Assembly: GCA_002722295.1 (NCBI GenBank) | Contig: PBLF01000031.1 | Span: forward strand, 62,001-126,000 | Length of the DNA stretch: 64,000 bases | Reading direction: 5' to 3' | From: Stappia sp. | Lineage (GTDB): Bacteria > Pseudomonadota > Alphaproteobacteria > Rhizobiales > Stappiaceae | Shown: positions 1 to 64,000 of the stretch, piece after piece | Position numbering within the stretch: the stretch's first letter is position 1 | Layout: every line of letters begins with the position of its first letter | Notes under the pieces: model-generated | Database searches by the model: none | What the model saw: only the letters and a program-made list of their open reading frames with translations | What the model was told of the DNA's origin: nothing | Made by a program: the position numbers and the translations under genes

Positions 1-1
1 G

Positions 2-328
2 CCGATCGTCACCTTTCCCCGCTCATCGAGACCCTATGTGCTGGTCAAGGAACAGATGAAGGCCGCCAACCTGCAGGCCTCGCGCATCAACGCGTCGGGG
101 TCCGTGACCGCTTCCGTCAATCTCGTGGTCAATGCCGGTGGCATCGGCTTTCTGCCCATGGTCTCAGTGCAGGAGGAACTCGACCACGGGCGCCTGCATC
201 TGGTCGATACCGATGCCGACTCCGTCAGCCTTCAATATTACGCCTATTTCCCCGCAGAGCTCCCTCACACGCTTACCGAGGCAATCGTCGATCTCGCAAA
301 AGACGTTTCGAATGGGAAAAATTCGTAA
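2..328 (+). CDS. LysR-family transcriptional regulator, C-terminal part (cut by window edge)
   Basis: Only the C-terminal ~108 residues of the effector-binding domain are present; the frame is open from base 2 and the N-terminal helix-turn-helix lies outside the window. The stretch around INASGSVTASVNLVVNAGG followed by IGFLPMVSVQEEL is the typical end of the LysR periplasmic-binding-like domain, where co-inducer pocket residues sit. It is followed on the same strand by a TRAP transporter operon, with a palindromic T-N11-A site in between (341-359), so it may control that transporter. No downstream terminator is obvious. Family call is firm; ligand unknown. Confidence 0.85.
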   Translation, partial: PIVTFPRSSRPYVLVKEQMKAANLQASRINASGSVTASVNLVVNAGGIGFLPMVSVQEELDHGRLHLVDTDADSVSLQYYAYFPAELPHTLTEAIVDLAKDVSNGKNS

Positions 329-340
329 ATGCGTCATAAA

Positions 341-359
341 AACTTCATATATTGAAGTT
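341..359. promoter_or_regulatory. LysR-type palindrome upstream of TRAP operon
   Basis: Perfect inverted repeat AACTTCA-TATAT-TGAAGTT. The inner part (T at 344, A at 356) fits the T-N11-A LysR consensus. It lies in the AT-rich 190-base gap between the partial LysR gene and the TRAP solute-binding gene. Operator role is inferred. Confidence 0.5.
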
Positions 360-515
360 GATTAGGCGTATTTTGAAATCAAAACTTATCAATTTGCATA
401 AGGATTATTAGTTTGAGCGACGCGTCGCCTGCATTTATTCATCATTCGCGTCGGATGACATCCCGCGTCCGGTACAGCGTCTTCTTCACGCCACCGCTCA
501 AGATTGGACATCGAC

Positions 516-1514
516 ATGAACAGGAAAATCGCAGGCCGGACCGTTCGCGGCCTGGTGACCGCAGCCCTCGTGACCGCGGCCGCGGTCGTCTCGACCACCG
601 CGGCCCTTGCCGAGGCGAGGGTGTTGAAGTTCGCCCACGTGCTGCAGACCAATCATCCCTATCACGACATGGCGCTTCGCTTCAAAGCGGAGCTCGAGGC
701 TCGCGACGTCGGGCTGAGCGTCGAGATCTTTCCCGCCAGCCAGCTCGGCAACGAGAGCGAACTCATCAGCGGGCTGCAGCTTGGAAGCGTCGACATTTCG
801 ACCATCACTTCCGCCGTCACCTCGAATTTCGTGCCCGAGTTCCGGGTCTTCAGCCTGCCCTTCATGTTCCGTGACGCCGGCCATCTCTTCCGCGTCATGG
901 ACGGCGAGATCGGCGACGAGATGGCCGCCCGGATGCTCGACGCCGGACTGGTCAAGCTCGGCTACGGCTACGGCGGCACGCGCGACCTTTACACCAGCAA
1001 GGCGGTCAACGAACTGGCGGATCTCGAGGGACTGAAGATCCGTACCATGAAGAACTCCGCGATCATCGACACCTGGAACGCCCTTGGCGCCATCGCCACG
1101 CCGGTGGCCTGGTCGGATGTTCCCGTCAGCCTGAAGCAGGGGCTGATCGACGGCGGCGAGGGAACCGGTGTCAGCTATCGCTCGATGGCCTTCTACGAGG
1201 ACACAAGGTACTTCACGCGGCTCGCCTACATCTTCAGCTGGCACAACCTGATGATGTCGAAGATGACCTTCGACTCCCTGACCGGCGAGCAGCAGCGCGC
1301 CGTGCTCGATGCGGCCAAGATCGCGGAAACCTACGAGCGCACCACCTTCCTCGACCAGGAGAAGGCGCTCTTCGACGATCTCGCCGACAAGGGTGCGGAA
1401 ATCATCACACCGCGGGACCGCGCCGAGTGGATCGCCAGGATCAAGGACGTCTACGCGGCGAATGCCGATGACGTCGGCGGCCTGGAGCGCATCGAGGCCA
1501 TCCAGAACTACTGA
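516..1514 (+). CDS. dctP: TRAP transporter solute-binding protein DctP
   Basis: Periplasmic binding subunit (332 aa) of a tripartite ATP-independent carboxylate transporter. An N-terminal signal peptide (hydrophobic residues ~10-30, likely cleavage after ALAEA) is followed by the DctP fold. The LEGLKIRTMKN stretch (Arg176) holds the conserved arginine that salt-bridges a substrate carboxylate in this family. ATG at 516 gives a clean signal peptide; a TTG four codons upstream is less likely. dctQ and dctM follow, so the transporter is complete. The regulator upstream is LysR type. The substrate is probably a carboxylic acid but cannot be read from the sequence. Confidence 0.9.
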   Translation: MNRKIAGRTVRGLVTAALVTAAAVVSTTAALAEARVLKFAHVLQTNHPYHDMALRFKAELEARDVGLSVEIFPASQLGNESELISGLQLGSVDISTITSAVTSNFVPEFRVFSLPFMFRDAGHLFRVMDGEIGDEMAARMLDAGLVKLGYGYGGTRDLYTSKAVNELADLEGLKIRTMKNSAIIDTWNALGAIATPVAWSDVPVSLKQGLIDGGEGTGVSYRSMAFYEDTRYFTRLAYIFSWHNLMMSKMTFDSLTGEQQRAVLDAAKIAETYERTTFLDQEKALFDDLADKGAEIITPRDRAEWIARIKDVYAANADDVGGLERIEAIQNY

Positions 1515-1614
1515 CCCGGCAGGGTGGGGCGGCCGGCTTCCGGTTGCCCCGCCAGGCCCTTCGCGCGGGCGGGTCCCGCCGCGCGCGCGTTCCCCTCCAG
1601 AAGATGGAAACCCG

Positions 1615-2130
1615 ATGAGCGAAGCCGTTCGTCCATCCGGCCTTGCGGCACGTATCCGCACCGGCCTGAGCCTTGTCGAGGCATCCGTCGCCGCGTTTAT
1701 GCTGATCGTCATGGTCGGGTGCACGGTGCTTCAGGTCGTCGCCCGGTTCGTCTTCAGCACCGGGCTTTCGTGGACCGACGAGGTCGCGATGTTCTCCTTC
1801 ATCTGGGCGGCGCTGATGGGGGCCGCACTCGTCATCAACACCGGCGGCGCGCACAGGATCGATGCTTTCGTCCGGCTTCTGCCGCTGCCGCCGCGCCGGG
1901 TTGTTCTCGCGCTCGTCTACGTCACGATCCTGGCGGCGCTGGTGCTGCTCGCGGTCTACGGAGTGAAGCTGCTCTTCGTGGTGCACTTCCAGAAATCATC
2001 GATCCTGCGGGTGCCCATGTCCTGGATCTATGCCGCGCTGCCCCTGTCCGCCACGCTGATGCTGGTCTCGACACTGCTCGACTGGCGGAGCCATCTGGGG
2101 TTCGGCGCGCCGGAGGGCGATCATGTCTGA
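1615..2130 (+). CDS. dctQ: TRAP transporter small permease DctQ
   Basis: Small membrane subunit (171 aa) with four hydrophobic segments: about residues 21-45, 58-75, 92-120 and 140-160. The motif WTDEVAMFSFIWAALMGAA is typical of DctQ proteins (PF04290). Start ATG at 1615 was chosen because it precedes the first membrane helix; an open frame extends further upstream but runs into the end of dctP. The 3' end overlaps dctM by 8 bases (ATGTCTGA), indicating translational coupling. The 100-base gap after dctP contains a GGGGC/GCCCC stem-loop, as is common where the binding protein is made in excess. Confidence 0.9.
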   Translation: MSEAVRPSGLAARIRTGLSLVEASVAAFMLIVMVGCTVLQVVARFVFSTGLSWTDEVAMFSFIWAALMGAALVINTGGAHRIDAFVRLLPLPPRRVVLALVYVTILAALVLLAVYGVKLLFVVHFQKSSILRVPMSWIYAALPLSATLMLVSTLLDWRSHLGFGAPEGDHV

Positions 2131-3400
2131 GGTTCTCTTCCTGACCTTCGGCCTGTGCCTGCTTCTGTCCATGCCGGTCGTGTTCTCGCTTCTCGTCGCC
2201 AGCATCACCGCCATTCTCTGGGGCGGGTCGGTGCCGCTGACGATCGTCGCGCACAAGCTGGTCTCGGGCATCGACTCCTATCCCCTGCTTGCGATCCCGC
2301 TGTTCATCGTGTTCGGCGAGGTGGTCAACAAGGGAGGTATCGGCCGGCGCATCGTCGATTTCTCGCAGGCCCTTGTCGGCTCCTTCCGGGGGGGGCTTGC
2401 GCACGCCAACGTCACGGCGAGCATGTTCTTCGGCGGCATCTCCGGCTCGGCGACCGCCGACAGCGCGGCCATCGGGTCCGTTCTGATCCCGGCGATGAAA
2501 CGCGGCGGCTATCCGGCGACCTTCTCGGTTGCGGTCACCGCGACGTCGTCGATCATCGGCATCATCATTCCGCCGAGCGTCGACCTTATCCTCTACGGCT
2601 GGCTGACCGACACGCCCATGGACGAACTCTTCGCCGGCGGGCTTCTTCCCGGCGTGCTGATCGGCGGCGCGCTCATGGTCGTCTCGTATGTCCTGTCCGC
2701 GCGCCACGGCTACGGCATTCGCCAGCCGTTCTCGCTGCCCGAACTCGTGCGCAGGACGGGCGACACCTTCCCCGCGCTTCTCATGCCGCTCATCATCATC
2801 GGCGGCATCCTGGGCGGCGTCTTCACCGTCACCGAGGCGGCGGCCGCATCCGTCGTCTACGGGCTGCTGGTCACCTGGCTCTACTATCGCGAACTGAAGT
2901 TCGCCGATCTGCCGACGCTTTTTTCCGATGCGGCGAAGACGATCGGCCAGGTCATGTTCCTTCTGGGAACGGCCAAGGTCTTCGCCTACGTCATGACCAT
3001 CGAGCAGGTGCCGCTGCATCTGTCGCAGGCTCTGTTCGAGGCCCTGCCGTCGACCGGCTTCTTCGCGTTGAACGTGATCCTCATCTGCCTCGTCGTGGGC
3101 CTGTTCCTGACGCCGGCCATCGCCACGATCATCCTGACGCCGATCCTCTTTCCGGCGGCCATGGAATTCGGCGTCGATCCGGTACACTTCGGCCTGATGC
3201 TGGTCTCGGGCCTGGCGCTTGGCCACGTCACGCCACCGGTGGGCCTGACGCTGCTGCTGACCTCCAGCATCGGCGGCGTTTCCGTCGGGCAGATGCTCCG
3301 TCCGCTCCTGCCGTTCTTCCTGATGCTGGTCGCGATCGTTCTGGTCATCGCCTATGTGCCGGCGATCACCCTGTTCATTCCAGACCTGATGCGTGGATGA
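2123..3400 (+). CDS. dctM: TRAP transporter large permease DctM
   Basis: Large membrane subunit (425 aa), about 11-12 hydrophobic segments, which carries the sodium-coupled transport path. Family hallmarks are seen: the GGISGSATADSAAIGSVLIP segment, IIPPSVDLILYGW, and near the C-terminus GLALGHVTPPVGL. Length matches the DctM family (about 425-430 aa). Its start lies inside dctQ. It ends the dctPQM operon; the next gene (greA) is convergent. Specificity unknown. Confidence 0.92.
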   Translation: MSEVLFLTFGLCLLLSMPVVFSLLVASITAILWGGSVPLTIVAHKLVSGIDSYPLLAIPLFIVFGEVVNKGGIGRRIVDFSQALVGSFRGGLAHANVTASMFFGGISGSATADSAAIGSVLIPAMKRGGYPATFSVAVTATSSIIGIIIPPSVDLILYGWLTDTPMDELFAGGLLPGVLIGGALMVVSYVLSARHGYGIRQPFSLPELVRRTGDTFPALLMPLIIIGGILGGVFTVTEAAAASVVYGLLVTWLYYRELKFADLPTLFSDAAKTIGQVMFLLGTAKVFAYVMTIEQVPLHLSQALFEALPSTGFFALNVILICLVVGLFLTPAIATIILTPILFPAAMEFGVDPVHFGLMLVSGLALGHVTPPVGLTLLLTSSIGGVSVGQMLRPLLPFFLMLVAIVLVIAYVPAITLFIPDLMRG

Positions 3401-3498
3401 CGGTTCCCCGCCGGGGACAGGCGGAACCTCCTTGCGGGGGCAACTCACCTCGCTGCGGGGTGACCAGGTGCGCGCGCAAGCCGCGCCACAAAAGAAAA

Positions 3499-3527
3499 CC
3501 GTCCGGACGGGGGCCCCGTCCGGACGG
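3499..3527 (-). terminator. Intrinsic terminator of greA
   Basis: Two copies of CCGTCCGGACGG (3499-3510 and 3516-3527), each itself palindromic, form a 12-bp stem with a 5-base loop. Read on the minus strand the stem is followed by TTTTCTTTTG, so it suits greA transcription; it may also stop dctM transcripts coming the other way. Confidence 0.7.
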
Positions 3528-3652
3528 CCGAGATGCGAAAAGCCTGACTCAATTTTCGCGCAACTGTTGGAAGTTTCCTGCCGGAAATTGCGCGAAATTG
3601 CCTCTTTGGAAAAAGCAACCGGCGATGTCGCCGGACGCCCGAAAGGGCAGGG

Positions 3653-4126
3653 TCAGCCGAACTTCACTTCCATGATCTCATAGGCATGGGCGCCACCCGG
3701 CGCGGTCACCTCGACGCTGTCGCCAACCGACTTGCCGATCAGCGCGCGGGCGATCGGCGAGGAGATGGAGATGCGGCCGAGCTTCACGTCCGCCTCGACG
3801 TCGCCGACGATGGTGTACTTCTTCTCTTCCTCGGTGTCCTCGTCCACGAGGGTCACCGTGGCGCCGAATTTCACCGTGTCGCCCGACAGCTTGCTGACGT
3901 CGATCACCTCGGCGCGGCCGAGCTTGTCCTCAAGCTCGCTGATGCGGCCCTCGTTCAGGCTCTGCTGCTCCTTGGCCGCATGATACTCGGCATTCTCGGA
4001 CAGATCGCCGTGGGAGCGTGCCTCGGAAATCGCCTGAATGATGCGCGGGCGCTCCTCGCTCATGCGCTGCTTCAGTTCCTTCTCGAGCATCGCATAGCCC
4101 GCGTTCGTCATCGGAACCTTGTCCAT
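3653..4126 (-). CDS. greA: Transcription elongation factor GreA
   Basis: 157 aa, the normal GreA length. It binds the secondary channel of RNA polymerase and stimulates cleavage of backtracked transcripts. N-terminal coiled coil (about residues 1-75) includes [20 protein letters not shown], which carries the acidic tip residues (Asp/Glu) needed for cleavage stimulation. The C-terminal FKBP-like domain ends in [18 protein letters not shown]. It is followed by a strong minus-strand terminator. It sits 200 bases downstream of carB, from which it is separated by another terminator-like hairpin, so it probably has its own promoter. Confidence 0.97.
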
Positions 4127-4264
4127 AGGTCTTCGACCCTTTCATTCTTCAGGGCTTGCCCGCGCGCTCCCGACAGGGTCGCGCCCACGGGCGTCCTCTC
4201 TCGTTATCCGCGTCCGCCGGTCCGGACCGCCGGTGTCCGACGGTCTTCGGCAAGCAGACAAACG

Positions 4265-4289
4265 TCCGGCCGGGAGGGTCCCGGCCGGA
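4265..4289 (-). terminator. Hairpin downstream of carB
   Basis: An 11-bp perfect stem (TCCGGCCGGGA / TCCCGGCCGGA) with a 3-base GGG loop. On the minus strand it is followed by CGTTTGTCT, a weak T run. It lies between carB and greA and probably terminates carB. Confidence 0.55.
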
Positions 4290-4324
4290 TCGAAACGCAT
4301 TCGGTTCAGGTCGCTTCGCGACGT

Positions 4325-7300
4325 TTACGCGAAGTAGGCCTGAAGAGGCTGCACTTCAAGGTTGCCCGAGGCGTAAGCCTCGATCCCCTTCGCGGCCGCA
4401 ACGGCCCCGGCAAGGGTCGTGTAGTAGGGCACCTTGTGCAGCAGAGCCGCCCGACGAAGCGAGCGACTGTCGGAGAGGGCCTGGGCACCGTCCGTCGTGT
4501 TGAAGACGAGCTGCACCTCTCCATTCTTGATAGCATCGACGATGTGCGGCCGGCCTTCAAGCACCTTGTTCACACGGGCGCAGGAAATCCCCCGCTCCTC
4601 CAGGAAGGCCTGGGTGCCGTGCGTGGCGATGATCCTGAAGCCGGCACGCGCCAGCCGGGCGATGGGATCCAGCACCCGCTCCTTGTCGCTGTCGCGCACC
4701 GAGACGAAGACCGTGCCGCTCGTCGGCACGCGCGTCCCCGAGCCGAGCTGCGACTTGGCGAAGGCGATCTCGAAGGTGCCGTTGAGGCCCATGACCTCGC
4801 CGGTGGAGCGCATTTCCGGGCCGAGCAGCGTGTCGACGCCCTGGAACCTTGCGAAGGGGAACACCGCTTCCTTGACCGCGATATGGTCGAGCTTCTTCTC
4901 GCTGAGCCCGAAGGAGGCGAGCGGCTCGCCGGCCATGACGCGGGCGGCGATCTTGGCGATCGGCGCGCCGATGGTCTTGGCGACGAAGGGCACCGTGCGC
5001 GAGGCGCGCGGATTGACCTCGAGCACGTAGATTTCCCCGTCCTTGATGGCGTACTGGACGTTCATCAGGCCGCCGACCTCGAGCGCGCGGGCAAGGGCCT
5101 CCGTCTGGCGCTTGAGCTCGGCCACGAGGTCGTCGGAGAGGGAGTAGGGCGGCAGCGAGCAGGCGCTGTCGCCGGAGTGAATGCCCGCTTCCTCAATGTG
5201 CTCCATGATGCCGCAGACGAAGACGTCCCTGCCGTCGGCAAGCGCGTCCACGTCGACCTCGATGGCGCCGTCGAGATAGCGGTCGAAGAGCAGCGGGTTC
5301 TTGCCCAGAACCGTATTGATCTGCCCCGTCTTGTCGTTCGGGTACTTGGCGCGGACATGGCCTGGAACCAGCTCCGGCAGGGTGCCGAGCAGATAGGCGT
5401 TGAGCGCCTCCTCGTCCCGGATGATCTGCATGGCGCGGCCGCCGAGCACGTACGAGGGACGCACCACCAGCGGCAGGCCGAGGTCGGCGACGATCAGGCG
5501 GCTCTGCTCGACCGAATAGGCGATGCCGTTCTCGGGCTGCTTGAGGCCGAGGCGGTGCAGCAGCTTCTGGAAGCGGTCGCGGTCCTCGGCCAGGTCGATC
5601 ATGTCCGGGGTGGTGCCGAGAATCGGAACGTCCGCCTCGACCAGCGCTGCCGCGAGCTTCAGCGGCGTCTGGCCGCCGAACTGGACGATGACGCCGTGCA
5701 GCGTTCCCTTCGACTGCTCGGTGCGCACGATCTCCAGAACGTCCTCGGCCGTCAGCGGCTCGAAGTAGAGGCGATCCGAGGTGTCGTAGTCGGTCGAGAC
5801 GGTCTCCGGGTTGCAGTTGACCATGATGGTCTCGAAACCGGCGTCCTGAAGCGCGAAGGCCGCGTGACAGCAGCAATAGTCGAACTCGATGCCCTGGCCG
5901 ATCCGGTTCGGTCCGCCGCCCAGGATGAGCACCTTCTTCGCCTCGCTGGGCTGCGCCTCGTCGGCGAGGGCGCCGGCGAAGGGCAGTTCGTAGGTCGAAT
6001 ACATGTAGGCGGTCGGTGACGCGAACTCGGCCGCGCAGGTGTCGATGCGCTTGTAGACCGGGTGCACGTCGAGCCTGGCGCGCAGGCGCGCGACGTCATT
6101 CTCGTCGAGGCGCGCGAGCGAGGCCAGGCGCGCGTCGGAGAAGCCCATGCCCTTCAGCCGGCGCAGCGCATCGGCACTGTCGGGAAGGCCGTGGGTGCGG
6201 ATCTTCTCCTCGGTGGCGACGATGGCCTCGATCTGGCTCAGGAACCACGGGTCGATATGGCAGGCGCGGTGCACGTCCGCCAGATCGGTGCCGAGGCGGA
6301 AGGCCTGGGCGACCTTGAGCAGGCGGTCGGGCGTCGGCAGGGCGAGGGCCGCGCGAATGGCGTTCCTGTCGTCGTTCTGCCCAAGGCCCGGGATCTCGAC
6401 CTCGTCGAGACCGTTGAGCCCGGTCTCCAGGCCGCGCAGCGCCTTCTGCAGGCTCTCGGCGAAGGAGCGGCCGATGGCCATGACCTCGCCGACCGACTTC
6501 ATGGCGGTCGTCAGGATGGGCTCGGCGCCGGGAAATTTCTCGAAGGCGAAACGCGGGATCTTGGTGACGACATAGTCGATGGACGGCTCGAAGGAGGCGG
6601 GCGTCGCGCCGCCCGTGATGTCGTTCTCCAGTTCATCGAGCGTGTAGCCGCAGGCGAGCTTCGCCGCGACCTTGGCGATCGGGAAGCCGGTGGCCTTGGA
6701 CGCCAGCGCGGAGGACCGCGACACGCGCGGGTTCATCTCGATGACGATCAGCCGGCCGTTCTCCGGGTTCACCGCGAACTGGACGTTGGAGCCACCGGTC
6801 TCGACGCCGATCTCGCGCAGGACCGCGAGGCTCGCGTCGCGCATGATCTGGTATTCCTTGTCGGTCAGCGTCAGCGCCGGCGCGACGGTGATCGAATCGC
6901 CCGTGTGCACACCCATCGGGTCGATGTTCTCGATGGAGCAGATGATGATGCAGTTGTCCGCCTTGTCGCGGACGACCTCCATCTCGTACTCCTTCCAGCC
7001 GATCACCGATTCCTCGACCAGAACCTCGGTCGTCGGCGAGGCGTCGAGGCCGCGCTCGATGATGTCGAGATATTCCTCGCGGTTGTAGGCGATGCCGCCA
7101 CCCGTGCCGCCAAGCGTGAAGGACGGGCGGATGATCGCCGGCAGGCCGATGTCGTCGAGGGCGTCGAGCGCCTCGGCGAGCGAGTGGGCCAGGCGGGAAC
7201 GCGGCGTCTCGAGGCCGATCTTCGTCATCGCCTCGCGGAACAGCTCGCGATCCTCGGCCTTGTCGATGGCCTCGGCGGTGGCGCCGATCATCTCGACGCC

Positions 7301-7633
7301 GAACTTCTCCAGAACGCCCATCTTCTGCAGCGACAGGGCGCAGTTCAGGGCCGTCTGGCCACCCATCGTCGGCAGCAGTGCGTCGGGACGCTCGCGCTCG
7401 ATGATCTTGGCGACGATCTCCGGCGTGATCGGCTCGATGTAGGTCGCGTCGGCCAGATCCGGGTCGGTCATGATCGTCGCCGGATTGGAGTTGACCAGGA
7501 TGACCCGGTAGCCCTCTTCTCGCAGCGCCTTGCACGCCTGCGTGCCGGAGTAGTCGAACTCGCAGGCCTGTCCGATGATGATCGGCCCGGCGCCGACGAT
7601 CAGGATGGAGGAGATGTCTGTGCGTTTGGGCAT
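4325..7633 (-). CDS. carB: Carbamoyl-phosphate synthase large subunit CarB
   Basis: 1102 aa. Makes carbamoyl phosphate from bicarbonate, ammonia (delivered by CarA) and two ATP for pyrimidine and arginine synthesis. The two homologous halves are visible: N-terminal carboxy-phosphate domain ([19 protein letters not shown] near residue 12) and a second carbamate kinase domain ([17 protein letters not shown] near 580), each with ATP-grasp features such as [13 protein letters not shown] and [14 protein letters not shown]-terminal MGS-like allosteric domain begins with [15 protein letters not shown]. carA lies about 3 kb upstream on the same strand, with three regulator genes in between, so the two subunits are not in one operon. 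Confidence 0.98.
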
Positions 7634-7786
7634 GTGAGGCTCGCAGGGATCAGCCGCCGCCGCGCCAGTGGTGCGGAAGCGGTCGAGGCTTCGGGTCGTG
7701 CAAAGTGTTCGGCTGAGCGCGCCTTATAGGGAAAAAGAGCGGTCCGGGGAACCCCATCCCTTGCTCTTTGAACCGGCGATGGTCCC

Positions 7787-8167
7787 TCAGGTCCGCGCGG
7801 CGGGGGGCGCATCCGGCATGTCGTCGTCCGCAGGCTCCGCGACAGTGGCCGGGGAGGTGACCCCGAGAGGTGTTCGGGAGGTGGCGCGGCCGTCGAAGTC
7901 GGTGATTCCGGCACTGATCGCATAGCAGGCGAGACGCACCGCGAGCGGGATCTCCACCGGCCGTCCGTCGCGCGCGCCCTTCTCGTAATACTGGATCATG
8001 CGCTTCTTGAGCCCGAGCCGGTCGGCGGCTTCCTTCTGCTTGAGACCCAGCCGCTTGCGCCAGGCGCGAAACCGCTCGGGCGTCATGGTGTCGCTTTCCG
8101 CGGCAGGCGCTTCGCGTGACCGCGTCGGGGCGGTCGATCCGGACGAGGAGGGGCGGGACGAGGACAC
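7787..8167 (-). CDS. Small XRE-type helix-turn-helix protein
   Basis: 126 aa from a GTG at 8167, which has a good Shine-Dalgarno (GGAG, 7-base spacer). A second possible start is ATG at 8089 (100 aa), beginning MTPERFRAWRKRLGLKQKEAA. Residues ~27-85 form one Cro/CI-type HTH (LKQKEAADRLGLKKRMIQYYEKG). The C-terminal ~40 residues are low-complexity, Pro/Ala/Asp-rich. It stands alone between carB (153 bases downstream) and the divergent AraC-type gene. Similar short XRE proteins are common in Rhizobiales; target unknown. Confidence 0.75.
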   Translation of the reverse strand: MSSSRPSSSGSTAPTRSREAPAAESDTMTPERFRAWRKRLGLKQKEAADRLGLKKRMIQYYEKGARDGRPVEIPLAVRLACYAISAGITDFDGRATSRTPLGVTSPATVAEPADDDMPDAPPAART

Positions 8168-8457
8168 GGCGGATCTCCATGACAGGCGATCCGGCCCGGG
8201 CGAACGGCCGGATGCGCATTCAGTGCGCCGACTGTTTCCGCCCTTACGGGAGCAAAGTCAATTCCCGCAAGGGGGCCGGAGTGCGCGCTTGCCTGGCCAC
8301 GGCACTCCGCCACGACGCAGTTTGACGGTGACAGGGTGATAATGACAATTCCATCGCTGGTCTTGTGGCGATTTCCTTGATAGATCGTGCAGTGCAAGTG
8401 GGATGCAACCTGCGCGCCGGCGCCTGGTGGTCGCGTCCCGTCGAACCGGACCCGCCC

Positions 8458-9513
8458 ATGCCTTCAGACGCCCGACAGCGTCTTTCGACGGACACCCTTC
8501 TCATTCACGGTCGCGCCCAGGTGGGCCTCGCCGACTATTGTCGCGTGCGCCGCGTGGACTACGAGACCGTGCTGCGCCAAAGCGGTATGGAAGGGCAGCG
8601 GAACGATGTGTCGCTTGGCGGGCACATCAGCCTGCGCGATCATGCCCGCTCCCTCGAGGTTGCCGCGCGGCTTGCGGGTGACGACTGCTTCGGCCTCAAC
8701 TGGACGCGCGAGCTCGGCGCCGGACCCGAGGAAACGGTCACGCTGGCCGTGCGCTACGCTCCCGATTTCGCCGGCGCCCTCGAGGCGACGGCACGCTACA
8801 TGCACATCGTGTGCGACGTGACGGATGTCGAGGCGCGGATCGCGGGTCAGGACGCTTCCCTTGCCTTCCGGCTGCCCGACGCGCTGGTCTGTGTCGACCA
8901 GATGACCGACCGCATGATGAGCAAGGTGCATGCACGGCTCATGCGGATCGGTGGCGGTCGGGTCGAGCTTTCGCTCGCCGAGATCGCACGCAAGGAGCCG
9001 GCATCCAGGGATCTGCACGACGCGCATTACGCCGCCCCGATCCAGTTCGGGGCTTCCCGAAACCGGCTGGTGTTCCGGGTTTCGGGGGAGGGAGCGCCAA
9101 ATCCGTATCGTGATGACGACCTCTTCGCGGCGCTTTGCGACCTGAACCGCCGGCGGCTCGACGACCGGCGCCGGGCGGAGGACTTCATTGCCCTCGTGAG
9201 CGATGCGATCAGCGCCAGGATCTCCGCGCCGGACCTGACGGTGGCTGATGTCGCGCGTACGCTCGCGATGAGCTCGCGAGGCCTTCAACGCCGCCTCGCG
9301 GAGCGGGACCTGACCTTCCACGGGCTGCATGAAGGCGTGCGCCGGCGCATGGCGGCGGACCTGCTGGCGCTGACCGACCTGCCCATGTCCGAGATCGCCT
9401 ATCGTCTCGGCTTCTCGGCCGTTGGAAACTTCTCGCGCGCGGCGCGGCGCTGGTTCGGTTGTCCGCCCAGTGAATGGCGTCAGGCGAACGCCGTCGTGCC
9501 GCGCGACGAGTAG
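8458..9513 (+). CDS. AraC-family transcriptional regulator (Arabinose_bd / OruR type)
   Basis: About 351 aa. The N-terminal ~200 residues resemble the PF12625 ligand-sensing domain of OruR/ArgR-like AraC regulators. The C-terminal ~100 residues hold two HTH motifs: LTVADVARTLAMSSRGLQRRL and MSEIAYRLGFSAVGNFSRAARRWFG, the second being the family signature. ATG at 8458 is preferred because the frame upstream (to 8365) has no recognisable content. No neighbour on the same strand shares an operon; a 500-base AT-rich intergenic region follows. Effector and regulon unknown. Confidence 0.85.
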   Translation: MPSDARQRLSTDTLLIHGRAQVGLADYCRVRRVDYETVLRQSGMEGQRNDVSLGGHISLRDHARSLEVAARLAGDDCFGLNWTRELGAGPEETVTLAVRYAPDFAGALEATARYMHIVCDVTDVEARIAGQDASLAFRLPDALVCVDQMTDRMMSKVHARLMRIGGGRVELSLAEIARKEPASRDLHDAHYAAPIQFGASRNRLVFRVSGEGAPNPYRDDDLFAALCDLNRRRLDDRRRAEDFIALVSDAISARISAPDLTVADVARTLAMSSRGLQRRLAERDLTFHGLHEGVRRRMAADLLALTDLPMSEIAYRLGFSAVGNFSRAARRWFGCPPSEWRQANAVVPRDE

Positions 9514-10015
9514 AGCCGTCCGGCCGGGGTGGGAAGCGACCGCCGCCGTGCACGCAGAGGCGGGGCGTTAAAACCTGTGGCAATGTTTCAAGTATAAATT
9601 ATCACTGGTTGTGATCTTATTCTTGATCTGGATCATTCTTGATTGCGAGATTACATCAAGTAAATATTTTAAATTTTATACGTATAAAATTACTGATCGT
9701 GTAAAACATGGCGCCGCATGATTTTCCGCATTGCGGTATCGGCGTTGTTCTCAAGCGGAAACTTGACATTTTACGCCAAACTGCGTGGCGGAATGTGCCG
9801 TCGCGCGACCTCAGAGCTTGAGTCCGGCCTATCTTCCGTCGCGGCCCGCTGCGTCATATTTGCGGTTTATGTGCAAAATCGTGCGTTTTTGTACGTACGG
9901 ATAAAAAATTGGCGCGTTTGGCTAAGGCCTCGTCTTGGTGATGATGCAATAGTCGGGATTGACACGCGACTTTCGGGGGAATGTGCGCGTTAATGATCGG
10001 GAATGACGGAATTTG
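9514..10015. other. AT-rich 500-base intergenic region
   Basis: No convincing gene. Bases ~9580-9710 are strikingly AT-rich against the GC-rich surroundings and include a 20-bp perfect palindrome (9672-9691). A further AT-rich patch with GTACGTAC lies around 9890-9910, just before the MerR gene. A 91-codon open frame (9718-9993) has no domain, no good ribosome site and unlike codon use, and is not called. The region probably holds promoters and binding sites for the MerR-type gene downstream. Confidence 0.6.
9672..9691. repeat. 20-bp perfect palindrome
   Basis: AATTTTATACGTATAAAATT reads the same on both strands. It lies in the AT-rich island 325 bases upstream of the MerR-type gene. Could be an operator or a cruciform-prone site; function not known. 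Confidence 0.6.
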
Positions 10016-10474
10016 ATGATGACGGAACTGTCGAGAAGTGCGGTCTTCGGGCCGGATCTGGCCGGGCCGATTGAAGCTGACGACCCCAATGCCTCCAAGC
10101 TCTCCATCGCGGAGATGTCCGAGTCGTTCGGGGTAACCCTTCGCGCCCTGCGGTTCTATGAGGAGAAGGGGCTTCTGCGGCCGGAGCGCAAGGGCGCGCG
10201 CCGGTTCTACGGTACCCGTGACGTCGGGCGGATGAAGGTCATCCTGCAGGCGAAGCGCCTGGGCCTTACGCTTGTCGAGATCCGCGAGATCATCTCGCTT
10301 CTTGAGGGGCGTACCGGACGCATCGGCCAGCTCAAGGTGCTGCGCGACATGTGCTCCAAGCAGGATGACCTCCTGCAGGAGCAGTTCGCCCAGATCGAGG
10401 AGCAGGTGAAGGAAATGCGTGGCGTCGTGAAGGCTCTCGACGGGCTCATCGAGGCGAACGGCGACCAGGACTGA
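10016..10474 (+). CDS. MerR-family transcriptional regulator
   Basis: About 152 aa. An N-terminal 30-residue extension precedes a winged HTH, LSIAEMSESFGVTLRALRFYEEKGLLRPERKG, followed by RRFYGTRDVGRMKVILQAKRLG (second HTH motif). A long C-terminal dimerisation coil (residues ~95-145) follows. There are no cysteine clusters in the C-terminus, so this is not a metal sensor of the CueR/ZntR kind. ATG at 10016 and ATG at 10019 are both possible starts. Gene is monocistronic and ends at a strong terminator. Ligand and targets unknown; autoregulation through the AT-rich upstream region is plausible. Confidence 0.85.
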   Translation: MMTELSRSAVFGPDLAGPIEADDPNASKLSIAEMSESFGVTLRALRFYEEKGLLRPERKGARRFYGTRDVGRMKVILQAKRLGLTLVEIREIISLLEGRTGRIGQLKVLRDMCSKQDDLLQEQFAQIEEQVKEMRGVVKALDGLIEANGDQD

Positions 10475-10522
10475 CCCCTGGCACGCAGACATATCCACGG
10501 CCGGCCTTACCGGTCGCTGGGA

Positions 10523-10560
10523 ACGAAAACGCCCGCGGACAATGCCGCGGGCGTTTTCGT
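10523..10560 (+). terminator. Intrinsic terminator after MerR gene
   Basis: A 16-bp perfect stem (arms 10523-10538 and 10545-10560, core CGCCCGCGG/CCGCGGGCG) with a 6-base loop. The arms end in AAAA/TTTT, so it can work in both directions. Confidence 0.85.
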
Positions 10561-10601
10561 GTCTGAAGGGCTTTCGCTCCCGCGGGACCGTGCGATCCAC
10601 G

Positions 10602-10641
10602 ACGAAAAACGGCCCGGCGAGAGGTCGCCGGGCCGTTCGTG
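10602..10641 (-). terminator. Intrinsic terminator of carA
   Basis: A 13-bp stem (10608-10620 with 10625-10637) and 4-base loop GAGG. On the minus strand it is followed by a T run (GTTTTTCGTCG). It lies 44 bases beyond the carA stop codon. Confidence 0.85.
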
Positions 10642-10684
10642 TCATCTCTGGCGTGCTGCTTCCCGCCCGGCTCTGCGCAAGGCC

Positions 10685-11896
<1,212 letters not shown>

Positions 11897-12137
11897 TGTC
11901 TTGCTTTCCCGGTCGGTTCGATGACATTGTCACGGTCGACGCGCCTTGACGTTACGAGGCTTGGCTGTCAACGGTGCATCTTGCGCGGCAATCTATGGGA
12001 TGCGCGCTGAGGGGTCAACTGTCAGCTTGTTAAAAATAACCTAGAAAAATCAATAATTTATATCGAGGGTCTTGGTCTCTGGCGGTTCCTGGGGTATCGC
12101 CGGCAATCCAGGTGTGGCGCAAATGGCAGGGCAAACC

Positions 12138-12593
12138 ATGCGTGAACAGATCGATGCGGCGCTTCAGGCGGCCGTGGACAGTGACGACAAGCGACGGGCC
12201 GCGACCCTGCGGCTGGTGCTTGCCGCCGTCCGCGACAGGGAGGCGCGCGCGCGCGAAATGGGAGCCGACGGCCTGCCCGAGGCCGATGTCCTGGACATCC
12301 TCAACAAGATGGTGCGCCAGCGCGAGGAATCCGTGCGCGACTACGAGGAGGCGGGGCAGCTCGAGCTTGCCGAGCAGGAACGCGAGGAAATGGCCATCAT
12401 CGCCGAGTTCCTGCCGCGCCAGTTCGACGACACGGCCATGAAGACCGCCTGCGAGGACGTGGTGCGCGACATCTCCGCCAACGGGCTGCGCGACATGGGG
12501 CGCTGCATGAACGCGCTCAAGCAGCGCTATCCCGGCCAGATGGATTTCGTGCGCGCAAGCTGCGTGGTGAAGGACCTGTTGCGCACCGAGTAG
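12138..12593 (+). CDS. GatB/YqeY domain protein
   Basis: 151 aa, one YqeY/GatB-tail domain (PF09424): MREQIDAALQAAVDSDDKRRAATLRLVLAAV at the start and FLPRQFDD, LRDMGRCMNALKQRYPGQMDF later. In GatCAB amidotransferase this domain helps bind tRNA; the free-standing protein has no settled role. ATG at 12138 was chosen for the AGGG ribosome site six bases upstream; ATG at 12123 is an alternative. It is divergent from carA and lies upstream of dnaG and rpoD. A position in front of dnaG is usual in alphaproteobacteria. Confidence 0.88.
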   Translation: MREQIDAALQAAVDSDDKRRAATLRLVLAAVRDREARAREMGADGLPEADVLDILNKMVRQREESVRDYEEAGQLELAEQEREEMAIIAEFLPRQFDDTAMKTACEDVVRDISANGLRDMGRCMNALKQRYPGQMDFVRASCVVKDLLRTE

Positions 12594-12818
12594 GGCGGCG
12601 GGTTGCGTTTTCCCGCATAGTCAACAGGCCCGCGAGGAGGAAAAGCCCGGCTTCGAGGGAGCCCGCGCTCTCCCGACGCCCGCGGGATTGCGGTCTTGTT
12701 GGCGCTCCCGATATACCCATGTACCCTTTCGCCCCTGGTGTTCTCGCAAAGAGCCGGGGCCTTTCGTGTTGCGGCCCTCCGGCGCGGCGCGCCTCTCACA
12801 ACGTTCGGACAAGCGGTC

Positions 12819-14825
12819 ATGCGTTTTTCGCCCAGTCTTCTCGACGAGATCCGTGCGCGGCTTCCGCTGTCGGAAATCGTCGCGCGGCGTGTGTCGTGGG
12901 ACCGGCGCAAGTCGCAGCCCGCGCGCGGCGACTTCTGGGCTTGCTGTCCGTTCCATCAGGAAAAGACGCCGAGCTTTCACGTCGACGACCGGCGCGGGCG
13001 CTACAAGTGCTTCGGCTGCGGCGCCTCGGGCGACCACTTCCGCTTCCTGACCGAAACGGAGGGCCTTGCCTTTCCCGAGGCCGTGGAGCGGCTTGCCGAA
13101 CAGTCCGGCGTTCCGCTGCCCGCTCCCGATCCGCGTGAGGCGGCCCGCGCCGAACGACGGGCAGGCCTCGCCGAGATCTGCGAGATGGCGGCCCGCTTCT
13201 TCCAGGAGCAACTCACGCTGTCGGGAGGGGAGGCGGCCCGCGCCTACGTGGCCCGACGGCGGCTGAAGCCCGAGACCTTGCGCGAGTTCCGCATCGGCTT
13301 CGCCCCATCCGCGCGCGATGCGCTGAAGCGCCACCTGGTGTCGAAGGGCGTGCCGGAAGCCGACATGATCGAGGCGGGGCTGGTGATCCGGCCGGACGAC
13401 GGACGCGCCTCCTATGACAGGTTCCGCAACCGGCTGATGATTCCGATCCAGGACGACCGGGGCCGGGTGATCGCCTTCGGCGGACGGACGCTCGATCCCG
13501 ACGGGCAGCCGAAATACCTCAACTCGCCGGAGACGCCCCTGTTCCACAAGGGGCAGATGGTGTTCAACTTTCACCGCGCGCGCGAACCGGCCCACAAGAG
13601 CGGGCAGGCGATCGTGGTGGAGGGCTATCTCGACGCGATCGCGGTCGCCCAGGCGGGCATGGGCAATGTGGTGGCCGCGCTTGGCACCGCCTTCACCGAG
13701 GAGCAGGTCGGACGGTTGTGGCGTCTCGCGCCCGAGCCGGTGATCTGCTTCGACGGCGATGCGGCCGGTGTCTCGGCGGCGCATCGCGCGGTCGACCGTA
13801 TCCTGCCGGGGCTGAGAAGCGGCCACTCCTTCGGTTTCGTGTTCCTGCCGGACGGCAAGGATCCGGACGACCTGATCAACGAGGGCGGCATTTCCGCCTT
13901 CACGGCCCAGCTCGGCGAGGCGCGCCCGCTCATCGACGTGCTGTGGGAGCGTGAGGTGCAGGCCGCGCGCATCGACACGCCCGAGCGCCGGGCCGCGCTG
14001 GAAAAGGCCCTCGACGACCTCACCCGCACGATCACGGACGAGCGCGTGCGGCGCGGCTATCAGCTCGACATCCGCCTGCGCCTTTCCAACCTTTTCTATC
14101 AGCAGGGGCGGGCGCGGCGCGAGGGCGCGCAGAACCGGCGCGCGGGCCAGGGCGGTGCGGTGCCGTTCGGCGAGCCGGCGGCGCCGGCGCGCGGCTCCGA
14201 CCTGCCCGACAGTTCGCTGTTTGGCAACGAGCGCACGTTGTGCGGCCTGTGCCTGCGTTATCCGGACCTGCTCGAACGTCATGTGGAGCGGGTGAGCAGT
14301 GCGGTTTTCGGCGACACGCTGCACGCGGGATTTCGCGATGAACTCTGCCGCATCGCCACGGATCTCGAGGACGTGCCGGTCAGCGGGTTCTATGAGACCC
14401 TCGACCAGCGCTTCTTCCAGATCCTGTCCGAGGCGCTCGACGGGCAGTCCTCCGAGGGGCAGGCGCCGGGAGGTCGCGAGGCGGCCGCGCGCGGCCAGTC
14501 GCGCTTCCGCGACCTGCTGCAGCGGCTGCCGATCCTGAGGCACGATCCGCCGCCCGATTTCATCGAGGACCTGTTCTGTCACCTGCTCGACGTTCTGGAA
14601 ACGCGCGCCCTGGCGGAGGATCTGGACGCGGAAATGGCGGCGCTTTCGGAAAGTCTCGACGAGACCGGCTGGGAGCGCATCCGTGCGCAGTCGCAGGACC
14701 TCGCGCGACGGCGGGAGGAATGCGCGCGCGCGGAACAGGAGCTTGCGGACCGGGCCAGGGTGATTCGCGCCGCGCGTCCGGCAAGCATGTCGGGGCTGGC
14801 TGCGGCTGCTGGCGCTCGGGGGTAG
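12819..14825 (+). CDS. dnaG: DNA primase DnaG
   Basis: 668 aa. Synthesises RNA primers at the replication fork. The N-terminal CHC2 zinc ribbon is intact (CPFH at 43-46, CFGC at 64-67). The TOPRIM catalytic core follows, with VVEGYLDAIAVAQAG and VICFDGDAAG supplying the acidic metal-binding residues. The C-terminal third is the helicase-binding region and has an acidic, Arg-rich coiled part near the end. ATG at 12819 places the zinc domain where it is in other DnaG proteins. It is followed after 500 bases by rpoD, a partial macromolecular-synthesis operon arrangement. Confidence 0.97.
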   Translation: MRFSPSLLDEIRARLPLSEIVARRVSWDRRKSQPARGDFWACCPFHQEKTPSFHVDDRRGRYKCFGCGASGDHFRFLTETEGLAFPEAVERLAEQSGVPLPAPDPREAARAERRAGLAEICEMAARFFQEQLTLSGGEAARAYVARRRLKPETLREFRIGFAPSARDALKRHLVSKGVPEADMIEAGLVIRPDDGRASYDRFRNRLMIPIQDDRGRVIAFGGRTLDPDGQPKYLNSPETPLFHKGQMVFNFHRAREPAHKSGQAIVVEGYLDAIAVAQAGMGNVVAALGTAFTEEQVGRLWRLAPEPVICFDGDAAGVSAAHRAVDRILPGLRSGHSFGFVFLPDGKDPDDLINEGGISAFTAQLGEARPLIDVLWEREVQAARIDTPERRAALEKALDDLTRTITDERVRRGYQLDIRLRLSNLFYQQGRARREGAQNRRAGQGGAVPFGEPAAPARGSDLPDSSLFGNERTLCGLCLRYPDLLERHVERVSSAVFGDTLHAGFRDELCRIATDLEDVPVSGFYETLDQRFFQILSEALDGQSSEGQAPGGREAAARGQSRFRDLLQRLPILRHDPPPDFIEDLFCHLLDVLETRALAEDLDAEMAALSESLDETGWERIRAQSQDLARRREECARAEQELADRARVIRAARPASMSGLAAAAGARG

Positions 14826-14892
14826 GGGCCGTTGCGGGGCCCGGGACCGCGCAAACCGTGCGTCGAATCGATTGACGGGCCACGAATCACTC

Positions 14893-14920
14893 TTGCGAAT
14901 CCAGCCGTCTGCGCTACATA
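14893..14920 (+). promoter_or_regulatory. Candidate sigma-70 promoter for rpoD
   Basis: TTGCGA (14893-14898), a 16-base spacer, then TACATA (14915-14920). It lies 68 bases past dnaG. Match to consensus is moderate; not proven. Confidence 0.4.
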
Positions 14921-15115
14921 GGATCCTCAGGCAGCAAACAACGTCGCGCACGGCCGGTCATGGGACATGCGATCCCGCGAGCACCAGATGCCAACAGCGA
15001 CAGGAAGTCATTAAGCTGCCCGAAAACCCTGAGGCCGGGTCCTCCGCCCGTCACCGCGTTGTCCGCGGGGATGCGTGGTGGCGTGATCCTGCGACTTGTC
15101 AAAACGAATGGCAGG

Positions 15116-15132
15116 GTTAAGTGGCACTTAAC
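15116..15132. promoter_or_regulatory. Inverted repeat upstream of rpoD
   Basis: GTTAAGT-GGC-ACTTAAC, a perfect 7-bp inverted repeat, 190 bases before the rpoD start. It is an AT-rich site in GC-rich surroundings and could be an operator. The binding protein is unknown. Confidence 0.4.
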
Positions 15133-15324
15133 GGTCACCGACTAAATGTGTGAATTCAGTTCCCCCTCCGGACCGTGTCCGGTGCGCGGGGCAGGTTCGC
15201 ATGTGGCCCGTCCGGATCTCGCGAAGTGGCGCGCGAGGCGGGACGAGAGGCCGGGGCGGACCGGACAGAGTTGATGAGCGACAGCGCAAGGCCCCCAGTG
15301 CGGGCCGGCGGGCCGGAGAAAAAC

Positions 15325-17364
<2,040 letters not shown>

Positions 17365-17373
17365 GACCAGGGC

Positions 17374-17967
17374 ATGGCAGCAGGCGGACCCTCCGGCCGT
17401 CCGGCATGGGGCGTGATTACCGTCTGCTGCCTGCTCGTCTCCACGACGTTCGTCCGCTGCTCCAGCTCGTTTCACGGCGTCGGCTTCATTCCCGCACCCG
17501 ACTATGTCGCCAGGGTCGCGCCTCTTGCCTGGGGCGCCGGCGTTGCCGTCGGGCTCGCCTGCCTGGGGCTTGCGCTTGCCGGCGACATTGACATTTTCGA
17601 CCGGCTTCCCCTCGTGCCGCCGCTCAGCCGCACGAGCAAGTGGATCGCAGCGGTTTTCGCTTCTCTGGTGCTGGGGATCGGCACGGTCGACACGGTGTCG
17701 AGCGGTCCGCCGATCGTGGCCGCCCTGACGTCCGGCAAGCGGATGTCGAAGGTCTTTTCGGTAAAGGATCCGCGTGCAAAAGCCAGTCGCGGATGTTATT
17801 CGCGGATCATTCTTGCCGACCTTCCCTGGATGTATTCCCAGGTCTGCCGTCTCGACGAGGCCCTGCGCGCCACGCTGGAACCCGGGTCGCATCTGATGGC
17901 GGAAGGCTACGGGACGCCCGATGGCCTGTTCATCCGGGACTTCCGGGCCGCCGTTTCACCGAACTGA
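17374..17967 (+). CDS. Putative membrane protein of unknown function
   Basis: 197 aa, no family recognised. Three hydrophobic segments (about residues 12-28, 48-70 and 88-108) are followed by a soluble C-terminal half containing three further cysteines. A start nine bases after the rpoD stop suggests it is read through from rpoD. The next gene (DUF930 protein) follows on the same strand. Codon use agrees with its neighbours, which favours a real gene, but there is no motif to support a function. Confidence 0.55.
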   Translation: MAAGGPSGRPAWGVITVCCLLVSTTFVRCSSSFHGVGFIPAPDYVARVAPLAWGAGVAVGLACLGLALAGDIDIFDRLPLVPPLSRTSKWIAAVFASLVLGIGTVDTVSSGPPIVAALTSGKRMSKVFSVKDPRAKASRGCYSRIILADLPWMYSQVCRLDEALRATLEPGSHLMAEGYGTPDGLFIRDFRAAVSPN

Positions 17968-18102
17968 CGACGCTCCTTCATGCCGGATCAGGTCATGCCC
18001 TCCGATCATTCGCCCGAAAGGTCCGCGAGCCCCGCGCAAGACCGCGACACGGGTGAACGCGCCGCCTCCCATTTTGATGCGAGAGCGGATAGGAGAGGGG
18101 GC

Positions 18103-19461
18103 ATGGACACACCCGAACCCTTCTGGATGAAGTACATGGGCGCGGGCCTCGCGCTCTCGATCCTGTTGCATCTGGTGGCGGGCTACCTGCTGGTTCACGG
18201 TATCGAGGCCTCGCGGACACTGCCGGCCATTCGGGAAGAACCGGTCGAGGTGACCATGGTCTCGCCGGAAGAGCTGGCCGAGGCGGAGGAAAAGGCAGCC
18301 GAGGAAGAGGTCGCGCGGGAAGACGAACAGCCCGAGGCGCCGCCACCGCCCGAAGAGCAGAGCCCGGAAGAGCAAAGCCCCGAAGACCGGAAAGACGAGC
18401 AGGCGTCCCCCGAGACGCCGGAGGCCGAGGAAACGGCCCGGGACGCCGTGCCCGAGCCCGAACCGGAAGCAGAACCCGAGGCGGTCCCCGAGCCCGGGGC
18501 TCCCGAGGTACGGGAAGACGAACAGACGCCGGAAGAGCCGGCTTCGGAGGAGGCGGCTGAAGATCAGCCCGCCGCCGATGAGCCCGCCGCGTCGCCGCTG
18601 TCCCCCGGGGCGGAGGCGCCCTTGCGTCAGGACATGCGTGTCTTTCAGCCGGTGACCGAGTTCGGCGAGGAGGACAGCGGCAATCGCGAACTCGACGGCG
18701 GCAACACGCAGGATGCACCCGCCAACGGGGAGGGGGAAGCCGCCGGGGAACCGGCGGAACAGGCCGATGACGGGTCGGCGGAGGCCGCCGACGAAACGCC
18801 GGCCGAGGCCGAGGACATGCCGGAAGGGCCGGAAAACGCGGACGCTCCCGAAAACGCCGATACGCCCGAAGCTTCGGCGCCGGAGGTTTTGGAGACCGGT
18901 CCTTCGGACAGTGACACGGACATGATCGGGATGCCGGACGGAGAGCCGGGCACGGCCGCAAGCGGGGTCCCGCGCGAAAAACCCGCCGACATCGCGGAGA
19001 TCGCGGCGCGGGCGCGGGTTGCCCCGGCCCAGGCCACCCGGACCCAGGCCGTGCCGGACGACCAGTTGCCGCCGGGCGTTTCCGTTCCCGGCTCCGGTAT
19101 CGGCCCGTCGGGCGGACGGCTCTTTTCCCATGCCCTGTCAAACGACCCGCGCGTGCGCACCGCCATGCGCGGAATGCCGCATGCGGCGCGCGCCGACCTC
19201 CTGTGCATGACCGAGTTGCGCGGACAGTTGCGCATCGCGACGCCGTCCTACAATCCCGACATCCTGCCCTCGTTCCGTCTGCGCGAGGGCAATGTGCTGC
19301 AGCCGCGCCGGGCGGCGTTCCGTGCCGCCGGGCAATGGTACGAGCTCTCCTTCCGCTGCGAGCTCAACGAGCAGATCACCCGCGTCGAGCGCTTCAGCTT
19401 CCGGGTCGGTGCGCCCATCCCGCGCTCCCAGTGGCGCGAGCGCGGCTTTCCGCTCAACTGA
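18103..19461 (+). CDS. DUF930 protein with TonB-like N-terminus
   Basis: 452 aa. One membrane helix near the N-terminus (GLALSILLHLVAGYLLVHGI), then about 300 residues that are very rich in Glu, Pro and Ala (repeats such as PEEQSPEEQSPED), then a C-terminal folded domain (~345-450: RTAMRGMPHAARADLLCMTE, WYELSFRCELNEQITRVERF) of the DUF930 type (PF06059) known from Rhizobiales. The layout (cytoplasmic tip, single helix, extended periplasmic spacer, terminal domain) resembles TonB, but the terminal domain is different. ATG at 18103 has a strong GGAGAGGGGG ribosome site. Function unknown; envelope-spanning role inferred. Confidence 0.8.
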   Translation: MDTPEPFWMKYMGAGLALSILLHLVAGYLLVHGIEASRTLPAIREEPVEVTMVSPEELAEAEEKAAEEEVAREDEQPEAPPPPEEQSPEEQSPEDRKDEQASPETPEAEETARDAVPEPEPEAEPEAVPEPGAPEVREDEQTPEEPASEEAAEDQPAADEPAASPLSPGAEAPLRQDMRVFQPVTEFGEEDSGNRELDGGNTQDAPANGEGEAAGEPAEQADDGSAEAADETPAEAEDMPEGPENADAPENADTPEASAPEVLETGPSDSDTDMIGMPDGEPGTAASGVPREKPADIAEIAARARVAPAQATRTQAVPDDQLPPGVSVPGSGIGPSGGRLFSHALSNDPRVRTAMRGMPHAARADLLCMTELRGQLRIATPSYNPDILPSFRLREGNVLQPRRAAFRAAGQWYELSFRCELNEQITRVERFSFRVGAPIPRSQWRERGFPLN

Positions 19462-19469
19462 ACCGGCGT

Positions 19470-19853
19470 TCAGCGGGCGAGGTCGTCGAGGATCGGGCAG
19501 TCGGGCCGGTCGTCGCCGTGGCAGCACTCGACCAGTCGTGAGAGCGTGGCGCGCATGGACTGGAGCTCAGCGATCTTGCGCTCCACCTCGCGGATCTTCT
19601 CCTGGGCGACGCGCTTCACGTCGGCGCTGGCGCGCTGCTCGTTGTCGTAAAGGGAGAGCAGCGCGCGGCATTCCTCGATGGTGAAGCCGAGCCCACGGGC
19701 GCGCTGCACGAAGCGCAGCCGGTGCACGTCCTCCTCGGAATAGTCGCGGTAGCCGTTGGCCGCGCGTGCCGGGCGCACCAGCGCGATGTCCTCGTAGTAG
19801 CGGATCGTCTTGGCCGGCAGCTCGGAGCGCGCGGCCGCCTCGCCGATGTTCAT
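19470..19853 (-). CDS. cueR: Copper-responsive MerR-family regulator CueR/HmrR
   Basis: 127 aa. N-terminal HTH starts MNIGEAAARSELPAKTIRYYEDIALVRPARAANGYR. A coiled dimerisation helix leads to the metal loop CCHGDDRPDC, where Cys111 and Cys119 are spaced eight apart as in the Cu(I) site of E. coli CueR (Cys112/Cys120). In the family these proteins twist a 19-bp-spaced promoter to activate copper efflux genes. An operator of the right form lies just upstream of this gene, so autoregulation is likely. No copper ATPase or oxidase is next to it; those targets must be elsewhere. Confidence 0.93.
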   Translation of the reverse strand: MNIGEAAARSELPAKTIRYYEDIALVRPARAANGYRDYSEEDVHRLRFVQRARGLGFTIEECRALLSLYDNEQRASADVKRVAQEKIREVERKIAELQSMRATLSRLVECCHGDDRPDCPILDDLAR

Positions 19854-19889
19854 CGTGACGGTCTCCTGTTCCTGCTTTTCCTATCTGAG

Positions 19890-19913
19890 CCTTCCTGTAA
19901 CTGGAAGGTCAAG
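19890..19913 (-). promoter_or_regulatory. CueR operator / cueR promoter
   Basis: Minus strand reads TTGACCTTCC-AGTTACA-GGAAGG. This is the CueR dyad (CCTTCC / GGAAGG) overlapping a TTGACC -35 box, with a 19-base gap to a weak -10 element. It lies 37 bases upstream of the cueR start codon. Such elongated spacers are the MerR-family hallmark. Confidence 0.75.
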
Positions 19914-20075
19914 GGCCGTGTTGCCCGTGCCAAACCGTGGACAGTGCGTTCACGTGGGTCCGAGAGGGCTGTGGTGGCGGGGATCGGCTTGATAGGGTGA
20001 CTTGAACCCGTGCTTTCAAGATCGCGGCGGGAGTCTGTGTCGATCATTGTCGCACGCTATCATCCGGAGACCGAA

Positions 20076-20465
20076 ATGACCTTTCTTCGTTCCTATTCGC
20101 CCTTCCTGCTCAGCGTATTCCGGATCATGGCCGGGGCGCTCTTCCTCCAGCACGGCACGAGCAAGTACCTGAGCTTGCCGGTGACGCAGATGTCCGGCGT
20201 TTCGCCGATGACCATGGGCGGTGCCGCCGGCATCATCGAACTGGTCTGCGGCGCACTGATCGTGCTGGGCCTGTTCACGCGCCCGGCCGCCTTCCTCGCC
20301 TCCGGCACCATGGCGGTTGCCTATTTCATGGCTCACGCGCCGCAGAACTTCTATCCGATCCTCAACGGTGGCGAGCTGGCCGCACTCTACTGCTTCTCCT
20401 TCCTCTACCTCGCCGCCGCCGGCCCCGGCCCGCTCAGCATCGACCGCCTGCGCGGCGCCGCCTGA
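20076..20465 (+). CDS. DoxX family membrane protein
   Basis: 129 aa with four hydrophobic segments. FLLSVFRIMAGALFLQHGTSKY at the N-terminus and AAGIIELVCGALIVLGLFTRPAAFLASGTMAVAYFMAH in the middle are typical DoxX-type features (PF07681). Start ATG at 20076 has GGAG six bases upstream; upstream in-frame codons are ignored. It is divergent from cueR and followed 24 bases later by a flavoprotein gene. Family members are linked to redox or sulfur stress in some bacteria; the role here is not known. Confidence 0.85.
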   Translation: MTFLRSYSPFLLSVFRIMAGALFLQHGTSKYLSLPVTQMSGVSPMTMGGAAGIIELVCGALIVLGLFTRPAAFLASGTMAVAYFMAHAPQNFYPILNGGELAALYCFSFLYLAAAGPGPLSIDRLRGAA

Positions 20466-20489
20466 GGCTGAATCCGGGAGGAGGCCGGC

Positions 20490-21593
20490 ATGAAGGTCAT
20501 CATCGTCGGGGCCGGAATCTCCGGCCTGTCCACGGCCTGGTCGCTCGCGAAGGCGGGAGCCGAGGTGACGCTTCTCGAGCAGGGGAGCGCCATCCCCAGC
20601 CCCATGTCGGCCTCCGGCGACCAGCACCGCATCATCCGCCGCGCCTATGGCGGACAGACCGGCTACCAGAGGCGTATCGGCGAGGCCTATGAGGCCTGGG
20701 ACGAACTGTGGTCGGATCTCGGTGAGAAGCATCTGGTCGACACCGGGTTCCTGCTCGTCTCCCAGACGGGCGCGGACCAGTCGATCGCCTTTCGCGACAG
20801 CCTGGAGGCGGGAGGGTACCCGGTCGAGCGGATGAGTGCGGAAGAGGCGGTCGCACGCCACCCGTATCTCGACCCGGACACGGTGCATTCGGCCGCCTTC
20901 AGTCCCGAGGGCGGTGTGCTGCTGTGCCGGCGCATCGGCAGCGGGATTGCCTCATGGCTGCGCGACGCCGGCGCCGTGGTGCGCGACAACGCCCGCGTGG
21001 TCGCGCTTGACCGGGATGCGGCGAGCGTCCGGCTCGAGACCGGCGAGAAGCTTTTCGCCGACCGGCTGGTGGTGACCGCCGGTGCCTGGGTACTCAAGCT
21101 GCTGCCGGAGCTTGGCGGTCATCTCACCGGCTATCGCACGGCGGTCGCCTACCTGAGGCCGCCCGAGGACCTGCGCGCCGCCTGGGAGGCCTCGCCGGTG
21201 CTGCTCGACACCGGCGGCACGGTGGACGGCTACGTACTGCCGCCCGTGGCGGGAACCGGGCTCAAGGTTGGGGCCGGCCTGCATAAGGTGAAATCGGGAG
21301 ACGCCGATGCCCGGCGCGTGCCGGAGCCCGGTGAGGGCGAGCGGTTGCGCGGTCTCTTCTCGCCGCCCTTTGCCCGCATCGATGAGTATGCGGTGGAGGA
21401 CGTGGTCACCTGCGCCTACACCTTCACGCGGGACGAGCATTTCTTCCTGGAGGCGGGCGCGCGCAGCCTCGTGGTGTCGGCCTGCTCGGGGCACGGCTAC
21501 AAGTTCGGAGCCGCGGTCGGGCGCCGGGTCGCGCAAGGGGTGCTGAGCGGCGACGCGGCCGGCTTGCGCCAGTGGTTGGAGGCGCGCGACTGA
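20490..21593 (+). CDS. FAD-dependent oxidoreductase, monomeric sarcosine oxidase-like
   Basis: 367 aa, DAO/MSOX family. The N-terminus MKVIIVGAGISGLSTAWSLAKAGAEVTLLE is the FAD-binding Rossmann motif ending in the ribose-binding Glu. Cys308 in VVTCAYTFTRDEHF matches the cysteine that binds FAD covalently in monomeric sarcosine oxidase, and SACSGHGYKFG is the matching flavin-contact motif. It probably oxidises an N-methyl or secondary amino acid, releasing H2O2. It follows the DoxX gene by 24 bases, so may be cotranscribed. Substrate (sarcosine, N-methyltryptophan, pipecolate and others) cannot be assigned. Confidence 0.88.
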   Translation: MKVIIVGAGISGLSTAWSLAKAGAEVTLLEQGSAIPSPMSASGDQHRIIRRAYGGQTGYQRRIGEAYEAWDELWSDLGEKHLVDTGFLLVSQTGADQSIAFRDSLEAGGYPVERMSAEEAVARHPYLDPDTVHSAAFSPEGGVLLCRRIGSGIASWLRDAGAVVRDNARVVALDRDAASVRLETGEKLFADRLVVTAGAWVLKLLPELGGHLTGYRTAVAYLRPPEDLRAAWEASPVLLDTGGTVDGYVLPPVAGTGLKVGAGLHKVKSGDADARRVPEPGEGERLRGLFSPPFARIDEYAVEDVVTCAYTFTRDEHFFLEAGARSLVVSACSGHGYKFGAAVGRRVAQGVLSGDAAGLRQWLEARD

Positions 21594-21629
21594 GCGCGCC
21601 TCGCTCTTGTCGATTGCTGAAATCCGTGA

Positions 21630-22154
21630 TCAGCGTCCGGCGAAGCTCATGCGGCTCATGACGTCATCCTTCAGCACGAAGCGGTGCCAGAGGGCTGCGA
21701 GCACATGCAGCGTGATCAGCACGATAAAGACCGGCTTGAGTATCTCGTGGATCTCGCCGGAGATATGAACGCCGCCGTACCACGCCACTAGCCCGGTGAC
21801 GGGAGCCGCCAGCAGCAACGCATAGAAAAGCGCGTAGGTCGCGCGCATGGCCAGAAGCAGCGGTGCAGCCAGGGCGGGGGCGGGCGGTGCGGCGCGCGTC
21901 AGGCGCAGGGCGAGGCGGGCGAGTGTGAGCGCGAGAACGGCGACGCCGACCCAGATGTGCAGATTGCCCATCAGCCAGACGAGCGTGGACGGGATCTCGC
22001 CGTCACGCAGCGTGTGCCCGTAGTCCTTGATCGATTCCCCGAACACGAGCTGGAAGATGATCAGGGCGGCAATGACCCAGTGCAGCAGGACCTGGGACGT
22101 GGAATAGGCCGCGGGCGCGTCGGCGATGCCCGCGCGGTCTGAAATTTCACTCAT
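21630..22154 (-). CDS. Cytochrome b561 family protein
   Basis: 174 aa, four transmembrane helices (about residues 22-40, 58-78, 100-122 and 137-158). Histidines suited to bind two b hemes lie in SQVLLHWVIAALI, GNLHIWVG and LITLHVLAALWHRFV, the order usual in prokaryotic cytochrome b561 (YodB/CybB type, PF01292). Members pass electrons from quinol, for instance as superoxide:quinone oxidoreductase. Start ATG at 22154 has GAGGT upstream. Apparently monocistronic; next gene (speE) is on the same strand, after its own terminator. Confidence 0.88.
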   Translation of the reverse strand: MSEISDRAGIADAPAAYSTSQVLLHWVIAALIIFQLVFGESIKDYGHTLRDGEIPSTLVWLMGNLHIWVGVAVLALTLARLALRLTRAAPPAPALAAPLLLAMRATYALFYALLLAAPVTGLVAWYGGVHISGEIHEILKPVFIVLITLHVLAALWHRFVLKDDVMSRMSFAGR

Positions 22155-22304
22155 GGCTACCTCGCAAGAGAAGGATGGCTGGTGTCTCGCTCCGCCCGCC
22201 CGTCCCGGCCGGCGCAGCGACAATACTCGCATTTGTTCGCAAGTATGTACCGGTTCTGTCGCAAGATGTAACCGGCGCAGGGAAAGTGCGGTGAAAACGT
22301 AAAA

Positions 22305-22335
22305 AAAGCCCGCGCGACAGGCTCGCGCGGGCTTT
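22305..22335 (-). terminator. Intrinsic terminator of speD-speE
   Basis: A 13-bp stem (AAAGCCCGCGCGA / TCGCGCGGGCTTT) with 5-base loop. On the minus strand it is followed by a run of seven T. It lies 34 bases after the speE stop. Confidence 0.92.
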
Positions 22336-22368
22336 GGAGCGTCCATGATCCGTGGGTGTGGGCGGATG

Positions 22369-23238
22369 CTAGCCGGCCCGCCCCTTCTCCACCAGATCGC
22401 GGATGAATCGCGGAAGCGCGAAGGCGGCCGCGTGGACCTCCGGCGTGTAGTAGCGGGTCTCGAGGCCGGCGGCGGTAAAACGCTCGACCAGCGTCTCGAG
22501 CGACACGCGGCGCAGGTCCGGATTGTCGCTTGCCCAGCCAAGGGCCATGTGCCCGCCGAAGTAGGTCGGGATGGCGGCGATATAGGCGCCCGCATCCTTG
22601 TAGATGGATGTGAAATGCCCGATCGAGGAAACGAGTTCGTCCGGCTGCAGGAAGGGGACACCGTTCTGGGTCACCAGAACGCCGCCCGGCTTCAGGCAGC
22701 GGTGGACTCCGGCGTAGAACTCCCTGGTGAAGAGCACCTCGCCGGGGCCGTCCGGGTCGGTGCTGTCCACCAGCACCACGTCGAAACGGCGATCCGTCTC
22801 GGCGACGAAGCGGGCTCCGTCGGCGATGACGAGATCGAAGCGATCATCGTCGAAGACGGGGGCGTTGAACTCGCCGAACTGCTCCCGGGAGAAATCGACG
22901 ACCGCGCTGTCGATCTCGACCTGGGTAAGGCGCTCGATGCCCTTGTGCTTGAGCGCCTCCTCGGCCATGCCGCAGTCGCCGCCGCCGACAATGAGCACCT
23001 CGCGCGCCGCGCCATGGGCGAGGATCGGCACATGGGCCATCATCTCGTGGTAGATGAACTCGTCGCCGGTGGTCACCTGGGTGATGCCGTCGAGCATCAG
23101 CACCTTGCCGAACACCGGATTGGTGAACAGCACGAGATCCTGATGCTCGGACCGGCTCTGGAACAGGACGTCCTCGCAGTCGTACTGAACCTGCACGCCG
23201 GGATAGAGCGTTTCCGCGAAAATCAGCCCCTGGCTCAT
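22369..23238 (-). CDS. speE: Spermidine synthase SpeE
   Basis: 289 aa. Transfers the aminopropyl group of decarboxylated AdoMet to putrescine. The family signature is clear: LMLDGITQVTTGDEFIYHEMMAHVP, the nucleotide-binding VLIVGGGDCGMAEEAL, VEIDSAVVDFSREQF, and the catalytic/polyamine-binding region VVLVDSTDPDGPGEVLF. Start ATG at 23238 overlaps the speD stop (ATGA) and has a near-perfect ribosome site (AAGGAGGTGGA) inside speD, so the two are translationally coupled. The operon ends at a strong terminator. Confidence 0.97.
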   Translation of the reverse strand: MSQGLIFAETLYPGVQVQYDCEDVLFQSRSEHQDLVLFTNPVFGKVLMLDGITQVTTGDEFIYHEMMAHVPILAHGAAREVLIVGGGDCGMAEEALKHKGIERLTQVEIDSAVVDFSREQFGEFNAPVFDDDRFDLVIADGARFVAETDRRFDVVLVDSTDPDGPGEVLFTREFYAGVHRCLKPGGVLVTQNGVPFLQPDELVSSIGHFTSIYKDAGAYIAAIPTYFGGHMALGWASDNPDLRRVSLETLVERFTAAGLETRYYTPEVHAAAFALPRFIRDLVEKGRAG

Positions 23239-23759
23239 TCCACCTCCTTGCCGCGCAGCAATTCGCTGACGGCGGTGCGCCCGGGACGGAAGGCCCGCCT
23301 CAGCACCTCGACGCAGGCCTCGGGCCTGGCGTCGCCACACATGAAGACGTCGAAGGCGGCATAGCCGGCCTCGGGCCAGGTATGCACGGAGATGTGGCTT
23401 TCCGCGAGCACCGCGACACCGCTCACGCCCTCGGGCTGGAACGGATGCAGATGAATGTGCAGCAGTGTCGCCCCCGACTCCGTGACGCAGGTCCGCAACG
23501 CTTCCTCGATATAGGGAAGGTCGTCCAGACGCTCGGCGTCATAGAGGTCGATGATGAAATGCGCGCCCGCGCAACGAATGCCGTCCTTCTCGATGAAGTG
23601 ATCGAGGCGGTCGACCTCCGCGGCAGTGCGGGGTGCGGTTCGTGTCGTGTCTTCCGTATGGGTGGTGCTTCTCGGCTCGCCGTAGGCGGACAGTGTCCGC
23701 TCGTCACCGGCATGAGCCTCCAAGTCCATCCCCAATTGGAAGAGGCCGTCGTCAGACAT
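23235..23759 (-). CDS. speD: S-adenosylmethionine decarboxylase proenzyme SpeD
   Basis: 174 aa. Supplies decarboxylated AdoMet to SpeE. The proenzyme cleaves itself at Glu120-Ser121 in VLAESHISVHTWPE, converting Ser121 into the pyruvoyl cofactor. Catalytic His and Cys regions are seen (HTWPEAGYAAFDVFMCG). Compared with the short bacterial class (~120-130 aa) it has an N-terminal extension of about 55 residues without known motif. ATG at 23759 has a GGGGAG site. A consensus-like promoter lies 52-80 bases upstream. Confidence 0.95.
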   Translation of the reverse strand: MSDDGLFQLGMDLEAHAGDERTLSAYGEPRSTTHTEDTTRTAPRTAAEVDRLDHFIEKDGIRCAGAHFIIDLYDAERLDDLPYIEEALRTCVTESGATLLHIHLHPFQPEGVSGVAVLAESHISVHTWPEAGYAAFDVFMCGDARPEACVEVLRRAFRPGRTAVSELLRGKEVE

Positions 23760-23810
23760 GGCGGTCTCCCCAACCAGCAGATGAAACCCGGGGTTATCCC
23801 GAAGGCCCTT

Positions 23811-23839
23811 CGTATAAGGCCCGATTCGGGGAAATTCAA
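23811..23839 (-). promoter_or_regulatory. Candidate sigma-70 promoter of speD
   Basis: Minus strand: TTGAAT, 17-base spacer, TATACG. Position would give a ~40-45-base leader before the speD start. The terminator-like hairpins further upstream (23863-23993) then belong to the preceding gene and not to a speD leader. Confidence 0.5.
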
Positions 23840-23862
23840 TGGCCGTGAATGAAAAAAGAGCG

Positions 23863-23902
23863 AAAAAACCCTCGAGAACGCAAGAAGATCTCAAGGTTTT
23901 TT
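23863..23902. terminator. Imperfect hairpin with A/T runs between SIMPL gene and speD
   Basis: AAAAAACCCTCGAG pairs with CTCAAGGTTTTTT around a 13-base loop (one mismatch and one bulge). Each arm ends in a six-base A or T tract, so it can terminate in either direction. A second small stem (CCGGCTAAT / ATTAGCCGG, 23909-23939) sits next to it. Confidence 0.5.
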
Positions 23903-23948
23903 GAAGAGCCGGCTAATAATAACCGAAATCATTAGCCGGAAAATAATT

Positions 23949-23993
23949 CCGGCCGTCGCGCGTATCCGCTGCCGGAGTGCGCGCGACGGCCGG
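23949..23993 (-). terminator. Terminator of SIMPL-domain gene
   Basis: A 14-bp GC-rich stem (CCGGCCGTCGCGCG at 23949-23962 and its complement at 23980-23993), 12 bases past the stop codon of the minus-strand gene. It is followed by GGAATTATTTT on the minus strand. Confidence 0.6.
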
Positions 23994-24005
23994 TTGTGTG
24001 CTGCT

Positions 24006-24788
24006 TTACTGCTTCAGTTCCCAGCTCACGTTCACCCGGATCGAAAGCTCGCTCTCGCCTGCCTCGATGGGGGCAGGGGCCGCGGCATCGGCGCCCTTGA
24101 ACTCGGCGCGGGCCATCATCATCACCGGCCGGGGGCCGTGGTCCTGCTCGTTGATGGACAGCACCCGGCCAAGCTCGACGCCGGCCGCCTCGGCGTAGAG
24201 CTTTGCCTTGCGCATGGCGTCGGCCATGGCCTCCTTGCGCGCCTCGTCCTTGAGCTTGCCGGCCTCGCTGACGATGAAGTTGACGCCGCCGATCTGGTTG
24301 GCGCCGTCGCGCACCATGACGTCGAGCAGCCCGCCCAGCTTGGAGAGATCGCGCACACGCACGTTGACCGAGTTGGAGACGCGGTAGCCGACCAGCTCCT
24401 GGCGGTACTCCTGGGGATCGGAGCTCTTCACGCGGGCATAGCGCGGCGAGACGTTGAAGCCGGAGGTCTGGATGTCGCGGGCCTCGATGCCGGCTTCCTT
24501 GATCCGCGCGACGACCTCGGCCATTGCGGTGGAGTTCGCGGTCATGGCCTCGGCCGCCGTGTCCGCGTCACTGACGACGCCGCTGGAGACCATCGCCATG
24601 TCCGGTGCGGCGGTGACGCTGCCGTCGCCGGAGATGTCGATCGTGGCGACACGGGGCTCCTCGGCCAGGGCGGGGCCGGTCGCCGACAGGGCAAGCGGGA
24701 GAGCGGCGAGCCCGGCGATCGCGGCAAGTCGGGCAATTCCCGATGCGCGCGAGGTCGTGTGGCGGGGTGCAGGCGGCAGCATCTTCAT
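24006..24788 (-). CDS. SIMPL domain (DUF541) periplasmic protein
   Basis: 260 aa. Signal peptide (residues ~15-37, ending ATGPALAEEP) followed by a single SIMPL/DUF541 domain (PF04402): VATIDISGDGSVTAAPDMAMVSSGV, IQTSGFNVSPRY, LVGYRVSNSVNVRVRDLSKLG. E. coli YggE is a relative and lowers oxidative stress by an unknown mechanism; some relatives form ring-shaped oligomers. ATG at 24788 has GGAGAG upstream. Flanked by terminators, so monocistronic. The exact function is not known. Confidence 0.88.
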   Translation of the reverse strand: MKMLPPAPRHTTSRASGIARLAAIAGLAALPLALSATGPALAEEPRVATIDISGDGSVTAAPDMAMVSSGVVSDADTAAEAMTANSTAMAEVVARIKEAGIEARDIQTSGFNVSPRYARVKSSDPQEYRQELVGYRVSNSVNVRVRDLSKLGGLLDVMVRDGANQIGGVNFIVSEAGKLKDEARKEAMADAMRKAKLYAEAAGVELGRVLSINEQDHGPRPVMMMARAEFKGADAAAPAPIEAGESELSIRVNVSWELKQ

Positions 24789-24893
24789 TACGTCTCTCCG
24801 GTCGAAAATGGCTTTGTTCACGGGCGGTTGCCCTGGAGGCCACACCCTAGACCGGCAAATGCGGCACCCGCATGACGTGCGCTTGAGACGGCT

Positions 24894-25976
24894 TCAGGGG
24901 AACGGTTCGTCCACTTCGTCGGGATCGAGCGCCACGGGATCGCCCACCTCGCCATCGGCCGACAGCAGCACGGCGACCGGTCGGGAGGCGGGAAATTGCG
25001 CGCAGATGATGAGCACCATCACCGTCAGCGGCACGCAGAGCACCATGCCCGTGACGCCCCAGATCGCCCCCCAGAGGCTCAGCGACAGCATGATGACGAG
25101 GCCGGACAGGTTCAGGCTGTTGCCCATGAGGCGTGGCTCGACCAGGTTGCCGATGGCGAACTGGATGGCCCCGAGGCCGACGCTGATCACCAGGAAGGGC
25201 GTCAGGCTGTCGAAATAGACCAGCGAGAGAAGGCTCGGAAACACCACTGCCGTCAGCGAGCCGATGGTGGGAATGTAGTTGAGCAGGAAGGCGATGAAGC
25301 CGAAGAGCGCCGCGTAGGGGAGCCCCAGAAGTGTCAGCAGGCCGGCGGTGAGAAGCCCCGTGAGCACGCTCACGCCGGTCTTGATGCCAAGATAGTGACG
25401 CAGGGCGTCCGTGATACGGCGACGGATGTGGAAGGCGAGGCGCGCCTGGTCGGACGTGGCGAAGAGACGACGCATCTTCCGGTCGAACGTCGACTGTTCC
25501 AGCAGCAGGAACAGAACGTAGATGAACACCAGCGACGCGGATCCCGCGACGGTGGTCAGGGCGTTGGCTCCGGCGGTGATGGATCGGTTGAGGAAGTTGT
25601 CGGGCAGCAGGTCGCGCAGCTCGATGGGGTCGGCGAGCCCGAGCTTGTGGGAATAGGTGCTGAAGAGGCTTTCAAGCCGGGCCTGATAGACAGGCGCGTC
25701 GCCGGCAAGCTCGGTCAGATTGGCTGTGACGATGTCCACCACCACGATGGAAATGCCGAAGATCACCGCGATCGCGGCGGTCACGGCCAAGACCCTGGGG
25801 GGGCGCAGCGGCCCGAGCGGCAGGGCGCGGATGCCTTCCGCGAGGGCGGTGATGAGATACCACACCAGCAGCGCTATGATGAAGGGGAGCAGCAGCGAGC
25901 GTCCGACCACAAGCAGCCAGCCGACAAGGGTGACGCAGACCAGGGTCAGGGTCAGTACGATCGGAAAGCGCGGCAT
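24894..25976 (-). CDS. AI-2E family transporter (YdiK/PerM type)
   Basis: 360 aa with about eight hydrophobic segments, an arrangement typical for PF01594. The C-terminal half carries the conserved features GLPYAALFGFIAFLLNYIPTIGS and GLGAIQFAIGNLVEPRLMGNSLNLSGLVIMLSLSLWGAIWGVTGMVLCVPL in consecutive blocks. Homologues include the AI-2 exporter TqsA and sodium/proton antiporters, so the substrate should not be assumed. Start ATG at 25976 is preferred as upstream residues lack membrane character. Confidence 0.9.
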   Translation of the reverse strand: MPRFPIVLTLTLVCVTLVGWLLVVGRSLLLPFIIALLVWYLITALAEGIRALPLGPLRPPRVLAVTAAIAVIFGISIVVVDIVTANLTELAGDAPVYQARLESLFSTYSHKLGLADPIELRDLLPDNFLNRSITAGANALTTVAGSASLVFIYVLFLLLEQSTFDRKMRRLFATSDQARLAFHIRRRITDALRHYLGIKTGVSVLTGLLTAGLLTLLGLPYAALFGFIAFLLNYIPTIGSLTAVVFPSLLSLVYFDSLTPFLVISVGLGAIQFAIGNLVEPRLMGNSLNLSGLVIMLSLSLWGAIWGVTGMVLCVPLTVMVLIICAQFPASRPVAVLLSADGEVGDPVALDPDEVDEPFP

Positions 25977-26323
25977 TGTCCTGCGAATCCTGTTCTGCCC
26001 TGCGGGCATCGGCGCATGTCGATCCCTTCGAAGGTCGTGCGGAGTTTCCGCCAAGCCATGCAGGAGGTCCGGGGCAAGGTCAAGCGCGGGCGCGCGTCCA
26101 GTGGTGCCTGGACCCGCTGCCCGCCTGAACCGTGGGGAGAGGCGCGCGCCCGCTTGCATGGCGGGAAAGGGGTGATATACGAAGAAGGTGCCGGGCCGGA
26201 CAGGTTGCGCCGGGTGCCGGATCACGCGTCATGAGGGGCGTGGTGCGGGACACGGGGTTCTGGACGCGGTGCCGGTACAATCGTTTCGTCGGAACGCCTT
26301 GCGGCGTGCCGACCGGATGCGAC

Positions 26324-26399
26324 GGGCCTGTAGCTCAATGGTTAGAGCCGTCCGCTCATAACGGATTGGTTGCAGGTTCGAGTCCTGCCGGGCCCACCA
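26324..26399 (+). tRNA. tRNA with CAU anticodon, probably tRNA-Ile2 (or Met)
   Basis: 76 bases with encoded CCA. Acceptor stem GGGCCTG/CGGGCCC (one T-G pair), D-arm GCTC/GAGC, anticodon loop CTCATAA giving CAT, T-arm GCAGG-TTCGAGT-CCTGC. A CAU anticodon means elongator Met or lysidine-modified Ile2. Pairs C4-G69 and C5-G68, which TilS recognises in E. coli tRNA-Ile2, are present, favouring Ile2. It is not an initiator: the first pair G1-C72 is matched. Confidence 0.95.
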
Positions 26400-26590
26400 C
26401 CTCCCTATAGTCAGTCTTGCGCTGTGAAACCTGGCGTGTTCGGGCACGCGGCCGTGTGCGGCGGTGGCTCGCTGTTTCGGGGATCCACGGGGCATCGTCG
26501 CCCGGAGATCTCGCCGCGCCGAAATTGAGGCGTGGTCCCGGCCGGGCCGCTCATGAATGCCGGTGATCGTGCCGTCGTGGGACGGCCTTT

Positions 26591-27028
26591 TCAGCTCTCG
26601 ATCAGTTCGAGCACCAGTCCGTCGCCAGGGTTGCGCAGGTAGGCGATACGCTTGCCCTTGTTCGGACCGGCGTCGATGACGACGACCTCTCCGAGCAATT
26701 CCAGTGACCACGCGAAGCAGTCCTTCAGCGTCGCGTCGATATCATCGACATCGAGGCCCAGATGAAGCGAGCCGAGGTCGCAGGGACGCGGGCGGAAGTC
26801 GCCACGCGCCGATGGACCGGAGTAGCACAACAACTCCAGCGTTGCCGCGCCGTTGCGCATATAGGCGATTTCGACCCTGGCGTCCGGAACGCCGATGACA
26901 CGTGAGATCAGGTCGGGGTTCCTCGGCGCGCGGGAGATGGTTTCAAATCCGAAGAGCTCGCGAAACATCTTCTCGGCGCGATCGAGGTCGGCCACCGTAA
27001 TGCCGGTGTGGTTGAGCGTGACGGGCAT
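26591..27028 (-). CDS. VOC superfamily (glyoxalase-like) protein
   Basis: 145 aa, one glyoxalase/bleomycin-resistance/dioxygenase fold with two beta-alpha-beta-beta-beta repeats. Possible metal ligands: His7 in LNHTGITV, Glu in ATLELLCY, His in LGSHLGLDV and Glu in LVLELIES. Start ATG at 27028 has AGGAAG upstream. It lies 146 bases downstream of the E2/E1 genes on the same strand, so probably belongs to that catabolic operon. Candidate activities include epimerase, lyase or dioxygenase; not assignable from sequence alone. Confidence 0.85.
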   Translation of the reverse strand: MPVTLNHTGITVADLDRAEKMFRELFGFETISRAPRNPDLISRVIGVPDARVEIAYMRNGAATLELLCYSGPSARGDFRPRPCDLGSLHLGLDVDDIDATLKDCFAWSLELLGEVVVIDAGPNKGKRIAYLRNPGDGLVLELIES

Positions 27029-27173
27029 GCGGATCTTCCTTTTTTGCGAATGGCGAAGACGTGCGACCGCCGGCGGCGGCTCGGGGGGAGAGCCAGGGCC
27101 GCCGGCGGGGTCGGAACCGGTACGGAGGCCCCGGTTCCGGACGCTTCTGCGGCCCGGGGGCCGCACCCTGACC

Positions 27174-28430
27174 TCAGGAGGCCAGCAGCAACGGTGCCTC
27201 GATGAAGGACTTCAGACGCTGGAGAAGCCGGGCGCCCACTGCGCCGTCGATCGCCCTGTGGTCCACGGACAGGGTGAGCCGCAACCGCCGCACCTCCACG
27301 GCCTGGCCGTTGTGCAACGCCAGTTCGCTTTCGATCGTCCCGACGGCGAGGTTCATGCTCTGGGGGGGATTGATGATCGCGGAGAAGGCACTGACCCCGA
27401 ACATGCCGAGGTTCGAGATCCCGGCGAGCCCGCCGGAGTACTCCTGCGGCGAGAGCTTTCCGGCCCGGGCACGTTCGATTGCCTCGCGCGCGGCGGAGGA
27501 AAGCGCACCGGGCGAGAGGCGGGCGGCATCGCGCAGGATGGGCGTTATCAGCCCGCCTTCCAGAGCGACCGCCAGGCCGATGTCGACGCTCGTGTGGCGA
27601 ACCAGCCCTTCCTCGCTCCATGTCACCATTGTATCCGGGGTGGCGGCGATGGCCAGCGCATATGCCTTCATGACCAGGTCGTTGACGGTGACCTTCGCCT
27701 CCGAGCCCGAGGAGGCCAGAGCCTCATTGAGCGTCCGGCGCATGTCGAGCAGCGCATCCGCGTCGCAGCGGATCTCGAGATAGAAGTGCGGCACCGTCTG
27801 CTTGGCCTCGACCAGGCGTGCGGCAATGGTGCGCCGCATGGCGCCGTGCGGTTCCAGGCAGGCCGAAGCTGCGGCCATGTGCATGACCGTGGCGGGAGCG
27901 GCGGCCTCTCCGGCGGCGGCAGTCGGGGCCTGCGTCTCCTCGCGACCCTGCCGCTCGGCCGCCTCGCGAATGTCGGCGGCCAGAATCCGTCCCTTCGGCC
28001 CGGTTCCCCTCAGTCCTTCGGTCTCCACCGACATTTCCCGGGCAAGCCGTCTCGCGAGTGGCGAAATGCGCCGGAGCGGCCGGTCCTGGATGTCATGACC
28101 GCCGACATCCTCTTGCAATGGGGAGGTCGCGTCGGAGGACATCCCGGCCGCAGCCGGGGGCTCCGTCGTTGCCGGCGGCGCGGCACTCGCGCCCGCGCCG
28201 ATGATGCCGATCGGGGTCTCCACCGGAACGTCGCTGGTGCCGCCGGGCACCAGGATCTGCTCCAGAACGCCGTCGGCGGGAGCCTCGATGTCCATGGCGG
28301 CCTTGTCGGTCTCCAGCTCCGCAAGGACATCGCCCTGCTTGACGGCGGTGCCGGGCTCGACGTGCCAGCACACCAGCTTGCCGGTGGCCATGTCCGGCGA
28401 GATCGCCGGCATCAGGATATTGACGGTCAT
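27174..28430 (-). CDS. 2-oxo acid dehydrogenase E2 (dihydrolipoamide acyltransferase)
   Basis: 418 aa. One lipoyl domain (residues ~1-78, lipoylated Lys43 in ETDKAAMDIEAP), an Ala/Pro linker, a peripheral-subunit-binding domain (ISPLARRLAREMSVETEGL ... GRILAADI) and a catalytic acyltransferase domain ending in the active-site motif DHRAIDGAVGARLL. It lies three bases after the E1 gene, a tight pair. The acyl group carried depends on E1 specificity. No E3 lipoamide dehydrogenase gene is present in the cluster, so the housekeeping E3 would serve it. Confidence 0.93.
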   Translation of the reverse strand: MTVNILMPAISPDMATGKLVCWHVEPGTAVKQGDVLAELETDKAAMDIEAPADGVLEQILVPGGTSDVPVETPIGIIGAGASAAPPATTEPPAAAGMSSDATSPLQEDVGGHDIQDRPLRRISPLARRLAREMSVETEGLRGTGPKGRILAADIREAAERQGREETQAPTAAAGEAAAPATVMHMAAASACLEPHGAMRRTIAARLVEAKQTVPHFYLEIRCDADALLDMRRTLNEALASSGSEAKVTVNDLVMKAYALAIAATPDTMVTWSEEGLVRHTSVDIGLAVALEGGLITPILRDAARLSPGALSSAAREAIERARAGKLSPQEYSGGLAGISNLGMFGVSAFSAIINPPQSMNLAVGTIESELALHNGQAVEVRRLRLTLSVDHRAIDGAVGARLLQRLKSFIEAPLLLAS

Positions 28431-28433
28431 GGC

Positions 28434-30512
<2,079 letters not shown>

Positions 30513-30621
30513 GTTTTTTCCTCCCGGGGATACCTGACCGCTCCCGGCAGGGGGCGACCGTTTCGCAGGAAGGCAATCACGTTCGCGGGCTTCCGACAAA
30601 ATCAAAGCGGATATGTCGGAA

Positions 30622-30670
30622 ATAACAAAAAGTTATGTCTGGGTTTCAAGGATCAGTAAAATATATGTCT
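30622..30670. promoter_or_regulatory. Inverted repeat and repeated ATGTCT motif upstream of E1 gene
   Basis: ATAAC-AAAAA-GTTAT (30622-30636) is an inverted repeat of LysR type. It runs into GTTATGTCT (30632-30640), and ATGTCT recurs at 30665-30670, 30 bases on. The same pair of words occurs on the other side of the LysR gene. Probable regulator binding region; inferred. Confidence 0.45.
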
Positions 30671-30689
30671 TTCGCGCTCATCCGCCGGT

Positions 30690-31619
30690 TCAGTCTTCCG
30701 GCGGCAACTCGGCCGTTGCCCACAGTTCATCCTTCACAAGACGGCGGGCACGGCTGATGACCAGATCGGAAAAGACGCGCATGGCGGCGGTGCGAGGACG
30801 GTCGCGGGAGGTCGCGATCACCCAGGGCCACGTGGCGCCGGTTATCGGGGCGATGGAAATGTCGCCGCGCATGAAGGCCTGGTGGCAGGCGCTGTAGGGA
30901 AGGATGCTGTGCAGGCCGCCGCGAGACACCAGGTCAATGATGATCGAGTTGGTTTCGACGATGACCGGCGGATTTGGGGAGGCACCGGAGGGGGACAGAA
31001 GGTCCTCGACCACGCGACGGAGTCCGTTGGGGGAGGGGGTCAGAACGAGGTCGAGCCCGGCCAGGTCCGCACTGGGAACGGGGGAGCCCATTTTCAGCCC
31101 TGCTGCGGCGGAGGACAGCAGCACCAGCCCCTCCGAACAAAGGGCCTGACGGTTCAGGCCGCGCGAGGCACCGTGGTCGGAATAGATCGCCAGATCCACA
31201 TGGCGGGTGACGAGTTCCTCGCGCACGTTGATCGAGACGCCTTCGTGGATTTCCAGGTCTACCTGGGGATGAAGCCGATGGAACTCCGCCGCGACATCGG
31301 CGATCAGCAGGCCCCGAAGGGAGTAGGCGGATGAAATGCGCAGGGATCCGGCCGGGCGGGTCTCTGCGGCGATGATGTCTTCCTTGATGAGTTCAACGTT
31401 CTGCATCAGGGCGCGGACGTGGTCCGCAAGCTTCTGCCCGGAAGGGGTGAGGGCGACACCGCGCGGCCTTCTGTCGACAAGCTGCGTGCCGAGTTCCTCC
31501 TCCAGCAGCTGTACCTGCCTGCTGAGCGCCGGCTGGGAGACGTTCGCCCGCTCGGCCGCATGAGTGATGTTGAGCGTGTTCACCACATGCATGAAATACT
31601 CGAGCTGCCTGATCTTCAC
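30690..31619 (-). CDS. LysR-family transcriptional regulator
   Basis: 309 aa. N-terminal winged HTH: MKIRQLEYFMHVVNTLNITHAAERANVSQPALSRQVQLLEEELG; residues ~90-300 form the ligand-binding domain. It sits between the E1-E2-VOC genes (same strand, downstream) and the divergent ABC importer operon. Matching sequence words in both flanking intergenic regions suggest it controls both. The ligand is presumably a compound brought in by the transporter or an intermediate of its breakdown, but this is inference from position. Confidence 0.9.
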   Translation of the reverse strand: MKIRQLEYFMHVVNTLNITHAAERANVSQPALSRQVQLLEEELGTQLVDRRPRGVALTPSGQKLADHVRALMQNVELIKEDIIAAETRPAGSLRISSAYSLRGLLIADVAAEFHRLHPQVDLEIHEGVSINVREELVTRHVDLAIYSDHGASRGLNRQALCSEGLVLLSSAAAGLKMGSPVPSADLAGLDLVLTPSPNGLRRVVEDLLSPSGASPNPPVIVETNSIIIDLVSRGGLHSILPYSACHQAFMRGDISIAPITGATWPWVIATSRDRPRTAAMRVFSDLVISRARRLVKDELWATAELPPED

Positions 31620-31662
31620 GCGAATTCCTCCCTGTTCGCCGTCTCCAGATCAATGTTTTTTG

Positions 31663-31704
31663 GTTATGTCTTGCATGTCAATTATCTATTTTACACATGT
31701 CTTG
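31663..31704. promoter_or_regulatory. Repeated ATGTCTTG motif upstream of LysR and ABC operon
   Basis: GTTATGTCT at 31663-31671 and ATGTCTTG at 31697-31704, 31 bases apart (start to start of ATGTCT), mirror the arrangement upstream of the E1 gene. The site is in the AT-rich divergent region between the LysR gene and the binding-protein gene. Confidence 0.45.
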
Positions 31705-31911
31705 GCCGTGCCTAGCGTTTGTCGGGCAGGGTGAACGGCCGTCTTCGAGGCCAGACACCCGAGCCAGGAGCGCAAGTATCGGGAGCACTGCGCATCCCTC
31801 GCAACAATGACCGCAACACTGCCTCCGCGGCAGGGAGACCGAGGATCTTCCTGTCCGGTCGAGGGGAACTTGCGCCTTGTCGCGGGACTGAACACTTCGG
31901 GAGGAAACATC

Positions 31912-33117
31912 ATGAACAAGCTTTACGGTGGCGTGCTGGCCCTCATGGCGGGCACTGTCCTGACGACACCTGCCCTCGCGGACGAGGAGCAGGTGCGCAT
32001 CGCCCTGATGACCGACCTTGCGGGAGCGACGGCGGACTATGGCGGCCAGGGGGCCATCGAGGCCGTGAAAATGGCCATTGAGGACTTCGGTGGCACGCTG
32101 AACGGCAAGCCGATCCACGCCGACTTCATCGACCATCAGAACAAGCCGGACATCGCGGTCACCAAGGCACGCGAGGCTTTTGACAACGGCACCGACATGG
32201 TGATCAACCTGTCGAACTCCGCCGCGGCGCTGGGCGTCATGGAAATCGCCGAAGCCAAGGACAAGGTCGTGGTCGTCACCGGAGCCGGTTCGGACCGGAT
32301 CACGGGTGATGCCTGTTCGACGAATGCCGTACACTTCGCCTTCAACTCCTATTCGCTGTCGAATTCGCCGGTGAAGGCGCTTGCGGCAAAAGGCGTCGAC
32401 AACTGGTATCTGATCGTCTCGGACTTCGCCTATGGCCTGTCGGTCGAGGCTGCGGTGACCGGTGCCATCGAAGCCGCGGGCGGAACCCTGAGCGGGAGCG
32501 TCAAGCATCCCGCCTTCATGGCAAGCGACTTCTCCTCCTACGCGCTGCAGGCGATCTCCTCGGGAGCCCAGGTCATCGGCCTGTCCAATTCCTCGTCGGA
32601 CACGACCAACACGATCCGCGCGCTCAAGGAGTTCGGGCTCGGCGGCGATCAGCAGATGGTGGCCTTCACGCTGCTCATCAACGAGATCGACGGGCTGGGT
32701 CTCGACCAGGCATCCGGCCTTCTCTTCGCCGACGGGTTCTACTGGGACCGGACGGATGCGACCCGGGAGTGGTCCAAGCGGTTCTACGAGCGCGTCGGCA
32801 AGATGCCGAACATGGTGAACGCTGGCGACTACTCCGGCACGCTGCACTATCTGCGCGCCGTCGAGGCGGCTGGGACCACTGACGCCGACGCCGTCCTGGC
32901 CAAGATGCACGAGATGCCGATCAACGACATGTTCGCGGAGAACGGCAAGATCCGCGAGGACGGCATGATGGTCCACGACATGTATCTGGTGCAGGTCAAG
33001 ACGCCGGAGGAGTCGCAGTACGACTGGGACTACCTGAAGGTTCTCGAGACCATTCCGGCTTCCGAGGCCTTCCTGCCGCTCGACCAGAGCAAGTGCCCGC
33101 TGGTTGGCAAGGGCTGA
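31912..33117 (+). CDS. ABC transporter substrate-binding protein, branched-chain amino acid type
   Basis: 401 aa. Signal peptide (residues 1-24, ending TTPALADEE), then a type I periplasmic-binding fold of the LivJ/HAAT family (PF13458): VRIALMTDLAGATADYGGQGAIEAVKMAIEDFGG in consecutive segments. Start ATG at 31912 has a strong GGGAGG site. First gene of a complete importer operon (SBP, livG, livF, livH, livM) followed by a dehydrogenase. Members of this family carry amino acids, urea, amides or aromatic acids; the ligand is not evident. Confidence 0.93.
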   Translation: MNKLYGGVLALMAGTVLTTPALADEEQVRIALMTDLAGATADYGGQGAIEAVKMAIEDFGGTLNGKPIHADFIDHQNKPDIAVTKAREAFDNGTDMVINLSNSAAALGVMEIAEAKDKVVVVTGAGSDRITGDACSTNAVHFAFNSYSLSNSPVKALAAKGVDNWYLIVSDFAYGLSVEAAVTGAIEAAGGTLSGSVKHPAFMASDFSSYALQAISSGAQVIGLSNSSSDTTNTIRALKEFGLGGDQQMVAFTLLINEIDGLGLDQASGLLFADGFYWDRTDATREWSKRFYERVGKMPNMVNAGDYSGTLHYLRAVEAAGTTDADAVLAKMHEMPINDMFAENGKIREDGMMVHDMYLVQVKTPEESQYDWDYLKVLETIPASEAFLPLDQSKCPLVGKG

Positions 33118-33127
33118 GTTCCGGTCC

Positions 33128-33892
33128 ATGGCCAACATTCTGGAAACGTTAGGACTCTGCAAGGAGTTCCGCGGGTTCCGGGCGGTTGACGATGTGTCCT
33201 TGCGGGTCCGGGAGGGCGATATTCATGCCCTCATCGGACCCAATGGGGCCGGCAAGACAACCGTCTTCAACCTGCTGACGAAGTTCCTGCCCCCGAGCGC
33301 GGGCAGGATCGTTTTCGACGGGCGTGACATCACCGGAAAGAAACCGGCGGAACTCGCGCGGCAGGGGCTGGTGCGCAGCTTCCAGATCTCCGCGACCTTT
33401 CCGCATCTCACCGTTCTGGAGAATGTGCGTGTCGCCCTGCAGCGGCGTCTGGCACCAACCTATGCCTTCTGGCTTTCCGGAAGCACGCTTTCGCGGCTCA
33501 ACGGACGGGCGCTCGAGCTTCTGGAGCAGGTCGACATGCAGGACTTCGCCAAGGTGAAGGCCGCCGATCTTCCCTACGGGCGCAAGCGCTCCGTCGAGAT
33601 TGCCACCACGCTGGCCATGGAGCCGCGACTGATGCTTCTCGACGAGCCGACGCAGGGCATGGGGCATGAGGACGTGGAGCGGGTGACCCAACTCATCAAA
33701 CGGGTCTCGGCGGGCCGCACGATCCTGATGGTCGAGCACAACATGAAGGTCGTTTCGGGCATCTGCGACCGGATCTCGGTGCTGCAGCGTGGCGCGCTGC
33801 TGGCCGAAGGGACCTACGACGAGATCTCCGCCGATCCACGCGTGCTCGAGGCCTACATGGGCAGTGAAACCGAACTGGAGGGGGCGCACTGA
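33128..33892 (+). CDS. livG: Branched-chain type ABC transporter ATPase LivG
   Basis: 254 aa. Walker A GPNGAGKTT (37-45, Lys43), signature region LPYGRKRSVEIA in the LivG-specific form, Walker B LMLLDEPTQGM, and H-loop VEHNM. The C-terminal tail AEGTYDEISADPRVLEAYMG is typical for LivG. Ten bases separate it from the binding-protein stop. Its stop overlaps the livF start by one base. Pairs with LivF as the two non-identical motor subunits. Confidence 0.95.
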   Translation: MANILETLGLCKEFRGFRAVDDVSLRVREGDIHALIGPNGAGKTTVFNLLTKFLPPSAGRIVFDGRDITGKKPAELARQGLVRSFQISATFPHLTVLENVRVALQRRLAPTYAFWLSGSTLSRLNGRALELLEQVDMQDFAKVKAADLPYGRKRSVEIATTLAMEPRLMLLDEPTQGMGHEDVERVTQLIKRVSAGRTILMVEHNMKVVSGICDRISVLQRGALLAEGTYDEISADPRVLEAYMGSETELEGAH

Positions 33893-34605
33893 TGGGTGAC
33901 ACTGTCCTGTCCCTGAAGGGAGTGAACGGCTGGTACGGCGAAAGCCATGTGCTGCACGGCGTCGATCTCGATGTCCGCCGTAGCGAAGTGATCAGCCTGA
34001 TCGGGCGCAACGGCGCGGGCCGCACGACCATCCTGCGGGCCATCATGGGGCTTCTCGACCGGCGAGACGGCGTTCTGGAGGTGAGGGGGCGGGACATGAG
34101 CTCGACACCCGCCTACCGCATCGCCAGGGCCGGGCTCGGATATTGCCCCGAGGAGCGCGGGATCTTCTCCTCGCTGACCTGCGAGGAAAACCTGATGCTT
34201 CCGCCAGTCACGCGGACGGATGGCGGCATGGCCATGTCGCTCGACGAGATCTACGCGATGTTTCCCAATCTCAAGGAGCGGGCGCAGAGCCCGGGCACGA
34301 GACTGTCGGGTGGTGAACAGCAGATGCTTGCAATCGCGAGGATCCTGCGTACCGGCGCCGACATCCTCCTGCTCGACGAGATTTCGGAGGGGCTCGCCCC
34401 GGTGATCGTCCAGACACTCGCGCGCGTGATCCAGGATCTCAAGGCACGCGGGTTCACCATCGTCATGGTCGAGCAGAACTTCCGCTTCGCGGCACCGCTT
34501 GCCGATCGCTTCTTCATCATCGAGCACGGCCGGGTGGTCGAGACGATCGAGCAATCCGATCTCGACGCGCGCGCCGATGACATCCGCACGTATCTGGGAG
34601 TGTGA
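33892..34605 (+). CDS. livF: Branched-chain type ABC transporter ATPase LivF, with Arg in Walker A
   Basis: 237 aa. Signature LSGGEQQMLAIAR and Walker B ILLLDEISEGLAP are intact. The Walker A reads GRNGAGRTT (38-46): Arg44 (codon CGC) replaces the usual catalytic-site lysine, while LivG has the normal lysine. Arginine at this spot would be expected to weaken ATP binding or hydrolysis, leaving one composite ATP site impaired, as in asymmetric ABC transporters; comparable substitutions may occur in other LivF proteins. Overlaps livG by one base; livH follows after two bases. Confidence 0.94.
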   Translation: MGDTVLSLKGVNGWYGESHVLHGVDLDVRRSEVISLIGRNGAGRTTILRAIMGLLDRRDGVLEVRGRDMSSTPAYRIARAGLGYCPEERGIFSSLTCEENLMLPPVTRTDGGMAMSLDEIYAMFPNLKERAQSPGTRLSGGEQQMLAIARILRTGADILLLDEISEGLAPVIVQTLARVIQDLKARGFTIVMVEQNFRFAAPLADRFFIIEHGRVVETIEQSDLDARADDIRTYLGV

Positions 34606-34607
34606 CC

Positions 34608-35492
34608 ATGCCCGAGATCTTCGGCGTTCCCGCCCCCGTGCTCTACGGCCAGCTTCTTCTGGGGCTCGTCAACGGCAGTTTCTATGCTCTTCTGTCGCTT
34701 GGCCTGTCCCTGATCTTTGGCCTTCTGAACATCGTGAACTTCGCTCATGGCACGATGTACATGCTGGGCGCGTTTCTGGCCTATCTGCTGCTCAACCCGC
34801 TCGGGCTCGGCTACTGGTGGGCCATAGTTCTGGTGCCGCTTATGGCGGCAGGCATCGGCATCGTGGTGGAGCGCACCATCCTGCGCCGTATCTACAAGCT
34901 CGATCACATCTACGGGCTGCTCGTCACCTTCGGCCTGACGATGATCATCGAGGGTCTCGTGCGAGTCTACTTCGGGGTTTCGGGCCTGCGCTACTCGGTG
35001 CCCGCCCTGCTTCACGGCATGGTCGATCTCGGCTTCATGCGCCTGCCGGTCTACCGGGTGTGGGTCATCGTCGCCGCATTGGGGCTGTGCTTGTTCACGT
35101 GGCTCGTGATCGAGCGCACCCGCCTGGGCGCCACGCTGCGCGCAGGCACCGAGAACTCGAAGCTGGTGCAGGCCTTTGGCGTCAACGTGCCCCTTCTCGT
35201 GACGCTCGTCTTCGGCTGGGGCGTCGCGCTGGCCGCCTTTGCGGGCGTTCTGGCGGCACCGCTGATGCAGCTTACCCCGCAGATCGGACACTCGATCATC
35301 ATCACCGTCTTCGGCGTCGTTGTGATCGGAGGCATGGGGTCCATCCTCGGGTCCATCGTGACCGGGGTCGGGCTTGGCCTCATCGAGGGGCTCGCAAAGG
35401 TCTATTACCCCGAAGCCTCGTCCACCGCGATCTTCGTCCTGATGATACTGGTCCTGCTGGTGCGCCCGCATGGCCTGTTCGGAAAGCAGTGA
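34608..35492 (+). CDS. livH: Branched-chain type ABC transporter permease LivH
   Basis: 294 aa, about eight hydrophobic segments. Hallmarks: LVNGSFYALLSLGLSLIFGLLNIVNFAHG near the N-terminus and the cytoplasmic loop RAGTENSKLVQAFGVNV that couples to the ATPases. GTVIGGMGSILGS-like segment (VVIGGMGSILGSIVTG) precedes the last helices. ATG at 34608 follows a GGGAG site. It ends in a GTGA overlap with livM. Confidence 0.94.
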   Translation: MPEIFGVPAPVLYGQLLLGLVNGSFYALLSLGLSLIFGLLNIVNFAHGTMYMLGAFLAYLLLNPLGLGYWWAIVLVPLMAAGIGIVVERTILRRIYKLDHIYGLLVTFGLTMIIEGLVRVYFGVSGLRYSVPALLHGMVDLGFMRLPVYRVWVIVAALGLCLFTWLVIERTRLGATLRAGTENSKLVQAFGVNVPLLVTLVFGWGVALAAFAGVLAAPLMQLTPQIGHSIIITVFGVVVIGGMGSILGSIVTGVGLGLIEGLAKVYYPEASSTAIFVLMILVLLVRPHGLFGKQ

Positions 35493-36463
35493 GCCAGGCC
35501 ATGATCTCCTATCGCAATCTCCTCATGCTTTGCGGGCTTGCCGCGCTTGTCGCGGCACCAGCCTTCATCTACCCGATGCTGGTCGTGAAGCTTCTGTGCT
35601 TCGCCATCTTCGCCTCGGCCTTCAACCTGATGCTCGGATACACGGGGCTGCTTTCGTTCGGCCACGCGATGTTCTTCGGATCGGCCGGCTATGCGTTGGG
35701 TGTGACGACGAAATATCTCGGCTGGACACCCGAACTCGGGCTGGTCGCCGGTGTCGCGGTGGCGGCTCTGATCGGCTTCCTCGCCGGATCCGTGGCGATC
35801 CGGCGACAGGGCATCTACTTCGCCATGATCACGCTGGCCATATCCCAGCTCATCTATTTCGTCGCGATGCAGATGGACTGGACCGGACGCGATGACGGCT
35901 TCCATGGCATTCCGCGGGGCAAGCTGTTCGGCGTGATCGATCTCCAGGACGACCTTGCTCTGTATGCCCTGGTGGCCGTGTGCTTCGTGCTGGCGCTGGC
36001 GGCGATCCATCGCATCGTGACCTCGCCCTTCGGGCAGGTCCTGACGGCAATCCGGGAGAACGAGCCGCGCGCCATTTCGCTCGGATATGACGTCGACCGC
36101 TACAAGGTTCTGGCCTTCACCTTGTCGGGGGCCCTGTCGGGCCTTGCGGGCGCACTCAAGGCGCTTGCGCTGTCCTACGAGTCGCTCAACGACCTGCACT
36201 GGGCACTCAGTGGCGAGGTGGTGATGATGTGTCTCCTCGGTGGGCTTGGAACGCTTGGCGGCCCGGTGGCGGGAGCCTTCTTCGTGATCCTCCTGCAGAA
36301 CTTTCTGGCCGACAAGGTGGGCGAGTGGCTCTCGGTCATCATCGGTGTCGTCTTCCTGACCTGCATTCTCGCGTTCCGAAAGGGCTTCGTGGGTGAGATC
36401 GGGGCGTGGATCGAACGCTCGCGTTCCCCCGCATCCGCTTCCGAACAGGAGGTGTCACGATGA
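35489..36463 (+). CDS. livM: Branched-chain type ABC transporter permease LivM
   Basis: About 324 aa from GTG at 35489, which overlaps the livH stop; ATG at 35501 (320 aa) is an equal alternative. Contains the LivM features FAIFASAFNLMLGYTGLLSFGHAMFFG and the coupling loop AIRENEPRAISLGYDVDRYK, with GGLGTLGGPVAGA near the C-terminus. Nine to ten hydrophobic segments. Forms the channel with LivH. Its stop overlaps the start of the SDR gene (ATGA), tying the dehydrogenase to the importer. Confidence 0.93.
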   Translation: MSQAMISYRNLLMLCGLAALVAAPAFIYPMLVVKLLCFAIFASAFNLMLGYTGLLSFGHAMFFGSAGYALGVTTKYLGWTPELGLVAGVAVAALIGFLAGSVAIRRQGIYFAMITLAISQLIYFVAMQMDWTGRDDGFHGIPRGKLFGVIDLQDDLALYALVAVCFVLALAAIHRIVTSPFGQVLTAIRENEPRAISLGYDVDRYKVLAFTLSGALSGLAGALKALALSYESLNDLHWALSGEVVMMCLLGGLGTLGGPVAGAFFVILLQNFLADKVGEWLSVIIGVVFLTCILAFRKGFVGEIGAWIERSRSPASASEQEVSR

Positions 36464-37197
36464 AGGGGCGCTCGGCTGTCGTTACCGGAGCGGCCCGCGG
36501 ACTGGGCCGTGCCATTGCACGCAAGCTGCTTGAGGAAGGCGCGCGTGTCGCGATCTGGGATCAGGATGGTGATGCGGCGCAGGAGTGCTCCGACCAGCTC
36601 TCCGACATCGGCCCCACGCATTGCTGTGCCGTCGACATCACCTCGCCGGAGGATGTTTCCACGGCGCTTGCGGCGACCCGCAAGATGCTGGGCGAAATCT
36701 CCATCCTGGTGTGCAATGCTGCCATTCCCGGACCGAATGCGCCGGTCGCGGAACTCGGTCGGGATGAGTGGAACCGGGTGATGGAGGTCAATGTCACCGG
36801 CACGATGCTGTGCTGCAAGGCGGTCATCCCGGACATGGTCGCACGGGGCTACGGGCGGATCGTGACCATCGGCTCGATTGCGGGCAAGGAGCCGGGGCCG
36901 CAAATCGCGGCGTATGCGGCCAGCAAGGCCGCGGTGATCTCGCTCACCAAGACGCTTGGCCGCGAACTTGCGACCTCCGGCGTTACGGTCAACTGCGTCG
37001 CGCCGGGAGCGATCCGCACGCGGATATTCGACGGCTGGCCGGAAAGCTACGTTCAGGAACTCCTTGCGAAGATCCCGATGAACCGTTTCGGAACACCGGA
37101 GGAACTTGCCGAAGTCGTGGCTTTCGTCGCCTCGCGTCGTGCCTCCTTCTCCACGGGCGCGGTCTTCGACATGTCGGGTGGTCGCGCCGACTACTGA
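36460..37197 (+). CDS. Short-chain dehydrogenase/reductase (SDR)
   Basis: 245 aa, classical SDR. NAD(P)-binding TGAARGLG (residues ~9-16), NAG-like motif CNAAIPGP, and the catalytic Ser-Tyr-Lys set (GSIAGKE; AAYAASKAAVISL). The acidic residue after beta-2 (AIWDQDGD) suggests NAD preference. Start ATG at 36460 overlaps livM by four bases and has AGGAGG upstream, so it is the last gene of the importer operon. It probably oxidises or reduces the imported compound or its product; substrate unknown. Confidence 0.92.
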   Translation: MKGRSAVVTGAARGLGRAIARKLLEEGARVAIWDQDGDAAQECSDQLSDIGPTHCCAVDITSPEDVSTALAATRKMLGEISILVCNAAIPGPNAPVAELGRDEWNRVMEVNVTGTMLCCKAVIPDMVARGYGRIVTIGSIAGKEPGPQIAAYAASKAAVISLTKTLGRELATSGVTVNCVAPGAIRTRIFDGWPESYVQELLAKIPMNRFGTPEELAEVVAFVASRRASFSTGAVFDMSGGRADY

Positions 37198-37295
37198 GGC
37201 CCCGGCCTCGTTTCCTTTTACGGACATGCCTTGTCAGGCCCGTCCGCCGTTCGCGGCGGGCGGGCTGTCCGCGTTTGCTCAAGTTTTTTGCTTTT

Positions 37296-37325
37296 GCGAA
37301 TGATTTGCACTTGCAAATCATTCGC
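37296..37325. promoter_or_regulatory. 30-bp palindrome upstream of sitABCD (Mur/Fur-type operator candidate)
   Basis: Arms GCGAATGATTTGCA and TGCAAATCATTCGC are exact complements separated by CT. The core ATTTGCA-N2-TGCAAAT resembles manganese-responsive (Mur) sites reported upstream of sit genes in rhizobia. It lies 93 bases before the sitA start, in an AT-rich patch. Role as metal-dependent operator inferred. Confidence 0.7.
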
Positions 37326-37417
37326 GATTGGCGTTTCCTGCCTGCAAGTCAGTCGCAACAAGGTGATCCAGGCGGAAGCCGATTGCGTCTGAGACGATGA
37401 GCGGAAAGGACGAGTGC

Positions 37418-38335
37418 ATGTCTTCGAGGATGACGCGCCTGCCGGTGCTGGCTGCCGTGGCCCTGATGGCCGGAACAGCGCTGACGGGCAGTGCGCTGGC
37501 GGCTTCCGGGCGGATGAAGGTCGTGACCACCTTCACCGTGCTTGCCGACATGGCGCGTCATGTGGCCGGCGATGCGGCGGATGTGGTCTCGATCACCAAG
37601 CCGGGGGCCGAGATCCATGGCTACGAGCCCACGCCGCAGGACATTGTCGGGGCGCATGGCGCGGACCTGATCCTGTGGAACGGCATGAACCTCGAACTCT
37701 GGTTCGAGCAGTTTCTCGCCAACCTCGGCGACGTGCCCTCCGCGACGTTGAGCGAGGGCATCGATCCGATCCCGATCGCGGCCGGCGCCTACGAGGGCAA
37801 GCCCAACCCGCATGCCTGGATGGGGCTCGACAACGCGCTGATCTACATCGACAACATCGAGAAGGCATTCAGCGAGCACGACCCCGATCACGCCGCGACC
37901 TACAAGGCGAATGCCGCGGCCTACAAGGACAGCCTGCGCGAGACGCTTGAGCCTTTGCGTCGGGAAATCGCCTCCATTCCCGAGGACCGGCGCTGGCTGG
38001 TCACCTGCGAGGGGGCGTTCAGCTACCTCGCCCGGGACTTCGGCATGAAGGAACTCTACCTCTGGCCGATGAATGCGGACCAGATGGGGACGCCGCAGCA
38101 GGTGCGCGCGGTCATCGACGGTGTCAGGCAGCATGACATTCCCGTCGTCTTCTGTGAAAGCACGGTCAATACGGCCCCGGCGCAGCAGGTGGCGCGCGAG
38201 ACCGGAGCGCACTACGGTGGCGTTCTGTATGTCGATAGTCTCTCGGAAGCCGGCGGACCGGTTCCCTCCTATCTCGACCTGCTTCGCGTCACCTCCAGGA
38301 CCTTAGCGGACGGATTGAAATCCGGCATGAACTGA
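37418..38335 (+). CDS. sitA: Manganese/iron ABC transporter substrate-binding protein SitA
   Basis: 305 aa, cluster A-I metal-binding protein (PF01297). Signal peptide residues 1-29. The four metal ligands align with PsaA/MntC: His67 (EIHGYEPTP), His132 (NPHAWMG), Glu198 (TCEGAFSYL) and Asp273 ([10 protein letters not shown]). Glu at the third site, where zinc proteins have His, points to Mn(II)/Fe(II) over zinc. ATG at 37418 is preferred (AGGA seven bases upstream). First gene of sitABCD. Confidence 0.94.
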
Positions 38336-38403
38336 TCGGACGGGACGGGCGGGTGCCATCTTGCGCCGTCCCGCGAGACGCCTCCCAGGCGGAAGGACCC
38401 AGG

Positions 38404-39306
38404 ATGAAACGTCAAAGCCAGATGCCCCCTGCCGTATCGCATGCGGATGCGGACCCTGGAGGCGGTATCGCGGCGCGGGACATCACGGTCACCTATCGCA
38501 ACGGTCATACGGCCCTGCGCAATGCGTCCTTCGAAATCCCGCGCGGTACGGTAACCGCGCTCGTTGGTGTCAACGGGGCGGGAAAGTCCACCCTGTTCAA
38601 GGCGATCATGGGCTTCGTGCCGGCGTCCAGGGGCGAGATCCGGCTGCTCGGGCTCACCGTCAGGGAGGCGCTGAAGAAAAACCTCGTCGCCTATGTCCCG
38701 CAATCCGAGGAGGTCGACTGGTCCTTCCCCGTGCTGGTCGAGGACGTGGTCATGATGGGGCGCTACGGCCACATGGGATTTCTGCGCCGGCCCTTACAGG
38801 TCGACCGTGACGCGGTGGATGCCGCCCTTGCCCGCGTCAACATGCAGGAGTACCGGCACCGCCAGATAGGGGAGCTCTCGGGCGGCCAGAAGAAACGGGT
38901 CTTCCTCGCCCGTGCGCTGGCGCAGGACGGACAGGTCATCCTTCTCGACGAGCCTTTCACCGGTGTCGACGTGAAGACCGAGGAGCAGATCGTCGCGCTG
39001 TTGCGCGAGCTGCGCGACGAGGGGCGGGTCATGCTGGTCTCGACCCACAACCTCGGCTCGGTGCCCGAATTCTGCGACCGCACCGTTCTGGTCAAGGGGA
39101 CGGTGCTCGGCTACGGCCCGACACAGACCACCTTCACGCGCGAGAACCTGGAGGCGGCCTTCGGCGGCGTCCTGCGGCACTTCACGCTGGGCGGGTCGGA
39201 CCTGCACGAGGACGACGACGCGCGCAAGGTGTCGATCCTGACCGACGACGAGCGCCCCCTCGTCCAGTACGGCGACGAGATCCGGGTGACGGAGAAGCGG
39301 CAATGA
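38404..39306 (+). CDS. sitB: Manganese/iron ABC transporter ATPase SitB
   Basis: 300 aa. Walker [10 protein letters not shown], signature [17 protein letters not shown], Walker [13 protein letters not shown], His of H-loop in VSTHNLG. An N-terminal tail of about 25 residues precedes the ABC domain, and a C-terminal extension of ~50 residues ([18 protein letters not shown]) follows it, somewhat longer than in other SitB/MntB proteins. The 3' end overlaps sitC by four bases (ATGA). Confidence 0.94.
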
Positions 39307-40166
39307 GCGTGCTTCTGGAACCCTTCGCCTACGGATACATGACCAACGCCATGTGGGTGTCCGCCCTCGTCGGCGGTGTCTGCGCCTTCCTGTCCTCCTA
39401 TCTGATGCTCAAGGGCTGGTCGCTCATCGGCGATGCCCTGTCCCATTCCGTCGTGCCCGGTGTCGCGGGGGCCTATATCCTCGGGCTTCCCTTCGCGCTG
39501 GGCGCCTTTCTCTCGGGTGGCCTGGCGGCGGCGGCGATGCTGTTCCTCTCCGACCGGTCCGGGCTGAAGGTCGACGTCATCATCGGCATTATCTTTACCT
39601 CTTTCTTCGGGCTCGGGCTGTTCATCGCCTCGGTGAACCCCATGGCGGTGTCGATCCAGACGATCACCATGGGTAACATCCTCGCGATCACGCCGGGAGA
39701 CACGCTCCAGCTCGCGATCATCGGTTTCGTGTCGCTGGCGATCCTGCTCGCCAAATGGAAAGACCTCATGGTCGTCTTCTTCGACGAGAGCCATGCGCGC
39801 TCGATCGGCCTGCGGCCCGGCCTGCTGAAAGCGGTGTTCTTCGTGTTGCTGTCGGCCTGCGTGGTCGCGGCGATGCAGACGGTCGGGGCCTTTCTCGTCA
39901 TCGCCATGGTGGTGACACCCGGCGCCACCGCCTATCTGCTGTGCGACCGCTTTCCCCGCCTCATCACCACGTCGGTCGCGATCGGCACGCTGACGAGCTT
40001 CGTCGGCGCCTATGCGAGCTTCTTTCTGGATGGCGCGACGGGGGGCATCATCGTGGTGCTGCAGACCCTGATCTTCCTCGTCACCTTCGTGTTCGCGCCC
40101 AAGCACGGGCTGTTGGCCGCGCGACGCAAGGCGGCCGCCGCGGCCAGCGAAGGGGAGGCGGCATGA
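39303..40166 (+). CDS. sitC: Manganese/iron ABC transporter permease SitC
   Basis: 287 aa, ABC-3 family permease (PF00950) with about eight hydrophobic segments: [35 protein letters not shown] in consecutive segments near the N-terminus, [11 protein letters not shown] near the C-terminus. Second of four sit genes to be linked by an ATGA overlap (with both sitB and sitD). Pairs with SitD to form the channel. Confidence 0.94.
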
Positions 40167-40999
40167 TGTTCGACACGCTGCTTCTGCCGTTCCAGTTTCC
40201 CTTCATGCAGAATGCCTTCTGGATCTGTGTGATCGTGTCCGTGCCGACCGCGCTGCTGTCGTGCTTCCTGGTGCTGAAGGGCTGGGCGCTCATGGGTGAT
40301 GCGGTCAGCCATGCGGTGCTGCCGGGGATCGTGCTTGCCTATGTGCTCGGCTTTCCGCTGATCCTCGGGGCCTTCGGCGCCGGAATGGTGACGGCGCTCG
40401 CGACCGGCTATCTTTCGGAGAACAGCCGGGTGAAGCAGGACACCGTCATGGGCGTGGTGTTCTCCGGCATGTTCGGCCTCGGCATCGTCATCTATGTCTC
40501 GATCCACACCAATGTGCATCTCGATCACATCCTGTTCGGCAACATGCTCGGTGTGGGCGCTGACGATCTCTGGACGGCGGGCCTGATCTCGTCTGGCGTG
40601 GCGGCTGTGTTGCTCCTCAAGTGGAAGGACCTGATGCTGCACGCCTTCGATCCGGCCCAGGCGCGGGCCTCGGGACTTCCGGTCGGGCTGTTGCACTACG
40701 GGCTGCTGACGGTCCTCTCGCTGACCATCGTGGCGACGCTGTCGGCCACCGGGCTCATTCTGGCCGTTGGGCTGTTGATCGCGCCCGGCGCGATCGCCTT
40801 TTTGAGCGTGCGCAGCTTCGGCCGGATGCTCGTGGTGTCCGTGATCGTGTGCATGGCGTCGATGGTGCTTGGTGCCTATCTGAGCTTCTTCCTCGACAGC
40901 GCTCCCGCGCCGACGGTCGTGCTGATCCTGACGGCGGCCTTCGTGATCGCCTTCATTCGCCGCACGTTGCAGGTCAAGCGGGCCTCGGCGACGGCCTGA
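40163..40999 (+). CDS. sitD: Manganese/iron ABC transporter permease SitD
   Basis: 278 aa, a second ABC-3 permease, related to SitC (shared LKGW-LMGDA-SHAVLPGIVLAY type motif). Start ATG at 40163 overlaps sitC and has GGGGAGG upstream. The presence of two distinct permeases is the mark of Sit/Mts type importers against the single-permease znu type. It ends the operon; zinT follows after 260 bases with its own operator. Confidence 0.94.
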   Translation: MMFDTLLLPFQFPFMQNAFWICVIVSVPTALLSCFLVLKGWALMGDAVSHAVLPGIVLAYVLGFPLILGAFGAGMVTALATGYLSENSRVKQDTVMGVVFSGMFGLGIVIYVSIHTNVHLDHILFGNMLGVGADDLWTAGLISSGVAAVLLLKWKDLMLHAFDPAQARASGLPVGLLHYGLLTVLSLTIVATLSATGLILAVGLLIAPGAIAFLSVRSFGRMLVVSVIVCMASMVLGAYLSFFLDSAPAPTVVLILTAAFVIAFIRRTLQVKRASATA

Positions 41000-41143
41000 C
41001 AGCCGTCGTAGCTGGCCTATGGCCCGGGAGCGCTTCGCTCCCGGCGCTCGCGCACGCTCCGATCTCGCTCCGGTTTTCCCCGATCTCGTCGCCTCTTGCC
41101 CGTTTTGCCATTGGCAGCCGGATGGCGTTGGGCTAGAACGCAA

Positions 41144-41160
41144 ATGTTATGAAATAACAT
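41144..41160. promoter_or_regulatory. Zur-box-like palindrome upstream of zinT
   Basis: ATGTTAT-GAA-ATAACAT, a 7-bp perfect inverted repeat in the context AAATGTTATNNNATAACAT, which fits the alphaproteobacterial Zur consensus as I know it. It is 103 bases before the zinT start. Zinc-dependent repression inferred. Confidence 0.7.
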
Positions 41161-41262
41161 ATCGAACAAAGGTCGCGGAAACGCGGTCGTTGTCTGGCAT
41201 TCCGCCTCTCTCGGAAGAGGTCCGGATGCGGGCACGTTCGGGATGCAAAGAGGTCAGTCAGA

Positions 41263-41940
41263 ATGAAACAGGCAATGCTTCGTACCTCCGCCGCGCTGCT
41301 CGCGGCGGCTGTTCTTTCCAGTGTTCCGGCTGCGGCGGAACAGTCCGGCAAGGAGCACAAGCACGACCATTCCCACACCCATGACCATGGTCATGACCAC
41401 GGCGAGAGGTCCGTCTACAAGGGCTATTTCGAGGACAGTGCGGTTGCCGAGCGGCCGCTTGCCGACTGGGAAGGGGACTGGCAGTCAGTCTATCCCTATC
41501 TGGCCGACGGCACTCTGGATCCCGTGATGGCCCACAAGGCCGACCACGGCGAGAAGACCGCCGAGGAGTACAAGGCCTACTATGAGGTGGGCTACAAGAC
41601 GGACGTGAACCGCATCGTCATCGACGGTGACCGGGTCGCGTTCCATGGCGCGAACGGCGTTGCGGAAGGGCGCTACGCCTCCGACGGATACGAGATCCTG
41701 ACCTACAAGAAGGGCAATCGCGGTGTGCGTTTCATCTTCAGGAAGACGGAAGGCGATGCCGGGGCTCCGGGCTTCATCCAGTTCAGCGATCATCGCATCG
41801 CGCCGGCTCCGGCCGATCACTATCACCTCTACTGGGGCGACGATCGTGCCGCGCTGCTGAAGGAAGTGACCAACTGGCCGACCTACTATCCGGCGTCGCT
41901 GAGCGGTGAGGAAATCGTTCGGGAGATGATGGCGCACTAG
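41263..41940 (+). CDS. zinT: Zinc-binding periplasmic protein ZinT (YodA family)
   Basis: 225 aa. Signal peptide (1-25, AAAEQ), then a His-rich segment (residues ~31-48, alternating His/Asp) and a ZinT lipocalin-like domain (PF09223) with DWEGDWQSVYPYLADGTLDPVM at its start and DHYHLYWGDD, which carries two of the metal-binding histidines. ZinT proteins bind zinc in the periplasm under deficiency and pass it on to ZnuA. Located right after sitABCD with a Zur-like site, so Mn and Zn uptake functions lie side by side. Confidence 0.94.
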   Translation: MKQAMLRTSAALLAAAVLSSVPAAAEQSGKEHKHDHSHTHDHGHDHGERSVYKGYFEDSAVAERPLADWEGDWQSVYPYLADGTLDPVMAHKADHGEKTAEEYKAYYEVGYKTDVNRIVIDGDRVAFHGANGVAEGRYASDGYEILTYKKGNRGVRFIFRKTEGDAGAPGFIQFSDHRIAPAPADHYHLYWGDDRAALLKEVTNWPTYYPASLSGEEIVREMMAH

Positions 41941-41968
41941 AAAAGCGACATCGGTCCGTGAAGAAGGC

Positions 41969-41997
41969 ACAGGCCGCGCCCACCGGGCGCGGCCTGT
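41969..41997 (+). terminator. Terminator after zinT
   Basis: A 13-bp perfect stem (ACAGGCCGCGCCC / GGGCGCGGCCTGT), loop ACC, followed by TTG; weak T tract. Positioned 28 bases past the zinT stop. Confidence 0.7.
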
Positions 41998-42026
41998 TTG
42001 CGTTCAGGGAGCGGCGGTCTCGGACC

Positions 42027-42350
42027 TCAGGTCGTGGAGACGTCGGCGAGCTTGGTCGCGACCGTGTTGAGCGCGGCGAGCTTGGCATCGGCCGAGCCGT
42101 TCTTGTAGGCCCCCTCGATGAGGGCCACCATCTCGCGGAACTTGTCGAGGAGGGCCTCGGACTCGTCCACCGGCAGCGGCTGGTCGTCATAGGCCTCGAC
42201 GACGCCCTGGGCGGCATACATGACGAGCGTCAGCGCGGCGGCGTTCTCCGGCTCGTCCTTGATGCGCGCGCGCGCCGCGCGGGCGCAGGCATCGTAGGCG
42301 CGGACCCCGTGGCCACCGTCGACGACGGTCTGGATCAGTTGCTCAAACAT
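42027..42350 (-). CDS. Small alpha-helical protein of unknown function
   Basis: 107 aa starting MFEQLIQTVVDGGHGVRAYDACARAARARIKDEPENAAALTL in consecutive segments. Predicted all-helical, no signal peptide or membrane segment, no motif I recognise. ATG at 42350 has GGAG six bases upstream; a second ATG two codons earlier directly abuts the GGAG and is less likely. It is downstream of pyrE on the same strand after 120 bases, and may be the last gene of the pyrimidine operon or independent. Confidence 0.65.
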   Translation of the reverse strand: MFEQLIQTVVDGGHGVRAYDACARAARARIKDEPENAAALTLVMYAAQGVVEAYDDQPLPVDESEALLDKFREMVALIEGAYKNGSADAKLAALNTVATKLADVSTT

Positions 42351-42469
42351 GTTCATCTCCGCTTGGGCATTCCGGCGCCGGCTTTCGACCGGCCTCCGGA
42401 CATGCGACACGACAGACAATCGGGCCCCGGTTTCATCCTCCCGGACCGGAGCCGGCGTGGTCTCGCGCC

Positions 42470-43165
42470 TCAGCTCGGCAGCTCGGTGATGCCGCCGTGG
42501 TTGCCGGACCACTCGAGAGGGTTGTTCAGGAACGCCTCGACCTGGTCGAGCACGGCGGTCGGGAAGAGGCCGCCTTCCTTGCAGACCCTGAGAACGTCCC
42601 ACCAGGTCGCGAGATAGTGCAGGCGCATGCCGGCGGCCTTGAGGCGCTCCGGCGTGCCGGGGAAAATGTCGTAGTAGAAGACCGAGAACGTATCGCTCGC
42701 CTCGGATCCCGACTTGCGGATCGCCTCGGCGAACTTCACCTTGGAGCCGCCGTCGGTGATCAGGTCCTCCACGAGAAGGACGCGGGAGCCTTCCTTCAGG
42801 TTGCCCTCGATCTGGGCGTCACGGCCGAAGCCCTTCGGCTTCTTGCGCACGTAGAGCATGGGCAGGCCGAGCCGTTCGGACAGCCAGGCGGCGAAGGGAA
42901 TGCCGGCCGTCTCGCCGCCGGCCACGGAATCGAACTGCTCGAAGCCCGCGTTGCGCAGGATCGTGCCGGCCGCGAAGTCCATCACCGCCGAGCGGATGCG
43001 CGGATAGGAAATGAGCTTGCGGCAGTCGATGTAGACCGGGCTCGCCAGTCCCGATGTGAAGGTATAGGGCTGGTCGGCGCGGAAATGGACGGCCTCGATC
43101 TCCAGCAGCATCTTCGCCACCATCTCGGAAATCAGCGCCTTGTCGGGGAAGGTGTTCGGGAACAT
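42470..43165 (-). CDS. pyrE: Orotate phosphoribosyltransferase PyrE
   Basis: 231 aa. Joins orotate to PRPP giving OMP. The PRPP-binding motif [13 protein letters not shown] (residues 129-141) and the catalytic loop region [17 protein letters not shown] are clear. It lies 120 bases downstream of pyrC on the same strand, with a GC-rich 8-bp hairpin in the gap (about 43227-43245). In this context it could use orotate made in the cell or orotate taken up by the TRAP transporter at the head of the operon. Confidence 0.97.
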
Positions 43166-43285
43166 CGCTCAATCCTGCTCTTTGCCGGCCTGCACGACGG
43201 CCGGTGTGCCTCGCTGGAGCATCTTCCGGCCGGGCGGCCCGGCCGTTCCTTGAAAATGCGGCAACCCGAAAGGGGGCTGTAGCGG

Positions 43286-44347
43286 TTAGTTCCCCTGCGG
43301 GCAAGCAGTGCGTTCCACATTCCAGTGGATCGGGCGCATGGGATCGAACACCGTGACGGCCTCGCTGCCGGCCATGACCTTCGCCGGAAAGTCGACGGGC
43401 GCGTCCTGGCGGACGAGCGTCACGCGCTCCTCGTTGACCGGAAGGCGGTAGTAGGCTGGTCCGTTCAGCGACACGAATGCCTCGAGGCGATCCAGCGCGC
43501 CGTCTTCCTCGAACACGGTTGCCAGGCACTCCAGCGTGTTGGGTGCACAGAAGATTCCCGCGCAGCCGCAGCCGCATTCCTTCGAGGGATCCACATGCGG
43601 TGCGGAATCCGTGCCGAGGAAGAAGCGGGCATCGCCGGAGGTGGCCGCCTTGCGCAGGGCGAGGCGATGGCTCTCGCGCTTGGCCACCGGCAGGCAGTAG
43701 TAGTGCGGGCGGATGCCGCCGGCCAGGATGGCGTTGCGGTTGATCATGAGATGATGCGGCGTGATCGTCGCGCCGAGGTTTTTCTCCGCGCCCATGACGA
43801 AGTCGACGCCATCGCTCGTGGTCACGTGCTCCAGCACCACACGCAGTTCGGGCAGGCGCTCGCGCAGGGGGGCGAGCACGGTCTCGAGAAACACCGCCTC
43901 GCGATCGAAGATGTCGACGTCCGCGCTGGTCACCTCGCCATGAACGCACATGGTCATGCCGATTTCGGCCATGCGCTCGAGCACGGGCATGACCTTGTCG
44001 ATGGAGCGCACGCCGGACTGGGAGTTGGTCGTCGCGCCGGCCGGATAGAGCTTGGCGGCGGTGACGGTCCCGTCCCTGAAGCCGGCCTCGACATCGTCGG
44101 GATCGGTGCCCTCGGTCAGGTAGAGCGTCATCAGCGGCGTGAAGGAATGCTCCTTCGGCAGGGCGGCCAGGATCCGCTCGCGATAGGCGACCGCGTCGGC
44201 GGTGGTCACCACCGGGGGCACCAGGTTCGGCATGATGATGGCACGGGCGAAGGTCGCCGAGGTATGAGGCAGGACGCTCTTCAGCATCTCGCCGTCGCGC
44301 AGGTGCAGGTGCCAGTCATCGGGCTTGCGGATCGTCAGCTTGGTCAT
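43286..44347 (-). CDS. pyrC: Dihydroorotase PyrC (E. coli type)
   Basis: 353 aa. Interconverts N-carbamoyl-L-aspartate and dihydroorotate. Metal ligands: HxH in [10 protein letters not shown] (His13, His15), the carbamylated Lys99 in [13 protein letters not shown], the His in MCVHGEVT and EHVTTSDGV, and Asp in [10 protein letters not shown]. This short (about 350 aa) type is distinct from the 430-aa type often next to pyrB. Its start overlaps the stop of the M20 amidohydrolase gene (ATGA). The reaction is freely reversible, so it can serve synthesis or degradation. Confidence 0.97.
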
Positions 44348-45627
44348 TGGCCCTCCGTCAGGTGGGAATAGAGGATGTCGCAGCCGGCTAGGAAATCGGA
44401 CAACTCCATGGCTTCCTGCGGATTGTGCGAGCCGTTGCGGTTGCGCACGAAGACCATGCCCGAGGGAATGCCGGCAGCGGCGAAGACGGCCGCATCGTGG
44501 CCACCGCCGCTGGGCATGACGAAGGGCTCGAGTCCGACGCGCGCCATCGCCTGCTTCAGGCCGGCGACGATGTCCTTGTCGCAGATCGCGGGCTCGGAGC
44601 GCAACTCCATGTCGAGCTCGAAACGCACTTTCCGGTCCCGCTCGATCTCCGACATCTCCGTCCGGATGAGGTCGCGCATGTCGTCCAGCACCTCCGCCGA
44701 CTGTGAGCGGACGTCGAGGCTGAAGCCGATCTCGTCGGGAATGCGCGACAGGGCATTGGTGGCGGGATCCGTGCCCACCATGCCGCTCGTGAGCACGAGA
44801 TCGTCGCCCTTGTTCAGGATCGTCGCCCAGCTCTCGTCGAGACGCACCATCAGGTCGGCGAAGGCGAGCACCGGGTCGCGGCGGTAGGCCTTGGGCACGG
44901 CGCCGGAGTGTCCGGCCTCGCCGATGCAGCGGATCCTGCGGTGGCGGAAGTTGCCGCGAATGCCGGAGACGGCGGCCGCGGGCAGGTTCTTGCCGATCAG
45001 CAGCGGTCCCTGCTCGATGTGGAGTTCCAGATAGGCCTCGACGCGGTCGAGATCGATGAGCTTCTCGTGGGCCTTGATGCGCTCGAGCGGCAGGCCGATC
45101 TCGGCCATGTGCTCGCCGAGCGTGCGGCCGTCGCCCTTGTGCCTCGAACCGATCTCGTCATCGCTGAGGCTTGCGGTCAGGACCTTGGAGCCGATGTAGC
45201 AGGGGCCGAACCAGGCGCTTTCCTCGCCGCGCATGGCCAGCGCGTGCACGGGCCGGGAAAAGCGGGTTCCGGCGCGTTTTGCGCGCACCAGGAGCACAAG
45301 TGCCGCGATGACGCCCGCCAGCCCGTCGAAATTGCCGCCGTGGGGAACGCTGTCCACGTGCGAGCCGACGAGGACGTAGCGCTCTGCATCACGGTCCTCG
45401 GGCAGCGAGACATTGAGGTTGCAACCGTCGTCGTACCAGGTGGCGAGGCCCTCGCCCCGGGCGAAATCCTCGAGATAGCGGAGCGTCTCGGTCTCGATCC
45501 CGGAAAAGGCCGGCCGGCTGACGCCCTCGGTGTCCGGGCTCATGGCCGCGATGTCGTCGAACAGGCGTGCGACGAGGTCGAACTCGCCGTCGGAGGTCCT
45601 GGAGGTGTGCGTGCCGGTCCTGGTCAT
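44344..45627 (-). CDS. M20 family N-carbamoyl-amino acid amidohydrolase (candidate ureidosuccinase)
   Basis: 427 aa, of the HyuC/AllC/AmaB group, which hydrolyse N-carbamoyl compounds to amino acid, CO2 and NH3. Metal ligands are in place: His90 ([16 protein letters not shown]), Asp101, Glu136 (GEESAWF), His203 (LHIEQGP) and His401 (GSHNPQE); the domain-2 motif [17 protein letters not shown] is also present. It overlaps pyrD upstream and pyrC downstream by four bases each. The only N-carbamoyl metabolite between those enzymes is N-carbamoyl-L-aspartate, so this is proposed as ureidosuccinase. Other carbamoyl amino acids or allantoate are possible substrates. Confidence 0.85.
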
Positions 45628-46568
45628 TGGGCCACCGCCATCATTGTGCTTGCAAGGTCCTCCTCGCCGTCGGCCACCGTGCCGATGATGTCGCGCACCG
45701 AGGAGATATCGCGCGCCCGGAGCCAGGTGTCGAGATCGTCGATGATGGTGAGCATGGCCGTGGGGTGGATGAAGGTGGCCGTGCCCACCTGCACCGCCGA
45801 GGCGCCGGCAATCATGTATTCCAGCACGTCCGAGGCGGTGGCGATGCCGCCGCAGCCGATCACCGGCAGACGCGAGGCGCGGGCGCACTGATAGGCCATG
45901 CGCAGCGCGATCGGCTTCAGGCCGGGACCCGAGAGGCCGCCCATGACGTTGCCGAGGCGCGGGCGGCGGGTCTCGATGTCGATGGCCATGGAGAGGATCG
46001 TGTTGGCGACGACAAGCGCGTCGGCGCCGCCGTCCTCGGCCGCGCGGGCGACATCCGGCACCTCGCCGGTGTTGGGCGTCAGCTTCGCCCACAGCGGCAG
46101 GTGGCTTGCCGCGCGCAGGCGCTTCATGATGTCCAGCGTGGAAGAGGGGCGGATGGCGAAGGCCTTGCCGTCTTCCTCGATGTTCGGACAGGAGATGTTG
46201 ACCTCGATTGCCGCGACGCCATCGACGCTGACCGCGCTGCACAGTTCGGCGAATTCGTCCGCCGTGTTGCCGGAGATGGAGACCACCAGCGGCGTCTCGT
46301 AGCGACGGTAGAAGGGAACGACCTTCTCCAGGAAGGCCGTCACGCCCTTGGAGGGGATGCCGATGGAGTTCAGCATCGAGCCGTTGACCTCGCACACGCG
46401 GGGCGTCGGATTGCCCTCGCGCAGGCCGAGCGTGATGGTCTTGGTGACATGGGCGCCGATACGCTCCAGGTCGAAGACCTCCGCCAGTTCCTCGGAGAAG
46501 GTGCCGGAGGCCGGCATCACCGGGTTCTTCAGCGTCAGCGCGCCGATCTGGACAGAAAGATCACTCAT
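45624..46568 (-). CDS. pyrD: Dihydroorotate dehydrogenase class 1B catalytic subunit PyrD
   Basis: 314 aa. FMN enzyme of the cytosolic class 1B: the active-site base is Cys127 in EVNISCPN (class 2 membrane enzymes have Ser). FMN contacts appear in THVTKTITL-like KTIT (43-46), NTIL and GCGGIATASDVLEYMIAGASAVQVGTA in successive segments. It works with PyrK, whose gene overlaps its start by four bases, to use NAD. Class 1B is common in Firmicutes; most alphaproteobacteria rely on class 2, so this may be an extra or replacing enzyme. Confidence 0.94.
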   Translation of the reverse strand: MSDLSVQIGALTLKNPVMPASGTFSEELAEVFDLERIGAHVTKTITLGLREGNPTPRVCEVNGSMLNSIGIPSKGVTAFLEKVVPFYRRYETPLVVSISGNTADEFAELCSAVSVDGVAAIEVNISCPNIEEDGKAFAIRPSSTLDIMKRLRAASHLPLWAKLTPNTGEVPDVARAAEDGGADALVVANTILSMAIDIETRRPRLGNVMGGLSGPGLKPIALRMAYQCARASRLPVIGCGGIATASDVLEYMIAGASAVQVGTATFIHPTAMLTIIDDLDTWLRARDISSVRDIIGTVADGEEDLASTMMAVAQ

Positions 46569-47401
46569 GCGACCACCTCCGACATGTCGAACACCGGGCC
46601 TTCTCGGCAGACCCTGAGATAGACGATGGCGCCGTCGCGCTTCAGCGGACGCACGCAGCACTGGCACATGCCCAGCCCGCAGGCCATCTGCTGTTCCAGC
46701 GCGATCTGGCCCGGCACGCCGTGGGCCTTGCCGACCTTCTGCAGCAGGCGCAGCAGGCGGTTGGACCCGCAGGTGTAGAAGGCATCGGCACGTCCCTCGG
46801 CGATCAGGCGCTCCAGGATCGTCTCGAGGTTCTGCGGGCTGGAGCTGCCGTCGTCGTCCGTGACCGTGATGACGTCGGCGCCGAGCGCTGCGAAATGCTC
46901 CGTCGACATCAGGTAGTCGGGATGACGCGCGCTGCAGATGGCCGTGAGCTTGCGGCCGAGCCGGTTCGCCTCGATGGCGAGGGGGGCGAGCGTGGCGAGA
47001 CCGACGCCGCGGGCGACGAGCACGAGGTGCTGCCAGTCGTCCTCAATGGAGAAGGGTTCGCCGAGCGGGCCGACGACGTTCAGTTCGTCCCCGGTCCCGA
47101 GCGTGGCGAGCGCGCGGGTGCCGGCTCCCGTCACCTTGTAGAGGAAGTGAAGCTCGCCCTTTTCCGGATAGAAGCCGTAGATGCTCATCGGGCGGCGCAG
47201 GTAGGGTGCCTCGCCGCCTGCCTGCGGGCACAGCAGGTTGAAGAACTGGCCCGGACGGCACAGGTCGAGCAGCTCGCGCGGAGCGTCGAGCACCAGCAGG
47301 CGGTACTCGGAATTGACGGGCGTGTTCCCCTTGACCGGGAGGCTGATCTCCTGCGTCAGGAAAGGGGGGGGCGTCGTCACGGTCTGGTCAACGCGCAACA
47401 T
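46565..47401 (-). CDS. pyrK: Dihydroorotate dehydrogenase electron transfer subunit PyrK
   Basis: 278 aa. Carries FAD and a [2Fe-2S] cluster and links PyrD-1B to NAD. FAD-binding motif RRPMSIYGF (70-78); cluster cysteines Cys241, Cys246 and Cys249 in ACGLGMCQCCV plus Cys265 in LRVCREGPVF. One extra cysteine (248) is adjacent. ATG at 47401 has AAGGAAAC upstream; its stop overlaps pyrD. It begins 65 bases after the TRAP dctM stop, on the same strand. PyrK lets the enzyme run with NADH toward orotate reduction as well as the reverse. Confidence 0.94.
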   Translation of the reverse strand: MLRVDQTVTTPPPFLTQEISLPVKGNTPVNSEYRLLVLDAPRELLDLCRPGQFFNLLCPQAGGEAPYLRRPMSIYGFYPEKGELHFLYKVTGAGTRALATLGTGDELNVVGPLGEPFSIEDDWQHLVLVARGVGLATLAPLAIEANRLGRKLTAICSARHPDYLMSTEHFAALGADVITVTDDDGSSSPQNLETILERLIAEGRADAFYTCGSNRLLRLLQKVGKAHGVPGQIALEQQMACGLGMCQCCVRPLKRDGAIVYLRVCREGPVFDMSEVVA

Positions 47402-47466
47402 GGGTCGTTTCCTTGTGATGTCGTTCCGGCCGGATGCCCCGGCGGCGCTGGTCCCGCGCGGGGCTC

Positions 47467-48753
47467 CTAGCCGAGAAGAAGTCTCGGCAGGAAGGTCGAG
47501 ATGTCCGGCACGTAGGTGATGATCGCGAGGACGATCAGATTGGCGACGATGAACGGCGCCACGCCGGCGATGATCGCCGTGACAGGTTTCTGCAGGGTCG
47601 AGGAGGCGACGAAGAGGTCGAGCCCGAACGGGGGCGTGATCATGCCGATGGAAATGTTCAGCGTGACGATCATGCCGAAGTGGACGGGGTCGACGCCAAG
47701 CGCCTGGGCGACCGGGAACAGCGGCGGGATGAGGATCAGCAGCGCCAAGTTCGGATCGAGGAACATGCCCGCGATCAGGAAGCAGATGTTGATGATGATG
47801 AGGAAGGTGATCGGTCCCGCATCGATCGCGGTCAGGAAGCCGGTGATGGCGCTCGGCACCTGCGCGAGCGTGATGAAGAAGGAGATCAGGCCGCCCATGG
47901 CGAGCAGGATGAACACGATCGCCGTCGAGACGGCCGCGCGCTCGGTGATCTTCACCAGCTTGGAGAAGGAAAGCTCGCGGTAGATCAGTCCTTCCACGAA
48001 GATCGCGTAGACGACGCTGACCGCCGCCGCCTCGGTCGGGGTGAGGATGCCGGAGTAGATGCCGCCGAGAATGATGACGGGCATTCCGAGCGGCCAGAAG
48101 GCGGCCTTGAGTGCCTGGCCGCGTTCGGCCCAGGTGGTCTTCTCGCCCGGGGCGATGCCGGTCCGGCGCGCCTCGATGTGCGCCATGATGGCGAAGGCGA
48201 TGCCAAGCGCGAGGCCGACGGCAAGGCCGCCCACGAAGAGCTTGGCGATGGAGGTGCCCGTCATCCAGCCGTAGATGATGAAGGTGATGGACGGGGGGAT
48301 GAGCAGCGCGGTCTCGGCGCTGGAGACGATCAGTCCGAAGGAGAACTTGTCGCGGTAGCCCGCCTTCTTCATCTCCGGATAGACCATGCGGGCGGTTGCC
48401 GCGACGGTGGCCGGCGCCGAGCCGGACACGGAGCCGAAGGCCATGGACCCACCGATGGTGGTGAAGCCCATGCCCGCGCGCAGGTGGCCGACGAAGGCCT
48501 TGACCAGGCCGGTCAGGCGGCGGGCGATCTGGCCCTCGCCCATGAGTTCGGCCGCCAGGATGAAGAAGGGCACGGCGAGCAGCGTCGTGTGGTTGATGCC
48601 GCCGAGGATCTTCTGCGAGATCACCGGATCGGGAAGGCTCGCGTAGAAGGCCTCCTTGACCAACAGCGCGGGCACGCCGAGGACGAGGAACATCTCGAAG
48701 CCGGTCACGAGCATGACGACCGCGACGGCGATGATGAGAAGCAGAATGATCAT
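47467..48753 (-). CDS. dctM: TRAP transporter large permease DctM (pyrimidine operon)
   Basis: 428 aa, about 12 hydrophobic segments. Family motifs: GSMAFGSVSGSAPATVAATARMVYPEM in sequence, LLIPPSITFIIYGWMTG, and near the end LNISIGMITPPFGLDLF. Clearly a different subfamily from the DctM at 2.1-3.4 kb. Its start overlaps dctQ by one base. It precedes pyrK with only 65 bases between, so the transporter is likely cotranscribed with the pyrimidine enzymes. Proposed substrate: orotate or dihydroorotate, both carboxylates; inference from context. Confidence 0.93.
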   Translation of the reverse strand: MIILLLIIAVAVVMLVTGFEMFLVLGVPALLVKEAFYASLPDPVISQKILGGINHTTLLAVPFFILAAELMGEGQIARRLTGLVKAFVGHLRAGMGFTTIGGSMAFGSVSGSAPATVAATARMVYPEMKKAGYRDKFSFGLIVSSAETALLIPPSITFIIYGWMTGTSIAKLFVGGLAVGLALGIAFAIMAHIEARRTGIAPGEKTTWAERGQALKAAFWPLGMPVIILGGIYSGILTPTEAAAVSVVYAIFVEGLIYRELSFSKLVKITERAAVSTAIVFILLAMGGLISFFITLAQVPSAITGFLTAIDAGPITFLIIINICFLIAGMFLDPNLALLILIPPLFPVAQALGVDPVHFGMIVTLNISIGMITPPFGLDLFVASSTLQKPVTAIIAGVAPFIVANLIVLAIITYVPDISTFLPRLLLG

Positions 48754-49253
48754 CAGTGCGGCTCCGTCTGCTGGCCGGCGAAACGGTCGATAAGTCCGAG
48801 GAAGCTCAGCGCGAAGCGCAGGCCCATCAGCGCGAAGCCGATGGCCGGGGCGAGATAGATCCAGAACACGGGGACGTTGAGGGTCGGGCTCTTCTGGCCA
48901 CTGGCGAAGACGAAGGCGGTCATCTCGTAGCTCAGCCAGATCAGGTAGCAGCAGAAGAAGAAACCGACGAAATCGATGATGCGCCGGAGCGGCAGGCCGG
49001 TGCGGCGCGCGATCTTTTCGCGCCAGGTGTGGATGCCGGCATGGCGTCCCTGGTCGAGGGCGAGACCCACGGCCATGAAGGTCAGGAACAGGCTCAGGAG
49101 CCGGACGGCTTCCTCGATACAGGCGAAGTCGGAGGCGAAGGTGCCGCCGACCTGGCGGGCCAGCACGTTCAGCGAGAAGAGGACCACCATCGTCAGGAAG
49201 ATCGTGACGACGGCGGCGCGCTCGGCCGCTCTGAGTATGGCTAGGAGCTGCAT
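48753..49253 (-). CDS. dctQ: TRAP transporter small permease DctQ (pyrimidine operon)
   Basis: 166 aa with four hydrophobic segments. FASDFACIEEAVRLLSLFLTFMAVGLALDQGRHAG in consecutive blocks corresponds to the DctQ core, where the small permease has an acidic residue before helix 2. It follows dctP after 109 bases that contain a GC-rich stem-loop, and overlaps dctM by one base. Confidence 0.9.
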   Translation of the reverse strand: MQLLAILRAAERAAVVTIFLTMVVLFSLNVLARQVGGTFASDFACIEEAVRLLSLFLTFMAVGLALDQGRHAGIHTWREKIARRTGLPLRRIIDFVGFFFCCYLIWLSYEMTAFVFASGQKSPTLNVPVFWIYLAPAIGFALMGLRFALSFLGLIDRFAGQQTEPH

Positions 49254-49284
49254 CTGGTGTTCCTGTCCGCCTGCCCTGAAGGTC

Positions 49285-49309
49285 TCCGCCGGCCGAAGGG
49301 GCCGGCGGA
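49285..49309 (-). repeat. Intercistronic stem-loop after dctP
   Basis: TCCGCCGGCC / GGCCGGCGGA, a 10-bp stem with 5-base loop, between dctP and dctQ. No T run on the minus strand. It probably stabilises or partly terminates the transcript so that more binding protein is made; a similar hairpin follows the binding-protein gene at 60.6 kb. Confidence 0.6.
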
Positions 49310-49362
49310 AGGGTCGTTGCCGGGGGAGGGCGCGGAAACGGTCCCGCGCCCTGCCTCGTGGC

Positions 49363-50385
49363 TTACTTGGTCGCGGCCTCGTAGGCCTTCTCGTAGACGG
49401 CGAGCAGGTCCTCGCCCTCCTTGCCGGCGCGCTCGATGTAGGCGGCGCGGGTGGCCGGATACATCTTCTCGCGGAAGGCGGCCTTTTCCTCGGCGCTCAT
49501 CTCGCTGACCTCGATGCCGGACGCCTTGATCTCCTCGAGAGCGGCCTGGATGGAGGCGTTCTTGTGGGCGATCAGGTCCGGGATGACCTCCTCGAAGGCC
49601 TCGGTGATGACGGTCTTGTACTCGTCCGGCAGCGCGCCCCACCAGGCGGTGTTGAAGAGGATCACGTCCTCCATGGCGCCGTGGTTGGAGACGACGAGAT
49701 GCTTCTGTACCTCGTAGAACTTCATGCGCTGGATGGTGTCGAGCGGGTTCTCCTCACCGTCGACCAGACCGGTCTGCAGGGAGGTGTAGAGCTCGCCGAA
49801 CGGCAGGGCGATCGCCGAGGCGCCGACGGCCTTGAACTGCTCGATGAGGATGTTGCTGTCCATGACGCGGAACTTCTGGCCCGCGAAGTCGTCGATCGAG
49901 GAGATCGGCTTCGAGGAGGTGAAGTTCTTGCGCCCGTTCGGCCACAGGCCGAGGCAGGTCACGCCGCGCGAGGAGAAGGTCTCGCAGAGCGCGTCGCCGA
50001 AGGCGCCGCCACGGATTTCCTGCGCCGTCGCGTCGTCCTCGGGCAGAAGGAAGGGGATGTCGAGGATCGACACGGCCGGGTTGAAGCCGCCGAGGAAGGC
50101 GGCCGGGGCGACGGTGGCCTCCAGAACGCCGAGCTGAACGCCCTCGTTCATCTCACGCTGGGAGCCGAGCTGGCCCTGCGGGAAGATCTGGAACTCGACG
50201 GCGCCGTCGGTGCGCTCGGCGACGAGCTCGGCGACCTTCTCCAGATGGACGTGACGCGACTGCTGGGTCGATTCCAGGTGGCCGATCTTGGCGGTGTATT
50301 CGGCGGCGAAGGCCACCGAGGAGCCGGCAACCGTGACGGCGGCGACGAGCGCCGTGGATGCCAGATGACGAAGGACGGAGTTCAT
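49363..50385 (-). CDS. dctP: TRAP transporter solute-binding protein DctP (pyrimidine operon)
   Basis: 340 aa. Signal peptide (residues 1-28, SVAFAAEY). DctP fold with FPQGQLGSQREMNEGVQLGVLEATVAPAAFLGGF in consecutive segments and the carboxylate-binding Arg in FAGQKFRVMDSNI. ATG at 50385 has GGAGAGG upstream. First gene of a minus-strand operon dctPQM-pyrK-pyrD-M20-pyrC. The upstream region shared with the divergent XRE regulator holds palindromes. The ligand is predicted to be a small carboxylate, and orotate or dihydroorotate are the best guesses from the genes that follow. Confidence 0.93.
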   Translation of the reverse strand: MNSVLRHLASTALVAAVTVAGSSVAFAAEYTAKIGHLESTQQSRHVHLEKVAELVAERTDGAVEFQIFPQGQLGSQREMNEGVQLGVLEATVAPAAFLGGFNPAVSILDIPFLLPEDDATAQEIRGGAFGDALCETFSSRGVTCLGLWPNGRKNFTSSKPISSIDDFAGQKFRVMDSNILIEQFKAVGASAIALPFGELYTSLQTGLVDGEENPLDTIQRMKFYEVQKHLVVSNHGAMEDVILFNTAWWGALPDEYKTVITEAFEEVIPDLIAHKNASIQAALEEIKASGIEVSEMSAEEKAAFREKMYPATRAAYIERAGKEGEDLLAVYEKAYEAATK

Positions 50386-50418
50386 GTTCACCTCTCCGGA
50401 AGTATGGTGTGCGGAAAA

Positions 50419-50447
50419 AGCGTAAGGGCGCGCGGACGGTCCGTCAA
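50419..50447 (-). promoter_or_regulatory. Candidate promoter of dctPQM-pyr operon
   Basis: Minus strand TTGACG, 17-base spacer, TACGCT. The -35 box is good, the -10 poor, which suits an activated promoter. It lies just downstream of the palindrome at 50452-50471. Confidence 0.4.
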
Positions 50448-50451
50448 CGCA

Positions 50452-50471
50452 AAATCTCAAAAATGAGATTT
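50452..50471. promoter_or_regulatory. Palindrome in divergent region (operator candidate)
   Basis: AAATCTCA-AAAA-TGAGATTT, an 8-bp perfect inverted repeat, immediately upstream of the -35 box of the dctP promoter candidate. Likely bound by the divergent XRE regulator; inferred. Confidence 0.55.
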
Positions 50472-50497
50472 ACCTCTCCAGCGTCTAGAAAATGCGT

Positions 50498-50512
50498 AAA
50501 CAGTCTCTGTTT
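50498..50512. promoter_or_regulatory. Second inverted repeat in divergent region
   Basis: AAACAG-TCT-CTGTTT, a 6-bp perfect inverted repeat 13 bases upstream of the regulator gene -35 box. Different sequence from the 50452 palindrome; may serve as an additional operator. Confidence 0.4.
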
Positions 50513-50524
50513 TGAGCATTCGTG

Positions 50525-50554
50525 TTGACGCTGGAAAACCCGGTTGCGTATACT
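50525..50554 (+). promoter_or_regulatory. Sigma-70 promoter of XRE regulator
   Basis: TTGACG, 18-base spacer, TATACT. Gives a leader of about 20 bases before the GTG start at 50581. Confidence 0.6.
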
Positions 50555-50580
50555 CCAAAACGTTTGCAAAGGAATAGCGC

Positions 50581-51477
50581 GTGCCGGCCGGCGACCTCAT
50601 CAGTTTTTCGGATATCGGAGCGAGGTTAAGGGCTTATCGGCTTGGCAAGGGCTTTACGCCCGAGGAGCTTGCCGAGAATCTCGGCATTTCCCGTGCCGCG
50701 CTCTACCGCGCCGAAAAGGGCGAGATCCGCAAGATCGAGACCCTGACCCGTATCGCGGGCGAGCTTGGCGTTTCGCTGGCGAGCCTGATGGGGGTTGGTG
50801 TCGAGTATGTCAGCTCGTCCATCGCCTTCTTCGAGCGGATGCGCCAGCTCGAGGAAAGCTGCGAGCAGATCATCGGCCTCTTCAGTCCGGTGTCCTATCT
50901 CCTGACGTCCGACACCTATGACGAGATCCTGCGCGAGGTTCTGCTGGAATCGCTTCCCGAGGCGGTGATGCCCGCCGGCGAGGCTGAGGAACTGGTGAAT
51001 GCGCTGCTGGAGATCCTGCGCGCCCGCAAGAAGACCTTCCACCTGCGCCGGCCGCTTATCGTCAGCCTGATCGCCTCCGCGGATCTGGAGCGTTTCCTCC
51101 TGCGCGGGCTGATCGGTCGGCACGATCTTCCCGCGGCGGTGGCCCGCCGCCGCCGCGAGCAGGCGCGCAAGGAGGCCATGTCGATCCTCGAGATGCTGCG
51201 CGAGGAGCCGATCGGCATCCAGATCGGCATCGTGCGTGAGCCCGTGCCTGCGACGAGTTTCCAGATCTTTCGCCAGAACGACCGCTCGCTGCTGGCGATC
51301 AGCCCGTTCCGGCTCGGTGAGCAGCCCAACATCCGCGTCGGTGTGGCGCTGATTACCGCGGCCGAGGAAGCCATGAGCCTTCACGAGGAGATTGCGGCAA
51401 GCCTCTGGCGCGAGGCACTCAAGGGGCGCGAGGCGGCGGAGCACCTGGAAGCGATGATCGAGAAATACGCGATCTGA
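50581..51477 (+). CDS. XRE-family regulator with ~220-residue C-terminal domain
   Basis: 298 aa from GTG (GGAA seven bases upstream). N-terminal HTH, residues ~10-65: LRAYRLGKGFTPEELAENLGISRAALYRAEKGEIRKIETL. The remaining ~220 residues are largely helical and do not match a domain I recognise; this architecture (short XRE HTH plus long C-terminal domain) is seen next to catabolic or transport operons in Rhizobiales. Divergent from dctPQM-pyr, with palindromes between, so it probably regulates that operon, sensing a pyrimidine-related carboxylate. Ends at a strong terminator. Confidence 0.85.
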   Translation: MPAGDLISFSDIGARLRAYRLGKGFTPEELAENLGISRAALYRAEKGEIRKIETLTRIAGELGVSLASLMGVGVEYVSSSIAFFERMRQLEESCEQIIGLFSPVSYLLTSDTYDEILREVLLESLPEAVMPAGEAEELVNALLEILRARKKTFHLRRPLIVSLIASADLERFLLRGLIGRHDLPAAVARRRREQARKEAMSILEMLREEPIGIQIGIVREPVPATSFQIFRQNDRSLLAISPFRLGEQPNIRVGVALITAAEEAMSLHEEIAASLWREALKGREAAEHLEAMIEKYAI

Positions 51478-51479
51478 TG

Positions 51480-51514
51480 AAAAGGGCCCGGCGGATGATC
51501 CGCCGGGCCCTTTT
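51480..51514. terminator. Bidirectional terminator between XRE regulator and beta-lactamase
   Basis: A 16-bp stem (51480-51495 with 51499-51514), core GGGCCCGGCGGA, 3-base loop TGA, arms ending AAAA/TTTT. Confidence 0.9.
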
Positions 51515-51522
51515 GCGTGGGG

Positions 51523-52467
51523 TCATTCCTGACGGGCGGAGATCTCCGAAATCATGGCCTTGCCGATCTCCGCGATTGCCGCGTTGCGCGTGGTGATGTC
51601 AGCGGAACTTCCGGTCATGTAGATCACGGCCAGGTGCGGCGTGCCCGTCTCTGGCCAGATCACGGAAATGATGCCGCGCGTGCCGTTGGCGCCCGCACCC
51701 GTCTTGTCGGCAATGCGCCAGGTCGGGGGAAGGTGCTTGCGGATCAGCGCATCGGCCACCTTGTCGTTGACCATCCATGTTTCCAGACGCTTGCGTGACG
51801 CCGGAGCCAGGCCGGCGCCGAGGATCAGCGTTTCCAGCGTGCGGGCCATGGCGGCCGGCGTGGTGGTGTCGCGCGGATCGCCGGGAATGGAGGCGTTGAG
51901 TTCCGGCTCGGTGCGGTCGAGCCGCGTCGTGTCGTCACCGATCCCGCGCAGGAAGGTCGTGACGCCCTTCGGGCCTCCGACGGTCGTGAGAAGCAGGTTG
52001 GTCGCGGTGTTGTCGGACACGCTTACCGACGCCTCGCAGAGTGCATCGATCGTCAGTCCCGGGCCGCCGGCGTATTTTTCCGTCACGGGGGAATAGGTCA
52101 CGAGGTCCGAGGGCTGGTAGGCGATCTTGCGGTCAAGGCGTTCCTCTCCGCGCTCGACGCGGGCGAGAACCGCGGCGCACAGGGAAGGCTTGAAGGTGCT
52201 GGCGGTCGGGAAGCGTTCGTCCGCGCGGATCGCGACGACCGGCGTGTCCGCTCCGGTTTCGCGAAGGACCACGCCGATGCGCCCGCCAAGGCGTTGCTCG
52301 AGCCGTGAAACCGTATCGGCGACCTCGCCGGACAATGCGGGGCCGCAGAGGCCGAGCGTGACGATGGCGGCCGCGACCGCGCGTGACGCGACACGAAGGC
52401 CGAGGTTCGCGGACTGGATACGCAGACCTGAAAGCAGTTGAACGGATGTCGGGGGGAAGGAGTGCAT
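51523..52467 (-). CDS. Class A beta-lactamase
   Basis: 314 aa. Active-site elements are complete: Ser90-Thr-Phe-Lys93 (STFK), Ser151-Asp-Asn153 (SDN), Glu187 in EPELN (Glu166 in Ambler numbering) and Lys255-Thr-Gly257 (KTG). Hydrophobic signal region residues ~28-47; a cysteine there lacks a proper lipobox. ATG at 52467 has AAGG upstream. Divergent from an AmpR gene, so inducible expression through peptidoglycan fragments is likely. Spectrum cannot be told. Sequence neighbours are chromosomal genes and show no mobile element. Confidence 0.95.
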   Translation of the reverse strand: MHSFPPTSVQLLSGLRIQSANLGLRVASRAVAAAIVTLGLCGPALSGEVADTVSRLEQRLGGRIGVVLRETGADTPVVAIRADERFPTASTFKPSLCAAVLARVERGEERLDRKIAYQPSDLVTYSPVTEKYAGGPGLTIDALCEASVSVSDNTATNLLLTTVGGPKGVTTFLRGIGDDTTRLDRTEPELNASIPGDPRDTTTPAAMARTLETLILGAGLAPASRKRLETWMVNDKVADALIRKHLPPTWRIADKTGAGANGTRGIISVIWPETGTPHLAVIYMTGSSADITTRNAAIAEIGKAMISEISARQE

Positions 52468-52623
52468 GGAGTGCCTTTCCGCAGGGCCGGGGAGGCCCGG
52501 TGTTTCAGTTTGTCTAATGGAAAGTCTGGCGGTGGCGTTCCGGAAAGCCCGCATGTCCGGTATAGGGCGCGGGGTGTGAGGCGGCCAAACGACAAATCTT
52601 TGAAGTTCGCATAAGGTCAGCTA

Positions 52624-53523
52624 ATGGCTCTGGACAGACCGAACCTTCCTCTCAACGGCCTTCGCGCGTTCGAGGTCTCCGCCCGGCAGGGGAGCTTCAC
52701 CCGCGCGGCCATCGAGTTGCGCGTGACCCAGGCTGCCGTGAGCCAGCAGGTCCTGCGGCTCGAGGACCTGCTGGGCGTGCGCCTCTTCACCCGTTCCTCG
52801 TCCGGTCTCGTGCTGACAGATGAAGGGCAGGCGCTGGTGCCGCTGCTCACCCGAAGTTTCGACGAGATGGGCGAAATGCTCGACCGTTTCGCGGAGGGGC
52901 GCTACCGGGAAACGCTGCATGTGGGCGCGGTCACGACCTTCGCGGTCGGCTGGCTGATGGAGCGGCTGCCGGGTTTCGAGGTCGCCCATCCCGGCATCAG
53001 CCTGCGTCTCTTCACCAACAACAACCGCTCGGAACTGTCGCGCGAGGGGCTTCACATGGCGATCCGCTTCGGCGACGGCCAATGGCCCGGTGTCGTGGCG
53101 ACCCCGCTCATGGAGGCGCCGCTGACGCCGCTTTGCGCGCCCGAAACGGCCACGCGGCTCGCCTCTCCGGCGGACCTTCGCGCCGAGGTGCTGTTGCGCT
53201 CCTACCGCGCGGACGAATGGCGGGTCTGGTTCGAGCAGGCCGGCGTCGCGCCGCCGGAGCTTGCCGGGCCGGTCTTCGACAGTTCGCCTGCCATGGCGGA
53301 CGTGGCCGAGGCCGGTCACGGCGTTGCGCTGCTGCCCTCGGCGATGTTTGCAAGGCGGCTTTCGGCGGGGCGGCTCGTGCGGCCGTTCGCCGGGGAAATC
53401 GGCGTGGGCCGATACTGGATCACGCGCTCGCGCGGACGCGAGCCCTCCCGCGCCATGCGGCTGCTGGAGGAATGGCTCGTGCGGGAGTGCGCGGGGCCGG
53501 TGCGGCAAGCACCGGGAGAGTGA
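52624..53523 (+). CDS. ampR: LysR-family beta-lactamase regulator AmpR
   Basis: 299 aa. Starts with the AmpR-type HTH LPLNGLRAFEVSARQGSFTRAAIELRVTQAAVSQQVLRLEDLLG in consecutive segments. AmpR-typical features in the effector domain: HVGAVTTFAVGWLMERLPGFE, LFTNNNRSELSREGLHMAIRFGDG, LLRSYRADEW and VFDSSPAM. Known AmpR proteins sense muropeptides versus UDP-MurNAc-pentapeptide and activate a divergent beta-lactamase gene, here class A. The 156-base divergent region should hold its operator, though I cannot point to it with certainty. AAGG lies seven bases before ATG. Confidence 0.93.
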   Translation: MALDRPNLPLNGLRAFEVSARQGSFTRAAIELRVTQAAVSQQVLRLEDLLGVRLFTRSSSGLVLTDEGQALVPLLTRSFDEMGEMLDRFAEGRYRETLHVGAVTTFAVGWLMERLPGFEVAHPGISLRLFTNNNRSELSREGLHMAIRFGDGQWPGVVATPLMEAPLTPLCAPETATRLASPADLRAEVLLRSYRADEWRVWFEQAGVAPPELAGPVFDSSPAMADVAEAGHGVALLPSAMFARRLSAGRLVRPFAGEIGVGRYWITRSRGREPSRAMRLLEEWLVRECAGPVRQAPGE

Positions 53524-53529
53524 ACGAAC

Positions 53530-53562
53530 AAGGGGCCGGCGACATGCGTCGGCCGGCCCCTT
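53530..53562. terminator. Terminator between ampR and dipeptidase gene
   Basis: An 11-bp stem (AAGGGGCCGGC / GCCGGCCCCTT) with an 11-base loop containing GAC/GTC. Lies between convergent genes; may serve both. Confidence 0.65.
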
Positions 53563-53589
53563 GCGGTCTCATTCGGGTTCTGTCCCCGA

Positions 53590-54978
53590 TCAGGCGGACT
53601 TGCGCTCGCCGATGTCGAAGAACAGGCCGGCCATCAGCATGAGCGCTTCGCGCGAGGAATCCTTCAGCACATGCTCGTTCGGCGCGTGCTGCGAGCAGCC
53701 ACGGTAGGAATGGGGCACCCACACCGTCGGCAGGCCAAGCACCTCGCTGAAGGTGTCGTTGGGCAGCGAGCCGGCAAGGTTCGGCAGGATGTGCGGGGCC
53801 TTGCCGGTGGTCTCGGTCAGCGATTTCGCGACGAAGGTCACCCAGGGGGCGTCCGGATCGAGGCGGGTCGCCTTGAAGAACACGCGGTCGGCGGGCGTCA
53901 CCTCGACGTTCCCGAAGCCGTGCTTGTCCAGATGCCGGCGCAGCGCGGGAAGGATGTCGTCCGGTTCGGTGCCCACCACGTAGCGAAGCTGGCAGGTGGC
54001 GCGGGCCCAGCCGGAAATGGCGTTAACCGGAGCTTCCGGAACGCCGCTCTTCATGGCGAGAACCGCGAAGGAGTTCCAGCCGAAGACGCGCTCGGTCGGG
54101 GTCAGGCTTTCCTCGCCCCAGTCCTCGTCGATGGACGGGCCGGTTTCGCCTGTAATCGGAAGATCCTTCAGCGCCGCGCGGATGTCCGGCGTGAGGCTGG
54201 TCGGACGCCACTCGGGGATCTGGATCTGGCCGCGCTTGTCGACGATGCAGCCGATGGCATGGGCGAGCACCGTTGCCGGATCGGCCAGCAGGCCGCCCCA
54301 GTTGCCGGAGTGGTGGGCACCGTCACGGAAGTTGACCACCAGATCGAAGTTCACGCCGCCGCGCGAACCCATGAACATGGTCGGCGTGTCCGGCTGCAGG
54401 CGCGGACCGTCGGAGGCGATCAGCACGTCGGAGGCCAGAAGCTCCTTGTGGGTCGCGCAGAACTCGGCGAGACCCGGGGATCCGGTCTCTTCCGACATCT
54501 CGATCAGCACCTTGACGTTGAAGCCGAGCTTGCCGTCGCGCTCGTCCAGAACGGCCGAGATCGCCTGCAGGTTGATCAGGTGCTGGCCCTTGTTGTCGGC
54601 GGTGCCGCGACCGTAGAGGCGGTTGCCTTCCTCGACTAGGGTGAAGGGCGACAGCCCCTCGCGCCACTGCTCGGTCTGGGCGCGGATCACGTCGCCGTGG
54701 CCGTAGGTCAGCACCGTCTCGAAGGAGGGATCCTCGATGCGGGTCGCCACCAGGATCGGGCCGCCGCGACTGTCGGTGTTCTCGAAGACCTCGCAGGTGA
54801 AGCCCATCTCCTTGAGCCAGGGGATCATGGCCTCGTCGACGTAGCGGGTGAGCTCTGCCTTCTGGTCCGGGTTCTGGCTCTCCGTCTCGAAGGCGACCAG
54901 GCGGGCGAGGTCGTCCTTGAAGGAGCCGCTGTCGAAATAGGTCTCGGCGCGTGAAACCGCGCCCTGTCTCGATGCCAT
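53590..54978 (-). CDS. M20 family dipeptidase
   Basis: 462 aa. Two-zinc peptidase of the PepV/carnosinase-like group. Metal-binding stretch TYGHGDVI (His, Asp), [13 protein letters not shown] with the bridging Asp, and [11 protein letters not shown] with the catalytic Glu; lid-domain His in [12 protein letters not shown]-terminal His in HAPNEHV. No signal peptide, thus cytosolic. ATG at 54978 fits the family start. It lies five bases after the GGT-like gene on the same strand and downstream of a dipeptide ABC importer, suggesting it cuts imported peptides (Cys-Gly or similar). Confidence 0.9.
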
Positions 54979-54983
54979 GATGG

Positions 54984-56561
54984 TCAGGTCCTTTCGCTTG
55001 CGTGCAGGGCGTCGCCCCAGGGCGACATGATTTCGGTGGCGCCCATGTTCTCGCCGTCCTCGCGCATGACCGCCGCCGGGCACGCGAAGGCGTAGGGGAA
55101 CACGGTGCGGCGTGTGGTGACGGTCTTGTGCGCGGCGGACAGGGCCGCGATCACGTCCGCGGGCAGGCTTTCGTCGGCAACCACCGTCTCACCGCCCGAC
55201 ACGTCGATGCGCGGGTGATGGAAGGCGTCCTCCAGGGAAAGGTCGTGGTCGAGCATCAGCGAGGCGAGCTGACCGACGGCGGAGACGATCTTGCGCCCGC
55301 CCGACGCGCCGAGCGCGACACGGCGCCCGCCCTTTTCCGCCACGACCGGGCAGACGTTCATCAGACAGCGCTTTCCCGCCCCCAGCGAGTTCGCCTTGCC
55401 CGGCTCGGGGTCGAACCACATGATGCCGTTGTTGAGCAGAAGGCCGGTGGAGGGGGAGACGACGCGCGAGCCGAAGGCCGAGAGGAGGGTCTGCGTCATG
55501 GAGACCATGTTGCCCTTGCTGTCGACGACGGAGAAATGCGTCGTGCAGGCCGGTGCCTTCGGATCCTCGCCATCGCCCATTCCCTCCAGGCGGGCCGCAT
55601 AGGCGCCCTTGAGCGCCGCCGCCCAGGCGGTGAAGGTCGCCGCATCCGGGGCCGCGCCCGGTGTCCAGTCGCGTTCCAGGCGTGCCAGCATGTCGGCGAG
55701 CGTCGGACCGGCCGTCAGGCCCGGCATGGCGAAGACGCGGCCGTCGCGATAGGCGATCTCCAGGGGATCGGAAATGCTCGCGGAGTAGGAGGAGAGGTCC
55801 TCAAGGGTCATGGCGCTGCCCTTGGCCCTCAGGTCTGCCACGAGCTTCGCGGCGATCTCGCCCTCGTAGAAGTCGCGGTAGCCGGCCTCGCCGAGGCGCG
55901 CAAGCGTGTCCGCCATGACGCCCTGGTCGAGGCGCTTGTCGGACAGCGCCGTCCAGCCGGCGATGGTCGGCCACTGCCCGTCCTCGAGGAACAGCGCGGC
56001 GGCGTCCGGGTCGCGGGAGAGCGAACGCGTCGCCGACGCGATCATCAGTGCCGCGTACCAGTCGACGAGCATTCCCTCGCGGGCAAGCCCCTCGGCCGGG
56101 CGCAGCAGGTCTGCCCAGGGCATGCGTCCGAACCGCGCGTGAGCCTGGCCGATGCCATCCACGGTGCCGGGAACGGCCACGGCGGTCGCGCCTTCCACGT
56201 TGCGGTCGTCGACCACCGCCTTCCAGGGGAAGAGGTCGTTGGACCGGCCGCTTTCGGCGAGCGGATAGTCGGCGGGGTCGAGCCCGGCGGGCGCGCGCAT
56301 TCCGTAGTTGATGGCGTAGGCGCGCCCCTCGTCCTGGCGCCACACCACCATCGCGCCGCCGCCGGCGGGCCCGCTCATCCACGGCTCGACGACACCGACG
56401 GCAAAGGAGACGGCGGTGGCCGCGTCGATGGCGTCACCGCCGGCGGAGAGCACTTCGGCGCCGATCTCGGCCGCGCGGCGGTGCTGGGAGGCGACGACGC
56501 CGTGACGGCTTTTCAGGACGGTTTTCGAGACCTTCTGGGTCTGCGAGAGGTTGCGGCTCAT
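54984..56561 (-). CDS. ggt: Gamma-glutamyltransferase family protein, no signal peptide
   Basis: 525 aa, Ntn-hydrolase (PF01019). The autocatalytic cleavage site and nucleophile are present: Thr340 in [32 protein letters not shown] near residue 64 and [26 protein letters not shown] in two blocks near the C-terminus belong to the glutamate pocket and oxyanion region. The N-terminus ([13 protein letters not shown]) is hydrophilic, so unlike E. coli GGT it should stay in the cytosol. Start ATG at 56561 has a poor ribosome site. Tightly linked to the dipeptidase; probably hydrolyses imported gamma-glutamyl compounds. Confidence 0.88.
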
Positions 56562-56707
56562 GGGTGAGGCTTTCTTGTTGTCCGGAAGGATCGTTGCGGC
56601 GCGGGCGATCCGGTGCCGGTGGCGCTGCGCACGCCGGCCCGGAGCCTTGCCGGGAGGGCGCCTGGCGGGCCGTGCGGGTCCGCCGGGCATGTCGTGTGTC
56701 GGACGGA

Positions 56708-57700
56708 TCAGGCCGGCTGGAGGCTGGTCCGGTTCTCGTCGTAGAGGTGGCATTCGACCTTGCGGCCGCCTTCGGCAAGCAGGGTCGGCGCCGTCTGCTT
56801 GCAGATGTCCATTGCCTTGGCGCAGCGGGGATGGAAGTGGCAGCCCGACGGGGGATCGATCGGGTTGGGGTAGGCCGCGCCCAGATGCGTGTCGGGAACG
56901 TCCAGGTCCGGATCCGGCGTCAGAACGGAAGCCAGAAGCGCCTCGGTATACGGATGGCGCGGGGCGTCGAACAGGGCGTCGACGGGCGACTCCTCCACGA
57001 TGCGGCCGAGATACATGACCGCGACCCGCGTCGCCAGATGCTCCACCACGGCCAGATTGTGGCTGATGAAGAGGTAGGTCAGGCCGAACTCGCGGCGCAG
57101 CTCCACCAGCAGGTTGAGGATCTGGGACTGGACCGACACGTCGAGCGCGGAGGTCGGTTCGTCGCAGATGACGATCTCCGGCTTCATGATCAGCGCGCGG
57201 GCGATGGCAACGCGCTGGCGCTGGCCGCCCGACATCTGGTTCGGATAGGAGTTCATCACGCGGGCGGGCAGGCCCACCACGTCGAGAATGTCGCGCACCG
57301 CCTTTTCCTGCGAGGCGCTGTTCCCGATCTTGTGGACCCTGAGCGGCAGCGAAATGATGTCGCGGATCGATTTCCTCGGGTTCAGCGAGGAATAGGGGTC
57401 CTGGAAGATCGGCTGGATACGGCGGGCGAGAATGCGGCGGTTCTGGTCGCCGATGGGCTCGCCGTCGACGAGCACCTCGCCAGAGGTCGGGGCCTCGAGG
57501 CCGAGCAGGATCTTGGCGAGCGTGGACTTGCCGCAGCCACTTTCGCCCACCAGGCCGAGCACGTCGCCGCGCTCGAGCTTCAGCGACACGTCGTTGACGG
57601 CCCTGAGCGGCTTCTTCTCGCCGAACATGCCCTGCTTGATCGTGTAGGTCTTGGAGACGTTCTTCAGCTCCAGGACCGGCGCGGTCGTTTCGGTGGTCAT
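56708..57700 (-). CDS. Dipeptide/oligopeptide ABC transporter ATPase (DppF/OppF type)
   Basis: 330 aa. Walker A GESGCGKST, signature MSGGQRQRVAIARAL, Walker B IVICDEPTSALDVS, H-loop FISHNL. The C-terminal oligopeptide-transporter extension with a cysteine-rich region (CHFHPRCAKAMDICKQTAP) is the iron-sulfur-like motif of this subfamily. Start ATG overlaps the stop of the upstream ATPase gene (ATGA). Second motor subunit of the importer at 56.7-62.2 kb. Confidence 0.94.
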   Translation of the reverse strand: MTTETTAPVLELKNVSKTYTIKQGMFGEKKPLRAVNDVSLKLERGDVLGLVGESGCGKSTLAKILLGLEAPTSGEVLVDGEPIGDQNRRILARRIQPIFQDPYSSLNPRKSIRDIISLPLRVHKIGNSASQEKAVRDILDVVGLPARVMNSYPNQMSGGQRQRVAIARALIMKPEIVICDEPTSALDVSVQSQILNLLVELRREFGLTYLFISHNLAVVEHLATRVAVMYLGRIVEESPVDALFDAPRHPYTEALLASVLTPDPDLDVPDTHLGAAYPNPIDPPSGCHFHPRCAKAMDICKQTAPTLLAEGGRKVECHLYDENRTSLQPA

Positions 57701-58695
57701 GTCGTGGTCTCCCCGACCGGAGCGCGCCCGGTCTCGTGAATGCAGCGGAAGGCGTGACCGTCCTCGTCGACGCGACGCGGGATGCTGCCCGCGCAGGCGT
57801 CGGTCGCTTCCTCGCAGCGGGTGCGGAACACGCAGCCCTCCACGCGGCCGATCAGCGAGGGCACGATGCCGGGGATGGAGCCCAGTTCCGAGCCGCGCTC
57901 GGTCTTGCCCGGCACCGGAATGCAGCGCAGAAGGCCGCGGGTGTAGGGGTGCATGGGCGCGTCGAAGACCTTCTTCGCGGTGCCGGTCTCCACCAGCTCG
58001 CCCGCGTACATGACCGCCACCTTGTCGGCGATGCGGGCCACGACGCCGAGATCGTGGGTGATGAGGATCATCGCCACGTTCATCTCGCGGGTGAGATCGA
58101 TTAGCAGGCGCAGGATCTGCGCCTGGATGGTCACGTCAAGCGCGGTGGTGGGCTCGTCCGCGATGATGAGCTCGGGCTCGCACATGAGCGCCATGGCGAT
58201 CATGACGCGCTGGCGCAGGCCGCCGGAGAGCTGGTGCGGATACTGCGACATGCGCCGCTCGGCACCGGTGATGCCGACCTTCTCCAGCAGCTCGACGGCG
58301 CGCGCGCGGGCGGCCGCCTTCCCGACGCTGCGATGCAGGAGCAGAGCTTCGCAAAGCTGGTCGCCGATGGTGTAGGCCGGGTTCAGCGACGTCATCGGCT
58401 CCTGGAAGATCATCGCCATGCGATCGCCGCGCAGGGCGCGCATCCTGCGCTGTCCCGCCGTCATCAGGTCGGTGCCGTCGAACTCCAGCTTGTCGGCCTT
58501 GCGCTGGATGCGCTTGCCGAGCAGGTCCATGATGGCAAGCGAGGTCAGCGACTTGCCCGAGCCGCTTTCGCCGACGATGCACAGGGTCTCGCCGCGCTTC
58601 AGCTCGAAGTCGATCCCGCGAACCGCATGCAGCGTGCCGGCGGCGGTGGGAATGTCGAGACGCAGATTCTCGACGGTGAGGACGGTTTCGCTCAT
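57697..58695 (-). CDS. Dipeptide/oligopeptide ABC transporter ATPase (DppD/OppD type)
   Basis: 332 aa. Walker A GESGSGKSL, signature LSGGLRQRVMIAMAL, Walker B LIIADEPTTALDVT, and the C-terminal motif GCVFRTRCEEATDAC. ATG at 58695 has GAGGAGG upstream. Eleven bases separate it from the permease gene upstream. Overlaps the second ATPase gene at its end. Confidence 0.94.
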   Translation of the reverse strand: MSETVLTVENLRLDIPTAAGTLHAVRGIDFELKRGETLCIVGESGSGKSLTSLAIMDLLGKRIQRKADKLEFDGTDLMTAGQRRMRALRGDRMAMIFQEPMTSLNPAYTIGDQLCEALLLHRSVGKAAARARAVELLEKVGITGAERRMSQYPHQLSGGLRQRVMIAMALMCEPELIIADEPTTALDVTIQAQILRLLIDLTREMNVAMILITHDLGVVARIADKVAVMYAGELVETGTAKKVFDAPMHPYTRGLLRCIPVPGKTERGSELGSIPGIVPSLIGRVEGCVFRTRCEEATDACAGSIPRRVDEDGHAFRCIHETGRAPVGETTT

Positions 58696-58706
58696 GTTCC
58701 GCCTCC

Positions 58707-59603
58707 TCAATTGCGGTTTTCGGGGGCGGTCACGTCGCGCAGTCCGTCGCCCATCAGGTTGATGGCGAGAACGAGCACGAAGAGCGCGACACCGGGAATG
58801 GCCACGAGCCAGGGATCGAACAGCATCATCTGCTTGCCTTCCGAGATCATCAGGCCCCAGGAGGGCGTTGGCGGCTGAACGCCGAGACCGAGGAAGGACA
58901 GCGCCGCCTCGAGCAAGATGGCGTGGGCCATCTCCAGCGTGACGACGACGATCAGGTTGTTGACGATGTTCGGCATGATCTCGCTCAGCACCACGCGGGT
59001 GGTGGAGCAGCCGATGGCCTTGGCGGCGGTCACGTATTCACGCGAGCGCACCTGCAGGGTGGACGAGCGCATGACCACAGCGAAGCGGTCCCACAGCAGC
59101 AGGCCGAGCACGAGGATCACGATCTCCAGCGAGCCGCCGAAAAGCGCGACGACGGCAAGCGCCACCAGCACCACGGGCATGGCCAGGCGCACGTTGATGA
59201 GGAAGGTCACCACCGCGTCGACACGCCCGCCGAAATAGCCGGCCGCGACGCCCATCGTGGTGCCGATGATGCCGGAGATGAGGGCCGCGACGCCACCGAT
59301 CAGCAGCGAGATGCGGGCGCCGTAGATGAGACGCGAGAGATAGTCGCGTCCAAGATGGTCGGTTCCCAGGATGTGCTCCCAGGTGCCGCCGAGAAACACC
59401 GGCGGCTGCATGCGGCCCATCAGGTCCTGTGCATAGGGATCATGCGGCGCGAGCGCGGGGGCGAAGACCGCGATCACGAACAGGACGACAAGGACGCCGG
59501 CGCCGAACAGAAGGCCCATGTGGCCGAAGATGCGGCGGCGGAGCTGCTGGCCCGGGGTCGGGCCCTTGATCTCCTGGAGGAGGGTGTCTGTCGTGCTGGA
59601 CAT
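58707..59603 (-). CDS. Dipeptide/oligopeptide ABC transporter permease (DppC/OppC type)
   Basis: 298 aa with six hydrophobic segments; the N-terminal cytoplasmic stretch and first helix (HMGLLFGAGVLVVLFVIAVFAPALAPHDPYAQDL in blocks) are typical for DppC. The EAA coupling loop reads REYVTAAKAIGCSTTRVVLSEIMPNI. ATG at 59603 is one base after the stop of the other permease gene. Confidence 0.93.
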   Translation of the reverse strand: MSSTTDTLLQEIKGPTPGQQLRRRIFGHMGLLFGAGVLVVLFVIAVFAPALAPHDPYAQDLMGRMQPPVFLGGTWEHILGTDHLGRDYLSRLIYGARISLLIGGVAALISGIIGTTMGVAAGYFGGRVDAVVTFLINVRLAMPVVLVALAVVALFGGSLEIVILVLGLLLWDRFAVVMRSSTLQVRSREYVTAAKAIGCSTTRVVLSEIMPNIVNNLIVVVTLEMAHAILLEAALSFLGLGVQPPTPSWGLMISEGKQMMLFDPWLVAIPGVALFVLVLAINLMGDGLRDVTAPENRN

Positions 59604-59604
59604 G

Positions 59605-60522
59605 TCAGGCAACCCTCATGCGCGGATCCAGCCAGGCGTTGAGCACGTCCGACAGGAAAGTGAAGACGATGTAGAACATGGAGAACACCAGGATCAGCGC
59701 CTGCACGGTGGGCAGGTCGTTGCGGCCGATGGATTCCCACGCAAGGTAACCGGCGCCATGCAGGGCGAAGATCGATTCCACGACGATCGAGCCGCCGAGC
59801 ATGAAGCCCATCTGGACGGCCGCGAGCGAGACCACCGGGATGATCGCGTTGCGCAGGGCGTGCTTGAAGAGAACGCGCCATTCGCCCGCGCCCTTGGCGC
59901 GCGCCGTGCGGATGTAGTCCGAGCCCAGAACGTCGAGCATGCCCGCGCGGGTCAGGCGCATGATCGCCGGCATGGCGTAGTAGCCGAGCACGACGGTGGG
60001 CATGATGAAGTTGATCCAGCTCTTGGTGCCCGACGGGGGCAGCAGGTTGAGCTGGATGGAGAAGACGACGATCATCATCAGGCCGAACCAGAAGCTCGGC
60101 ATCGCCTGGCCCATCACGGACACGAACAGCGCGAAACGGTCGATCATCGAGTTCGGGCGGATCGCGGCGATCACGCCGAGGGGCACGGCTGTCAGCAGCG
60201 CGAAGGAGATGCCGCATACGCCGAGCGTCATCGTGATCGACAGGCGGTCGATGATCAGGTCGGAGACGGGCAGCTTGAAATAATAGCTTTCGCCGAAGTC
60301 GCCCATCATCGCATGGGACAGCCATTCCCAGTACTGGACGATCATCGGCCGGTCGAAGCCGTAGAGGACGCGAATGGCCTCGATGTCGGCGTCGTTGGCG
60401 TGTTCGCCGGCAAGGGCTGCCGCCGGGTCGCCGGCCATGAAGAGAAGGGAGAAGCTGATCGCCGAAACGGTCAGCGCAACGAGCAGGGCCAGGCCCAGCC
60501 GCTTGAGGATGAAGGTCAGCAC
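59605..60522 (-). CDS. Dipeptide/oligopeptide ABC transporter permease (DppB/OppB type)
   Basis: 305 aa from a GTG start at 60522 (GGGAG six bases upstream). First residues LTFILKRLGLALLVALTVSAISFSL are the DppB first helix. EAA loop: SDYIRTARAKGAGEWRVLFKHALRNAIIPVVS in two blocks. Six hydrophobic segments. Separated from the binding-protein gene by a GC-rich hairpin, which may set relative expression. Confidence 0.92.
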   Translation of the reverse strand: MLTFILKRLGLALLVALTVSAISFSLLFMAGDPAAALAGEHANDADIEAIRVLYGFDRPMIVQYWEWLSHAMMGDFGESYYFKLPVSDLIIDRLSITMTLGVCGISFALLTAVPLGVIAAIRPNSMIDRFALFVSVMGQAMPSFWFGLMMIVVFSIQLNLLPPSGTKSWINFIMPTVVLGYYAMPAIMRLTRAGMLDVLGSDYIRTARAKGAGEWRVLFKHALRNAIIPVVSLAAVQMGFMLGGSIVVESIFALHGAGYLAWESIGRNDLPTVQALILVFSMFYIVFTFLSDVLNAWLDPRMRVA

Positions 60523-60594
60523 GTTCGGCTCCCGCAGGCTTCGGTCGGTCCGCCGGGCCGGAGGAGAATCCCTTCCAGCCCGAGACGCGGAGTG

Positions 60595-60619
60595 CCGGCC
60601 GGGCGTCATGCCCGGCCGG
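60595..60619 (-). repeat. Intercistronic stem-loop after the peptide-binding protein gene
   Basis: CCGGCCGGGC / GCCCGGCCGG, a 10-bp stem with 5-base loop GTCAT, between the binding-protein stop and the permease start. No T run. Same position in the operon as the hairpin at 49285-49309. Confidence 0.6.
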
Positions 60620-60649
60620 TCACCCTGTCCAGTGTCGCTGGCTTAGAGC

Positions 60650-62164
60650 TTAGTTCCAGCTCATCGTGTGGAAACGCAGCACCTCGTCCGGGGTCGGGGT
60701 GTAGGACACCTCGTCCGTGAAGACGTAGTTGGTGTTGTAGGAGAACATCGGCACCCAGTACGCCTGGTCGGCGATCTTGGCGAGGGCCTTGGCGTAGTTC
60801 TCCTTGCGGACTTCCGGATCGGTGGAGCTGTCGGCGATGTCGAGCCAGTCGCGGACTTCCTCGTCGCGGCTGTCGTCAAGCGAGCCGAACTTGAAGAACT
60901 GGCTCGTGATCGCGGACGCGTCGTTGATCGAGTAGGAGCCCCAGGTCTGGAACGAGATCGGCGTACCGCCCTTCATGCGCAGCTCGCGAAGCGCGGAATA
61001 CTGCAGCATGTTGAAGTTCACGCGGATGCCCACGGCCGTCAGGTAGTTGGCGATGGCTTCCGCGTACTCGCGATCGCGGTATGCGTAGTAGTCGGTCTCG
61101 AAACCGTCGGGATAGCCGGCCTCGGCCAGCAGGGCCTTGGCCTTCTCCGGGTCGTACTCGTAGGACACGACGTCCTGCGAACAGCCGAACTGGCTCGGGA
61201 AGCAGGCGGTCTTGATGACGCGCGACTTGCCCTTCAGCAGGGCCGAGACCAGCGCCTCGCTGTTGATGGCGTGGGCCACGGCACGACGCACGCGGACGTC
61301 GGTGAAGGGGTTGTCCTCACCGGTACGGCCGGCGGCATCGAGCGTCAGGTAGCCGATGCGCATGGTGCTCTCGTTGGCGACCGTGAAGCGGCCCATGGCG
61401 GCAAGCTTCTCGGACTGGTCGGCCGGCACCTGCCAGATCAGGTCAAGCGAGCCGCTGAACAGCTCGGCCATCTGGGTGTTGACGTCCGGGATGGTGCGGA
61501 TGTCGACCTTGCCGATCTCCGGCTGGCCCTTGGGGCTATCGTGATAGTTCTCGTTCTTCTCGAGCACGAAGTGCTTGCCGGGCTCGACGCTGAGCACCTT
61601 GTAGGGGCCGGTGCCGACGGGCTTCAGGCCCATGCCGGAGGGGCCCGCCTCGGCGTAGTACTCGTTCGGGTAGATCGAGACGGGGCCGGCCAGGTACTCG
61701 ATAGCGGCCGGGAACGGCGCCTTGAGCATGATGCGGACCGTGTACTTGTCGACCTTCTCGGCGGACTTCATCCAGTTCACGTTGCGCTGCGTCTTCACGC
61801 CGTTCTTCTCGTCGGCGACGTAGTTCACCGTGTAGACGACGTCGTCGGCGTCGAATTCCTCGCCGTTGTGGAAGGTCACGCCCTCACGCAGCTTGAGCTC
61901 GAGGGTGGTGTCGTCGATCCACTCCCACGAGGTGGCGAGGTTGCCCTTGTACTCGCCCGTCTCCGGATCGGCATAGATGAGGCCGTCCCAGATGGCGCGC
62001 TGGAGGACAACGCCCTCGCGCGAGGAGTTGAAGTAGCTGTCGACGTTCTCAAGCTCCTTGGTGAAGGCGACGTTGAGCGTGTCGTCGGACTTGGTGGCCT
62101 GCGCGGCCGTGGTCATGCCGAGCGCGAGCGCGGCTGCACTGCAGGTGAGGAGAAAGTTCTTCAT
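60650..62164 (-). CDS. Dipeptide/oligopeptide ABC transporter substrate-binding protein
   Basis: 504 aa, SBP_bac_5 family (PF00496). Signal peptide 1-22 (TTAAQATKSD). Recognisable features: GLIYADPETGEYKGNLATSWEWID, LKLREGVTFHNGEEFDADDVVYT and GTGPYKVLSVEPGKHFVLEKNENYHD, given here in blocks. ATG at 62164 has GGAGG upstream. First gene of a complete importer; divergent from an IclR regulator with a palindrome between. Ligand probably a short or gamma-glutamyl peptide given the peptidase genes that follow; not proven. Confidence 0.93.
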   Translation of the reverse strand: MKNFLLTCSAAALALGMTTAAQATKSDDTLNVAFTKELENVDSYFNSSREGVVLQRAIWDGLIYADPETGEYKGNLATSWEWIDDTTLELKLREGVTFHNGEEFDADDVVYTVNYVADEKNGVKTQRNVNWMKSAEKVDKYTVRIMLKAPFPAAIEYLAGPVSIYPNEYYAEAGPSGMGLKPVGTGPYKVLSVEPGKHFVLEKNENYHDSPKGQPEIGKVDIRTIPDVNTQMAELFSGSLDLIWQVPADQSEKLAAMGRFTVANESTMRIGYLTLDAAGRTGEDNPFTDVRVRRAVAHAINSEALVSALLKGKSRVIKTACFPSQFGCSQDVVSYEYDPEKAKALLAEAGYPDGFETDYYAYRDREYAEAIANYLTAVGIRVNFNMLQYSALRELRMKGGTPISFQTWGSYSINDASAITSQFFKFGSLDDSRDEEVRDWLDIADSSTDPEVRKENYAKALAKIADQAYWVPMFSYNTNYVFTDEVSYTPTPDEVLRFHTMSWN

Positions 62165-62220
62165 GTGCCCTCCGGTTGGCTTGCGACAAAGGTTCAATGC
62201 CGCTTGGTCAGCTTTTTGTT

Positions 62221-62237
62221 GTATCATTATATGATAC
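62221..62237. promoter_or_regulatory. Palindrome between peptide importer and IclR gene
   Basis: GTATCAT-TAT-ATGATAC, a 7-bp perfect inverted repeat, followed by a partial copy (GTATCTGATTATGAC, 62241-62255). AT-rich site in the divergent promoter region; fits an IclR-family operator. Confidence 0.65.
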
Positions 62238-62332
62238 TTTGTATCTGATTATGACATTTCAAACGTGAAATGCCGCCTCGTCAAGAGGCGCTTGCATAAA
62301 TTGGCCATGGTTCCGGGCCGTCGGGGGGACGG

Positions 62333-63115
62333 ATGTCGCAGGAAAAGCAGACGCGTCAGGATACACTGTTCGTCAATTCGCTGGCGAAGGGATTGCGGCT
62401 TCTCGAGGTGTTCGACGAAGAGAATCAGGCGCTCGGGCTCAGCGAGCTGTCCGCGCGTTCCGGGATAGACAAGAGCGCGACCCAGAGGCTGGCCAACACG
62501 CTGCACCAGACCGGGTACCTTACCAAGGACGAACGCACCCGTCGCTACCGCCCCTCGCACAAGTTTCTCGAGATGGCCTATGCGTACATGTGGTCGGACC
62601 CGATCGTGCAGCTCGCCATGCCGAAACTGATCGAGTTTTCCCGGCGTATCGGCGAGACGGTGAACATGGCCCAGCTGTCCGGGTCCGACATCGTCTATGT
62701 GATGCGGCTGCCGTGCCAGCGAACAAGCTTCGCGGCGACGATTCTCGGACGGCGCCTTCCCGCGCTCGTCACGTCCTCGGGGCGCACGATGCTGGCGGGC
62801 TTGCCCGAGGCCGAGCGCGAGGCCTGCATCGCCAACTGGCCCGTCCGCCGGTTCACGCCGGCCACGACGCTGGATCGCGAGGAGATCGCGCGCAGCGTTC
62901 AGGAGGGGGCAGCGCGCGGGTTCGTGCTGACCACCGGCCAGATGATCCTGAAGGAAATCGCCGTTGCCGCGCCGGTCATCTCCTCGGAGGGGCGCCCCGT
63001 GGCGGCCGTGCAGTGCGCGGTTTCCGCCTATGACTGGACCCCGGAGCGGGTGGAGCGGGAGATCGTGCCCATCCTGCTCGATACGGCCAACAGCATCACT
63101 CCGAGCGCGGTCTGA
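62333..63115 (+). CDS. IclR-family transcriptional regulator
   Basis: 260 aa. N-terminal winged HTH ([44 protein letters not shown] in blocks; residues ~14-58), then the IclR effector domain (~80-255; [43 protein letters not shown]). GGGGGGACGG precedes the ATG. Divergent from the peptide importer, so most likely its repressor, acting at the 62221 palindrome. Effector unknown. Confidence 0.93.
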
Positions 63116-63288
63116 CGCGGCGCGCGGCGCTCGGGTTGGCGGTTTTCTTGATCTTCGTCACAGTCTTGCCCGACCCGATGCGCCAAGATCGGGTCATGGG
63201 TGACGCCTGGTCAGCCTTTCAGGTTGACCATCCGCCATCTCCCGCGTCGGGGCCGTTCCCCCGCGCGAAGCGAGGGAAGGAGATCCAG

Positions 63289-63684
63289 ATGAGCATCTTC
63301 AGGAGAACGTTTGCCGTTGCCGCGCTTGTGTTTGGCGCCGTGCTGGCCCAGTCGCCCGCCCGGGCCGCCACCGTGACCGGCGGATACACGGAGCGCGCGG
63401 TCATCGCCGGAACCGGGGTGCTCGACGGATCGAGCCTGCGGGCGGAGACAGTCCAGTATCGCCGGTACTACCGTCCCCGGCGCTACTATCGCCCGCGTCG
63501 TTACTACCGTCGGTGGCGTCCCGCGCCGCGCTACTATGCGCCGCGTCCGCGGTATCGTGCCGCCCTGCCGCGCGCCCACTACAACTGGTGCTTCAACCGG
63601 TACCGCTCCTATCGCGCCAGCGACAACACCTTCCAGCCCTACAACGGTCCGCGCAGGCGCTGCCGGTCACCCTACGTGCGCTGA
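63289..63684 (+). CDS. BA14K family protein with Tyr/Arg/Pro repeats
   Basis: 131 aa. Signal peptide (1-27, SPARAATV). Residues ~57-95 are a tandem Y-Y-R-P-R-R type repeat, strongly basic. The C-terminal motif [19 protein letters not shown] then GPRRRC is the BA14K signature (PF07886), first seen in a Brucella immunoreactive protein. ATG at 63289 has AAGGAG upstream. Exported, cell-envelope associated; role in lipopolysaccharide or stress reported for relatives, not known here. Confidence 0.85.
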
Positions 63685-63703
63685 GGCGAAGGGACGAGGA
63701 AAT

Positions 63704-63737
63704 CGGCGACCGGCGGGGGGGGCCCCGCCGGTCGCCG
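63704..63737 (+). terminator. GC-rich hairpin after BA14K gene
   Basis: A 15-bp perfect stem (CGGCGACCGGCGGGG / CCCCGCCGGTCGCCG) with loop GGGG, 19 bases past the stop codon. No clear T tract follows. Confidence 0.6.
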
Positions 63738-63831
63738 GATTCTATAACGCCGACCTGCCGTCAGACACCCGTGTGTCAGGATGCGGAATTCGCATGCACA
63801 TCCCCTCGACGGCGAGCAAGGCGGGCGTTTC

Positions 63832-64000
63832 ATGGTGAGGGTACATCTGTCCCCGGGAGAAAGTCTGGGTTTTTCGCTACGACAGACGCCCGAGGGAGAC
63901 GGACGCTGGGGAGAGGTGTGGTTCTCGCCCGGTGATGACGAGCGCGTGGCGGACTGGCTCGTCGTCTACGATACGCCCGAGCCCGGCCTCGTGACCCGCG
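63832..64000 (+). CDS. N-terminus of an unidentified protein (cut by window edge)
   Basis: Open for 56 codons from ATG at 63832 to the edge, with codon use like its neighbours: begins MVRVHLSPGESLGF and includes WGEVWFSPGDDERVADWLVVYD. The DWLVVYD stretch recalls the start of family 10 glycosyltransferases, but too little is visible to claim it. Ribosome site is weak. Confidence 0.45.
   Translation, partial: MVRVHLSPGESLGFSLRQTPEGDGRWGEVWFSPGDDERVADWLVVYDTPEPGLVTR

Follow-up and report, generated by a model that had tools for sequence, protein, structure and literature searches.

An operon of Stappia sp. probably imports orotate through a TRAP transporter and degrades it to aspartate, CO2 and NH3. 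The operon lies in a 64,000-nt stretch of assembly GCA_002722295.1 (contig PBLF01000031.1, positions 62,001-126,000 of the forward strand), here called the window, whose coordinates are used throughout; the source genome has an estimated completeness of 89% and contamination of 6.6%. DctPQM would import orotate, PyrK-PyrD, a class 1B dihydroorotate dehydrogenase (DHODH), would reduce it with NADH to dihydroorotate, PyrC would open the dihydroorotate ring to give N-carbamoyl-L-aspartate, and the M20 hydrolase would release L-aspartate, CO2 and NH3, a hydrolysis that would pull the reversible steps forward. We infer that flux runs toward degradation. Part of the imported orotate would be salvaged to UMP by PyrE and, therefore, de novo synthesis would be unneeded while the catabolic enzymes are on. 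The original prediction, in which orotate or dihydroorotate is taken up and degraded to these same products, gains support from the kinship of the receptor, the PyrD pocket, the presence of a class 2 PyrD elsewhere and the clade to which the M20 protein belongs. It also stated that its author knew of no described gene cluster of such make-up, in agreement with the open-access literature searched, where we found neither such a cluster nor any other gene cluster for orotate breakdown.

Biochemical work brought bacterial orotate breakdown to light some 70 years ago, and the fermentation of orotate by Clostridium (Zymobacterium) oroticum was reportedly described by Lieberman and Kornberg in the 1950s. 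The steps proposed here are the same, namely NAD-linked orotate reduction, ring opening and ureidosuccinase; C. oroticum, however, is a fermenting anaerobe studied by biochemistry, whereas the present system is a Pseudomonadota gene cluster with a transporter and a regulator, known from sequence. It would represent a recruitment of biosynthetic pyr genes into catabolism, and the phenotype that follows from it is easy to test.

The open reading frames and the sequence bear out the predicted arrangement of seven genes on the minus strand (dctP-dctQ-dctM-pyrK-pyrD1B-M20-pyrC), including the 1-base overlap of dctQ and dctM, the 65-base gap between dctM and pyrK and the ATGA overlaps at pyrK/pyrD, pyrD/M20 and M20/pyrC. 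The unit exceeds the span first proposed and also takes in a divergent regulator, an operator, pyrE and a gene for a small helical protein. A search of other genomes for dctM-pyrK-pyrD-M20-pyrC neighbourhoods had been suggested as a check; in 16 of 18 relatives' stretches, pyrK, pyrD and M20 share one cluster, more than expected by chance. For a wider comparison, 98 M20 loci were sorted by their fetched flanks into 36 with pyrKD, 14 with pyrE or pyrC only and 48 unlinked to pyr genes.

DctP (49363-50385, minus strand), which scored above the TIGR00787 cut-off, is probably an orotate-binding TRAP receptor. Its nearest solved chain is 4NN3, the receptor Desal_2161 of Maridesulfovibrio salexigens, with 452 bits vs. 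181 for the next chain; 203 of 329 residues are identical (62%), and the other 49 chains listed are no more than 33% identical to DctP. 4NN3 was solved with orotic acid bound and has at position 152 a Lys that points away from the ligand, in place of the Arg found in the other structures compared (PMC11668362). DctP shares this Lys at the usual Arg site: Lys153, matched to Lys152 of 4NN3 from alignments, is invariant in all 14 cluster DctPs. Of the two possible imports, orotate is better supported than dihydroorotate; the predicted model of DctP is poor (pLDDT 59) and supports no claim. The small and large permeases are encoded by dctQ (48753-49253, minus strand; PF04290) and dctM (47467-48753, minus strand; above the TIGR00786 cut-off). 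In Escherichia coli and Salmonella, orotate is taken up via DctA (Baker 1996, as cited in PMC13328217). Orotate entry by a dicarboxylate-type carrier would be common to both systems, but DctA is described in that text for salvage, whereas here a TRAP or MFS transporter would be followed by degradative enzymes. An MFS protein of the aromatic-acid type, with scores short of the TIGR00895 cut-off, was detected in 6 of 36 pyrKD loci, 1 of 14 pyrE/pyrC-only loci and none of the 48 unlinked loci, and some clusters have an MFS gene instead of the TRAP genes.

PyrD (45624-46568, minus strand) scored 355 bits against PRK07259/NF005574 (cut-off 269), as expected of a class 1B DHODH PyrD subunit, and probably runs as an orotate reductase. 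The adjoining PyrK-like protein (46565-47401, minus strand), the putative FAD/2Fe-2S electron-transfer subunit, carries the DHODB Fe-S domain PF10418 and exceeds none of the NCBIfam PyrK cut-offs (range 219-314), its best model reaching 123 bits against a cut-off of 270. Judged by sequence, the pair qualifies as an NAD-linked class 1B DHODH with an orotate pocket, with PyrK below the NCBIfam cut-offs. The pocket residues Lys48, Asn72, Gly75, Asn132 and Cys135 (L. lactis numbering) are kept in all 18 cluster PyrDs; columns 193 and 194 were omitted because the expected residues were absent even from the reference row and the numbering is doubtful. Positions 74-75 of PyrDB are Ile-Gly in 18 of 18 cluster PyrDs, none of which has the Glu-Leu pair of the genome's PreA. 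These residues mark the pocket as that of a dihydroorotate dehydrogenase and not of a PreA-type enzyme.

The logic of the cluster is shared with reductive uracil catabolism (PreTA/Pyd), which also combines a flavin/Fe-S reductase, a cyclic amidohydrolase and an M20 carbamoylase; here, however, the reductase is of class 1B with the Ile-Gly pocket, a dihydroorotase takes the place of dihydropyrimidinase and the M20 protein belongs to another clade. Uracil or uridine catabolism, with PyrKD reducing uracil and the M20 protein acting as a beta-ureidopropionase, was considered as the meaning of the cluster and set aside on account of the pocket residues and of a separate PreA set: contig C11 of the genome encodes a PreA and a dihydropyrimidinase, each scoring above its cut-off, together with a carbamoylase that falls outside the cluster M20 clade. 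The kinship of the receptor to an orotate binder also argues against this reading, which we regard as highly improbable even though 5 of the 36 pyrKD loci contain genes for an ABC transporter and a uridine-phosphorylase-like protein, and two loci (L041 and L045) carry the same operator as the window. These genes hint at another pyrimidine source.

A class 2 PyrD is encoded elsewhere in all 17 cluster genomes tested, and pure biosynthesis was therefore set aside. Class 1B DHODHs are normally biosynthetic, and PyrKD could in principle be an NAD-linked back-up for the class 2 enzyme, with an unrelated function for M20, a view with which the single copies of PyrC and PyrE agree. We consider it extremely improbable, given the class 2 PyrD in every genome tested, the single clade formed by pyr-linked M20 proteins and the packing of transporter and enzymes into one tight unit behind one operator.

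PyrC (43286-44347, minus strand), with 445 bits against TIGR00856 (cut-off 293), provides the unit with a dihydroorotase, and no other of class II was found in the genome; PyrE (42470-43165, minus strand), an orotate phosphoribosyltransferase with 384 bits against NF001729 (cut-off 245), is single as well. Since each is the only copy found, both probably also serve biosynthesis, and the caution attached to the original prediction, that pyrC and pyrE may be core biosynthetic genes, holds. The suggested search for second copies of pyrC and pyrD thus succeeded for pyrD, with its class 2 counterpart, and yielded no second class II PyrC in this genome. A class I PyrC adjoining pyrB lacks the HxH motif, though by family alone NCBIfam would name it a dihydroorotase. 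Elsewhere, the cluster carries a second copy of pyrE in 9 of 13 genomes and of pyrC in 4 of 12, and class II PyrC was absent from five cluster genomes (3 of 17 and 2 of 12 tested). Unless held in check by regulation, an M20 gene overlapping the sole class II pyrC could give rise to a futile cycle with PyrB.

The unit is probably controlled by the divergent XRE-type regulator (50581-51477, plus strand), which has an HTH_3 domain (PF01381) and an effector part of about 200 aa of no assigned family, and whose homologue was detected in 15 of 18 relatives' stretches. The regulator would bind one operator directly upstream of the -35 box, with orotate as the presumed inducer. The candidate operator, the inverted repeat TCTCA-N4-TGAGA in the dctP promoter (50455-50468), has one match in the window vs. 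0.01 expected, and the candidate -35 box TTGACG (50442-50447, minus strand) follows 7 bases downstream. When TTGAC was required 5-8 bases on, the pattern matched once genome-wide and its backward control not at all. The exact operator pattern was found in 14 distinct loci, all pyr-linked, and is missing from several linked loci (e.g., L042, L044, and L046); in L047, where the cluster is split, it stands at both M20 and dctP.

The M20 hydrolase (44344-45627, minus strand) is a candidate N-carbamoyl-L-aspartate amidohydrolase (ureidosuccinase), a substrate suggested by the company its gene keeps. It passes TIGR01879, the hydantoinase/carbamoylase family (265 bits, cut-off 204), and none of the narrower carbamoylase models. 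In the M20 tree, a single branch with support 99 separates all 51 pyr-linked proteins from the 49 unlinked proteins. That the pathway is right and the M20 protein acts on another N-carbamoyl acid is very unlikely. M20 carbamoylases are broad in substrate, and the top-scoring models were mixed (Zn-dependent hydrolase, allantoate, generic carbamoylase and N-carbamyl-glutamate enzymes), with only the generic TIGR01879 passed; against this, PyrC, PyrD and PyrE have established roles with carbamoyl-aspartate, dihydroorotate or orotate, and the M20 proteins beside them form one clade. The Arg of the 'SRIP' motif was dropped as a substrate mark because it does not track linkage uniformly: Arg is present in the window M20 and in pyrKD-linked proteins, Val in most members of bare pyrE-M20 pairs and Lys in many unlinked proteins. 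We know of no gene for ureidosuccinase, and the term is absent from the open-access literature searched. The cluster thus offers a candidate gene for this enzyme and a possible meaning for genes annotated 'Zn-dependent hydrolase.'

A small five-helix protein of 107 aa (42027-42350, minus strand) is a possible accessory subunit of the M20 hydrolase. Homologues occur in 28 of 36 pyrKD loci and in L049, and in three Rhizobiales loci (L055, L056, and L137) the protein is fused to M20. It has no Pfam match over cut-off and no NCBIfam match, and its predicted fold (pLDDT 92) matched no PDB entry at E 0.001.

The neighbours of the clusters bear on how the orotate is used. Of the 36 pyrKD loci, 27 have pyrE no more than 8 kb from M20, and this pyrE is often a second copy; bare pyrE-M20 pairs also occur; in 14 of the 98 loci M20 adjoins pyrE or pyrC without pyrKD, and the pathway gives no account of these. 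Orotate might accordingly serve mainly for PyrE and UMP, with PyrKD and M20 draining surplus orotate and carbamoyl-aspartate to balance pyrimidine pools. We consider this unlikely: pyrE is missing from the four stretches read on Klebsiella plasmids, all of which have pyrC, and the aspartase and, once, malic-enzyme-like genes near a few clusters suit use of orotate as a carbon and nitrogen source. Four of the 36 pyrKD loci are flanked by an aspartase homologue, compared with none of the 14 pyrE/pyrC-only loci and none of the 48 unlinked loci; three of these homologues pass NF008909, that of L054 contains an in-frame stop, and the fetched flanks of the other 32 pyrKD loci contain none.

Related gene sets were found in bacteria from soil and from the sea, including the harmless, cultivable relatives Pelagibacterium luteolum (L062) and Roseibium marinum (L053). 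Plasmids carry them too: pyrK, pyrD and M20 stood together in all nine plasmid neighbourhoods read first. Within the phylum, 7 of 398 genomes, our own included, pass 1e-110; because only three of the six others show pyrE beside M20 within the short loci fetched, this threshold is not specific. The plasmid records that carry the module include 53 from Klebsiella, and no match to the Klebsiella module was found in E. coli genomes. A broader reading, which we hold with about even confidence, is that of a mobile orotate-utilisation system across Alpha-, Beta- and Gammaproteobacteria (the last on Klebsiella plasmids), in which the M20 clade would be the missing ureidosuccinase (EC 3.5.1.7), aided by a new accessory subunit of five helices, in some loci fused to the enzyme, and the Klebsiella copies near lacZY would perhaps form a milk-sugar and milk-orotate island. 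Milk is rich in orotate; 9 of the 53 Klebsiella plasmids are from milk or bovine-mastitis sources, a count that lacks a base rate and is not claimed as enrichment. The four Klebsiella stretches read all have lacZY nearby, and such closeness to lac genes on plasmids points to an ecological setting for the module.

The original prediction of an operon for orotate uptake and degradation was supported and extended. The seven minus-strand genes it named (dctP, dctQ, dctM, pyrK, pyrD, M20, and pyrC) lie at the positions assigned to them, with a 1-base overlap between dctQ and dctM, three ATGA overlaps and a 65-base gap between dctM and pyrK, and family scans bore out their names. The PyrK-like protein is divergent; it contains the Fe-S domain PF10418 and scored under all NCBIfam PyrK cut-offs. 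The unit is extended downstream by pyrE (42470-43165), followed by a gene for a 107-aa protein (42027-42350), and an XRE-type regulator (50581-51477) is encoded divergently from the operon. The pathway would run in the degradative direction, with M20 as the putative N-carbamoyl-L-aspartate amidohydrolase (ureidosuccinase). No description of a cluster of this make-up was found in the open-access literature, though subscription journals may hold a published account, and the term ureidosuccinase did not occur in the open-access literature searched. By eye, window positions 37397-41940 resemble an operon for zinc import, with genes for a binding protein, an ATPase, and two permeases plus one for a ZinT-like protein rich in His, and the ORF at 51523-52554 looks like a class A beta-lactamase gene, with a LysR-type gene adjoining (52624-53523).

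The M20 protein was found at E 1e-100 or better in 19 of 249 genomes of the order, its own included, and stretches were fetched around M20 of the 18 others. The original prediction had proposed looking for like neighbourhoods elsewhere, and one cluster holding pyrK, pyrD, and M20 was present in 16 of these 18 stretches, as it was in all nine plasmid neighbourhoods read. Joined dctPQM occurred in 13 of the 18 and a regulator homologue in 15; the two stretches without the pyrK-pyrD-M20 cluster were L050, with pyrE only, and L051, with none of the cluster genes. Of 588 confirmed loci listed for named genomes, the best 80 were analysed: within 8 kb of M20, 20 had pyrK and pyrD, 13 had pyrE or pyrC only and 47 had none, 22 of the 47 being stretches shorter than 20 kb, so that some absences may be cut-offs. 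Among the 36 pyrKD loci (20 of them from the best 80 of 588), the same distance held the regulator in 27, dctM in 19, pyrE in 27, and pyrC in 16. Among the organisms represented are Roseibium, Pseudovibrio, Pelagibacterium, Roseomonas, Pigmentiphaga, Variovorax, and Cupriavidus. In a tree of 100 M20 proteins (98 loci including the best 80 of 588, the window, and the genome's own C11 carbamoylase), a single branch (SH-aLRT 99, quick method) cleanly separated the 51 pyr-linked proteins from the others. Pairs of pyrE and M20 without pyrKD or a transporter were seen mostly in Betaproteobacteria (L069, L070, L073, L077, L079, L080, L083, L124, and also L076), and their pyrE was a second, divergent copy in all five genomes counted (L069, L076, L077, L079, L124). 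TIGR01879 scores were identical at C2:92352-92912 and C16:22437-22997 of the window's genome (G000), which may point to sequence duplication in this assembly, whose contamination is put at 6.6%.

The solved structure closest to DctP was 4NN3 (452 bits; runner-up, 181); the two proteins share 203 identical residues over 329 aligned. In 4NN3, the ligand is orotic acid, and a Lys that faces away from it takes the place of an Arg in the other structures compared (PMC11668362). The matching Lys was invariant in all 14 cluster DctPs. Loci lacking the TRAP genes often had an MFS protein in their place, for which the best model was an aromatic-acid/H+ symporter, with a score below the cut-off. Among the 98 loci (best 80 of 588 included), it was present in 6 of 36 pyrKD loci, 1 of 14 pyrE/pyrC-only loci and none of 48 unlinked loci. 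Orotate uptake by DctA and orotate salvage are mentioned in a 2026 review (PMC13328217). An ABC transporter and a uridine-phosphorylase-like protein adjoin the pyrKD clusters of L041, L045, L053, L055, L056, and L137, with a phosphopentomutase-like gene also beside them in L041, L055, and L056.

The PyrD pocket type was conserved. Lys48, Asn72, Gly75, Asn132, and Cys135 (L. lactis PyrDB numbering), which we take to be functional residues, were kept in 18 of 18 cluster PyrDs, and positions 74-75 were Ile-Gly in all 18 vs. Glu-Leu in the genome's PreA. PreA and the nearby dihydropyrimidinase both exceeded their NCBIfam cut-offs, so the genome has a uracil route as well. The proposed check for another pyrD found a class 2 PyrD in all 17 cluster genomes; the cluster PyrKD is therefore additional. 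Class II PyrC had one copy in 14 of the 17 and was absent from three, and pyrE of the cluster's type had one copy in 16 and was absent from one. The class I PyrC encoded beside pyrB in the window's genome has LIDVGVVVGEPG in place of the HxH motif of active dihydroorotases. If this protein is inactive, the window's PyrC would be the sole working dihydroorotase found (the genome is 89% complete) and would also serve biosynthesis; the score of the class I protein against the dihydroorotase-named model PRK09059 (628 bits, cut-off 645, only 383 residues submitted) counts against inactivity. Duplication of these genes was seen in other genomes: 9 of 13 had the cluster pyrE as a divergent second copy, and in 4 of 12 the cluster pyrC was accompanied by another; 2 of the 12 had no class II pyrC at all.

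The 107-aa protein matched no curated family. It was present in 28 of the 36 pyrKD loci (98 loci, best 80 of 588 included) and in L049. In L055 (9950-11635), L056, and the Agrobacterium plasmid L137 (7941-9599), M20 ends in a fused copy of it. Its model was a confident five-helix bundle, which matched no PDB structure at E 0.001. Its likeliest role is that of an M20 subunit.

A candidate operator, TCTCA-N4-TGAGA, had one match within the window (0.01 expected). The longer pattern used genome-wide, with TTGAC 5-8 bases on, had a single match in the whole genome, in front of dctP. This pattern occurred in 15 of 132 loci, every one pyr-linked (L029 and L047 are the same place), and other pyr-linked loci, e.g., L042, L044, and L046, had imperfect versions only. 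Two sites apiece were found in L047 (ahead of M20 and of dctP) and in L041 and L045 (ahead of pyrK and of the ABC-uridine phosphorylase genes). Orotate is the putative inducer of the operon.

An aspartate ammonia-lyase homologue was detected in the flanks of four of the 36 pyrKD loci (L054, L065, L066, L081) and was not found in those of the other 32, nor in the 14 pyrE/pyrC-only or 48 unlinked loci (98 loci, best 80 of 588 included). The homologues of L065, L066, and L081 exceeded the NF008909 cut-off; the L054 frame (13384-14646), next to the cluster, has an in-frame stop. A malic-enzyme-like gene adjoins the homologue in L066.

M20 relatives at E 1e-90 were found in 71 of 72,556 plasmid records, 53 of them Klebsiella. 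In the nine neighbourhoods read out of these 71, pyrK, pyrD, and M20 were confirmed by tblastn, pyrK being annotated 'hypothetical protein' in the Klebsiella plasmids, and transporter, pyrC, and pyrE were variable. At least 80% of a 7.2-kb module was present in 53 Klebsiella records at 99.9% identity or more, and in none of the E. coli genomes searched. Milk is rich in orotate, and milk or bovine mastitis was the source given for 9 of the 53 records, a count with no base rate to compare. The four Klebsiella plasmids read out of the 53 had nearly identical modules (L139, 4540-11777; L143; L144; L145) with pyrC and without pyrE. In all four, lacY and lacZ start about 1.4 kb from the module, and lldD is also nearby in L143 and L145.
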